The translations under genes and the position numbers were made by a program. From positions 5,268,176-5,332,175 of the forward strand of contig OY979723.1 of NCBI GenBank assembly GCA_963855995.1: a DNA stretch of 64,000 nt. The letters are read 5' to 3'. This stretch comes from Muricea muricata (Eukaryota > Cnidaria > Anthozoa > Malacalcyonacea > Plexauridae). The notes beneath the pieces were generated by a model. It had not been told where the DNA came from. It worked only from the letters and a program-made list of their open reading frames with translations, and did not search any database. Every line of letters starts with the position of its first letter. Within the stretch, counting starts at the first letter, position 1. Below are positions 1-64,000 of this stretch, piece after piece.

Positions 1-10
1 ACCATCGCGA

Positions 11-117
11 TGAGCGAAATAACATGTTGAAATGGGAAACCTATAACTTGCTTTTAAACTGAAAAGAAACGATGTTTGAACCATCAAAGTTGCGTTTTAA
101 GCGTTCTAAAAGCGATT
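11..117 (+). repeat. 108-bp ancestral subunit 1 of the monomer
   Basis: First of three diverged subunits, 107 bp. It starts TGAGCGAAATAACATG and closely resembles the start of subunit 2, TGAGCGTAAAAACATG. Its GTTTT core is at 94, +83 from the box. Its end (GTTTTAAGCG then TTCTAGAA or, here, TTCTAAAA) aligns with the ends of subunits 2 and 3. It is the most AT-rich third, about 35% G+C by hand count on a majority monomer. Confidence 0.75.
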
Positions 118-144
118 TGAGCGTAAAAACATGCTCAAATCGCT
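111..144. other. Dyad at the subunit 1/2 junction, 12-bp arms in this copy
   Basis: AGCGATTTGAGC (111-122) and GCTCAAATCGCT (133-144) are perfect inverted repeats around the loop GTAAAAACAT. Nearly all monomers keep at least the inner 9 bp (GATTTGAGC/GCTCAAATC). Monomers ending TCGCT, for example near 4,843, 6,458 and 8,073, keep all 12. The short-ORF subfamily keeps 7 bp. Copies with CATGATCAAATC carry one mismatch. It could form a cruciform, a transcript hairpin or a dimeric protein-binding site. Which of these, if any, is not shown by the sequence. Confidence 0.8.
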
Positions 145-225
145 AACTAAAAATGGCCATCTTAAATTGATCACGGCGACGTTTTAGAGCTTAAAATGGT
201 GTTTTCAGTGCTGAAGTGAACGAGT
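118..225 (+). repeat. 108-bp ancestral subunit 2 of the monomer
   Basis: Second subunit, 108 bp. It starts TGAGCGTAAAAACATG and continues through CTCAAATC, the right arm of the monomer dyad. GTTTT lies at 201, again +83. Its final 25 bases share 16 identities, by hand count, with the final 25 of subunit 3 (GTTTTC, GCT, AA and GAG in register). This subunit is the one hit by the 107-bp insert in four monomers. Confidence 0.75.
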
Positions 226-333
226 TGAGCGCAATGATGTACTACAATCACGGACCTAAAAGAGACCTTCTAAATGGAAATCGCAGAACTTAGCAAGTCG
301 GGAATCATGTTTTCGGCGCTCAAACCATTGAGA
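226..333 (+). repeat. 108-bp ancestral subunit 3 of the monomer
   Basis: Third subunit, 108 bp. It starts TGAGCGCAATGATGTAC, then ATCACGGACCTAAAAGAG aligns with ATCACCAACTAAAAATTG of subunit 2. GTTTT lies at 309, +83. From about 215 to 285 this part appears to be the least variable stretch of the monomer across the window. It is also the most GC-rich third, about 43% by hand count on a majority monomer. Confidence 0.75.
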
Positions 334-426
334 TGAGCGAAATAACATGTTGAAATGAGAAACCTATAACTTGCTTTTAAACTGAAAAGAAACGATCTTA
401 GAACCATCAAAGTTGCGTTTTAAGCG

Positions 427-434
427 TTCTAGAA
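427..434. other. TTCTAGAA palindrome, representative copy
   Basis: This perfect 8-bp palindrome lies about 6 bp before each monomer dyad and is present in nearly every monomer. A few copies have TTCTAAAA instead (near 104, 9,424 and 10,484) and one has TTCTAGAG (near 42,443). It contains a TCTAGA site, so digestion there should give a ~323-bp ladder. It also matches two inverted nGAAn units of a heat-shock element. A third unit is not present, so factor binding is only a possibility. Confidence 0.7.
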
Positions 435-2055
435 GCGATTTGAGCGTAAAAACATGCTCAAATCACTAACTAAAAATGGCCATCTTAAATTGATCACGGC
501 GACGTTTTAGAGTTTAAAATGGTGTTTTCAGTGCTGAAGTGAACGAGTTGAGCGCAATGATGTACTACAATCACGGACCTAAAAGAGACCTTCTAAATGG
601 AAATCGCAGAACTTAGCAAGTCGGGAATCATGTTTTCGGCGCTCAAACCATTGAGATGAGCGAAATAACATGTTGAAATGAGAAACCCATAAGTTGCTTG
701 TAAACTGAAAAGAAACGGTCTTAGAACAATCAAAATCGCGTTTTAAGCGTTCTAGAAGCGATTTGAGCGTAAAAACATGCTCAAATCACCAAATAAAAAT
801 TGCCGTCTTAAATCGATCACGGCGACGTTTTAGAGCTTAAAATGGTGTTTTCAGTACTGAAGTGAACGAGTTGAGCGCAATGATGTACTACAATCACGGA
901 CCTAAAAGAGACCTTCTAAATGGAAATCGCAGAACTTAGCAAGTCGGGAATCATGTTTTCGGCGCTCAAACCATTGAGATGAGCGAAATAACATGTTGAA
1001 ATGAGAAACCTATAACTTGCTTGTAAACTGAAAAGAAACGATCTTAGAACCATCAAAATCGCGTTTTAAGCGTTCTAGAAGCGATTTGAGCGTAAAAAAA
1101 TGCTCAAATCAACAACTAAAAATTGCCGTCTTAAATCGATCACGGCGACGTTTTAGAGCTTAAAATGGTGTTTTCAGTGCTGAAGTGAACGAGTTGAGCG
1201 CAATGATGTACTGCAATAACGGACCTAAAAGAGACCTTCTAAATGGAAATTGCAGAACTTAGCAAGTCGGGAATCATGTTTTCGGCGTTCAAACCATCGA
1301 GGTGAGCGAAATAACATGTTGAAATGAGAAACCTATAACTTGCTTGTAAACTGAAAAGAAACGATCTTAGAACCATCAAAATCGCGTTTTAAGCGTTCTA
1401 GAAGCGATTTGAGCGTAAAAACATGCTCAAATCACCAAATAAAAATTGCCGTGTTAAATCGATCACGGCGACGTTTTAGAGCTTAAAATGGTGTTTTCAG
1501 TGCAGAAGTGAACGAGTTGAGCGCAATGATGTACTACAATCACGGACCTAAAACAGACCTTCTAAATGGAAATCGCAGAACTTAGCAAATCGGGAATCAT
1601 GTTTTCGGCGCTCAAACCATTGAGATGAGCGAAATAACATTTTGAAATGAGAAACCCATAAGTTGCTTGTAAACTGAAAAGAAACGGTCTTAGAACCATC
1701 AAAATCGCGTTGTAAGCGTTCTAGAAGCGATTTGAGCGTAAAAACATGCTCAAATCACCAAATAAAAATTGCCGTCTTAAATCGATCACGGCGACGTTTT
1801 AGAGCTTAAAATGGTGTTTTCAGTACTGAAGTGAACGAGTTGAGCGCAATGATGTACTACAATCACGGACCTGAAAGAGACCTTCTAAATGGAAATCGCA
1901 GAACTTAGCAAGTCGGGAATCATGTTTTCGGCGCTCAAACCATTGAGATGAGCGAAATAACATGTTGAAATGAGAAACCTATAACTTGTTTGTAAACTGA
2001 AAAAAAACGATCTTAGAACCATCAAAATTGCGTTTTAGGCGTTCTAGAAGCGATT

Positions 2056-2162
2056 AGTAGTGGTAGTAAGTAGTAAAAACTTTTTTTAAAAATCACACGC
2101 TAGCCTAGTCAACTACATAGCTGGTTTCCACTAGGGGCGTGTGTACATACATCACCAACTCA
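2056..2162 (+). other. 107-bp foreign insert, copy 1
   Basis: Not satellite sequence. It starts AGTAGTGGTAGTAAGTAG directly after GAAGCGATT and ends CATCACCAACTCA before GCTCAAATC. It replaces 15 bp (TGAGCGTAAAAACAT), the head of subunit 2, so net gain is 92 bp. Inside are an A/T tract (AAAAACTTTTTTTAAAAATC) and an imperfect hairpin: CACACGCTAGCCTAGT (2094-2109) against ACTAGGGGCGTGTG (2130-2143). The decamer ATCACCAACT occurs at its 3' end (2151-2160) and again in the adjacent monomer (2169-2178). I do not recognise it. It could be a truncated mobile element, filler from break repair, or a fragment of another repeat. No terminal inverted repeats are seen. Confidence 0.8.
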
Positions 2163-3115
2163 GCTCAAATCACCAACTAAAAATTGCCGTCTTAAATCGA
2201 TCACGGCGACGTTTTAGAGTTTAAAATGGTGTTTTCAGTGCTGAAGTGAACGAGTTGAGCGCAATGATGTACTACAATCACGGACCTAAAAGAGACCTTC
2301 TAAATGGAAATCGCAGAACTTAGCAAATCGGGAATCATGTTTTCGGCGCTCAAACCATTGAGATGAGCGAAATAACATTTTGAAATGAGAAACCCATAAG
2401 TTGCTTGTAAACTGAAAAGAAACGGTCTTAGAACCATCAAAATCGCGTTTTAAGCGTTCTAGAAGCGATTTGAGCGTAAAAACATGCTCAAATCACCAAA
2501 TAAAAATTGCCGTCTTAAATCGATCACGGCGACGTTTTAGAGCTTAAAATGGTGTTTTCAGTGCAGAAGTGAACGAGTTGAGCGCAATGATGTACTACAA
2601 TCACGGACCTAAAACAGACCTTCTAAATGGAAATCGCAGAACTTAGCAAATCGGGAATCATGTTTTCTTCGCTCAAACCATTGAGATGAGCGAAATAACA
2701 TTTTGAAAAGAGAAACCCATAAGTTGCTTGTAAACTGAAAAGAAACGGTCTTAGAACCATCAAAATCGCGTTTTAAGCGTTCTAGAAGCGATTTGAGCGT
2801 AAAAACATGCTCAAATCACCAAATAAAAATTGCCGTCTTAAATCGATCACGGCGACGTTTTAGAGCTTAAAATGGTGTTTTCAGTGCTGAAGTGAACGAG
2901 TTGAGCGAATGATGTACTACAATCACGGACCTGAAAGAGACCTTCTAAATGGAAATCGCAGAACTTAGCAAGTCGGGAATCATGTTTTCGGCGCTCAAAC
3001 CATTGAGATGAGCGAAATAACATGTTGAAATGAGAAACCTATAACTTGTTTGTAAACTGAAAAAAAACGATCTTAGAACCATCAAAATTGCGTTTTAGGC
3101 GTTCTAGAAGCGATT

Positions 3116-3222
3116 AGTAGTGGTAGTAAGTAGTAAAAACTTTTTTTAAAAATCACACGCTAGCCTAGTCAACTACATAGCTGGTTTCCACTAGGGGCGT
3201 GTGTACATACATCACCAACTCA
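3116..3222 (+). other. 107-bp foreign insert, copy 2
   Basis: Reads the same as the copy at 2056, including the CTTTTTTTAAAAATC tract, 1,060 bp downstream. The flanking monomer shares the private variants CTTGTTTG and TTTTAGGCGTTC. The downstream monomer differs at GCCGTGTT and GGCTACG, so small mutations followed the duplication. Confidence 0.8.
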
Positions 3223-3619
3223 GCTCAAATCACCAACTAAAAATTGCCGTGTTAAATCGATCACGGCTACGTTTTAGAGTTTAAAATGGTGTTTTCAGTG
3301 CTGAAGTGAACGAGTTGAGCGCAATGATGTACTACAATCACGGACCTAAAAGAGACCTTCTAAATGGAAATCGCAGAACTTAGCAAATCGGGAATCATGT
3401 TTTCGGCGCTCAAACCATTGAGATGAGCGAAATAACATTTTGAAATGAGAAACCCATAAGTTGCTTGTAAACTGAAAAGAAACGGTCTTAGAACCATCAA
3501 AATCGCGTTTTAAGCGTTCTAGAAGCGATTTGAGCGTAAAAACATGCTCAAATCACCAAATAAAAATTGCCGTCTTAAATCGATCACGGCGACGTTTTAG
3601 AGCTTAAAAGGGTGTTTTC

Positions 3620-6600
3620 AGTGCTGAAGTGAACGAGTTGAGCGCAATGATGTACTACAATCACGGACCTAAAAGAGACCTTCTAAATGGAAATCGCAGA
3701 ACTTAGCAAGTCGGGAATCATGTTTTCGGCGCTCAAACCATTGAGATGAGCGAAATAACATGTTGAAATGAGAAACCTATAACTTGCTTTTAAACTGAAA
3801 AGAAACGATCTTAGAACCATCAAAGTTGCGTTTTAAGCGTTCTAGAAGCGATTTGAGCGTAAAAACATACTCAAATCACTAACTAAAAATGGCCATCTTA
3901 AATTGATCACGGCGACGTTTTAGAGCTTAAAATGGTGTTTTCAGTGCTGAAGTGAACGAGTTGAGCGCAATGATGTACTACAATCACGGACCTAAAAGAG
4001 ACCTTCTAAATGGAAATCGCAGAACTTAGCAAGTCGGGAATCATGTTTTCGGCGCTCAAACCATTGAGATGAGCGAAATAACATGTTGAAATGAGAAACC
4101 TATAACTTGCTTGTTAACTGAAAAGAAACGATCTTAGAACCATCAAAATCGCGTTTTAAGCGTTCTAGAAGCGATTTGAGCGTAAAAACATGCTCAAATC
4201 ACCAAATAAAAATTGCCGTCTTAAATCGATCACGGCGACGTTTTAGAGTTTAAAATGGTGTTTTCAGTGCTGAAGTGAACGAGTTGAGCGCAATGATGTA
4301 CTACAATCACGGACCTAAAAGAGACCTTCTAAATGGAAATCGCAGAACTTAGCAAATCGGGAATCATGTTTTCGGCGCTCAAACCATTGAGATGAGCGAA
4401 ATAACATTTTGAAATGAGAAACCCATAAGTTGCTTGTAAACTGAAAAGAAACGGTCTTAGAACCATCAAAATCGCGTTTTAAGCGTTCTAGAAGCGATTT
4501 GAGCGTAAAAACATGCTCAAATCACCAAATAAAAATTGCCGTCTTCAATCGATCACGGCGACGTTTTAGAGCTTAAAAGGGTGTTTTCAGTGCTGAAGTG
4601 AACGAGTTGAGCGCAATGATGTACTACAATCACGGACCTAAAAGAGACCTTCTAAATGGAAATTGCAGAAGTTAGCAAGTCGGGAATCATGTTTTCGGCT
4701 TTCAAACCATCGAGATGAGCGAAATAACATGTTGAAATGGGAAACCTATCACTTGCTTTAAAACTGAAAAGAAACGATGTTTGAACCATCAAAGTTGCGT
4801 TTTAAGCGTTCTAGAAGCGATTTGAGCGTAAAAACATGCTCAAATCGCTAACTAAAAATGGCCATCTTAAATTGATCACGGCGACGTTTTAGAGCTTAAA
4901 ATGGTGTTTTCAGTGCTGAAGTGAACGAGTTGAGCGCAATGATGTACTACAATCACGGACCTAAAAGAGACCTTCTAAATGGAAATCGAAGAACTTAGCA
5001 AGTCGGGAATCATGTTTTCGGCGCTCAAACCATTGAGATGAGCGAAATAACATGTTGAAATGAGAAACCCATAAGTTGCTTGTAAACTGAAAAGAAACGG
5101 TCTTAGAACAATCAAAATCGCGTTTTAAGCGTTCTAGAAGCGATTTGAGCGTAAAAACATGCTCAAATCACAAAATAAAAATTGCCGTCTTAAATCGATC
5201 ACGGCGACGTTTTAGAGCTTAAAATAGTGTTTTCAGTACTGAAGTGAACGAGTTGAGCGCAATGATGTACTACAATCACGGACCTAAAAGAGACCTTCTA
5301 AATGGAAATCGCAGAACTTAGCAAGTCGGGAATCATGTTTTCGGCGCTCAAACCATTGAGATGAGCGAAATAACATGTTGAAATGAGAAACCTATAACTT
5401 GCTTTTAAACTGAAAACAAACGATCTTAGAACCATCAAAGTTGCGTTTTAAGCGTTCTAGAAGCGATTTGAGCGTAAAAACATGCTCAAATCACTAACTA
5501 AAAATGGCCATCTTAAATTGGTCACGGCGACGTTTTAGAGCTTAAAATGGTGTTTTCAGTGCTGAAGTGAACGAGTTGAGCGCAATGATGTACTACAATC
5601 ACGGACCTAAAAGAGACCTTCTAAATGGAAATCGCAGAACTTAGCAAGTCGGGAATCATGTTTTCGGCGCTCAAACCATTGAGATGAGCGAAAAAACATG
5701 TTGAAATGAGAAACCTATAACTTGCTTGTTAACTGAAAAGAAACGATCTTAGAACCATCAAAATCGCGTTTTAAGCGTTCTAGAAGCGATTTGAGCGTAA
5801 AAACATGCTCAAATCACCAAATAAAAATTGCCGTCTTAAATCGATCACGGCGACGTTTTAGAGTTTAAAATGGTGTTTTCAGTGCTGAAGTGAACGAGTT
5901 GAGCGCAATGATGTACTACAATCACGGACCTAAAAGAGACCTTCTAAATGGAAATCGCAGAACTTAGCAAATCGGGAATCATGTTTTCGGCGCTCAAACC
6001 ATTGAGATGAGCGAAATAACATTTTGAAATGAGAAACCCATAAGTTGCTTGTAAACTGAAAAGAAACGGTCTTAGAACCATCAAAATCGCGTTTTAAGCG
6101 TTCTAGAAGCGATTTGAGCGTAAAAACATGCTCAAATCACCAAATAAAAATTGCCGTCTTCAATCGATCACGGCGACGTTTTAGAGCTTAAAAGGGTGTT
6201 TTCAGTGCTGAAGTGAACGAGTTGAGCGCAATGATGTACTACAATCACGGACCTAAAAGAGACCTTCTAAATGGAAATTGCAGAAGTTAGCAAGTCGGGA
6301 ATCATGTTTTCGGCTTTCAAACCATCGAGATGAGCGAAATAACATGTTAAAATGGGAAACCTATCACTTGCTTTAAAACTGAAAAGAAACGATGTTTGAA
6401 CCATCAAAGTTGCGTTTTAAGCGTTCTAGAAGCGATTTGAGCGTAAAAACATGCTCAAATCGCTAACTAAAAATGGCCATCTTAAATTGATCACGGCGAC
6501 GTTTTAGAGCTTAAAATGGTGTTTTCAGTGCTGAAGTGAACGAGTTGAGCGCAATGATGTACTACAATCACGGACCTAAAAGAGACCTTCTAAATGGAAA

Positions 6601-8620
6601 TCGAAGAACTTAGCAAGTCGGGAATCATGTTTTCGGCGCTCAAACCATTGAGATGAGCGAAATAACATGTTGAAATGAGAAACCCATAAGTTGCTTGTAA
6701 ACTGAAAAGAAACGGTCTTAGAACAATCAAAATCGCGTTTTAAGCGTTCTAGAAGCGATTTGAGCGTAAAAACATGCTCAAATCACCAAATAAAAATTGC
6801 CGTCTTAAATCGATCACGGCGACGTTTTAGAGCTTAAAATAGTGTTTTCAGTACTGAAGTGAACGAGTTGAGCGCAATGATGTACTACAATCACGGACCT
6901 AAAAGAGACCTTCTAAATGGAAATCGCAGAACTTAGCAAGTCGGGAATCATGTTTTCGGCGCTCAAACCATTGAGATGAGCGAAATAACATGTTGAAATG
7001 AGAAACCTATAACTTGCTTTTAAACTGAAAAGAAACGATCTTAGAACCATCAAAGTTTCGTTTTAAGCGTTCTAGAAGCGATTTGAGCGTAAAAACATGC
7101 TCAAATCACTAACTAAAAATGGCCATCTTAAATTGGTCACGGCGACGTTTTAGAGCTTAAAATGGTGTTTTCAGTGCTGAAGTGAACGAGTTGAGCGCAA
7201 TGATGTACTACAATCACGGACCTAAAAGAGACCTTCTAAATGGAAATCGCAGAACTTAGCAAGTCGGGAATCATGTTTTCGGCGCTCAAACCATTGAGAT
7301 GAGCGAAAAAACATGTTGAAATGAGAAACCTATAACTTGCTTGTTAACTGAAAAGAAACGATCTTAGAACCATCAAAATCGCGTTTTAAGCGTTCTAGAA
7401 GCGATTTGAGCGTAAAAACATGCTCAAATCACCAAATAAAAATTGCCGTCTTAAATCGATCACGGCGACGTTTTAGAGTTTAAAATGGTGTTTTCAGTGC
7501 TGAAGTGAACGAGTTGAGCGCAATGATGTACTACAATCACGGACCTAAAAGAGACCTTCTAAATGGAAATCGCAGAACTTAGCAAATCGGGAATCATGTT
7601 TTCGGCGCTCAAACCATTGAGATGAGCGAAATAACATTTTGAAATGAGAAACCCATAAGTTGCTTGTAAACTGAAAAGAAACGGTCTTAGAACCATCAAA
7701 ATCGCGTTTTAAGCGTTCTAGAAGCGATTTGAGCGTAAAAACATGCTCAAATCACCAAATAAAAATTGCCGTCTTCAATCGATCACGGCGACGTTTTAGA
7801 GCTTAAAAGGGTGTTTTCAGTGCTGAAGTGAACGAGTTGAGCGCAATGATGTACTACAATCACGGACCTAAAAGAGACCTTCTAAATGGAAATTGCAGAA
7901 GTTAGCAAGTCGGGAATCATGTTTTCGGCTTTCAAACCATCGAGATGAGCGAAATAACATGTTGAAATGGGAAACCTATCACTTGCTTTAAAACTGAAAA
8001 GAAACGATGTTTGAACCATCAAAGTTGCGTTTTAAGCGTTCTAGAAGCGATTTGAGCGTAAAAACATGCTCAAATCGCTAACTAAAAATGGCCATCTTAA
8101 ATTGATCACGGCGACGTTTTAGAGCTTAAAATGGTGTTTTCAGTGCTGAAGTGAACGAGTTGAGCGCAATGATGTACTACAATCACGGACCTAAAAGAGA
8201 CCTTCTAAATGGAAATCGAAGAACTTAGCAAGTCGGGAATCATGTTTTCGGCGCTCAAACCATTGAGATGAGCGAAATAACATGTTGAAATGAGAAACCC
8301 ATAAGTTGCTCGTAAACTGAAAAGAAACGGTCTTAGAACAATCAAAATCGCGTTTTAAGCGTTCTAGAAGCGATTTGAGCGTAAAAATATGCTCAAATCA
8401 CCAAATAAAAATTTGCCGTTTTAAATCGATCACGGCGACGTTTTAGAGCTTAAAATAGTGTTTTCAGTACTGAAGTGAACGAGTTGAGCGCAATGATGTA
8501 CTACAATCACGGACCTAAAAGAGACCTTCTAAATGGAAATCGCAGAACTTAGCAAGTCGGGAATCATGTTTTCGGCGCTCAAACCATTGAGATGAGCGAA
8601 ATAACATGTTGAAATGAGAA
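3620..8620 (+). repeat. 5-mer higher-order repeat, 1,615-bp period
   Basis: About three copies of a five-monomer unit. CTATCACTTGCTTTAAAACTG-type monomers sit at 4,746, 6,361 and 7,976, and TTGTTAACTG at 4,111, 5,726 and 7,341; all steps are exactly 1,615 bp. Within the unit run five classes, including one with AAAATAGTG and CAGTACTG, one with ATTTTGAAATG, and one with AAAAGGGTG followed by TTGCAGAAGTTAGC. Private changes (GAAAACAAACG near 5,414; AAAGTTTCG near 7,053; ATTTGCCGTTTT near 8,411) show mutation after amplification. Edges are where variant sharing at this period ends. Confidence 0.88.
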
Positions 8621-8699
8621 ACCTATAACTTGTTTGTAAACTGAAAAGAAACGATCTTAGAACCATCAAAATTGCGTTTTAGGCGTTCTAGAAGCGATT

Positions 8700-8806
8700 A
8701 GTAGTGGTAGTAAGTAGTAAAAACTTTATTTAAAAATCACACGCTAGCCTAGTCAACTACATAGCTGGTTTCCACTAGGGGCGTGTGTACATACATCACC
8801 AACTCA
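8700..8806 (+). other. 107-bp foreign insert, copy 3
   Basis: Same insert and same junctions as the copies near 2-3 kb. One base distinguishes this pair: CTTTATTTAAAAATC instead of CTTTTTTTAAAAATC. The hairpin arms CACACGCTAGCCTAGT and ACTAGGGGCGTGTG are unchanged. Confidence 0.8.
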
Positions 8807-9759
8807 GCTCAAATCACCAACTAAAAATTGCCGTCTTAAATCGATCACGGCGACGTTTTAAAGCTTAAAATGGTGTTTTAAGTGCTGAAGTGCACGAGTT
8901 GAGCGCAATGATGTAATACAATCACGGACCTAAAAGAAACCTTCTAAATGGAAATCGCAGAACTTAGCAAGTCGGGAATCATGTTTTCGGCGCTCAAACC
9001 ATTGAGATGAGCGAAATAACATGTTGAAATGAGAAACCTATAACTTGCTTGTTAACTGAAAAGAAACGGTCTTAGAACCATCAAAATCGCGTTTTAAGCG
9101 TTCTAGAAGCGATTTGAGCGTAAAAACATGCTCAAATCACCAAATAAAAATTGCCGTCTTAAATCGATCACGGCGACGTTTTAGAGCTTAAAAGGGTGTT
9201 TTCAGTGCTGAAGTGAACGAGTTGAGCGCAATGATGTACTACAATCACGGACCTAAAAGAGACCTTCTAAATGGAAATTGCAGAAGTTAGCAAGTCGGGA
9301 ATCATGTTTTCGGCTTTCAAACCATCGAGATGAGCGAAATAACATGTTGAAATGGGAAACCTATAACTTGCTTTTAAACTGAAAAGAAACGATGTTTGAA
9401 CCATCAAAGTTGCGTTTTAAGCGTTCTAAAAGCGATTTGAGCGTAAAAACATGCTCAAATCGCTAACTAAAAATGGCCATCTTAAATTGATCACGGCGAC
9501 GTTTTAGAGCTAAAATGGTGTTTTCAGTGCTGAAGTGAACGAGTTGAGCGCAATGATGTACTACAATCACGGACCTAAAAGAGACCTTCTAAATGGAAAT
9601 CGCAGAACTTAGCAAGTCGGGAATCATGTTTTCGGCGCTCAAACCATTGAGATGAGCGAAATAACATGTTGAAATGAGAAACCTATAACTTGTTTGTAAA
9701 CTGAAAAGAAACGATCTTAGAACCATCAAAATTGCGTTTTAGGCGTTCTAGAAGCGATT

Positions 9760-9866
9760 AGTAGTGGTAGTAAGTAGTAAAAACTTTATTTAAAAATCAC
9801 ACGCTAGCCTAGTCAACTACATAGCTGGTTTCCACTAGGGGCGTGTGTACATACATCACCAACTCA
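9760..9866 (+). other. 107-bp foreign insert, copy 4
   Basis: Reads the same as the copy at 8700, including CTTTATTT, and lies 1,060 bp downstream within the duplicated trimer. No further copy was found after this point. Confidence 0.8.
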
Positions 9867-10749
9867 GCTCAAATCACCAACTAAAAATTGCCGTCTTAAA
9901 TCGATCACGGCGACGTTTTAAAGCTTAAAATGGTGTTTTAAGTGCTGAAGTGCACGAGTTGAGCGCAATGATGTAATACAATCACGGACCTAAAAGAAAC
10001 CTTCTAAATGGAAATCGCAGAACTTAGCAAGTCGGGAATCATGTTTTCGGCGCTCAAACCATTGAGATGAGCGAAATAACATGTTGAAATGAGAAACCTA
10101 TAACTTGCTTGTTAACTGAAAAGAAACGGTCTTAGAACCATCAAAATCGCGTTTTAAGCGTTCTAGAAGCGATTTGAGCGTAAAAACATGCTCAAATCAC
10201 CAAATAAAAATTGCCGTCTTAAATCGATCACGGCGACGTTTTAGAGCTTAAAAGGGTGTTTTCAGTGCTGAAGTGAACGAGTTGAGCGCAATGATGTACT
10301 ACAATCACGGACCTAAAAGAGACCTTCTAAATGGAAATTGCAGAAGTTAGCAAGTCGGGAATCATGTTTTCGGCTTTCAAACCATCGAGATGAGCGAAAT
10401 AACATGTTGAAATGGGAAACCTATAACTTGCTTTTAAACTGAAAAGAAACGATGTTTGAACCATCAAAGTTGCGTTTTAAGCGTTCTAAAAGCGATTTGA
10501 GCGTAAAAACATGCTCAAATCGCTAACTAAAAATGGCCATCTTAAATTGATCACGGCGACGTTTTAGAGCTAAAATGGTGTTTTCAGTGCTGAAGTGAAC
10601 GAGTTGAGCGCAATGATGTACTACAATCACGGACCTAAAAGAGACCTTCTAAATGGAAATCGCAGAACTTAGCAAGTCGGGAATCATGTTTTCGGCGCTC
10701 AAACCATTGAGATGAGCGAAATAACATGTTGAAATGAGAAACCTATAAC

Positions 10750-11850
10750 TTGCTTTTAAACTGAAAAGAAACGATCTTAGAACCATCAAAGTTGCGTTTT
10801 AAGCGTTCTAGAAGCGATTTGAGCGTAAAAACATGCTCAAATCACTAACTAAAAATGGCCATCTTAAATTGATCACGGCGACGTTTTAGAGTTTAAAATG
10901 GTGTTTTCAGTGCTGAAGTGAACGAGTTGAGCGCAATGATGTACTAAAATCACGGACCTAAAAGAGACCTTCTAAATGGAAATCGCAGAACTTAGCAAGT
11001 CGGGAATCATGTTTTCGGCGCTCAAACCATTGAGATGAGCGAAATAACATGTTGAAATGAGAAACCTATAACTTGCTTTTAAACTGAAAAGAAACGATGT
11101 TAGAACCATCAAAGTTGCGTTTTAAGCGTTCTAGAAGCGATTTGAGCGTAAAAACATGCTCAAATCACTAACTAAAAATGGCCATCTTAAATTGAACACG
11201 GCGACGTTTTAGAGCTTAAAATGGTGTTTTCAGTCCTGAAGTGAACGAGTTGAGCGCAATGATGTACTACAATCACGGACCTAAAAGAGACCTTCTAAAT
11301 GGAAATCGCAGAACTTAGCAAGTCGGGAATCATGTTTTCGGCGCTCAAACCATTGAGATGAGCGAAATAACATGTTGAAATGAGAAACCTATAACTTGCT
11401 TGTAAACTGAAAAGAAACGATCTTAGAACCATCAAAATCGCGTTTTAAGCGTTCTAGAAGCGATTTGAGCGTAAAAACATGATCAAATCACCAAATAAAA
11501 ATTCCCGTCTTAAATCGATCACGGCGACGTTTTAGAGCTTAAAATGGTGTTTTCAGTGCTGAAGTGAACGAGTTGAGCGCAATGATGTACTACAATCACG
11601 GACCTAAAAGAGACCTTCTAAATGGAAATCGCAGAACTTAGCAAGTCGGGAATCATGTTTTCGGCGCTCAAACCATTGAGATGAGCGAAATAACATGTTG
11701 AAATTAGAAACCCATAAGTTGCTTGTAAACTGAAAAGAAACGGTCTTAGAACCATCAAAATCGCGTTTTAAGCGTTCTAGAAGCGATTTGAGCGTAAAAA
11801 CATGCTCAAATCACCAAATAAAAATTGCTGTCTTAAATCGATCACGGCGA
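10750..11850 (+). repeat. Irregular satellite monomers
   Basis: About 3.4 monomers of mixed classes. One carries the CATGATCAAATC change and AAATTCCCG (near 11,478-11,505), a class that becomes frequent after 40 kb. No higher-order period and no gene are seen. Confidence 0.8.
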
Positions 11851-13870
11851 CGTTTTAGAGCTTAAAATGGTGTTTTCAGTGCTGAAGTGAACGAGTTGAG
11901 CGCAATGATGTACTACAATCACGGACCTAAAAGAGACTTTCTAAATGGAAATCGCAGAACTTAGCAAGTCGGGAATCATGTTTTCGGCGCTCAAACCATT
12001 GAGATGAGCGAAATAACATGTTGAAATGAGAAACCTATAACTTGCTTGTAAACTGAAAGGAAACGGTCTTAGAACCATCAAAATCGCGTTTTAAGCGTTC
12101 TAGAAGCGATTTGAGCGTAAAAACATGCTCAAATCACCAAATAAAAATTGCCGTCTTAAATCGATCACGGCGACGTTTTAGAGTTTAAAATGGTGTTTTC
12201 AGTGCTGAAGTGAACGAGTTGAGCGCAATGATGTACTACAATCACGGACCTAAAAGAGACCTTCTAAATGGAAATCGCAGAACTTAGCAAGTCGGGAATT
12301 ATGTTTTCGGCGCTTAAACCATCGAGATGAGCGAAATAACATGTTGAAATGAGAAACCTATAACTTGCTTGTAAACTGAAAAGAAACGATCTTAGAACCA
12401 TCAAAATCGCGTTTTAAGCGTTCTAGAAGCGATTTGAGCGTAAAAACATGCTCAAATCACCAACTAAAAATTGCCGTCTTAAATCGATCACGGCGACGTT
12501 TTAGAGCTTAAAAGGGTGTTTTCAGTTCTGAAGTGAACGAGTTGAGCGCAATGATGTACTACAATCACGGACCTAAAAGAGACCTTCTAAATGGAAATTG
12601 CAGAAGTTAGCAAGTCGGGAATCATGTTTTCGGCTTTCAAACCATCGAGATGAGCGAAATAACATGTTGAAATGGGAAACCTATAACTTGCTTTTAAACT
12701 GAAAAGAAACGATCTTAGAACCATCAAAGTTGCGTTTTAAGCGTTCTAGAAGCGATTTGAGCGTAAAAACATGCTCAAATCACTAACTAAAAATGGCCAT
12801 CTTAAATTGATCACGGCGACGTTTTAGAGCTTAAAATGGTGTTTTCAGTGCTGAAGTGAACGAGTTGAGCGCAATGATGTACTACAATCACGGACCTAAA
12901 AGAGACTTTCTAAATGGAAATCGCAGAACTTAGCAAGTCGGGAATCATGTTTTCGGCGCTCAAACCATTGAGATGAGCGAAATAACATGTTGAAATGAGA
13001 AACCTATAACTTGCTTGTAAACTGAAAGGAAACGGTCTTAGAACCATCAAAATCGCGTTTTAAGCGTTCTAGAAGCGATTTGAGCGTAAAAACATGCTCA
13101 AATCACCAAATAAAAATTGCCGTCTTAAATCGATCACGGCGACGTTTTAGAGTTTAAAATGGTGTTTTCAGTGCTGAAGTGAACGAGTTGAGCGCAATGA
13201 TGTACTACAATCACGGACCTAAAAGAGACCTTCTAAATGGAAATCGCAGAACTTAGCAAGTCGGGAATTATGTTTTCGGCGCTTAAACCATCGAGATGAG
13301 CGAAATAACATGTTGAAATGAGAAACCTATAACTTGCTTGTAAACTGAAAAGAAACGATCTTAGAACCATCAAAATCGCGTTTTAAGCGTTCTAGAAGCG
13401 ATTTGAGCGTAAAAACATGCTCAAATCACCAACTAAAAATTGCCGTCTTAAATCGATCACGGCGACGTTTTAGAGCTTAAAAGGGTGTTTTCAGTTCTGA
13501 AGTGAACGAGTTGAGCGCAATGATGTACTACAATCACGGACCTAAAAGAGACCTTCTAAATGGAAATTGCAGAAGTTAGCAAGTCGGGAATCATGTTTTC
13601 GGCTTTCAAACCATCGAGATGAGCGAAATAACATGTTGAAATGGGAAACCTATAACTTGCTTTTAAACTGAAAAGAAACGATCTTAGAACCATCAAAGTT
13701 GCGTTTTAAGCGTTCTAGAAGCGATTTGAGCGTAAAAACATGCTCAAATCACTAACTAAAAATGGCCATCTTAAATTGATCACGGCGACGTTTTAGAGCT
13801 TAAAATGGTGTTTTCAGTGCTGAAGTGAACGAGTTGAGCGCAATGATGTACTACAATCACGGACCTAAAA
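11850..13870 (+). repeat. Trimer HOR, 969-bp period, two copies
   Basis: Three-monomer unit repeated once. Shared private variants 969 bp apart: AAGAGACTTT (11,931 and 12,900), CTGAAAGGAAACGG (near 12,053 and 13,022), GGGAATTATG (near 12,294 and 13,263) and TTCAGTTCTG (12,521 and 13,490). The module order is a class ending GCGCTTAAACCATCG, then a class with AAAAGGGTG and GCAGAAGTT, then a class with GGGAAACC and AATGGCCATC. This three-class order recurs at several places farther right. Confidence 0.85.
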
Positions 13871-16800
13871 GAGACCTTCTAAATGGAAATCGCAGAACTT
13901 AGCAAGTCGGGAATCATGTTTTCGGCGCTCAAACCATTGAGATGAGCGAAATAACATGTTGAAATGAGAAACCTATAACTTGCTTGTAAACTGAAAAGAA
14001 ACGATCTTAGAACCATCAAAATCACGTTTTAAGCGTTCTAGAAGCGATTTGAGCGTAAAAAAATGCTCAAATCACCAACTAAAAATTGCCGTCTTAAATC
14101 GATCACGGCGACGTTTTAGAGCTTAAAATAGTGTTTTCAGTGCTGAAGTGAACGAGTAGAGCGGAATGATGTACTGCAATAACGGACCTAAAAGAGACCT
14201 TCTAAATGGAAATTGCAGAACTTAGCAAGTCGGGAATCATGTTTTCGGCGTTCAAACCATCGAGATGAGCGAAATAACATGTTGAAATGAGAAACCTATA
14301 ACTTGCTTGTAAACTGAAAAGAAACGATCTTAGAGCCATCAAAATCGCGTTTTAAGTGTTCTAGAAGCGATTTGAGCGTAAAAACGTGCTCAAATCACCA
14401 ACTAATAATTGCCGTTTTAAATCGATCACGGCGACGTTTTAGAGCTTAAAATGGTGTTTTAAGTGCTGAAGTGAACAAGTTGAGCGCAATGATGTAATAC
14501 AATCACCGACCTAAAAGAAACCTTCTAAATGGAAATCGCAGAACTTAGCAAGTCGGGAATCATGTTTTCGGCGCTCAAAACATTGAGATGAGCGAAATAA
14601 CATGTTGAAATGAGAAACCTATAAGTTGCTTGTAAACTGAAAAGAAACGGTCTTAGAACTATCAAAATCGCGTTTTAAGCGTTCTAGAAGCGATTTGAGC
14701 GTAAAAACATGCTCAAAACACCAACTAAAAATTGCCGTCTGAAATCGATCACGGCGACTTTTGGAGCTTAAAATAGTGTTTTCAGTGCTGAAGTGAACGA
14801 GTTGAGCGCAATGATGTACTACAATCACGGACCTAAAAGAGACCTTCTAAATGGAAATCGCAGAACTTAGCAAGTCGGGAATCATGTTTTCGGCGCTCAA
14901 GCCATTGAGATGAGCGAAATAACATGTTGAAATGAGAAACCTATAACTTGCTTGTAAACTGAAAAGAAACGATCTTAGAACCATCAAAATCGCGTTTTAA
15001 GCGTTCTAGAAGCGATTTGAGCGTAAAAACATGCTCAAATCACCAAATAAAAATTGCCGTCTTAAATCGATCACGGCGACGTTTTAGAGCTTAAAATGGT
15101 GTTTTCAGTGCTTAAGTGAACGAGTTGAGCGCAATGATGTACTAAAATCACGGACCTAAAAGAGACCATCTAAATGGAAATCGCAGAACTTAGCAAGTCG
15201 GGAATCATGTTTTCGGCGCTCAAACCATTGAGATGAGCGAAATAACATGTTGAAATGAGAAACCCATAAGTTGCTTTTAAACTGAAAGGAAATGGTCTTA
15301 GAACCATCAAAATCGCGTTTTAAGCGTTCTAGAAGCGATTTGAGCGTAAAAACATGCTCAAATCACCAAATAAAAATTGCCGTCTTAAATCGATCACGGC
15401 GACGTTTTAGAGCTTAAAATGGTGTTTTCAGTGCTCAAGTGAACGAGTTGAGCGCAATGATGTACTACAATCACGGACCTAAAAGAGACCTTCTAAATGG
15501 AAATCGCAGAACTTAGCAAGTCGGGAATTATGTTTTCGGCGCTTAAACCATCGAGATGAGCGAAATAACATGTTGAAATGAGAAACCTATAACTTGCTTG
15601 TAAACTGAAAAGAAACGATCTTAGAACCATCAAAATCGCGTTTTAAGCGTTCTAGAAGCGATTTGAGCGTAAAAACATACTCAAATCACCAACTAAAAAT
15701 TGCCGTCTTAAATCGATCACGGCGACGTTTTAGAGCTTAAAAGGGTGTTTTCAGTGCTGAAGTGAACGAGTTGAGCGCAATGATGTACTACAATCACGGA
15801 CCTAAAAGAGACCTTCTAAATGGAAATTGCAGAAGTTAGCAAGTCGGGAATCATGTTTTCGGCTTTCAAACCATCGAGATGAGCGAAATAACATGTTGAA
15901 ATGGGAAACCTATAACTTGCTTTTAAACTGAAAAGAAACGATGTTAGAACCATCAAAGTTGCGTTTTAAGCGTTCTAGAAGCGATTTGAGCGTAAAAACA
16001 TGCTCAAATCACTAACTAAAAATGGCCATCTTAAATTGATCACGGCGACGTTTTAGAGCTTAAAATGGTGTTTTCAGTGCTGAAGTGAACGAGTTGAGCG
16101 CAATGATGTACTACAATCACGGACCTAAAAGAGACCTTCTAAATGGAAATCGAAGAACTTAGCAAGTCGGGAATCATGTTTTCGGCGCTCAAACCATTGA
16201 GATGAGCGAAATAACATGTTGAAATGAGAAACCTATAACTTGCTTGTAAACTGAAAAGAAACGATCTTAGAACCATCAAAATCGCGTTTTAAGCGTTCTA
16301 GAAGCGATTTGAGCGTAAAAACATGATCAAATCACCAAATAAAAATTCCCGTCTTAAATCGATCACGGCGACGTTTTAGAGCTTAAAATGGTGTTTTCAG
16401 TGCTGAAGTGAACGAGTTGAGCGCAATGATGTACTACAATCACGGACCTAAAAGAGACCTTCTAAATGGAAATCGCAGAAATTAGCAAGTCGGGAATCAT
16501 GTTTTCGGCGCTCAAACCATTGAGATGAGCGAAATAACATGTTGAAATGAGAAACCCATAAGTTGCTTGTAAACTGAAAGGAAACGGTCTTAGAACCATC
16601 AAAATCGCGTTTTAAGCGTTCTAGAAGCGATTTGAGCGTAAAAACATGCTCAAGTCACCAAATAAAAATTGCCGTCTTAAATCGATCACGGCGACGTTTT
16701 AGAGCTTAAAATGGTGTTTTCAGTGCTGAAGTGAACGAGTTGAGCGCAATGATGTACTACAATCACGGACCTAAAAGAGACCTTCTAAATGGAAATCGCA

Positions 16801-17410
16801 GAACTTAGCAAGTCGGGAATCATGTTTTCGGCGCTCAAACCATTGAGATGAGCGAAATAACATGTTGAAATGAGAAACCTAGAACTTGCTTGTAAACTGA
16901 AAAGAAACGATCTTAGAACCATCAAAATCGCGTTTTAAGCGTTCTAGAAGCAATTTGAGCGTAAAAACATGCTCAAATCACCAACTAAAAATTGCCGTCT
17001 TAAATCGATCACGGCGACGTTTTAGAGCTTAAAAGGGTGTTTTCAGTGCTGAAGTGAACGAGTTGAGCGCAATGATGTACTACAATCACGGACCTAAAAG
17101 AGACCTTCTAAATGGAAATTGCAGAAGTTAGCAAGTCGGGAATCATGTTTTCGGCTTTCAAACCATCGAGATGAGCGAAATAACATGTTGAAATGGGAAA
17201 CCTATAACTTGCTTTTAAACTGAAAAGAAACGATCTTAGAACCATCAAAGTTGCGTTTTAAGCGTTCTAGAAGCGATTTGAGCGTAAAAACATGCTCAAA
17301 TCACTAACTAAAAATGGCCGTCTTAAATCGATCACGGCGACGTTTTAGAGGTTAAAATGATGTTTTCAGTGCTGAAGTGAACGAGTTGAGCGCAATGATG
17401 TACTAAAATC
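13870..17410 (+). repeat. Irregular satellite monomers
   Basis: About eleven monomers in mixed order with no exact local period. The first short-ORF monomer lies near 14,590-14,900. The stretch near 15,100-15,300 carries CAGTGCTTAAGTG and GAAATGGTC, a linked pair of variants seen again near 25.4, 29.3 and 39.6 kb. These are therefore pieces of a block shared with the middle of the array. No gene is seen. Confidence 0.8.
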
Positions 17411-18810
17411 ACGGACCTAAAAGAGACCTTCTAAATGGAAATCGCAGAACTTAGCAAGTCGGGAATCATGTTTTCGGCGCTCAAACCATTGAGATGAGCG
17501 AAATAACATGTTGAAATGAGAAACCCATAAGTTGCTTGTAAACTGAAAGGAAACGGTCTTAGAACCATCAAAATCGCGTTTTAAGCGTTCTAGAAGCGAT
17601 TTGAGCGTAAAAACATGCTCAAATCACCAAATAAAAATATCCGTCTTAAATCGATCACGGCGACGTTTTAGAGCTTAAAATGGTGTTTTCAGTGCTGAAG
17701 TGAACGAGTTGAGCGCAATGATGTACTACAATCACGGACCTAAAAGAGACCTTCTAAATGGAAATCGCAGAACTTAGCAAGTCGGGAATTATGTTTTCGG
17801 CCCTTAAACCATCGAGATGAGCGAAATAACATGTTGAAATGAGAAACCTATAACTTGCTTGTAAACTGAAAAGAAACGATCTTAGAACCATCAAAATCGC
17901 GTTTTAAGCGTTCTAGAAGCGATTTGAGCGTAAAAACATGCTAAAATCACCAACTAAAAATTGCCGTCTTAAATCGATCACGGCGACGTTTTAGAGCTTA
18001 AAATGGTGTTTTCAGTGCTGAAGTGAACGAGTTGAGCGCAATGATGTACTACAATCACGGACCTAAAAGAGACCTTCTAAATGGAAATCGCAGAACTTAG
18101 CAAGTCGGGAATCATGTTTTCGGCGCTCAAACCATTGAGATGAGCGAAATAACATGTTGAAATGAGAAACCCATAAGTTGCTTGTAAACTGAAAGGAAAC
18201 GGTCTTAGAACCATCAAAATCGCGTTTTAAGCGTTCTAGAAGCGATTTGAGCGTAAAAACATGCTCAAATCACCAAATAAAAATATCCGTCTTAAATCGA
18301 TCACGGCGACGTTTTAGAGCTTAAAATGGTGTTTTCAGTGCTGAAGTGAACGAGTTGAGCGCAATGATGTACTACAATCACGGACCTAAAAGAGACCTTC
18401 TAAATGGAAATCGCAGAACTTAGCAAGTCGGGAATTATGTTTTCGGCGCTTAAACCATCGAGATGAGCGAAATAACATGTTGAAATGAGAAACCTATAAC
18501 TTGCTTGTAAACTGAAAAGAAACGATCTTAGAACTATCAAAATCGCGTTTTAAGCGTTCTAGAAGCGATTTGAGCGTAAAAACATGCTAAAATGACCAAC
18601 TAAAAATTGCCGTCTTAAATCGATCACGGCGACGTTTTAGAGCTTAAAATGGTGTTTTCAGTGCTGAAGTGAACGAGTTGAGCGCAATGATGTACTACAA
18701 TCACGGACCTAAAAGAGACCTTCTAAATGGAAATCGCAGAACTTAGCAAGTCGGGAATCATGTTTTCGGCGCTCAAACCATTGAGATGAGCGAAATAACA
18801 TGTTGAAATG
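17410..18810 (+). repeat. Dimer HOR, 646-bp period
   Basis: Two copies of a two-monomer unit. AATAAAAATATCCG (17,630 and 18,276) and CATGCTAAAAT (near 17,937 and 18,583) recur at 646 bp. Single differences (GGCCCTTAAACC near 17,800; AATGACC near 18,592) mark later mutation in one copy. Confidence 0.82.
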
Positions 18811-21800
18811 AGAAACCTATAAGTTGCTTGTAAACTGAAAAGAAACGGTCTTAGAACCATCAAAATCGCGTTTTAAGCGTTCTAGAAGCGACTTGAGCGT
18901 AAAAACATGCTCAAATCACCAAATAAAAATTGCCGTCTTAAATCGATCACGGCGACGTTTTAGAGCTTAAAATGGTGTTTTCAGTGCTGAAGTGAACGAG
19001 TTGAGCGCAATGATGTACTACAATCACGGACCTAAAAGAGACCTTCTAAATGGAAATCGCAGAACTTAGCAAGTCGGGAATCATGTTTTCGGCGCTCAAA
19101 CCATTGAGATGAGAGAAATAACATGTTGAAATGAGAAACCGATAAGTTGCTTGTAAACTGAAAAGAAACGGTCTTAGAACTATCAAAATCGCGTTTTAAG
19201 CGTTCTAGAAGCGATTTGAGCGTAAAAACATGCTCAAAACACCAACTAAAAATTGCCGTCTGAAATCGATCACGGCGACTTTTGGAGCTTAAAATAGTGT
19301 TTTCAGTGCTGAAGTGAACGAGTTGAGCGCAATGATGTACTACAATCACGGACCTAAAAGAGACCTTCTAAATGGAAATCGCAGAACTTAGCAAGTCGGG
19401 AATCATGTTTTCGGCGCTCAAAACATTGAGATGAGCGAAATAACATGTTGAAATGAGAAACCTATAAGTTGCTTGTAAACTGAAAAGAAACGGTCTTAGA
19501 ACCATCAAAATCGCGTTTTAAGCGTTCTAGAAGCGATTTGAGCGTAAAAACATGCTCAAATCACCAAATAAAAATTGCCGTCTTAAATCGATCACGGCGA
19601 CGTTTTAGAGCTTAAAATGGTGTTTTCAGTGCTGAAGTGAACGAGTTGAGCGCAATGATGTACTACAATCACGGACCTAAAAGAGACCTTCTAAATGGAA
19701 ATCGCAGAACTTAGCAAGTCGGGAATCATGTTTTCGGCGCTCAAACCATTGAGATGAGCGAAATAACATGTTGAAATGAGAAACCGATAAGTTGCTTGTA
19801 AACTGAAAAGAAACGGTCTTAGAACTATCAAAATCGCGTTTTAAGCGTTCTAGAAGCGATTTGAGCGTAAAAACATGCTCAAAACACCAACTAAAAATTG
19901 CCGTCTGAAATCGATCACGGCGACTTTTGGAGCTTAAAATAGTGTTTTCAGTGCTGAAGTGAACGAGTTGAGCGCAATGATGTACTACAATCACGGACCT
20001 AAAAGAGACCTTCTAAATGGAAATCGCAGAACTTAGCAAGTCGGGAATCATGGTTTCGGCGCTCAAACCATTGAGATGAGCGAAATAACATGTTGAAATG
20101 AGAAACCTATAACTTGCTTGCAAACTGAAAAGAAACGATCTTAGAACCATCAAAATCGCGTTTTAAGCGTTCTAGAAGCGATTTGAGCGTAAAAACGTGC
20201 TCAAATCACCAACTAATAATTGCCGTCTTAAATCGATCACGGCGACGTTTTAGAGCTTAAAATGGTGTTTTAAGTGCTGAAGTGAACGAGTTGAGCGCAA
20301 TGATGTACTACAATCACGGACCTAAAAGAGACCTTCTAAATGGAAATCGCAGAACTTAGCAAGTCGGGAATCATGTTTTCGGCGCTCAAAACATTGAGAT
20401 GAGCGAAATAACATGTTGAAATGAGAAACCTATAAGTTGCTTGTAAACTGAAAAGAAACGGTCTTAGAACCATCAAAATCGCGTTTTAAGCGTTCTAGAA
20501 GCGATTTGAGCGTAAAAACATGCTCAAATCACCAAATAAAAATTGCCGTCTTAAATCGATCACGGCGACGTTTTAGAGCTTAAAATGGTGTTTTCAGTGC
20601 TGAAGTGAACGAGTTGAGCGCAATGATGTACTACAATCACGGACCTAAAAGAGACCTTCTAAATGGAAATCGCAGAACTTAGCAAGTCGGGAATCATGTT
20701 TTCGGCGCTAAAACCATTGAGATGAGAGAAATAACATGTTGAAATGAGAAACCGATAAGTTGCTTGTAAACTGAAAAGAAACGGTCTTAGAACTATCAAA
20801 ATCGCGTTTTAAGCGTTCTAGAAGCGATTTGAGCGTAAAAACATGCTCAAAACACCAACTAAAAATTGCCGTCTGAAATCGATCACGGCGACTTTTGGAG
20901 CTTAAAATAGTGTTTTCAGTGCTGAAGTGAACGAGTTGAGCGCAATGATGTACTACAATCACGGACCTAAAAGAGACCTTCTAAATGGAAATCGCAGAAC
21001 TTAGCAAGTCATGAATCATGTTTTCGGCGCTCAAAACATTGAGATGAGCGAAATAACATGTTGAAATGAGAAACCTATAAGTTGCTTGTAAACTGAAAAG
21101 AAACGGTCTTAGAACCATCAAAATCGCGTTTTAAGCGTTCTAGAAGCGATTTGAGCGTAAAAACATGCTCAAATCACCAAATAAAAATTGCCGTCTTAAA
21201 TCGATCACGGCGACGTTTTAGAGCTTAAAATGGTGTTTTCAGTGCTGAAGTGAACGAGTTGAGCGCAATGATGTACTACAATCACGGACCTAAAAGAGAC
21301 CTTCTAAATGGAAATGGCAGAACTTAGCAAGTCGGGAATCATGTTTTCGGCGCTCAAACCATTGAGATGAGCGAAATAACATGTTGAAATGAGAAACCGG
21401 TAAGTTGCTTGTAAATTTAAAAGAAACGGTCTTAGAACTATCAAAATCGCGTTTTAAGCGTTCTAGAAGCGATTTGAGCGTAAAAACATGCTCAAAACAC
21501 CAACTAAAAATTGCCGTCTGAAATCGATCACGGCGACTTTTGGAGCTTAAAATAGTGTTTTCAGTGCTGAAGTGAACGAGTTGAGCGCAATGATGTACTA
21601 CAATCACGGACCTAAAAGAGACCTTCTAAATGGAAATCGCAGAACTTAGCAAGTCGGGAATCATGTTTTCGGCGCTCAAACCATTGAGATGAGCGAAATA
21701 ACATGTTGAAATGAGAAACCGATAAGTTGCTTGTAAACTGAAAAGAAACGGTCTTAGAACTATCAAAATCGCGTTTTAAGCGTTCTAGAAGCGATTTGAG

Positions 21801-22160
21801 CGTAAAAACATGCTCAAAACACCAACTAAAAATTGCCGTCTGAAATCGATCACGGCGACTTTTGGAGCTTAAAATAGTGTTTTCAGTGCTGAAGTGAACG
21901 AGTTGAGCGCAATGATGTACTACAATCACGGACCTAAAAGAGACCTTCTAAATGGAAATCGCAGAACTTAGCAAGTCGGGAATCATGTTTTCGGCGCTCA
22001 AACCATTGAGATGAGCGAAATAACATGTTGAAATGAGAAACCCATAAGTTGCTTGTAAACTGAAAGGAAACGGTCTTAGAAGCATCAAAATCGCGTTTTA
22101 AGCGTTCTAGAAGCGATTTGAGCGTAAAAACATGCTCAAATAAACAAATAAAAATTGCCG
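18810..22160 (+). repeat. Block rich in the 322-bp monomer subfamily
   Basis: Monomers of the 322-bp class (GTCTGAAATCG, GACTTTTGGAG, AAAATAGTG, CTCAAAACACC) alternate with a class having CAAAACATTG then CCTATAAG. The 322-bp class lies near 19.1, 19.75, 20.7, 21.36 and 21.68 kb, the last two directly in tandem. One bp is missing relative to other monomers (GACTTTTGG for GACGTTTTAG), which explains spacings of 322 and 645. A rare GATGAGAGAAAT change is shared near 19,108 and 20,721. The class is open in one minus-strand frame for up to 105 codons. I treat that as chance. Confidence 0.82.
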
Positions 22161-25100
22161 TCTTAAATCGATCACGGCGACGTTTTAGAGCTTAAAATGG
22201 TGTTTTCAGTGCTGAAGTGAACGAGTTGAGCGCAATGATGTACTACAATCACGGACCTAAAAGAGACCTTCTAAATGGAAATCGCAGAACTTAGCAAGTC
22301 GGGAATCATGTTTTCGGCGCTCAAACCATTGAGATGAGCGAAATAACATGTTGAAATGAGAAACAGATAAGTTGCTTGTAAACTGAAAAGAAACGGTCTT
22401 AGAACTATCAAAATCGCGTTTTAAGCGTTCTAGAAGCGATTTGAGCGTAAAAACACGCTCAAAACACCAACTAAAAATTGCCGTCTGAAATCGATCACGG
22501 CGACTTTTGGAGCTTAAAATAGTGTTTTCAGTGCTGAAGTGAACGAGTTGAGCGCAATGATGTACTACAATCACGGACCTAAAAGAGACCTTCTAAATGG
22601 AAATCGCAGAACTTAGCAAGTCGGGAATCATGTTTTCGGCGCTCAAAACATTGAGATGAGCGAAATAACATGTTGAAATGAGAAACCTATAAGTTGCTTG
22701 TAAACTGAAAAGAAACGGTCTTAGAACCATCAAAATCGCGTTTTAAGCGTTCTAGAAGCGATTTGAGCGTAAAAACATGCTCAAATCACCAAATAAAAAT
22801 TGCCGTCTTAAATCGATCACGGCGACGTTTTAGAGCTTAAAATGGTGTTTTCAGTGCTGAAGTGAACGAGTTGAGCGCAATGATGTACTACAATCACGGA
22901 CCTAAAAGAGACCTTCTAAATGGAAATCGCAGAACTTAGCAAGTCGGGAATCATGTTTTCGGCGCTCAAACCATTGAGATGAGCGAAATAACATGTTGAA
23001 ATGAGAAACCGATAAGTTGCTTGTAAACTGAAAAGAAACGGTCTTAGAACTATCAAAATCGCGTTTTAAGCGTTCTAGAAGCGATTTGAGCGTAAAAACA
23101 TGCTCAAAACACCAACTAAAAATTGCCGTCTGAAATCGATCACGGCGACTTTTGGAGCTTAAAATAGTGTTTTCAGTGCTGAAGTGAACGAGTTGAGCGC
23201 AATGATGTACTACAATCACGGACCTAAAAGAGACCTTCTAAATGGAAATCGCAGAACTTAGCAAGTCGGGAATCATGTTTTCGGCGCTCAAACCATTGAG
23301 ATGAGCGAAATAACATGTTGAAATGAGAAACCCATAAGTTGCTTGTAAACTGAAAGGAAACGGTCTTAGAACCATCAAAATCGCGTTTTAAGCGTTCTAG
23401 AAGCGATTTGAGCGTAAAAACATGCTCAAATCACCAAATAAAAATTGCCGTCTTAAATCGATCACGGCGACGTTTTAGAGCTTAAAATGGTGTTTTCAGT
23501 GCTGAAGTGAACGAGTTGAGCGCAATGATGTACTACAATCACGGACCTAAAAGAGACCTTCTAAATGGAAATCGCAGAACTTAGCAAGTCGGGAATCATG
23601 TTTTCGGCGCTCAAAACATTGAGATGAGCGAAATAACATGTTGAAATGAGAAACCTATAAGTTGCTTGTAAACTGAAAAGAAACGGTCTTAGAACCATCA
23701 AAATCGCGTTTTAAGCGTTCTAGAAGCGATTTGAGCGTAAAAACATGCTCAAATCACCAAATAAAAATTGCCGTCTTAAATCGATCACGGCGACGTTTTA
23801 GAGCTTAAAATGGTGTTTTCAGTGCTGAAGTGAACGAGTTGAGCGCAATGATGTACTACAATCACGGACCTAAAAGAGACCTTCTAAATGGAAATCGCAG
23901 AACTTAGCAAGTCGGGAATCATGTTTTCGGCGCTCAAACCATTGAGATGAGCGAAATAACATGTTGAAATGAGAAACCGATAAGTTGCTTGTAAACTGAA
24001 AAGAAACGGTCTTAGAACTATCAAAATCGCGTTTTAAGCGTTCTAGAAGCGATTTGAGCGTAAAAACATGCTCAAAACACCAACTAAAAATTGCCGTCTG
24101 AAATCGATCACGGCGACTTTTGGAGCTTAAAATAGTGTTTTCAGTGCTGAAGTGAACGAGTTGAGCGCAATGATGTACTACAATCACGGACCTAAAAGAG
24201 ACCTTCTAAATGGAAATCGCAGAACTTAGCAAGTCGGGAATCATGTTTTCGGCGCTCAAAACATTGAGATGAGCGAAATAACATGTTGAAATGAGAAACC
24301 TATAAGTTGCTTGTAAACTGAAAAGAAACGGTCTTAGAACCATCAAAATCGCGTTTTAAGCGTTCTAGAAGCGATTTGAGCGTAAAAACATGCTCAAATC
24401 ACCAAATAAAAATTGCCGTCTTAAATCGATCACGGCGACGTTTTAGAGCTTAAAATGGTGTTTTCAGTGCTGAAGTGAACGAGTTGAGCGCAATGATGTA
24501 CTACAATCACGGACCTAAAAGAGACCTTCTAAATGGAAATCGCAGAACTTAGCAAGTCGGGAATCATGTTTTCGGCGCTCAAACCATTGAGATGAGCGAA
24601 ATAACATGTTGAAATGAGAAACCGATAAGTTGCTTGTAAACTGAAAAGAAACGATCTTAGAACCATCAAAATCGCGTTTTAAGCGTTCTAGAAGCGATTT
24701 GACGTAAAAACATGCTCAAATCACCAACTAAAAATTGCCGTCTTAAATCGATCACGGCGACGTTTTAGAGCTTAAAATGGTGTTTTCAGTGCTGAAGTGA
24801 ACGAGTTGAGCGCAATGATGTACTGCAATCACGGAACTAAAAGAGACCTTCTAAATGGAAATTGCAGAACTTAGCAAGTCGGGAATCATGTTTTCGGCGT
24901 TCAAACCATCGAGATGAGCGAAATAACATGTTGAAATGAGAAACCTATAACTTGCTTGTAAACTGAAAAGAAACGATCTTAGAACCATCAAAATCGCGTT
25001 TTAAGCGTTCTAGAAGCGATTTGAGCGTAAAAACATGCTCAAATCACCAACTAATAATTGCCGTCTTAAATCGATCACGGCGACGTTTTAGAGCTTAAAA

Positions 25101-28100
25101 TGGTGTTTTCAGTGCTGAAGTGAACAAGTTGAGCGCAATGATGTAATACAATCACCGAGCTAAAAGAAACCTTCTAAATGGAAATTGCAGAATTTAGCAA
25201 GTCGGGAATCATGTTTTCGGCGCTCAAAACATTGAGATGAGCGAAATAACATGTTGAAATGAGAAACCTATAAGTTGCTTGTAAACTGAAAAGAAACGGT
25301 CTTAGAACCATCAAAATCGCGTTTTAAGCGTTCTAGAAGCGATTTGAGCGTAAAAACATGCTCAAATCACCAAATAAAAATTGCCGTCTTAAATCGATCA
25401 CGGCGACGTTTTAGAGCTTAAAATGGTGTTTTCAGTGCTTAAGTGAACGAGTTGAGCGCAATGATGTACTACAATCACGGACCTAAAAGAGACCTTCTAA
25501 ATGGAAATCGCAGAACTTAGCAAGTCGGGAATCATGTTTTCGGCGCTCAAACCATTGAGATGAGCGAAATAACATGTTGAAATGAGAAACCCATAAGTTG
25601 CTTGTAAACTGAAAGGAAATGGTCTTAGAACCATCAAAATCGCGTTTTAAGCGTTCTAGAAGCGATTTGAGCGTAAAAACATGCTCAAATCACCAAATAA
25701 AAATTGCCGTCTTAAATCGATCACGGCGACGTTTTAGAGCTTAAAATGGTGTTTTCAGTGCTGAAGTGAACGAGTTGAGCGCAATGATGTACTACAATCA
25801 CGGACCTAAAAGAGACCTTCTAAATGGAAATCGCAGAACTTAGCAAGTCGGGAATTATGTTTTCGGCGCTTAAACCATCGAGATGAGCGAAATAACATGT
25901 TGAAATGAGAAACCTATAACTTGCTTGTAAACTGAAAAGAAACGATCTTAGAACCATCAAAATCGCGTTTTAAGCGTTCTAGAAGCGATTTGAGCGTAAA
26001 AACATGCTCAAATCACCAAATAAAAATTGCTGTCTTAAATCGATCACGGCGACGTTTTAGAGCTTAAAATGGTGTTTTCAGTGCTGAAGTGAACGAGTTG
26101 AGCGCAATGATGTACTACAATCACGGACCTAAAAGAGACCTTCTAAATGGAAATCGCAGAACTTAGCAAGTCGGGAATCATGTTTTCGGCGCTCAAACCA
26201 TTGAGATGAGCGAAATAACATGTTGAAATGAGAAACAGATAAGTTGCTTGTAAACTGAAAAGAAACGGTCTTAGAACTATCAAAATCGCGTTTTAAGCGT
26301 TCTAGAAGCGATTTGAGCGTAAAAACACGCTCAAAACACCAACTAAAAATTGCCGTCTGAAATCGATCACGGCGACTTTTGGAGCTTAAAATAGTGTTTT
26401 CAGTGCTGAAGTGAACGAGTTGAGCGCAATGATGTACTACAATCACGGACCTAAAAGAGACCTTCTAAATGGAAATCGCAGAACTTAGCAAGTCGGGAAT
26501 CATGTTTTCGGCGCTCAAAACATTGAGATGAGCGAAATAACATGTTGAAATGAGAAACCTATAAGTTGCTTGTAAACTGAAAAGAAACGGTCTTAGAACC
26601 ATCAAAATCGCGTTTTAAGCGTTCTAGAAGCGATTTGAGCGTAAAAACATGCTCAAATCACCAAATAAAAATTGCCGTCTTAAATCGATCACGGCGACGT
26701 TTTAGAGCTTAAAATGGTGTTTTCAGTGCTGAAGTGAACGAGTTGAGCGCAATGATGTACTACAATCACGGACCTAAAAGAGACCTTCTAAATGGAAATC
26801 GCAGAACTTAGCAAGTCGGGAATCATGTTTTCGGCGCTCAAACCATTGAGATGAGCGAAATAACATGTTGAAATGAGAAACCGATAAGTTGCTTGTAAAC
26901 TGAAAAGAAACGGTCTTAGAACTATCAAAATCGCGTTTTAAGCGTTCTAGAAGCGATTTGAGCGTAAAAACATGCTCAAAACACCAACTAAAAATTGCCG
27001 TCTGAAATCGATCACGGCGACTTTTGGAGCTTAAAATAGTGTTTTCAGTGCTGAAGTGAACGAGTTGAGCGCAATGATGTACTACAATCACGGACCTAAA
27101 AGAGACCTTCTAAATGGAAATCGCAGAACTTAGCAAGTCGGGAATCATGTTTTCGGCGCTCAAACCATTGAGATGAGCGAAATAACATGTTGAAATGAGA
27201 AACCCATAAGTTGCTTGTAAACTGAAAGGAAACGGTCTTAGAACCATCAAAATCGCGTTTTAAGCGTTCTAGAAGCGATTTGAGCGTAAAAACATGCTCA
27301 AATCACCAAATAAAAATTGCCGTCTTAAATCGATCACGGCGACGTTTTAGAGCTTAAAATGGTGTTTTCAGTGCTGAAGTGAACGAGTTGAGCGCAATGA
27401 TGTACTACAATCACGGACCTAAAAGAGACCTTCTAAATGGAAATCGCAGAACTTAGCAAGTCGGGAATCATGTTTTCGGCGCTCAAAACATTGAGATGAG
27501 CGAAATAACATGTTGAAATGAGAAACCTATAAGTTGCTTGTAAACTGAAAAGAAACGGTCTTAGAACCATCAAAATCGCGTTTTAAGCGTTCTAGAAGCG
27601 ATTTGAGCGTAAAAACATGCTCAAATCACCAAATAAAAATTGCCGTCTTAAATCGATCACGGCGACGTTTTAGAGCTTAAAATGGTGTTTTCAGTGCTGA
27701 AGTGAACGAGTTGAGCGCAATGATGTACTACAATCACGGACCTAAAAGAGACCTTCTAAATGGAAATCGCAGAACTTAGCAAGTCGGGAATCATGTTTTC
27801 GGCGCTCAAACCATTGAGATGAGCGAAATAACATGTTGAAATGAGAAACCGATAAGTTGCTTGTAAACTGAAAAGAAACGGTCTTAGAACTATCAAAATC
27901 GCGTTTTAAGCGTTCTAGAAGCGATTTGAGCGTAAAAACATGCTCAAAACACCAACTAAAAATTGCCGTCTGAAATCGATCACGGCGACTTTTGGAGCTT
28001 AAAATAGTGTTTTCAGTGCTGAAGTGAACGAGTTGAGCGCAATGATGTACTACAATCACGGACCTAAAAGAGACCTTCTAAATGGAAATCGCAGAACTTA

Positions 28101-30030
28101 GCAAGTCGGGAATCATGTTTTCGGCGCTCAAAACATTGAGATGAGCGAAATAACATGTTGAAATGAGAAACCTATAAGTTGCTTGTAAACTGAAAAGAAA
28201 CGGTCTTAGAACCATCAAAATCGCGTTTTAAGCGTTCTAGAAGCGATTTGAGCGTAAAAACATGCTCAAATCACCAAATAAAAATTGCCGTCTTAAATCG
28301 ATCACGGCGACGTTTTAGAGCTTAAAATGGTGTTTTCAGTGCTGAAGTGAACGAGTTGAGCGCAATGATGTACTACAATCACGGACCTAAAAGAGACCTT
28401 CTAAATGGAAATCGCAGAACTTAGCAAGTCGGGAATCATGTTTTCGGCGCTCAAACCATTGAGATGAGCGAAATAACATGTTGAAATGAGAAACCGATAA
28501 GTTGCTTGTAAACTGAAAAGAAACGATCTTAGAACCATCAAAATCGCGTTTTAAGCGTTCTAGAAGCGATTTGACGTAAAAACATGCTCAAATCACCAAC
28601 TAAAAATTGCCGTCTTAAATCGATCACGGCGACGTTTTAGAGCTTAAAATGGTGTTTTCAGTGCTGAAGTGAACGAGTTGAGCGCAATGATGTACTGCAA
28701 TCACGGAACTAAAAGAGACCTTCTAAATGGAAATTGCAGAACTTAGCAAGTCGGGAATCATGTTTTCGGCGTTCAAACCATCGAGATGAGCGAAATAACA
28801 TGTTGAAATGAGAAACCTATAACTTGCTTGTAAACTGAAAAGAAACGATCTTAGAACCATCAAAATCGCGTTTTAAGCGTTCTAGAAGCGATTTGAGCGT
28901 AAAAACATGCTCAAATCACCAACTAATAATTGCCGTCTTAAATCGATCACGGCGACGTTTTAGAGCTTAAAATGGTGTTTTCAGTGCTGAAGTGAACAAG
29001 TTGAGCGCAATGATGTAATACAATCACCGAGCTAAAAGAAACCTTCTAAATGGAAATTGCAGAATTTAGCAAGTCGGGAATCATGTTTTCGGCGCTCAAA
29101 ACATTGAGATGAGCGAAATAACATGTTGAAATGAGAAACCTATAAGTTGCTTGTAAACTGAAAAGAAACGGTCTTAGAACCATCAAAATCGCGTTTTAAG
29201 CGTTCTAGAAGCGATTTGAGCGTAAAAACATGCTCAAATCACCAAATAAAAATTGCCGTCTTAAATCGATCACGGCGACGTTTTAGAGCTTAAAATGGTG
29301 TTTTCAGTGCTTAAGTGAACGAGTTGAGCGCAATGATGTACTACAATCACGGACCTAAAAGAGACCTTCTAAATGGAAATCGCAGAACTTAGCAAGTCGG
29401 GAATCATGTTTTCGGCGCTCAAACCATTGAGATGAGCGAAATAACATGTTGAAATGAGAAACCCATAAGTTGCTTGTAAACTGAAAGGAAATGGTCTTAG
29501 AACCATCAAAATCGCGTTTTAAGCGTTCTAGAAGCGATTTGAGCGTAAAAACATGCTCAAATCACCAAATAAAAATTGCCGTCTTAAATCGATCACGGCG
29601 ACGTTTTAGAGCTTAAAATGGTGTTTTCAGTGCTGAAGTGAACGAGTTGAGCGCAATGATGTACTACAATCACGGACCTAAAAGAGACCTTCTAAATGGA
29701 AATCGCAGAACTTAGCAAGTCGGGAATTATGTTTTCGGCGCTTAAACCATCGAGATGAGCGAAATAACATGTTGAAATGAGAAACCTATAACTTGCTTGT
29801 AAACTGAAAAGAAACGATCTTAGAACCATCAAAATCGCGTTTTAAGCGTTCTAGAAGCGATTTGAGCGTAAAAACATGCTCAAATCACCAAATAAAAATT
29901 GCTGTCTTAAATCGATCACGGCGACGTTTTAGAGCTTAAAATGGTGTTTTCAGTGCTGAAGTGAACGAGTTGAGCGCAATGATGTACTACAATCACGGAC
30001 CTAAAAGAGACCTTCTAAATGGAAATCGCA
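22160..30030 (+). repeat. 12-mer tandem duplication, 3,872-bp unit
   Basis: Two adjacent copies of a twelve-monomer block. Markers 3,872 bp apart include AAACAGATAAG (near 22,363 and 26,235), AAACACGCTC (near 22,451 and 26,323), the 1-bp deletion GATTTGACGTAAAA (GACG at 24,701 and 28,573), ATCACCGAGCTAAAAG and GCAGAATTTAGC (near 25,189 and 29,061), and GAAATGGTC (near 25,617 and 29,489). The length fits twelve 323-bp monomers minus three 322-bp-class copies and the 1-bp deletion. Sharing at this step begins after about 22,160, since AGCATC near 22,081 and TAAACAAATA near 22,141 are unmatched, and fades near 26,230. I noted almost no differences between the copies, so the event looks recent. 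Confidence 0.88.
22440..22463. other. Shifted dyad variant with 9-bp arms
   Basis: Here the usual ACATGCTC is ACACGCTC. The result is a perfect TTTGAGCGT/ACGCTCAAA stem with a 6-nt loop, AAAAAC, in a monomer that has lost the outer AATC arm of the standard dyad. The same variant recurs 3,872 bp downstream at about 26,312-26,335 as part of the 12-mer duplication. The stem strength is thus kept in a shifted register. With two copies of one origin this may be chance. Confidence 0.55.
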
Positions 30031-33000
30031 GAACTTAGCAAGTCGGGAATCATGTTTTCGGCGCTCAAACCATTGAGATGAGCGAAATAACATGTTGAAA
30101 TGAGAAACCTATAACTTGCTTGTAAACTGAAAGGAAACGGTCTTAGAACCATCAAAATCGCGTTTTAAGCGTTCTAGAAGCGATTTGAGCGTAAAAACAT
30201 GCTCAAATCACCAAATAAAAATTGCCGTCTTAAATCGATCACGGCGACGTTTTAGAGTTTAAAATGGTGTTTTCAGTGCTGAAGTGAACGAGTTGAGCGC
30301 AATGATGTACTACAATCACGGACCTAAAAGAGACCTTCTAAACTGGAAATTGCAGAAGTTAGCAAGTCGGGAATCATGTTTTCGGCTTTCAAACCATCGA
30401 GATGAGCGAAATAACATGTTGAAATGGGAAACCTATAACTTGCTTTTAAACTGAAAAGAAACGATCTTAGAACCATCAAAGTTGCGTTTTAAGCGTTCTA
30501 GAAGCGATTTGAGCGTAAAAACATGCTCAAATCACTAACTAAAAATGGCCATCTTAAATTGATCACGGCGACGTTTTAGAGCTTAAAATGGTGTTTTCAG
30601 TGCTGAAGTGAACGAGTTGAGCGCAATGATGTACTACAATCACGGACCTAAAAGAGACCTTCTAAATGGAAATCGCAGAACTTAGCAAGTCGGGAATTAT
30701 GTTTTCGGCGCTTAAACCATCGAGATGAGCGAAATAACATGTTGAAATGAGAAACCTATAACTTGCTTGTAAACTGAAAAGAAACGATCTTAGAACCATC
30801 AAAATCGCGTTTTAAGCGTTCTAGAAGCGATTTGAGCGTAAAAAGATGCTCAAATCACCAACTAAAAATTGCCGTCTTAAATCGATCACGGCGACGTTTT
30901 AGAGCTTAAAAGGGTGTTTTCAGTGCTGAAGTGAACGAGTTGAGCGCAATGATGTACTACAATCACGGACCTAAAAGAGACCTTCTAAATGGAAATTGCA
31001 GAAGTTAGCAAGTCGGGAATCATGTTTTCGGCTTTCAAACCATCGAGATGAGCGAAATAACATGTTGAAATGGGAAACCTATAACTTGCTTTTAAACTGA
31101 AAAGAAACGATGTTAGAACCATCAAAGTTGCGTTTTAAGCGTTCTAGAAGCGACTTGAGCGTAAAAACATGCTCAAATCACTAACTAAAAATGGCCATCT
31201 TAAATTGATCACGGCGACGTTTTAGAGCTTAAAATGGTGTTTTCAGTGCTGAAGTGAACGAGTTGAGCGCAATGATGTACTACAATCACGGACCTAAAAG
31301 AGACCTTCTAAATGGAAATTGCAGAAGTTAGCAAGTCGGGAATCATGTTTTTGGCTTTCAAACCATCGAGAAGAGCGAAATAACATGTTGAAATGAGAAA
31401 CCTATAACTTGCTTTTAAACTGAAAAGAAACGATCTTAAAACCATCAAAGTTGCGTTTTAAGCGTTCTAGAAGCGATTTGAGCGTAAAAACATGCTCAAA
31501 TCACTAACTAAAAATGGCCGTCTTAAATCGATCACGGCGATGTTTTAGAGCTTAAAATGATGTTTTCAGTGCTGAAGTGAACGAGTTGAGCGCAATGATG
31601 TACTACAATCACGGACCTAAACGAGACCTTCTAAATGGAAATCGCAGAACTTAGCAAGTCGGGAATCATGTTTTCGGCGCTCAAACCATCGAGATGAGCG
31701 AAATAACATGTTGAAATGAGAAACCCATAAGTTGCTTGTAAACTGAAAGGAAACGGTCTTAGAACCATCAAAATCGCGTTTTAAGCGTTCTAGAAGCGAT
31801 TTGAGCGTAAAAACATGCTCAAGTCACCAAATAAAAATTGCCGTCTTAAATCGATCACGGCGACGTTTTAGAGCTTAAAATGGTGTTTTCAGTGCTGAAG
31901 TGAACGAGTTGAGCGCAATGATGTACTACAATCACGGACCTAAAAGAGACCTTCTAAATGGAAATCGCAGAACTTAGCAAGTCGGGAATTATGTTTTCGG
32001 CGCTTAAACCATCGAGATGAGCGAAATAACATGTTGAAATGAGAAACCTATAACTTGCTTGTAAACTGAAAAGAAACGATCTTAGAACCATCAAAATCGC
32101 GTTTTAAGCGTTCTAGAAGCGATTTGAGCGTAAAAACATGCTCAAATCACCAAATAAAAATTGCCGTCTTAAATCGATCACGGCGACGTTTTAGAGCTTA
32201 AAAGGGTGTTTTCAGTGCTGAAGTGAACGAGTTGAGCGCAATGATGTACTACAATCACGGACCTAAAAGAGACCTTCTAAATGGAAATTGCAGAAGTTAG
32301 CAAGTCGGGAATCATGTTTTCGGCTTTCAAACCATCGAGATGAGCGAAATAACATGTTGAAATGGGAAACCTATAACTTGCTTTTAAACTGAAAAGAAAC
32401 GATGTTAGAACCATCAAAGTTGCGTTTTAAGCGTTCTAGAAGCGATTTGAGCGTAAAAACATGCTCAAATCACTAACTAAAAATGGCCATCTTAAATTGA
32501 TCACGGCGACGTTTTAGAGCTTAAAATGGTGTTTTCAGTGCTGAAGTGAACGAGTTGAGCGCAATGATGTACTACAATCACGGACCTAAAAGAGACCTTC
32601 TAAATGGAAATCGCAGAACTTAGCAAGTCGGGAATCATGTTTTCGGCGCTCAAACCATTGAGATGAGCGAAATAACATGTTGAAATGAGAAACCTAGAAC
32701 TTGCTTGTAAACTGAAAAGAAACGATCTTAGAACCATCAAAATCGCGTTTTAAGCGTTCTAGAAGCGATTTGAGCGTAAAAACATGCTCAAATCACCAAA
32801 TAAAAATTCCCGTCTTAAATCGATCACGGCGACGTTTTAGAGCTTAAAATGGTGTTTTCAGTGCTAAAGTGAACGAGTTGAGCGCAATGATGTACTAAAA
32901 TCACGGACCTAAAAGAGACCTTCTAAATGGAAATCGCAGAACTTAGCAAGTCGGGAATCATGTTTTCGGCGCTCAAACCATTGAGATGAGCGAAATAACA

Positions 33001-34400
33001 TGTTGAAATGAGAAACCCATAAGTTGCTTGTAAACTGAAAAGAAACGGTCTTAGAACCATCAAAATCGCGTTTTAAGCGTTCTAGAAGCGATTTGAGCGT
33101 AAAAACATGCTCAAATCACCAAATAAAAATTGCCGTCTTAAATCGATCACGGCGACGTTTTAGAGCTTAAAATGGTGTTTTCAGTGCTGAAGTGAACGAG
33201 TTGAGCGCAATGATGTACTACAATCACGGACCTAAAAGAGACCTTCTAAATGGAAATCGCAGAACTTAGCAAGTCGGGAATCATGTTTTCGGCGCTCAAA
33301 CCATTGAGATGAGCGAAATAACATGTTGAAATGAGAAACCTATAACTTGCTTGTAAACTGAAAGGAAACGATCTTAGAACCATCAAAATCGCGTTTTAAG
33401 CGTTCTAGAAGCGATTTGAGGGTAAAAACATGCTCAAATCACCAAATAAAAATTGCCGTCTTAAATCGATCACGGCGACGTTTTAGAGTTTAAAATGGTG
33501 TTTTCAGTGCTGAAGTGAACGAGTTGAGCGCAATGATGTACTACAATCACGGACCTAAAAGAGACCTTCTAAATGGAAATCGCAGAACTTAGCAAGTCGG
33601 GAATTATGTTTTCGGCGCTTAAACCATCGAGATGAGCGAAATAACATGTTGAAATGAGAAACCTATAACTTGCTTGTAAACTGAAAAGAAACGATCTTAG
33701 AACCATAAAAATCGCGTTTTAAGCGTTCTAGAAGCGATTTGAGCGTAAAAACATGCTAAAATCACCAACTAAAAATTGCCGTCTTAAATCGATCACGGCA
33801 ACGTTTTAGAGCTTAAAAGGGTGTTTTCAGTTCTGAAGTGAACGAGTTGAGCGCAATGATGTACTACAATCACGGACCTAAAAGAGACCTTCTAAATGGA
33901 AATTGCAGATGTTAGCAAGTCGGGAATCATGTTTTCGGCTTTCAAACCATCGAGATGAGCGAAATAACATGTTGAAATGGGAAACCTATAACTTGCTTTT
34001 AAACTGAAAAGAAACGATCTTAGAACCATCAAAGTTGCGTTTTAAGCGTTCTAGAAGCGATTTGAGCGTAAAAACATGCTCAAATCACCAAATAAAAATT
34101 TCCGTCTTAAATCGATCACGGCGACGTTTTAGAGCTTAAAATGGTGTTTTCAGTGCTGAAGTGAACGAGTTGAGCGCAATGATGTACTACAATCACGGAC
34201 CTAAAAGAGACCTTCTAAATGGAAATCGCAGAACTTAGCAAGTCGGGAATCATGTTTTCGGCGCTCAAACCATTGAGATGAGCGAAATAACATGTTGAAA
34301 TGAGAAACCGATAAGTTGCTTGTAAACTGAAAAGAAACGGTCTTAGAACTATCAAAATCGCGTTTTAAGCGTTCTAGAAGCGATTTGAGCGTAAAAACAT
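30030..34400 (+). repeat. Irregular satellite monomers after the 12-mer
   Basis: About 13.5 monomers. A single inserted C at about 30,343 (CTTCTAAACTGG) coincides with a switch from one class to another. The recurring three-class module (GCGCTTAAACC end, AAAAGGGTG class, GGGAAACC class) appears near 30.7-31.4, 31.7-32.7 and 33.6-34.1 kb in diverged forms. Minor changes include TTTTTGGCTTTC near 31,349 and GATTTGAGGG near 33,413. No exact local period and no gene are seen. Confidence 0.8.
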
Positions 34401-37400
34401 GCTCAAAACACCAACTAAAAATTGCCGTCTGAAATCGATCACGGCGACTTTTGGAGCTTAAAATAGTGTTTTCAGTGCTGAAGTGAACGAGTTGAGCGCA
34501 ATGATGTACTACAATCACGGACCTAAAAGAGACCTTCTAAATGGAAATCGCAGAACTTAGGAAGTCGGGAATCATGTTTTCGGCGCTCAAGCCATTGAGA
34601 TGAGCGAAATAACATGTTGAAATGAGAAACCTATAACTTGCTTGTAAACTGAAAAGAAACGATCTTAGAACCATCAAAATCGCGTTTTAAGCGTTCTAGA
34701 AGCGATTTGAGCGTAAAAACATGCTCAAATCACCAACTAAAAATTGCCGTCTTAAATCGATCACGGCGACGTTTTAGAGCTTAAAATGGTGTTTTCAGTG
34801 CTGAAGTGAACGAGTTGAGCGCAATGATGTACTGCAATCACGGAACTAAAAGAGACCTTCTAAATGGAAATTGCAGAACTTAGCAAGTCGGGAATCATGT
34901 TTTCGGCGTTCAAACCATCGAGATGAGCGAAATAACATGTTGAAATGAGAAACCTATAACTTGCTTGTAAACTGAAAAGAAACGATCTTAGAACCATCAA
35001 AATCGCGTTTTAAGCGTTCTAGAAGCGATTTGAGCGTAAAAACATGCTCAAATCACCAACTAATAATTGCCGTCTTAAATCGATCACGGCGACGTTTTAG
35101 TGCTTAAAATGGTGTTTTCAGTGCTGAAGTGAACAAGTTGAGCGCAAAGATGTAATACAATCACCGACCTAAAAGAAACCTTTTAAATGGAAATTGCAGA
35201 ACTTAGCAAGTCGGGAATCATGTTTTCGGCGCTCAAAACATTGAGATGAGCGAAATAACATGTTGAAATGAGAAACCTATAAGTTGCTTGTAAACTGAAA
35301 AGAAACGGTCTTAGAACCATCAAAATCGCGTTTTAAGCGTTCTAGAAGCGATTTGAGCGTAAAAACATGCTCAAATCACCAACTAATAATTGCCGTCTGA
35401 AATCGATCACGGCGACTTTTGGAGCTTAAAATAGTGTTTTCAGTGCTGAAGTGAACGAGTTGAGCGCAATGATGTACTACAATCACGGACCTAAAAGAGA
35501 CCTTCTAAATGGAAATCGCAGAACTTAGGAAGTCGGGAATCATGTTTTCGGCGCTCAAGCCATTGAGATGAGCGAAATAACATGTTGAAATGAGAAACCT
35601 ATAACTTGCTTGTAAACTGAAAAGAAACGATCTTAGAACCATCAAAATCGCGTTTTAAGCGTTCTAGAAGCGATTTGAGCGTAAAAACATGCTCAAATCA
35701 CCAACTAAAAATTGCCGTCTTAAATCGATCACGGCGACGTTTTAGAGCTTAAAATGGTGTTTTCAGTGCTGAAGTGAACGAGTTGAGCGCAATGATGTAC
35801 TGCAATCACGGAACTAAAAGAGACCTTCTAAATGGAAATTGCAGAACTTAGCAAGTCGGGAATCATGTTTTCGGCGTTCAAACCATCGAGATGAGCGAAA
35901 TAACATGTTGAAATGAGAAACCTATAACTTGCTTGTAAACTGAAAAGAAACGATCTTAAAACCATCAAAATCGCGTTTTAAGCGTTCTAGAAGCGATTTG
36001 AGCGTAAAAACATGCTCAAATCACCAACTAATAATTGCCGTCTTAAATCGATCACGGCGACGTTTTAGTGCTTAAAATGGTGTTTTCAGTGCTGAAGTGA
36101 ACAAGTTGAGCGCAAAGATGTAATACAATCACCGACCTAAAAGAAACCTTTTAAATGGAAATTGCAGAACTTAGCAAGTCGGGAATCATGTTTTCGGCGC
36201 TCAAAACATTGAGATGAGCGAAATAACATGTTGAAATGAGAAACCTATAAGTTGCTTGTAAACTGAAAAGAAACGGTCTTAGAACCATCAAAATCGCGTT
36301 TTAAGCGTTCTAGAAGCGATTTGAGCGTAAAAACATGCTCAAATCACCAACTAATAATTGCCGTCTGAAATCGATCACGGCGACTTTTGGAGCTTAAAAT
36401 AGTGTTTTCAGTGCTGAAGTGAACGAGTTGAGCGCAATGATGTACTACAATCACGGACCTAAAAGAGACCTTCTAAATGGAAATCGCAGAACTTAGGAAG
36501 TCGGGAATCATGTTTTCGGCGCTCAAGCCATTGAGATGAGCGAAATAACATGTTGAAATGAGAAACCTATAACTTGCTTGTAAACTGAAAAGAAACGATC
36601 TTAGAACCATCAAAATCGCGTTTTAAGCGTTCTAGAAGCGATTTGAGCGTAAAAACATGCTCAAATCACCAACTAAAAATTGCCGTCTTAAATCGATCAC
36701 GGCGACGTTTTAGAGCTTAAAATGGTGTTTTCAGTGCTGAAGTGAACGAGTTGAGCGCAATGATGTACTGCAATCACGGAACTAAAAGAGACCTTCTAAA
36801 TGGAAATTGCAGAACTTAGCAAGTCGGGAATCATGTTTTCGGCGTTCAAACCATCGAGATGAGCGAAATAACATGTTGAAATGAGAAACCTATAACTTGC
36901 TTGTAAACTGAAAAGAAACGATCTTAGAACCATCAAAATCGCGTTTTAAGCGTTCTAGAAGCGATTTGAGCGTAAAAACATGCTCAAATCACCAACTAAT
37001 AATTGCCGTCTTAAATCGATCACGGCGACGTTTTAGAGCTTAAAATGGTGTTTTCAGTGCTGAAGTGAACGAGTTGAGCGCAATGATGTACTACAATCAC
37101 GGACCTAAAAGAGACCTTCTAAATGGAAATCGCAGAACTTAGCAAGTCGGGAATCATGTTTTCGGCGCTCAAAACATTGAGATGAGCGAAATAACATGTT
37201 GAAATGAGAAACCTATAAGTTGCTTGTAAACTGAAAAGAAACGGTCTTAGAACCATCAAAATCGCGTTTTAAGCGTTCTAGAAGCGATTTGAGCGTAAAA
37301 ACATGCTCAAATCACCAACTAATAATTGCCGTCTGAAATCGATCACGGCGACTTTTGGAGCTTAAAATAGTGTTTTCAGTGCTGAAGTGAACGAGTTGAG

Positions 37401-38290
37401 CGCAATGATGTACTACAATCACGGACCTAAAAGAGACCTTCTAAATGGAAATCGCAGAACTTAGGAAGTCGGGAATCATGTTTTCGGCGCTCAAGCCATT
37501 GAGATGAGCGAAATAACATGTTGAAATGAGAAACCTATAACTTGCTTGTAAACTGAAAAGAAACGATCTTAGAACCATCAAAATCGCGTTTTAAGCGTTC
37601 TAGAAGCGATTTGAGCGTAAAAACATGCTCAAATCACCAACTAAAAATTGCCGTCTTAAATCGATCACGGCGACGTTTTAGAGCTTAAAATGGTGTTTTC
37701 AGTGCTGAAGTGAACGAGTTGAGCGCAATGATGTACTGCAATCACGGAACTAAAAGAGACCTTCTAAATGGAAATTGCAGAACTTAGCAAGTCGGGAATC
37801 ATGTTTTCGGCGTTCAAACCATCGAGATGAGCGAAATAACATGTTGAAATGAGAAACCTATAACTTGCTTGTAAACTGAAAAGAAACGATCTTAGAACCA
37901 TCAAAATCGCGTTTTAAGCGTTCTAGAAGCGATTTGAGCGTAAAAACATGCTCAAATCACCAACTAATAATTGCCGTCTTAAATCGATCACGGCGACGTT
38001 TTAGAGCTTAAAATGGTGTTTTCAGTGCTGAAGTGAACGAGTTGAGCGCAATGATGTACTACAATCACGGACCTAAAAGAGACCTTCTAAATGGAAATCG
38101 CAGAACTTAGCAAGTCGGGAATCATGTTTTCGGCGCTCAAAACATTGAGATGAGCGAAATAACATGTTGAAATGAGAAACCTATAAGTTGCTTGTAAACT
38201 GAAAAGAAACGGTCTTAGAACCATCAAAATCGCGTTTTAAGCGTTCTAGAAGCGATTTGAGCGTAAAAACATGCTCAAATCACCAAATAA
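34400..38290 (+). repeat. Trimer HOR, 968-bp period, about four copies
   Basis: AACTTAGGAAGTCGGG occurs at 34,554, 35,522, 36,490 and 37,458, exactly 968 bp apart, then at 38,749 after four monomers. The unit is two 323-bp monomers plus one 322-bp monomer with GACTTTTGG. GCGCAAAGATG and TTTTAGTGCTT mark the copies near 35.1 and 36.1 kb but not the one near 37.1 kb. That suggests a patch of conversion or a later change. CTCAAGCCATTG follows each AACTTAGG marker. Confidence 0.9.
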
Positions 38291-40500
38291 AAATTTCCGT
38301 CTTAAATCGATCACGGCGACGTTTTAGAGCTTAAAATGGTGTTTTCAGTGCTGAAGTGAACGAGTTGAGCGCAATGATGTACTACAATCACGGACCTAAA
38401 AGAGACCTTCTAAATGGAAATCGCAGAACTTAGCAAGTCGGGAATCATGTTTTCGGCGCTCAAACCATTGAGATGAGCGAAATAACATGTTGAAATGAGA
38501 AACCGATAAGTTGCTTGTAAACTGAAAAGAAACGGTCTTAGAACTATCAAAATCGCGTTTTAAGCGTTCTAGAAGCGATTTGAGCGTAAAAACATGCTCA
38601 AAACACCAACTAAAAATTGCCGTCTGAAATCGATCACGGCGACTTTTGGAGCTTAAAATAGTGTTTTCAGTGCTGAAGTGAACGAGTTGAGCGCAATGAT
38701 GTACTACAATCACGGACCTAAAAGAGACCTTCTAAATGGAAATCGCAGAACTTAGGAAGTCGGGAATCATGTTTTCGGCGCTCAAGCCATTGAGATGAGC
38801 GAAATAACATGTTGAAATGACAAACCTATAACTTGCTTGTAAACTGAAAAGAAACGATCTTAGAACCATCAAAATCGCGTTTTAAGCGTTCTAGAAGCGA
38901 TTTGAGCGTAAAAACATGCTCAAATCACCAACTAAAAATTGCCGTCTTAAATCGATCACGGCGACGTTTTAGAGCTTAAAATGGTGTTTTCAGTGCTGAA
39001 GTGAACGAGTTGAGCGCAATGATGTACTGCAATCACGGAACTAAAAGAGACCTTCTAAATGGAAATTGCAGAACTTAGCAAGTCGGGAATCATGTTTTCG
39101 GCGTTCAAACCATCGAGATGAGCGAAATAACATGTTGAAATGAGAAACCTATAACTTGCTTGTAAACTGAAAAGAAACGATCTTAGAACCATCAAAATCG
39201 CGTTTTAAGCGTTCTAGAAGCGATTTGAGCGTAAAAACATGCTCAAATCACCAACTAATAATTGCCGTCTTAAATCGATCACGGCGACGTTTTAGAGCTT
39301 AAAATGGTGTTTTCAGTGCTGAAGTGAACAAGTTGAGCGCAAAGATGTAATACAATCACCGACCTAAAAGAAACCTTTTAAATGGAAATTGCAGAACTTA
39401 GCAAGTCGGGAATCATGTTTTCGGCGCTCAAAACATTGAGATGAGCGAAATAACATGTTGAAATGAGAAACCTATAAGTTGCTTGTAAACTGAAAAGAAA
39501 CGGTCTTAGAACCATCAAAATCGCGTTTTAAGCGTTCTAGAAGCGATTTGAGCGTAAAAACATGCTCAAATCACCAAATAAAAATTGCCGTCTTAAATCG
39601 ATCACGGCGACGTTTTAGAGCTTAAAATGGTGTTTTCAGTGCTTAAGTGAACGAGTTGAGCGCAATGATGTACTACAATCACGGACCTAAAAGAGACCTT
39701 CTAAATGGAAATCGCAGAACTTAGCAAGTCGGGAATCATGTTTTCGGCGCTCAAACCATTGAGATGAGCGAAATAACATGTTGAAATGAGAAACCCATAA
39801 GTTGCTTGTAAACTGAAAGGAAATGGTCTTAGAACCATCAAAATCGCGTTTTAAGCGTTCTAGAAGCGATTTGAGCGTAAAAACATGCTCAAATCACCAA
39901 ATAAAAATTGCCGTCTTAAATCGATCACGGCGACGTTTTAGAGCTTAAAATGGTGTTTTCAGTGCTGAAGTGAACGAGTTGAGCGCAATGATGTACTACA
40001 ATCACGGACCTAAAAGAAACCTTCTAAATGGAAATTGCAGAACTTAGCAAGTCGGGAATCATGTTTTCGGCGCTCAAAACATTGAGATGAGCGAAATAAC
40101 ATGTTGAAATGAGAAACCTATAACTTGCTTGTAAACTGAAAAGAAACGATCTTAGAACCATCAAAATCGCGTTTTAAGCGTTCTAGAAGCGATTTGAGCG
40201 TAAAAAGATGCTCAAATCACCAACTAAAAATTGCCGTCTTAAATCGATCACGGCGACGTTTTAGAGCTTAAAAGGGTGTTTTCAGTGCTGAAGTGAACGA
40301 GTTGAGCGCAATGATGTACTACAATCACGGACCTAAAAGAGACCTTCTAAATGGAAATTGCAGAAGTTAGCAAGTCGGGAATCATGTTTTCGGCTTTCAA
40401 ACCATCGAGATGAGCGAAATAACATGTTGAAATGGGAAACCTATAGCTTGCTTTTAAACTGAAAAGAAACGATGTTAGAACCATCAAAGTTGCGTTTTAA
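38290..40500 (+). repeat. Satellite block repeating the 34.1-35.2 kb order
   Basis: AATAAAAATTTCCG at 34,091 recurs at 38,286, and the following 322-bp-class monomer also shifts by 4,195 bp (thirteen monomers). Then come CTTAGGAAG and GCGCAAAGATG again. After about 39.5 kb the order resembles the 25.3-26 kb segment (CAGTGCTTAAGTG, GAAATGGTC). A private GAAATGACAAACC lies near 38,817. No gene is seen. Confidence 0.78.
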
Positions 40501-42440
40501 GCGTTCTAGAAGCGATTTGAGCGTAAAAACATGCTCAAATCACTAACTAAAAATGGCCATCTTAAATTGATCACGGCGACGTTTTAGAGCTTAAAATGGT
40601 GTTTTCAGTGCTGAAGTGAACGAGTTGAGCGCAATGATGTACTACAATCACGGACCTAAAAGAGACCTTCTAAATGGAAATCGCAGAACTTAGCAAGTCG
40701 GGAATCATGTTTTCGGCGCTCAAACCATTGATATGAGCGAAATAACATGTTGAAATGAGAAACCTATAACTTGCTTGTAAACTGAAAAGAAACGATCTTA
40801 GAACCATCAAAATCGCGTTTTAAGCGTTCTAGAAGCGATTTGAGCGTAAAAACATGATCAAATCACCAAATAAAAATTCCCGTCTTAAATCGATCACGGC
40901 GACGTTTTAGAGCTTAAAATGGTGTTTTCAGTGCTGAAGTGAACGAGTTGAGCGCAATGATGTACTACAATCACGGACCTAAAAGAGACCTTCTAAATGG
41001 AAATCGCAGAACTTAGCAAGTCGGTAATCATGTTTTCGGCGCTCAAACATTTGAGATGAGCGAAATAACATGTTGAAATGAGAAACCCATAAGTTGCTTG
41101 TAAACTAAAAAGAAACGGTCTTAGAACCATCAAAACCGCGTTTTAAGCGTTCTAGAAGCGATTTGAGCGTAAAAACATGCTCAAATCACCAAATAAAAAT
41201 TGCTGTCTTAAATCGATCACGGCGACGTTTTAGAGCTTAAAATGGTGTTTTCAGTGCTGAAGTGAACGAGTTGAGCGCAATGATGTACTACAATCACGGA
41301 CCTAAAAGAGACCTTCTAAATGGAAATCGCAGAACTTAGCAAGTCGGGAATCATGTTTTCGGCGCTCAAACCATTGAAATGAGCGAAATAACATGTTGAA
41401 ATGAGAAACCTATAACTTGCTTGTAAACTGAAAGGAAACGGTCTTAGAACCATCAAAATCGCGTTTTAAGCGTTCTAGAAGCGATTTGAGCGTAAAAACA
41501 TGCTCAAATCACTAACTAAAAATGGCCATCTTAAATTGATCACGGCGACGTTTTAGAGCTTAAAATGGTGTTTTCAGTGCTGAAGTGAACGAGTTGAGCG
41601 CAATGATGTACTACAATCACGGACCTAAAAGAGACCTTCTAAATGGAAATCGCAGAACTTAGCAAGTCGGGAATCATGTTTTCGGCGCTCAAACCATTGA
41701 TATGAGCGAAATAACATGTTGAAATGAGAAACCTATAACTTGCTTGTAAACTGAAAAGAAACGATCTTAGAACCATCAAAATCGCGTTTTAAGCGTTCTA
41801 GAAGCGATTTGAGCGTAAAAACATGATCAAATCACCAAATAAAAATTCCCGTCTTAAATCGATCACGGCGACGTTTTAGAGCTTAAAATGGTGTTTTCAG
41901 TGCTGAAGTGAACGAGTTGAGCGCAATGATGTACTACAATCACGGACCTAAAAGAGACCTTCTAAATGGAAATCGCAGAACTTAGCAAGTCGGTAATCAT
42001 GTTTTCGGCGCTCAAACCATTGAGATGAGCGAAATAACATGTTGAAATGAGAAACCCATAAGTTGCTTGTAAACTAAAAAGAAACGGTCTTAGAACCATC
42101 AAAACCGCGTTTTAAGCGTTCTAGAAGCGATTTGAGCGTAAAAACATGCTCAAATCACCAAATAAAAATTGCTGTCTTAAATCGATCACGGCGACGTTTT
42201 AGAGCTTAAAATGGTGTTTTCAGTGCTGAAGTGAACGAGTTGAGCGCAATGATGTACTACAATCACGGACCTAAAAGAGACCTTCTAAATGGAAATCGCA
42301 GAACTTAGCAAGTCGGGAATCATGTTTTCGGCGCTCAAACCATTGAAATGAGCGAAATAACATGTTGAAATGAGAAACCTATAACTTGCTTGTAAACTGA
42401 AAGGAAACGGTCTTAGAACCATCAAAATCGCGTTTTAAGC
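40500..42440 (+). repeat. Trimer HOR, 969-bp period, two copies
   Basis: Shared variants 969 bp apart: ATATGAGCG (40,731 and 41,700), TCGGTAATCATG (41,021 and 41,990), AAACTAAAAAGAAACGG (near 41,103 and 42,072), CAAAACCGCG and TTGAAATGAGCG (near 41,375 and 42,344). Copy-specific changes are CAAACATTTGAG near 41,045 and TCTAGAGGCG near 42,444. The class with CATGATCAAATC and AAATTCCCG is included. Confidence 0.86.
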
Positions 42441-45400
42441 GTTCTAGAGGCGATTTGAGCGTAAAAACATGCTCAAATCACCAAATAAAAATTGCTGTCT
42501 TAAATCGATCACGGCGACGTTTTAGAGTTTAAAATGGTGTTTTCAGTGCTGAAGTGAACGAGTTGAGCGCAATGATGTACTACAATCACGGACCTAAAAG
42601 AGACCTTCTAAATGGAAATCGCAGAACTTAGCAAGTCGGGAATTATGTTTTCGGCGCTTAAACCATCGAGATGAGCGAAATAACATGTTGAAATGAGAAA
42701 CCTATAACTTGCTTTTAAACTGAAAAGAAACCATCTTAGAACCATCAAAGTTGCGTTTTAAGCGTTCTAGAAGCGATTTGAGCGTAAAAACATGCTCAAA
42801 TCACTAACTAAAAATGGCCATCTTAAATTGATCACGGCGACGTTTTAGAGCTTAAAATGGTGTTTTCAGTGCTGAAGTGAACGAGTTGAGCGCAATTATG
42901 TACTACAATCACGGACCTAAAAGAGACCTTCTAAATGGAAATCGCAGAACTTAGCAAGTCGGGAATTATGTTTTCGGCGCTTAAACCATCGAGATGAGCG
43001 AAATAACATGTTGAAATGAGAAACCTATAACTTGCTTGTAAACTGAAAAGAAACGATCTTAGAACCATCAAAATCGCGTTTTAAGCGTTCTAGAAGCGAT
43101 TTGAGCGTAAAAACATGATCAAATCACCAAATAAAAATTCCCGTCTTAAATCGATCACGGCGACGTTTTAGAGCTTAAAATGGTGTTTTCAGTGCTGAAG
43201 TGAACGAGTTGAGCGCAATGATGTACTACAATCACGGACCTAAAAGAGACCTTCTAAATGGAAATTGCAGAAGTTAGCAAGTCGGGAATCATGTTTTCGG
43301 CTTTCAAACCATCGAGAAGAGCGAAATAACATGTTGAAATGAGAAACCTATAACTTGCTTTTAAACTGAAAAGAAACGATGTTAGAACCATCAAAGTTGC
43401 GTTTTAAGCGTTCTAGAAGCGATTTGAGCGTAAAAACATGCTCAAATCACTAACTAAAAATGGCCGTCTTAAATTGGTCACGGCGACGTTTTAGAGCTTA
43501 AAATGGTGTTTTCAGTGCTGAAGTGAACGAGTTGAGCGCAATGATGTACTACAATCACGGACCTAAAAGAGACCTTCTAAATGGAAATCGCAGAACTTAG
43601 CAAGTCGGGAATCATGTTTTCGGCGCTCAAACCATTGAGATGAGCGAAATAACATGTTGAAATGAGAAACCCATAAGTTGCTTGTAAACTGAAAGGAAAC
43701 GGTCTTAGAACCATCAAAATCGCGTTTTAAGCGTTCTAGAAGCGATTTGAGCGTAAAAACATGCTCAAGTCATCAAATAAAAATTGCCGTCTTAAATCGA
43801 TCACGGCGACGTTTTAGAGCTTAAAATGGTGTTTTCAGTGCTGAAGTGAACGAGTTGAGCGCAATGATGTACTACAATCACGGACCTAAAAGAGACCTTC
43901 TAAATGGAAATCGCAGAACTTAGCAAGTCGGGAATTATGTTTTCGGCGCTTAAACCATCGAGATGAGCGAAATAACATGTTGAAATGAGAAACCTATAAC
44001 TTGCTTGTAAACTGAAAAGAAACGATCTTAGAACCATCAAAATCGCGTTTTAAGCGTTCTAGAAGCGATTTGAGCGTAAAAACATGCTCAAATCACCAAC
44101 TAATAATTGCCGTCTTAAATCGATCACGGCGACGTTTTAGAGCTTAAAATGGTGTTTTCAGTGCTGAAGTGAACGAGTTGAGCGCAATGATGTACTACAA
44201 TCACGGACCTAAAAGAGACCTTCTAAATGGAAATCGCAGAACTTAGCAAGTCGGGAATTATGTTTTCGGCGCTTAAACCATCGAGATGAGCGAAATAACA
44301 TGTTGAAATGAGAAACCTATAACTTGCTTGTAAACTGAAAAGAAACGATCTTAGAACCATCAAAATCGCGTTTTAAGCGTTCTAGAAGCGATTTGAGCGT
44401 AAAAAGATGCTCAAATCACCAACTAAAAATTTCCGTCTTAAATCGATCACGGCGACGTTTTAGAGCTTAAAAGGGTGTTTTCAGTGCTGAAGTGAACGAG
44501 TTGAGCGCAATGATGTACTACAATCACGGACCTAAAAGAGACCTTCTAAATGGAAATTGCAGAAGTTAGCAAGTCGGGAATCATGTTTTCGGCTTTCAAA
44601 CCATCGAGATGAGCGAAATAACATGTTTAAATGGGAAACCTATAACTTGCTTTTAAACTGAAAAGAAACGATGTTAGAACCATCAAAGTTGCGTTTTAAG
44701 CGTTCTAGAAGCGATTTGAGCGTAAAAACATGCTCAAATCACTAACTAAAAATGGCCATCTTAAATTGATCACGGCGACGTTTTAGAGCTTAAAATGGTG
44801 TTTTCAGTGCTGAAGTGAACGAGTTGAGCGCAATGATGTACTACAATCACGGACCTAAAAGAGACCTTCTAAATGGAAAACGCAGAACTTAGCAAGTCGG
44901 GAATCATGTTTTCGGCGCTCAAACCATTGAGATGAGCGAAATAACATGTTGAAATGAGAAACCTATAACTTGCTTGTAAACTGAAAAGAAACGATCTTAG
45001 AACCATCAAAATCGCGTTTTAAGCGTTCTAGAAGCGATTTGAGCGTAAAAACATGCTCAAATCACCAAATAAAAATTCCCGTCTTAAATCGATCACGGCG
45101 ACGTTTTAGAGCTTAAAATGGTGTTTTCAGTGCTGAAGTGAACGAGTTGAGCGCAATGATGTACTACAATCACGGACCTAAAAGAGACCTTCTAAATGGA
45201 AATCGCAGAACTTAGCAAGTCGGGAATCATGTTTTCGGCGCTCAAACCATTGAGATGAGCGAAATAACATGTTGAAATGAGAAACCCATAAGTTGCTTGT
45301 AAACTGAAAAGAAACGGTCTTAGAACCATCAAAATCGCGTTTTAAGCGTTCTAGAAGCGATTTGAGCGTAAAAACATGCTCAAATCACCAAATAAAAATT

Positions 45401-46340
45401 GCTGTCTTAAATCGATCACGGCGACGTTTTAGAGCTGAAAATGGTGTTTTCAGTGCTGAAGTGAACGAGTTGAGCGCAATGATGTACTACAATCACGGAC
45501 CTAAAAGAGACCTTCTAAATGGAAATCGCAGAACTTAGCAAGTCGGGAATCATGTCTTCGGCGCTCAAACCATTGAGATGAGCGAAATAACATGTTGAAA
45601 TGAGAAACCTATAACTTGCTTGTAAACTGAAAGGAAACGATCTTAGAACCATCAAAATCGCGTTTTAAGCGTTCTAGAAGCGATTTGAGCGTAAAAACAT
45701 GCTCAAATCACCAAATAAAAATTGCCGTCTTAAACCGATCACGGCGACGTTTTAGAGTTTAAAATGGTGTTTTCAGTGCTGAAGTGAACGAGTTGAGCGC
45801 AATGATGTACTACAATCACGGACCTAAAAGAGACCTTCTAAATGGAAATCGCAGAACTTAGCAAGTCGGGAATTATGTTTTCGGCGCTTAAACCATCGAG
45901 ATGAGCGAAATAACATGTTGAAATGAGAAACCTATAACTTGCTTGTAAACTGAAAAGAAACGATCTTAGAACCATCAAAATCGCGTTTTAAGCGTTCTAG
46001 AAGCGATTTGAGCGTAAAAACATGCTCAAATCACCAACTAAAAATTTCCGTCTTAAATCGATCACGGCAACGTTTTCGAGCTTAAAAGGGTGTTTTCAGT
46101 TCTGAAGTGAACGAGTTGAGCGCAATGATGTACTACAATCACGGACCTAAAAGAGACCTTCTAAATGGAAATTGCAGAAGTTAGCAAGTCGGGAATCATG
46201 TTTTCGGCTTTCAAACCATCGAGATGAGCGAAATAACATGTTGAAATGGGAAACCTATAACTTGCTTTTAAACTGAAAAAAAAACGATCTTAGAACCATC
46301 AAAGTTGCGTTTTAAGCGTTCTAGAAGCGATTTGAGCGTA
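42440..46340 (+). repeat. Irregular satellite monomers
   Basis: About twelve monomers mixing the GCGCTTAAACC-ending class, the AAAAGGGTG class, the GGGAAACC class and the AAATTCCCG class. Singletons include GAAACCATC near 42,729, GCAATTATG near 42,892, ATGTCTTCGG near 45,552 and GTTTTCGAGC near 46,071. A run of eight or nine A's (GAAAAAAAAACG) lies near 46,277. No exact local period and no gene are seen. Confidence 0.8.
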
Positions 46341-49070
46341 AAAACATGCTCAAATCACTAACTAAAAATGGCCATCTTAAATTGATCACGGCGACGTTTT
46401 AGAGCTTAAAATGGTGTTTTCAGTGCTGAAGTGAACGAGTTGAGCGCAATGATGTACTACAATCACGGACCTAAAAGAGACCTTCTAAATGGAAATCGCA
46501 GAACTTAGCAAGTCGGGAATCATGTTTTCGGCGCTCAAACCATTGAGATGAGCGAAATAACATGTTGAAATGAGAAACCTATAACTTGCTTGTAAACTGA
46601 AAAGAAACGGTCTTAGAACCATCAAAATCGCGTTTTAAGCGTTCTAGAAGCGATTTGAGCGTAAAAACATGCTCAAATCACCAAATAAAAATTCCCGTCT
46701 TAAATCGATCACGGCGACGTTTTAGAGCTTAAAATGGTGTTTTCAGTGCTGAAGTGAACGAGTTGAGCGCAATGATGTACTACAATCACGGACATAAAAG
46801 AGACCTTCTAAATGGAAATTGCAGAAGTTGGCAAGTCGGGAATCATGTTTTCGGCTTTCAAACCATCGAGATGAGCGAAATAACATGTTGAAATGAGAAA
46901 CCCATAAGTTGCTTGTAAACTGAAAAGAAACGATCTTAGAACCATCAAAATCGCGTTTTAAGCGTTCTAGAAGCGATTTGAGCGTAAAAACATGCTCAAA
47001 TCACTATCTAAAAATGGCCATCTTAAATTGATCACGGCGACGTTTTAGAGCTTAAAATGGTGTTTTCAGTGCTGAAGTGAACGAGTTGAGCGCAATGATG
47101 TACTACAATCACGGACCTAAAAGAGACCTTCTAAATGGAAATCGCAGAACTTAGCAAGTCGGGAATCATGTTTTCGGCGCTCAAACCATTGAGATGAGCG
47201 AAATAACATGTTGAAATGAGAAACCTATAACTTGCTTGTAAACTGAAAAGAAACGGTCTTAGAACCATCAAAATCGCGTTTTAAGCGTTCTAGAAGCGAT
47301 TTGAGCGTAAAAACATGCTCAAATCACCAAATAAAAATTCCCGTCTTAAATCGATCACGGCGACGTTTTAGAGCTTAAAATGGTGTTTTCAGTGCTGAAG
47401 TGAACGAGTTGAGCGCAATGATGTACTACAATCACGGACCTAAAAGAGACCTTCTAAATGGAAATTGCAGAAGTTGGCAAGTCGGGAATCATGTTTTCGG
47501 CTTTCAAACCATCGAGATGAGCGAAATAACATGTTGAAATGAGAAACCCATAAGTTGCTTGTAAACTGAAAAGAAACGATCTTAGAACCATCAAAATCGC
47601 GTTTTAAGCGTTCTAGAAGCGATTTGAGCGTAAAAACATGCTCAAATCACTATCTAAAAATGGCCGTCTTAAATCGATCACGGCGACGTTTTAGAGCTTA
47701 AAATGGTGTTTTCAGTGCTGAAGTGAACGAGTTGAGCGCAATGATGTACTACAATCACGGACCTAAAAGAGACCTTCTAAATGGAAATCGCAGAACTTAG
47801 CAAGTCGGGAATCATGTTTTCGGCGCTCAAACCATTGAGATGAGCGAAATAACATGTTGAAATGAGAAACCTATAACTTGCTTGTAAACTGAAAAGAAAC
47901 GGTCTTAGAACCATCAAAATCGCGTTTTAAGCGTTCTAGAAGCGATTTGAGCGTAAAAACATGCTCAAATCACCAAATAAAAATTCCCGTCTTAAATCGA
48001 TCACGGCGACGTTTTAGAGCTTAAAATGGTGTTTTCAGTGCTGAAGTGAACGAGTTGAGCGCAATGATGTACTACAATCACGGACATAAAAGAGACCTTC
48101 TAAATGGAAATTGCAGAAGTTGGCAAGTCGGGAATCATGTTTTCGGCTTTCAAACCATCGAGATGAGCGAAATAACATGTTGAAATGAGAAACCCATAAG
48201 TTGCTTGTAAACTGAAAAGAAACGATCTTAGAACCATCAAAATCGCGTTTTAGGCGTTCTAGAAGCGATTTGAGCGTAAAAACATGCTCAAATCACTATC
48301 TAAAAATGGCCATCTTAAAATGATCACGGCGACGTTTTAGAGCTTAAAATGGTGTTTTCAGTGCTGAAGTGAACGAGTTGAGCGCAATGATGTACTACAA
48401 TCACGGACCTAAAAGAGACCTTCTAAATGGAAATCGCAGAACTTAGCAAGTCGGGAATCATGTTTTCGGCGCTCAAACCATTGAGATGAGCGAAATAACA
48501 TGTTGAAATGAGAAACCTATAACTTGCTTGTAAACTGAAAAGAAACGGTCTTAGAACCATCAAAATCGCGTTTTAAGCGTTCTAGAAGCGATTTGAGCGT
48601 AAAAACATGCTCAAATCACCAAATAAAAATTCCCGTCTTAAATCGATCACGGCGACGTTTTAGAGCTTAAAATGGTGTTTTCAGTGCTGAAGTGAACGAG
48701 TTGAGCGCAATGATGTACTACAATCACGGACCTAAAAGAGACCTTCGAAATGGAAATTGCAGAAGTTGGCAAGTCGGGAATCATGTTTTCGGCTTTCAAA
48801 CCATCGAGATGAGCGAAATAACATGTTGAAATGAGAAACCCATAAGTTGCTTGTAAACTGAAAAGAAACGATCTTAGAACCATCAAAATCGCGTTTTAAG
48901 CGTTCTAGAAGCGATTTGAGCGTAAAAACATGCTCAAATCACTATCTAAAAATGGCCGTCTTAAATCGATCACGGCGACGTTTTAGAGCTTAAAATGGTG
49001 TTTTCAGTGCTGAAGTGAACGAGTTGAGCGCAATGATGTACTACAATCACGGACCTAAAAGAGACCTTCT
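46340..49070 (+). repeat. Nested dimer/4-mer HOR, 646 and 1,292 bp
   Basis: About four dimers. TCACTATCTAAAAATGG occurs at 47,001, 47,647, 48,293 and 48,939 (646-bp steps), and GCAGAAGTTGGCAAG accompanies each dimer (near 46,822, 47,468, 48,114 and 48,760). On top of this, GGACATAAAAG appears only near 46,790 and 48,082, and AATGGCCATC alternates with AATGGCCGTC. A 1,292-bp tetramer is thus nested over the dimer. One more dimer reappears near 49.8-50.4 kb. Confidence 0.9.
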
Positions 49071-51060
49071 AAATGGAAATTGCAGAAGTTAGCAAGTCGG
49101 GAATCATGTTTTCGGCTTTCAAACCATCGAGATGAGCGAAATAACATGTTGAAATGAGAAACCTATAACTTGCTTTTAAACTGAAAAGAAACGATCTTAG
49201 AACCATCAAAATCGCGTTTTAAGCGTTCTAGAAGCGATTTGAGCGTAAAAACATGCTCAAATCACCAACTAAAAATTGCCGTCTTAAATCGATCACGGCG
49301 ACGTTTTAGAGCTTAAAATGGTGTTTTCAGTGCTGAAGTGAACGAGTTGAGCGCAATGATGTACTACAATCACGGACCTAAAAGAGACCTTCTAAATGGA
49401 AATTGCAGAAGTTAGCAAGTCGGGAATCATGTTTTCGGCTTTCAAACCATCGAGATGAGCGAAATAACATGTTGAAATGGGAAACCTATAACTTGCTTTT
49501 AAACTGAAAAAAAACGATCTTAGAACCATCAAAGTTGCGTTTTAAGCGTTCTAGAAGCGATTTGAGCGTAAAAACATGCTCAAATCACTAACTAAAAATG
49601 GCCATCTTAAATTGATCACGGCGACGTTTTAGAGCTTAAAATGGTGTTTTCAGTGCTGAAGTGAACGAGTTGAGCGCAATGATGTACTACAATCACGGAC
49701 CTAAAAGAGACCTTCTAAATGGAAATCGCAGAACTTAGCAAGTCGGGAATCATGTTTTCGGCGCTCAAACCATTGAGATGAGCGAAATAACATGTTGAAA
49801 TGAGAAACCTATAACTTGCTTGTAAACTGAAAAGAAACGGTCTTAGAACCATCCAAATCGCGTTTTAAGCGTTCTAGAAGCGATTTGAGCGTAAAAACAT
49901 GCTCAAATCACCAAATAAAAATTCCCGTCTTAAATCGATCACGGCGACGTTTTAGAGCTTAAAATGGTGTTTTCAGTGCTGAAGTGAACGAGTTGAGCGC
50001 AATGATGTACTACAATCACGGACGTAAAAGAGACCTTCTAAATGGAAATTGCAGAAGTTGGCAAGTCGGGAATCATGTTTTCGGCTTTCAAACCATCGAG
50101 ATGAGCGAAATAACATGTTGAAATGAGAAACCCATAAGTTGCTTGTAAACTGAAAAGAAACGATCTTAGAACCATCAAAATCGCGTTTTAAGCGTTCTAG
50201 AAGCGATTTGAGCGTAAAAACATGCTCAAATCACTATCTAAAAATGGCCATCTTAAATTGATCACGGCGACGTTTTAGAGCTTAAAATGGTGTTTTCAGT
50301 GCTGAAGTGAACGAGTTGAGCGCAATGATGTACTACAATCACGGACCTAAAAGAGACCTTCAAAATGGAAATCGCAGAACTTAGCAAGTCGGGAATCATG
50401 TTTTCGGCGCTCAAACCATTGAGATGAGCGAAATAACATGTTGAAATGAGAAACCTATAACTTGCTTGTAAACTGAAAAGAAACGGTCTTAGAACCATCA
50501 AAATCGCGTTTTAAGCGTTCTAGAAGCGATTTGAGCGTAAAAACATGCTCAAATCACCAAATAAAAATTCCCGTCTTAAATCGATCACGGCGACGTTTTA
50601 GAGCTTAAAATGGTGTTTTCAGTGCTGAAGTGAACGAGTTGAGCGCAATGATGTACTACAATCACGGACCTAAAAGAGACCTTCTAAATGGAAATTGCAG
50701 AAGTTAGCAAGTCGGGAATCATGTTTTCGGCTTTCAAACCATCGAGATGAGCGAAATAACATGTTGAAATGAGAAACCTATAACTTGCTTTTAAACTGAA
50801 AAGAAACGATCTTAGAACCATCAAAATCGCGTTTTAAGCGTTCTAGAAGCGATTTGAGCGTAAAAACATGCTCAAATCACCAACTAAAAATTGCCGTCTT
50901 AAATCGATCACGGCGACGTTTTAGAGCTTAAAATGGTGTTTTCAGTGCTGAAGTGAACGAGTTGAGCGCAATGATGTACTACAATCACGGACCTAAAAGA
51001 GACCTTCTAAATGGAAATTGCAGAAGTTAGCAAGTCGGGAATCATGTTTTCGGCTTTCAA
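49070..51060 (+). repeat. Satellite block, partial 1,615-bp repetition
   Basis: About six monomers. The monomer preceded by TTGCAGAAGTTAGC and carrying TTTTAAACTG with CAAAATCGCG near 49,150-49,300 recurs near 50,765-50,915, 1,615 bp on. Between them lie a GAAAAAAAACG monomer (near 49,508) and one more TATCTAAAAATGG dimer (near 50,231). Small singletons are CATCCAAATCG near 49,851, GGACGTAAAAG near 50,020 and CTTCAAAATGG near 50,358. No gene is seen. Confidence 0.78.
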
Positions 51061-52350
51061 ACCATCGAGATGAGCGAAATAACATGTTGAAATGAGAAAC
51101 CTATAACTTGCTTTTAAACTGAAAAGAAACGATCTTAGAACCATCAAAGTTGCGTTTTAAACGTTCTAGAAGCGATTTGAGCGTAAAAACATGCTCAAAT
51201 CACTAACTAAAAATGGCCGTCTTAAATCGATCACGGCGACGTTTTAGAGCTTAAAATGATGTTTTCAGTGCTGAAGTGAACGAGTTGAGCGCAATGATGT
51301 ACTACAATCACGGACCTAAAAGAGACCTTCTAAATGGAAATCGCAGAACTTAGCAAGTCGGGAATCATGTTTTCGGCGCTCAAACCATTGAGATGAGCGA
51401 AATAACATGTTGAAATGAGAAACCCATAAGTTGCTTGTAAACTGAAAGGAAACGGTCTTAGAACCATCAAAATCGCGTTTTAAGCGTTCTAGAAGCGATT
51501 TGAGCGTAAAAACATGCTCAAATCACCAAATAAAAATTGCCGTCTTAAATCGATCACGGCGACGTTTTAGAGCTTAAAATGGTGTTTTCAGTGCTGAAGT
51601 GAACGAGTTGAGCGCAATGATGTACTACAATCACGGACCTAAAAGAGACCTTCTAAATGGAAATCGCAGAACTTAGCAAGTCGGGAATCATGTTTTCGGC
51701 GCTCAAACCATTGAGATGAGCGAAATAACATGTTGAAATGAGAAACCTATAACTTGCTTTTAAACTGAAAAGAAACGATCTTAGAACCATCAAAGTTGCG
51801 TTTTAAACGTTCTAGAAGCGATTTGAGCGTAAAAACATGCTCAAATCACTAACTAAAAATGGCCGTCTTAAATCGATCACGGCGACGTTTTAGAGCTTAA
51901 AATGATGTTTTCAGTGCTGAAGTGAACGAGTTGAGCGCAATGATGTACTACAATCACGGACCTAAAAGAGACCTTCTAAATGGAAATCGCAGAACTTAGC
52001 AAGTCGGGAATCATGTTTTCGGCGCTCAAACCATTGAGATGAGCGAAATAACATGTTGAAATGAGAAACCCATAAGTTGCTTGTAAACTGAAAGGAAACG
52101 GTCTTAGAACCATCAAAATCGCGTTTTAAGCGTTCTAGAAGCGATTTGAGCGTAAAAACATGCTCAAATCACCAAATAAAAATTGCCGTCTTAAATCGAT
52201 CACGGCGACGTTTTAGAGCTTAAAATGGTGTTTTCAGTGCTGAAGTGAACGAGTTGAGCGCAATGATGTACTACAATCACGGACCTAAAAGAGACCTTCT
52301 AAATGGAAATTGCAGAAGTTAGCAAGTCGGGAATCATGTTTTCGGCTTTC
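51060..52350 (+). repeat. Dimer HOR, 646-bp period, two copies
   Basis: TTTTAAACGTTCTAG, a change seen only here, occurs with ACGTT at 51,161 and 51,807. It pairs a monomer with AAAATGATG with one having CCCATAAG, AAAGGAAACGG and CCAAATAAAAATTGCC. The same two-class pair then becomes part of the 8-mer to the right. Confidence 0.84.
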
Positions 52351-52669
52351 AAACCATCGAGATGAGCGAAATAACATGTTGAAATGAGAAACCTATAACT
52401 TGCTTTTAAACTGAAAAGAAACGATCTTAGAACCATCAAAGTTGCGTTTTAAGCGTTCTAGAAGCGATTTGAGCGTAAAAACATGCTCAAATCACTAACT
52501 AAAAATGGCCGTCTTAAATCGATCACGGCGACGTTTTAGAGCTTAAAATGATGTTTTCAGTGCTGAAGTGAACGAGTTGAGCGCAATGATGTACTACAAT
52601 CACGGACCTAAAAGAGACCTTCTAAATGGAAATCGCAGAACTTAGCAAGTCGGGAATCATGTTTTCGGC

Positions 52670-55600
52670 GCTCAAACCATTGAGATGAGCGAAATAACAT
52701 GTTGAAATGAGAAACCCATAAGTTGCTTGTAAACTGAAAGGAAACGGTCTTAGAACCATCAAAATCGCGTTTTAAGCGTTCTAGAAGCGATTTGAGCGTA
52801 AAAACATGCTCAAATCACCAAATAAAAATTGCCGTCTTAAATCGATCACGGCGACGTTTTAGAGCTTAAAATGGTGTTTTCAGTGCTGAAGTGAACGAGT
52901 TGAGCGCAATGATGTACTACAATCACGGACCTAAAAGAGACCTTCTAAATGGAAATCGCAGAACTTAGCAAGTCGGGAATTATGTTTTCGGCGCTTAAAC
53001 CATCGAAATGAGCGAAATAACATGTTGAAATGAGAAACCTATAACTTGCTTGTAAACTGAAAAGAAACGACCTTAGAACCATCAAAATCGCGTTTTAAGC
53101 GTTCTAGAAGCGATTTGAGCGTAAAAACATGCTCAAATCACCAACTAAAAATTGCCGTCTTAAATCGATCACGGCGACGTTTTAGAGCTTAAAAGGGTGT
53201 TTTCAGTGCTGAAGTGAACGAGTTGAGCGCAATGATGTACTACAATCACGGACCTAAAAGAGACCTTCTAAATGGAAATTGCAGAAGTTAGCAAGTCGGG
53301 AATCATGTTTTCGGCTTTCAAACCATCGAGATGAGCGAAATAACATGTTGAAATGGGAAACCTATAACTTGCTTTTAAACTGAAAAGAAACGATGTTAGA
53401 ACCATCAAAGTTGCGTTTTAAGCGTTCTAGAAGCGATTTGAGCGTAAAAACATGCTCAAATCACTAACTAAAAATGGCCATCTTAAATTGATCACGGCGA
53501 CGTTTTAGAGCTTAAAATGGTGTTTTCAGTGCTGAAGTGAACGAGTTGAGCGCAATGATGTACTACAATCACGGACCTAAAAGAGACCTTCTAAATGGAA
53601 ATCGCAGAACTTAGCAAGTCGGGAATCATGTTTTCGGCGCTCAAACCATTGAGATGAGCGAAATAACATGTTGAAATGAGAAACCTATAACTTGCTTGTA
53701 AACTGAAAAGAAACGATCTTAGAACCATCAAAATCGCGTTTTAAGCGTTCTAGAAGCGATTTGAGCGTAAAAACATGATCAAATCACCAAATAAAAATTC
53801 CCGTCTTAAATCGATCACGGCGACGTTTTAGAGCTTAAAATGGTGTTTTCAGTGCTGAAGTGAACGAGTTGAGCGCAATGATGTACTACAATCACGGACC
53901 TAAAAGAGACCTTCCAAATGGAAATTGCAGAAGTTAGCAAGTCGGGAATCATGTTTTCGGCTTTCAAACCATCGAGATGAGCGAAATAACATGTTGAAAT
54001 GAGAAACCTATAACTTGCTTTTAAACTGAAAAGAAACGATCTTAGAACCATCAAAGTTGCGTTTTAAGCGTTCTAGAAGCGATTTGAGCGTAAAAACATG
54101 CTCAAATCACTAACTAAAAATGGCCGTCTTAAATCGATCACGGCGACGTTTTAGAGCTTAAAATGATGTTTTCAGTGCTGAAGTGAACGAGTTGAGCGCA
54201 ATGATGTACTACAATCACGGACCTAAAAGAGACCTTCTAAATGGAAATCGCAGAACTTAGCAAGTCGGGAATCATGTTTTCGGCGCTCAAACCATTGAGA
54301 TGAGCGAAATAACATGTTGAAATGAGAAACCCATAAGTTGCTTGTAAACTGAAAGGAAACGGTCTTAGAACCATCAAAATCGCGTTTTAAGCGTTCTAGA
54401 AGCGATTTGAGCGTAAAAACATGCTCAAATCACCAAATAAAAATTGCCGTCTTAAATCGATCACGGCGACGTTTTAGAGCTTAAAATGGTGTTTTCAGTG
54501 CTGAAGTGAACGAGTTGAGCGCAATGATGTACTACAATCACGGACCTAAAAGAGACCTTCTAAATGGAAATCGCAGAACTTAGCAAGTCGGGAATTATGT
54601 TTTCGGCGCTTAAACCATCGAGATGAGCGAAATAACATGTTGAAATGAGAAACCTATAACTTGCTTGTAAACTGAAAAGAAACGACCTTAGAACCATCAA
54701 AATCGCGTTTTAAGCGTTCTAGAAGCGATTTGAGCGTAAAAACATGCTCAAATCACCAACTAAAAATTGCCGTCTTAAATCGATCACGGCGACGTTTTAG
54801 AGCTTAAAAGGGTGTTTTCAGTGCTGAAGTGAACGAGTTGAGCGCAATGATGTACTACAATCACGGACCTAAAAGAGACCTTCTAAATGGAAATTGCAGA
54901 AGTTAGCAAGTCGGGAATCATGTTTTCGGCTTTCAAACCATCGAGATGAGCGAAATAACATGTTGAAATGGGAAACCTATAACTTGCTTTTAAACTGAAA
55001 AGAAACGATGTTAGAACCATCAAAGTTGCGTTTTAAGCGTTCTAGAAGCGATTTGAGCGTAAAAACATGCTCAAATCACTAACTAAAAATGGCCGTCTTA
55101 AATCGATCACGGCGACGTTTTAGAGCTTAAAATGATGTTTTCAGTGCTGAAGTGAACGAGTTGAGCGCAATGATGTACTACAATCACGGACCTAAAAGAG
55201 ACCTTCTAAATGGAAATCGCAGAACTTAGCAAGTCGGGAATCATGTTTTCGGCGCTCAAACCATTGAGATGAGCGAAATAACATGTTGAAATGAGAAACC
55301 CATAAGTTGCTTGTAAACTGAAAGGAAACGGTCTTAGAACCATCAAAATCGCGTTTTAAGCGTTCTAGAAGCGATTTGAGCGTAAAAACATGCTCAAATC
55401 ACCAAATAAAAATTGCCGTCTTAAATCGATCACGGCGACGTTTTAGAGCTTAAAATGGTGTTTTCAGTGCTGAAGTGAACGAGTTGAGCGCAATGATGTA
55501 CTACAATCACGGACCTAAAAGAGACCTTCTAAATGGAAATCGCAGAACTTAGCAAGTCGGGAATTATGTTTTCGGCGCTTAAACCATCGAGATGAGCGAA

Positions 55601-58600
55601 ATAACATGTTGAAATGAGAAACCTATAACTTGCTTGTAAACTGAAAAGAAACGACCTTAGAACCATCAAAATCGCGTTTTAAGCGTTCTAGAAGCGATTT
55701 GAGCGTAAAAACATGCTCAAATCACCAACTAAAAATTGCCGTCTTAAATCGATCACGGCGACGTTTTAGAGCTTAAAAGGGTGTTTTCAGTGCTGAAGTG
55801 AACGAGTTGAGCGCAATGATGTACTACAATCACGGACCTAAAAGAGACCTTCTAAATGGAAATTGCAGAAGTTAGCAAGTCGGGAATCATGTTTTCGGCT
55901 TTCAAACCATCGAGATGAGCGAAATAACATGTTGAAATGGGAAACCTATAACTTGCTTTTAAACTGAAAAGAAACGATGTTAGAACCATCAAAGTTGCGT
56001 TTTAAGCGTTCTAGAAGCGATTTGAGCGTAAAAACATGCTCAAATCACTAACTAAAAATGGCCATCTTAAATTGATCACGGCGACGTTTTAGAGCTTAAA
56101 ATGGTGTTTTCAGTGCTGAAGTGAACGAGTTGAGCGCAATGATGTACTACAATCACGGACCTAAAAGAGACCTTCTAAATGGAAATCGCAGAACTTAGCA
56201 AGTCGGGAATCATGTTTTCGGCGCTCAAACCATTGAGATGAGCGAAATAACATGTTGAAATGAGAAACCTATAACTTGCTTGTAAACTGAAAAGAAACGA
56301 TCTTAGAACCATCAAAATCGCGTTTTAAGCGTTCTAGAAGCGATTTGAGCGTAAAAACATGATCAAATCACCAAATAAAAATTCCCGTCTTAAATCGATC
56401 ACGGCGACGTTTTAGAGCTTAAAATGATGTTTTCAGTGCTGAAGTGAACGAGTTGAGCGCAATGATGTACTACAATCACGGACCTAAAAGAGACCTTCTA
56501 AATGGAAATTGCAGAAGTTAGCAAGTCGGGAATCATGTTTTCGGCTTTCAAACCATCGAGATGAGCGAAATAACATGTTGAAATGAGAAACCTATAACTT
56601 GCTTTTAAACTGAAAAGAAACGATCTTAGAACCATCAAAGTTGCGTTTTAAGCGTTCTAGAAGCGATTTGAGCGTAAAAACATGCTCAAATCACTAACTA
56701 AAAATGGCCGTCTTAAATCGATCACGGCGACGTTTTAGAGCTTAAAATGATGTTTTCAGTGCTGAAGTGAACGAGTTGAGCGCAATGATGTACTACAATC
56801 ACGGACCTAAAAGAGACCTTCTAAATGGAAATCGCAGAACTTAGCAAGTCGGGAATCATGTTTTCGGCGCTCAAACCATTGAGATGAGCGAAATAACATG
56901 TTGAAATGAGAAACCCATAAGTTGCTTGTAAACTGAAAGGAAACGGTCTTAGAACCATCAAAATCGCGTTTTAAGCGTTCTAGAAGCGATTTGAGCGTAA
57001 AAACATGCTCAAATCACCAAATAAAAATTGCCGTCTTAAATCGATCACGGCGACGTTTTAGAGCTTAAAATGGTGTTTTCAGTGCTGAAGTGAACGAGTT
57101 GAGCGCAATGATGTACTACAATCACGGACCTAAAAGAGACCTTCTAAATGGAAATCGCAGAACTTAGCAAGTCGGGAATTATGTTTTCGGCGCTTAAACC
57201 ATCGAGATGAGCGAAATAACATGTTGAAATGAGAAACCTATAACTTGCTTGTAAACTGAAAAGAAACGACCTTAGAACCATCAAAATCGCGTTTTAAGCG
57301 TTCTAGAAGCGATTTGAGCGTAAAAACATGCTCAAATCACCAACTAAAAATTGCCGTCTTAAATCGATCACGGCGACGTTTTAGAGCTTAAAAGGGTGTT
57401 TTCAGTGCTGAAGTGAACGAGTTGAGCGCAATGATGTACTACAATCACGGACCTAAAAGAGACCTTCTAAATGGAAATTGCAGAAGTTAGCAAGTCGGGA
57501 ATCATGTTTTCGGCTTTCAAACCATCGAGATGAGCGAAATAACATGTTGAAATGGGAAACCTATAACTTGCTTTTAAACTGAAAAGAAACGATGTTAGAA
57601 CCATCAAAGTTGCGTTTTAAGCGTTCTAGAAGCGATTTGAGCGTAAAAACATGCTCAAATCACTAACTAAAAATGGCCGTCTTAAATCGATCACGGCGAC
57701 GTTTTAGAGCTTAAAATGATGTTTTCAGTGCTGAAGTGAACGAGTTGAGCGCAATGATGTACTACAATCACGGACCTAAAAGAGACCTTCTAAATGGAAA
57801 TCGCAGAACTTAGCAAGTCGGGAATCATGTTTTCGGCGCTCAAACCATTGAGATGAGCGAAATAACATGTTGAAATGAGAAACCCATAAGTTGCTTGTAA
57901 ACTGAAAGGAAACGGTCTTAGAACCATCAAAATCGCGTTTTAAGCGTTCTAGAAGCGATTTGAGCGTAAAAACATGCTCAAATCACCAAATAAAAATTGC
58001 CGTCTTAAATCGATCACGGCGACGTTTTAGAGCTTAAAATGGTGTTTTCAGTGCTGAAGTGAACGAGTTGAGCGCAATGATGTACTACAATCACGGACCT
58101 AAAAGAGACCTTCTAAATGGAAATCGCAGAACTTAGCAAGTCGGGAATTATGTTTTCGGCGCTTAAACCATCGAGATGAGCGAAATAACATGTTGAAATG
58201 AGAAACCTATAACTTGCTTGTAAACTGAAAAGAAACGACCTTAGAACCATCAAAATCGCGTTTTAAGCGTTCTAGAAGCGATTTGAGCGTAAAAACATGC
58301 TCAAATCACCAACTAAAAATTGCCGTCTTAAATCGATCACGGCGACGTTTTAGAGCTTAAAAGGGTGTTTTCAGTGCTGAAGTGAACGAGTTGAGCGCAA
58401 TGATGTACTACAATCACGGACCTAAAAGAGACCTTCTAAATGGAAATTGCAGAAGTTAGCAAGTCGGGAATCATGTTTTCGGCTTTCAAACCATCGAGAT
58501 GAGCGAAATAACATGTTGAAATGGGAAACCTATAACTTGCTTTTAAACTGAAAAGAAACGATGTTAGAACCATCAAAGTTGCGTTTTAAGCGTTCTAGAA

Positions 58601-59090
58601 GCGATTTGAGCGTAAAAACATGCTCAAATCACTAACTAAAAATGGCCATCTTAAATTGATCACGGCGACGTTTTAGAGCTTAAAATGGTGTTTTCAGTGC
58701 TGAAGTGAACGAGTTGAGCGCAATGATGTACTACAATCACGGACCTAAAAGAGACCTTCTAAATGGAAATCGCAGAACTTAGCAAGTCGGAAATCATGTT
58801 TTCGGCGCTCAAACCATTGAGATGAGCGAAATAACATGTTGAAATGAGAAACCTATAACTTGCTTGTAAACTGAAAAGAAACGATCTTAGAACCATCAAA
58901 ATCGCGTTTTAAGCGTTCTAGAAGCGATTTGAGCGTAAAAACATGATCAAATCACCAAATAAAAATTCCCGTCTTAAATCGATCACGGCGACGTTTTAGA
59001 GCTTAAAATGGTGTTTTCAGTGCTGAAGTGAACGAGTTGAGCGCAATGATGTACTACAATCACGGACCTAAAAGAGACCTTCTAAATGGA
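52670..59090 (+). repeat. 8-mer higher-order repeat, 2,584-bp period
   Basis: About 2.5 copies of an eight-monomer unit. The private ACGACCTTAG change lies with CGACC at 53,068, 54,683, 55,652, 57,267 and 58,236. The pairs 54,683/57,267 and 55,652/58,236 are both 2,584 bp apart, and the inner spacing is 969. The unit contains the three-class module twice: once complete, then again followed by the CATGATCAAATC/AAATTCCCG class and the AAAATGATG class. The leftmost module is a five-monomer partial copy (step 1,615). Few differences exist between copies (CGAAATGAGCG near 53,003; CTTCCAAATGG near 53,911; GTCGGAAATC near 58,787). Sharing ends near 59,090, where GCAGAAGTT becomes GCAGAACTT. Confidence 0.88.
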
Positions 59091-62000
59091 AATCGCAGAA
59101 CTTAGCAAGTCGAGAATCATGTTTTCGGCGCTCAAACCATTGAGATGAGCGAAATAACATGTTGAAATGAGAAACCCATAAGTTGCTTGTAAACTGAAAA
59201 GAAACGGTCTTAGAACCATCAAAATCGCGTTTTAAGCGTTCTAGAAGCGATTTGAGCGTAAAAACATGCTCAAATCACCAAATAAAAATTGCTGTCTTAA
59301 ATCGATCACGGCGACGTTTTAGAGCTTAAAATGGTGTTTTCAGTGCTGAAGTGAACGAGTTGAGCGCAATGATGTACTACAATCACGGACCTAAAAGAGA
59401 CCTTCTAAATGGAAATTGCAGAACTTAGCAAGTCGGGAATCATGTTTTCGGCGCTCAAACCATTGAGATGAGCGAAATAACATGTTGAAATGAGAAACCG
59501 ATAAGTTGCTTGTAAACTGAAAAGAAACGGTCTTAGAACTATCAAAATCGCGTTTTAAGCGTTCTAGAAGCGATTTGAGCGTAAAAACATGCTCAAAACA
59601 CCAACTAATAATTGCCGTCTTAAATCGATCACGGCGACGTTTTAGAGCTTAAAATGGTGTTTTCAGTGCTGAAGTGAACAAGTTCAGCGCAATGATGTAA
59701 TACAATCACCGACCTAAAAGAAACCTTCTAAATGGAAATTGCAGAACTTAGCAAGTCGGGAATCATGTTTTCGGCGCTCAAAACATAGAGATGAGCGAAA
59801 TAACATGTTGAAATGAGAAACCTATAAGTTGCTTGTAAACTGAAAAGAAACGGTCTTAGAACCATCAAAATCGCGTTTTAAGCGTTCTAGAAGCGATTTG
59901 AGCGTAAAAACATGCTCAAATCACCAAATGAAAATTGCCGTCTTAAATCGATCACGGCGACGTTTTAGAGCTTAAAATGGTGTTTTCAGTGCTGAAGTGA
60001 ACGAGTTGAGCGCAATGATGTACTACAATCACGGACCTAAAAGAGACCTTCTAAATGGAAATCGCAGAACTTAGCAAGTCGGGAATCATGTTTTCGGCGC
60101 TCAAACCATTGAGATGAGCGAAATAACATGTTGAAATGAGAAACCGATAAGTTGCTTGTAAACTGAAAAGAAACGGTCTTAGAACTATCAAAATCGCGTT
60201 TTGAGCGTTCTAGAAGCGATTTGAGCGTAAAAACATGCTCAAAACACCAACTAAAAATTGCCGTCTGAAATCGATCACGGGGACTTTTGGAGCTTAAAAT
60301 AGTGTTTTCAGTGCTGAAGTGAACGAGTTGAGCGCAATGATGTACTACAATCACGGACCTAAAAGAGACCTTCTAAATGGAAATCGCAGAACTTAGCAAG
60401 TCGGGAATCATGTTTTCGGCGCTCAAGCCATTGAGATGAGCGAAATAACATGTTGAAATGAGAAACCTATAACTTGCTTGTAAACTGAAAAGAAACGATC
60501 TTAGAACCATCAAAATCGCGTTTTAAGCGTTCTAGAAGCGATTTGAGCGTAAAAACATGCTCAAATCACCAACTAATAATTGCCGTCTTAAATCGATCAC
60601 GGCGACGTTTTAGAGCTTAAAATGGTGTTTTCAGTGCTGAAGTGAACAAGTTGAGCGCAATGATGTAATACAATCACCGACCTAAAAGAAACCTTCTAAA
60701 TGGAAATTGCAGAACTTAGCAAGTCGGGAATCATGTTTTCGGCGCTCAAAACATTGAGATGAGCGAAATAACATGTTGAAATGAGAAACCTATAAGTTGC
60801 TTGTAAACTGAAAAGAAACGGTCTTAGAACCATCAAAATCGCGTTTTAAGCGTTCTAGAAGCGATTTGACCGTAAAAACATGCTCAAATCACCAAATGAA
60901 AATTGCCGTCTTAAATCGATCACGGCGACGTTTTAGAGCTTAAAATGGTGTTTTCAGTGCTGAAGTGAACGAGTTGAGCGCAATGATGTACTACAATCAC
61001 GGACCTAAAAGAGACCTTCTAAATGGAAATCGCAGAACTTAGCAAGTCGGGAATCATGTTTTCGGCGCTCAAACCATTGAGATGAGCGAAATAACATGTT
61101 GAAATGAGAAACCCATAAGTTGCTTGTAAACTGAAAGGAAATGGTCTTAGAACCATCAAAATCGCGTTTTAAGCGTTCTAGAAGCGATTTGAGCGTAAAA
61201 ACATGCTCAAATCACCAAATAAAAATTGCCGTCTTAAATCGATCACGGCGACGTTTTAGAGCTTAAAATGGTGTTTTCAGTGCTGAAGTGAACGAGTTGA
61301 GCGCAATGATGTACTACAATCACGGACCTAAAAGAGACCTTCTAAATGGAAATCGCAGAACTTAGCAAGTCGGGAATTATGTTTTCGGCGCTTAAACCAT
61401 CGAGATGAGCGAAATAACATGTTGAAATGAGAAACCTATAACTTGCTTGTAAACTGAAAAGAAACGATCTTAGAACCATCAAAATCGCGTTTTAAGCGTT
61501 CTAGAAGCGATTTGAGCGTAAAAAGATGCTCAAATCACCAACTAAAAATTGCCGTCTTAAATCGATCACGGCGACGTTTTAGAGCTTAAAAGGGTGTTTT
61601 CAGTGCTGAAGTGAACGAGTTGAGCGCAATGATGTACTACAATCACGGACCTAAAAGAGACCTTCTAAATGGAAATTGCAGAAGTTAGCAAGTCGGGAAT
61701 CATGTTTTCGGCTTTCAAACCATCGAGATGAGCGAAATAACATGTTGAAATGGGAAACCTATAACTTGCTTTTAAACTGAAAAGAAACGATGTTAGAACC
61801 ATCAAAGTTGCGTTTTAAGCGTTCTAGAAGCGATTTGAGCGTAAAAACATGCTCAAATCACCAACTAAAAATTGCCGTCTTAAATCGATCACGGCGACGT
61901 TTTAGAGCTTAAAAGGGTGTTTTCAGTGCTGAAGTGAACGAGTTGAGCGCAATGATGTACTACAATCACGGACCTAAAAGAGACCTTCTAAATGGAAATT

Positions 62001-64000
62001 GCAGAAGTTAGCAAGTCGGGAATCATGTTTTCGGCTTTCAAACCATCGAGAAGAGCGAAATAACATTTTGAAATGAGAAACCTATAACTTGCTTTTAAAC
62101 TGAAAAGAAACGATCTTAGAACCATCAAAGTTGCGTTTTAAGCGTTCTAGAAGCGATTTGAGCGTAAAAACATGCTCAAATCACTAACTAAAAATGGCCG
62201 TCTTAAATCGATCACGGCGACGTTTTAGAGCTTAAAATGATGTTTTCAGTGCTGAAGTGAACGAGTTGAGCGCAATGATGTACTACAATCACGGACCTAA
62301 AAGAGACCTTCTAAATGGAAATCGCAGAACTTAGCAAGTCGGGAATCATGTTTTCGGCGCTCAAACCATTGAGATGAGCGAAATAACATGTTGAAATGAG
62401 AAACCCATAAGTTGCTTGTAAACTGAAAGGAAACGGTCTTAGAACCATCAAAATCGCGTTTTAAGCGTTCTAGAAGCGATTTGAGCGTAAAAACATGCTC
62501 AAGTCACCAAATAAAAATTGCCGTCTTAAATCGATCACGGCGACGTTTTAGAGCTTAAAATGGTGTTTTCAGTGCTGAAGTGAACGAGTTGAGCGCAATG
62601 ATGTACTACAATCACGGACCTAAAAGAGACCTTCTAAATGGAAATCGCAGAACTTAGCAAGTCGGGAATTATGTTTTCGGCGCTTAAACCATCGAGATGA
62701 GCGAAATAACATGTTGAAATGAGAAACCTATAACTTGCTTGTAAACTGAAAAGAAACGATCTTAGAACCATCAAAATCGCGTTTTAAGCGTTCTAGAAGC
62801 GATTTGAGCGTAAAAACATGCTCAAATCACCAACTAAAAATTGCCGTCTTAAATCGATCACGGCGACGTTTTAGAGCTTAAAAGGGTGTTTTCAGTGCTG
62901 AAGTGAACGAGTTGAGCGCAATGATGTACTACAATCACGGACCTAAAAGAGACCTTCTAAATGGAAATTGCAGAAGTTAGCAAGTCGGGAATCATGTTTT
63001 CGGCTTTCAAACCATCGAGATGAGCGAAATAACATGTTGAAATGGGAAACCTATAACTTGCTTTTAAACTGAAAAGAAACGATGTTAGAACCATCAAAGT
63101 TGCGTTTTAAGCGTTCTGAAAGCGATTTGAGCGTAAAAACATGCTCAAATCACTAACTAAAAATGGCCATCTTAAATTGATCACGGCGACGTTTTAGAGC
63201 TTAAAATGGTGTTTTCAGTGCTGAAATGAACGAGTTGAGCGCAATGATGTACTACAATCACGGACCTAAAAGAGACCTTCTAAATGGAAATTGCAGAAGT
63301 TAGCAAGTCGGGAATCATGTTTTCGGCTTTCAAACCATCGAGATGAGCGAAATAACATGTTGAAATGGGAAACCTATAACTTGCTTTTAAACTGAAGAGA
63401 AACGATGTTAGAACCATCAAAGTTGCGTTTTAAGCGTTCTAGAAGCGATTTGAGCGTAAAAACATGCTCAAATCACTAACTAAAAATGGCCATCTTAAAT
63501 TGATCACGGCGACGTTTTAGAGCTTAAAATGGTGTTTTCAGTGCTGAAGTGAACGAGTTGAGCGCAATGATGTACTACAATCACGGACCTAAAAGAGACC
63601 TTCTAAATGGAAATCGCAGAACTTAGCAAGTCGGGAATCATGTTTTCGGCGCTCAAACCATTGAGATGAGCGAAATAACATGTTGAAATGAGAAACCTAT
63701 AACTTGCTTGTAAACTGAAAAGAAACGATCTTAGAACCATCAAAATCGCGTTTTAAGCGTTCTAGAAGCGATTTGAGCGTAAAAACATGATCAAATCACC
63801 AAATAAAAATTCCCGTCTTAAATCGATCACGGCGACGTTTTAGAGCTTAAAATGGTGTTTTCAGTGCTGAAGTGAACGAGTTGAGCGCAATGATGTACTA
63901 CAATCACGGACCTAAAAGAGACCTTCTAAATGGAAATTGCAGAAGTTAGCAAGTCGGGAATCATGTTTTCGGCTTTCAAACCATCGAGATGAGCGAAATA
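59090..64000 (+). repeat. Irregular satellite monomers to window end
   Basis: About fifteen monomers. The order at about 59.45-61.4 kb reuses 322-bp-class monomers and the CTAATAATTG / CACCGACC / AGAAACC class known from about 25 and 35 kb. The three-class module follows near 61.1-62.1 and 62.4-63.4 kb. CCAAATGAAAATTGCC (near 59,923 and 60,892) is a local shared variant. The window stops inside a monomer (GAGATGAGCGAAATA). No gene or flank is seen. Confidence 0.82.

What the first reader, a model, noticed from the sequence alone, without database searches (positions are those of the whole stretch)
11..333. The 323-bp monomer is itself an ancient trimer of a ~108-bp unit
TGAGCG occurs at 11, 118, 226 and 334, with steps of 107, 108 and 108. 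A GTTTT core follows each at exactly +83 (94, 201, 309). Between these anchors the units align: ACATG plus AAAT in units 1 and 2, ATCAC plus CTAAAA in 2 and 3, and GTTTTC..GCT..AA..GAG in 2 and 3 (16 of the last 25 bases by hand count). The layering is therefore 108 bp, then 323 bp, then multi-monomer repeats.
Basis: seen in the sequence. Interest (0 to 1): 0.75.

Follow-up and report, generated by a model that had tools for sequence, protein, structure and literature searches.

The report
Satellite repeat built from three subunits
The stretch is part of a long block of non-coding satellite DNA whose 323-base repeat is three old, diverged copies of a unit of about 108 bases; this is a real and tidy example of a well-known way in which satellite repeats evolve.

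Summary
The whole 64-kb window is one 323-bp satellite: of 196 bounded monomers, 192 are 322-324 bp and 4 carry a 107-bp insert. Each monomer is three subunits, A (107), B (108) and C (108), all starting at TGAGCG. Identity in register is 59% (A-B), 57% (B-C) and 54% (A-C). None of 5000 dinucleotide shuffles per pair reaches the observed scores. At lag 108, 154 of 323 bases agree; the best of 2000 shuffled monomers at any lag from 15 to 161 gives 122. Monomers are 96% alike, and the three subunit classes do not overlap (lowest within-class identity 0.85, highest between-class 0.617). None of 196 monomers has gained or lost a subunit, so 323 bp is the unit now turning over. The 'multi-monomer' level is irregular block duplication (exact tracts up to 4,077 bp), not a fixed higher-order repeat. 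This is ordinary satellite evolution, like the New World monkey 343-bp repeat derived from a 171-bp dimer. Species, chromosomal position and any 108-bp ancestor array could not be tested: the genome search did not complete (ten tries).

The parts
1..64000 (+). Continuous head-to-tail array of the 323-bp satellite, all copies in one direction; no closed ORF of 110 aa or more (bacterial code), no tRNA gene found
   Evidence: 197 anchors on the + strand, spacings 322-324 or 415 only; 0 anchors on the - strand
11..333 (+).
11..117 (+). Subunit A, 107 bp
118..225 (+). Subunit B, 108 bp
226..333 (+). Subunit C, 108 bp
111..144 (.). Inverted repeat across the A/B boundary (12-bp arms 111-122 and 133-144, 10-bp loop); perfect in the first copy, 2 of 12 pairs mismatched in the consensus
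   Evidence: not significant on its own (13.6% of 500 shuffled monomers hold a dyad with 10-bp arms and at most one mismatch, as the consensus does)
2056..2162 (.). 107-bp non-satellite insert in place of 15 bp at the A/B boundary, copy 1
3116..3222 (.). Same insert, copy 2 (identical to copy 1)
8700..8806 (.). Same insert, copy 3 (1 difference from copy 1)
9760..9866 (.). Same insert, copy 4 (whole 415-bp monomer identical to that of copy 3)
22160..30108 (+). Longest exact block duplication: 4,077 bp starting at 22160 recurs at 26032 (offset 3,872 = 12 monomers, so two 12-monomer blocks in tandem)

Best explanation
This is non-coding eukaryotic satellite DNA (eukaryotic origin inferred). An older array of units of about 108 bp accumulated differences. 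A run of three neighbouring, already diverged units (A-B-C) then became the unit copied by unequal exchange or other block amplification, and spread until the whole 64 kb consisted of it. At 54-59% identity the three subunits are now too different to recombine with each other, so turnover goes on in steps of whole 323-bp monomers, often several at once. Shown: trimeric homology, class separation, homogeneity of monomers, absence of subunit gain or loss, block duplications, an insert copied along with its neighbours. Inferred: the ancestral simple 108-bp array, the mechanism of exchange, and a likely role as (peri)centromeric or other heterochromatin. Also inferred, and weakest: the trimer length (2 x 161.5 bp) and the A/T-dinucleotide rhythm of roughly 10-11 bp suit packing into two nucleosomes, which may be why this multimer won.
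For: For each pair of subunits 0 of 5000 dinucleotide shuffles reach the observed score; lag-108 match 154/323 against at most 122 in 2000 shuffles. The same lag dominates in the raw window (0.464 at 108 and 0.458 at 215; mean of lags 20-300 is 0.266). Mean identity between 192 monomers is 0.961. Subunits within a class are at least 0.85 alike and between classes at most 0.617. Of 196 bounded monomers, 166 are 323 bp, 23 are 322, 3 are 324 and 4 are 415 bp (with insert); none is off by ~108. Variants do not come from the other subunits: in 65 of 186 comparisons of a minor allele with the differing homologous base of another subunit the two agree (0.349), against 0.346 in 26 shifted registers. 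Exact duplicate tracts of 4,077, 2,291, 1,223 bp and less lie at whole-monomer offsets. A/T-dinucleotide power in the 9.5-11-bp band exceeds trimer-preserving column shuffles (peak P 0.0024; sum 0 of 5000) and 3-column block shuffles (P 0.0082 and 0.0012). Monomer sizes of 150-180 and 300-360 bp are described as usual and linked to one or two nucleosomes (PMC5874043, passages).
Against: No simple 108-bp array was seen, so the ancestor is inferred only. Homology weakens in the middle of the unit (columns 55-72: A-B 33%, B-C 44%, A-C 50%), so part of a subunit might have been replaced. Position in the genome, species and chromatin state are unknown. Columns conserved among A, B and C looked less polymorphic in the array (0.016 against 0.030), but this vanishes when base and CpG context are matched (P 0.19), so there is no evidence of selection on particular bases. 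Against the nucleosome part: taken singly, the subunits have their best A/T period at 11.2, 11.2 and 11.0 bp, and the consensus peaks near 10.8 and 9.75 bp rather than at one value near 10.2. No CENP-B box.
Confidence: 0.88

Rival explanations
1. The 108-bp period is chance: recurring A/T-rich words and a helical rhythm of about 10 bp make any monomer look self-similar.
For: There is a real 10-11-bp A/T rhythm, and the next best lags (127, 87, 21, 64) are near whole helical turns or 108 plus or minus such turns.
Against: Those lags reach only 111, 110, 105 and 103 of 323, against 154 at lag 108 and 122 at lag 107. No shuffle out of 5000 per pair or 2000 per monomer reaches the observed values.
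Confidence: 0.02
2. The trimer did not come from a long 108-bp array; two duplications by slippage inside a single-copy or transposon-derived sequence made A-B-C, which was then amplified.
For: It gives the same three diverged units; no 108-bp array is in the window; the three pairwise distances are similar (0.60, 0.63, 0.71), so branching order is unresolved.
Against: Units of near equal length joined head to tail with one constant start, wrapping from C to A without spacer, are most simply an in-phase cut from a longer tandem array. Not decisive.
Confidence: 0.1
3. A, B and C are kept alike by selection for nucleosome placement or protein binding rather than by descent.
For: A/T rhythm; shared TGAGCG and GTTTT anchors; lower raw polymorphism at columns shared by all three.
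Against: The polymorphism difference is not significant once base and CpG context are matched (P 0.19). Similarity runs through the units in collinear order, more than convergence would be expected to give.
Confidence: 0.03

Closest known systems
New World monkey 343-bp centromeric repeat, a diverged dimer of the 171-bp alpha satellite (Melters et al. 2013, PMC4053949, passages read)
   Same: A multimer of an older unit became the new homogeneous monomer; the parts are only weakly related to each other.
   Different: Trimer of ~108 bp instead of dimer of 171 bp; no CENP-B box; its sequence was not compared with ours; centromeric position not shown here. That paper rarely saw units of three or more, which it puts down to read length.
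Bread wheat satellite TaeSat15-620 and the wheat satellitome (PMC10827815, passages read)
   Same: TaeSat15-620 is described as four sub-repeats of 155 bp, and all satellites analysed there as holding internal direct sub-repeats from past lengthening.
   Different: Other unit length and number. A wheat satellite of 322 bp (TaeSat20-322) is named there; its sequence was not held and not compared.
PaB6 satellite of Prospero autumnale, 249 bp with nested sub-repeats (Emadzade et al. 2014, PMC4273535, passages read)
   Same: A satellite monomer of higher order made from diverged sub-repeats.
   Different: Two sub-repeats, each of three smaller ones, with telomere-like motifs; some clones of 119 and 175 bp were found there, whereas none of 196 monomers here lacks or gains a subunit.
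Vaccinium satellites VaccSat1, 2, 5 and 6 (PMC7290377, passages read)
   Same: Monomers composed of diverged subunits described as higher-order arrangement.
   Different: Two kinds of subunit, other lengths; no sequence comparison made here.

Membership tests
Satellite repeat derived from a multimer (composite or higher-order monomer) | Long-unit copies much more alike than the subunits inside them | tested here: met
   Mean 0.961 between 192 monomers against means of 0.53-0.57 between subunit classes
Satellite repeat derived from a multimer (composite or higher-order monomer) | Tandem-repeat score higher for the multimer than for the basic unit (criterion in PMC4053949) | tested here: met
   TRF 99227 for 323 bp against 11959 for 108 bp over about the same span
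Satellite repeat derived from a multimer (composite or higher-order monomer) | Subunits group by position in the multimer | tested here: met
   Lowest within-class identity 0.85, highest between-class 0.617, 192 monomers; no tree was built
Satellite repeat derived from a multimer (composite or higher-order monomer) | Arrays of the simple unit exist in the same genome or a relative | not tested
   The genome search did not answer in ten tries; viral, phage, plasmid and prokaryote collections gave only matches taken as chance
Multi-monomer higher-order repeat above 323 bp | A fixed number of monomers repeats across the array | tested here: not met
   Mean identity is flat (0.959-0.968) for shifts of 1-29 monomers; the 15 exact tract pairs of 800 bp or more lie at shifts of 3 (6 pairs), 5, 8, 10 (2 each), 11, 12 and 22 monomers (1 each)
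CENP-B-binding centromeric satellite | CENP-B box TTCGNNNNANNCGGG | tested here: not met
   Best sites in the consensus have 3 of 9 fixed bases wrong; 5 such sites against 3.9 on average in 300 shuffles
Centromeric satellite | Lies at the centromere and carries CENH3/CENP-A nucleosomes | not testable with these tools
   Needs mapping, FISH or ChIP

The most novel reading that the evidence does not exclude
A 108-bp unit is too short to match a nucleosome repeat, but three units make 323 bp, which is two nucleosome repeats of 161-162 bp. The trimer may have been the multimer that took over because it is the smallest whole number of units that fits a nucleosome ladder, so that chromatin packing, not chance exchange, chose the level at which this satellite is now amplified.
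Probability: 0.15. Interest if true: 0.5.

Novelty: new member of a known kind. Interest (0 to 1): 0.25.

Why it matters
It adds a clean, quantified case of a three-unit ancestor inside a satellite monomer. It allows a simple test of whether multimers that take over an array are those that fit nucleosome spacing. The block duplications and the four copies of one insert also give a readable record of how the array grows. Otherwise the biology is as expected.

Tried and rejected
First cut of monomers used a short anchor that also hits subunit B and left only 15 monomers; replaced by a 45-base anchor. The monomer counts are from then on. Dropped before the counts: the four insert-bearing monomers (from the alignment of 192), the first 8 bases, and the last copy, from 63665, which is not bounded by a next anchor.

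A gapped rotation test (second half) was ill-posed, because end gaps make small rotations score highest; it is ignored, and the ungapped lag test is used instead.

Purifying selection at columns shared by A, B and C: raw difference in polymorphism 0.016 against 0.030 (Mann-Whitney P 6e-5), but base- and CpG-matched permutation P 0.19; rejected. Exchange between subunits: no excess; rejected. A further halving or thirding of the 108-bp unit: no lag near 54 or 36 among the twelve best; rejected. CENP-B box: rejected. Hairpin at the A/B boundary as a functional signal: not better than chance. RNA family: one sub-threshold match (Tombus_5, 20.9 bits against a cut-off of 43, E 0.62) in window 1-4000, the only part searched, taken as chance.

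Relatives: an 18-base pattern matched 1 viral contig and 8 prokaryote contigs, once each; about 7-8 are expected by chance in 257 billion bases (my arithmetic), and blastn of the doubled consensus against the nine loci gave only isolated pieces of at most 27 bases. Distant blastn: no plasmid match; 14 phage records share one 43-44-base stretch at E 0.01-0.05, taken as chance. The ancestral-type pattern found 0 viral contigs; it was not run on other collections. Literature: nine searches. Size terms gave no satellite of this make-up, judged from the listings and from passages of three listed papers: the 323-bp sequence of PMC7010299 is a spliced retrotransposon product, the 108 bp of PMC10827815 is a differing stretch between two wheat satellites, and 'trimeric' in PMC5996420 is about microsatellites. 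The other papers listed there were not opened. Six 15-base pieces of the monomer (three sites, both strands) were sought in the text of the held papers; one piece occurs once, in a hen-liver study by its title (not opened), taken as chance. Searches were for precedents; of PMC8822648 only passages were seen. I did not identify the species.

Full report
What is there. The 64-kb window is a single head-to-tail array. A 45-base anchor finds 197 copies on the + strand with at most 4 mismatches, spaced 323 (166), 322 (23), 324 (3) or 415 (4) bases apart, and none on the other strand. There is no closed ORF of 110 aa or more under the bacterial code, no tRNA gene, and G+C stays at 0.386-0.395 in each 2-kb step. 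The 192 monomers of normal length are on average 96.1% identical (lowest pair 91.0%). A homogeneous non-coding array of this kind is eukaryotic satellite DNA (inference from general knowledge; no database match names a species).

The observation. The hexamer and GTTTT positions are exactly as stated, and so is the 16/25 count. They recur along the array: three TGAGCG in 180 of 192 monomers, and three TGAGCG each with GTTTT at +82 to +84 in 178 of 192. One small slip: in the first copy the true counterpart of unit 3's ATCAC is ATCGC at 139-143.

Is it more than chance? The consensus monomer against itself at lag 108 agrees at 154 of 323 bases; the mean over lags 1-161 is 85.6 with s.d. 11.3. 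In 2000 dinucleotide shuffles the best lag from 15 to 161 never exceeded 122. Gapped alignments of the three consensus subunits give 73/112 (A-B), 62/108 (B-C) and 61/109 (A-C) identical columns, with 0 of 5000 shuffles reaching any of the scores (89, 78, 65); the reverse-complement control scores 19 for each pair. In one common register with a single gap the values are 63/107, 62/108 and 58/107, and 45 columns are the same in all three. TRF reports the 108-bp period independently at 56% matches. The rhythm of about 10-11 bp in A/T dinucleotides is real but explains only the secondary lags (21, 64, 87, 127), which reach 103-111. Homology is uneven along the unit: strongest over the first 36 columns (0.61-0.83), weakest in columns 55-72 (0.33-0.50).

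How it evolves. Within each subunit class, identity across 192 monomers is 0.85 or higher (means 0.959-0.965); between classes it never exceeds 0.617. Jukes-Cantor distances are 0.60-0.71 between subunits and 0.04 between monomers, so trimer formation is much older than the present homogenisation. No monomer among 196 has gained or lost a subunit, and polymorphic bases do not come from the other subunits more often than from shifted positions (65/186 = 0.349 against a mean of 0.346). So the subunits no longer exchange with each other at a level that this window shows. Turnover is by blocks of whole monomers: exact duplicates of 4,077 bp (22160 and 26032, 12 monomers apart), 2,291 bp (53916 and 56500, 8 apart) and many shorter. 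Shifts vary, and the mean identity at shifts of 1-29 monomers is flat (0.959-0.968), so there is no fixed higher-order repeat above 323 bp.

A marker of block growth. Four monomers (1947, 3007, 8591, 9651) carry a 107-bp non-satellite insert in place of 15 bp at the A/B boundary. They lie in two pairs, each 1,060 bp apart, and the pairs are 6,644 bp apart. The two 415-bp monomers of the second pair are identical, those of the first differ at 2 of 415 bases, and across pairs 9-11 bases differ. One insertion followed by a short and a longer duplication explains this (inference; the order of the two duplications is not settled). The insert's right end repeats ATCACCAACT, which also lies just downstream in the satellite, as would be expected of repair-copied filler, though a mobile element is not excluded.

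Function. No coding capacity, no CENP-B box and no evidence that the shared columns are under selection (P 0.19 after matching base and CpG context). The most likely role is structural: (peri)centromeric or other heterochromatin, by analogy with satellites of this size. Two papers give 150-180 and 300-360 bp as the common monomer sizes (PMC5874043 and PMC7644632, passages), and the first links this to one or two nucleosomes. 323 bp fits; 108 bp does not. This suggests, without proof, why a trimer was the multimer that spread. A point against: the subunits taken singly show best A/T periods of 11.0-11.2 bp, and the consensus has twin peaks near 10.8 and 9.75 bp, not the single value near 10.2 bp that strong nucleosome positioning would be expected to give (the value is recalled).

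What is known. Formation of new monomers from multimers is established: Melters et al. 2013 (PMC4053949, passages) describe higher-order structure in 76 of 171 species and the New World monkey 343-bp repeat as a doubled 171-bp unit; units of three or more were rarely found there, which the authors put down to read length. In bread wheat one satellite is described as four sub-repeats of 155 bp (PMC10827815, passages). PaB6 and Vaccinium satellites also contain diverged sub-repeats. The present array is a new example of that kind. Whether this very satellite is already described could not be told: nine searches of the held papers showed none that I could match to it, but the species is unknown, most listed papers were not opened, sequences are seldom printed in text, and most subscription papers are not held.

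Noticed in passing
2056-2162, 3116-3222, 8700-8806, 9760-9866: A 107-bp non-satellite insert at the same point of four monomers, in place of 15 bp; it can fold into a long imperfect hairpin (RNA energy -27.6 kcal/mol) and its right end repeats ATCACCAACT of the neighbouring satellite. Origin (filler DNA or small mobile element) unknown.
   Followed up: partly
22160-30108: A 4,077-bp tract recurs exactly 3,872 bp further on, so two neighbouring 12-monomer blocks are identical: a very recent duplication, or possibly an assembly artefact.
   Followed up: partly
1-64000: Strand asymmetry of the whole array: AT skew +0.152 to +0.186 and GC skew +0.055 to +0.102 in the 32 steps of 2 kb.
   Followed up: no
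181-206: Subunit B reads GTTTTAGAGCTTAAAATGGTGTTTTC, which resembles the start of a type II CRISPR repeat (recalled, from no call); in a satellite of this kind it is taken as coincidence.
   Followed up: no
111-144: Perfect 12-bp inverted repeat with a 10-bp loop across the A/B boundary, the place where the 107-bp insert landed in other monomers.
   Followed up: partly
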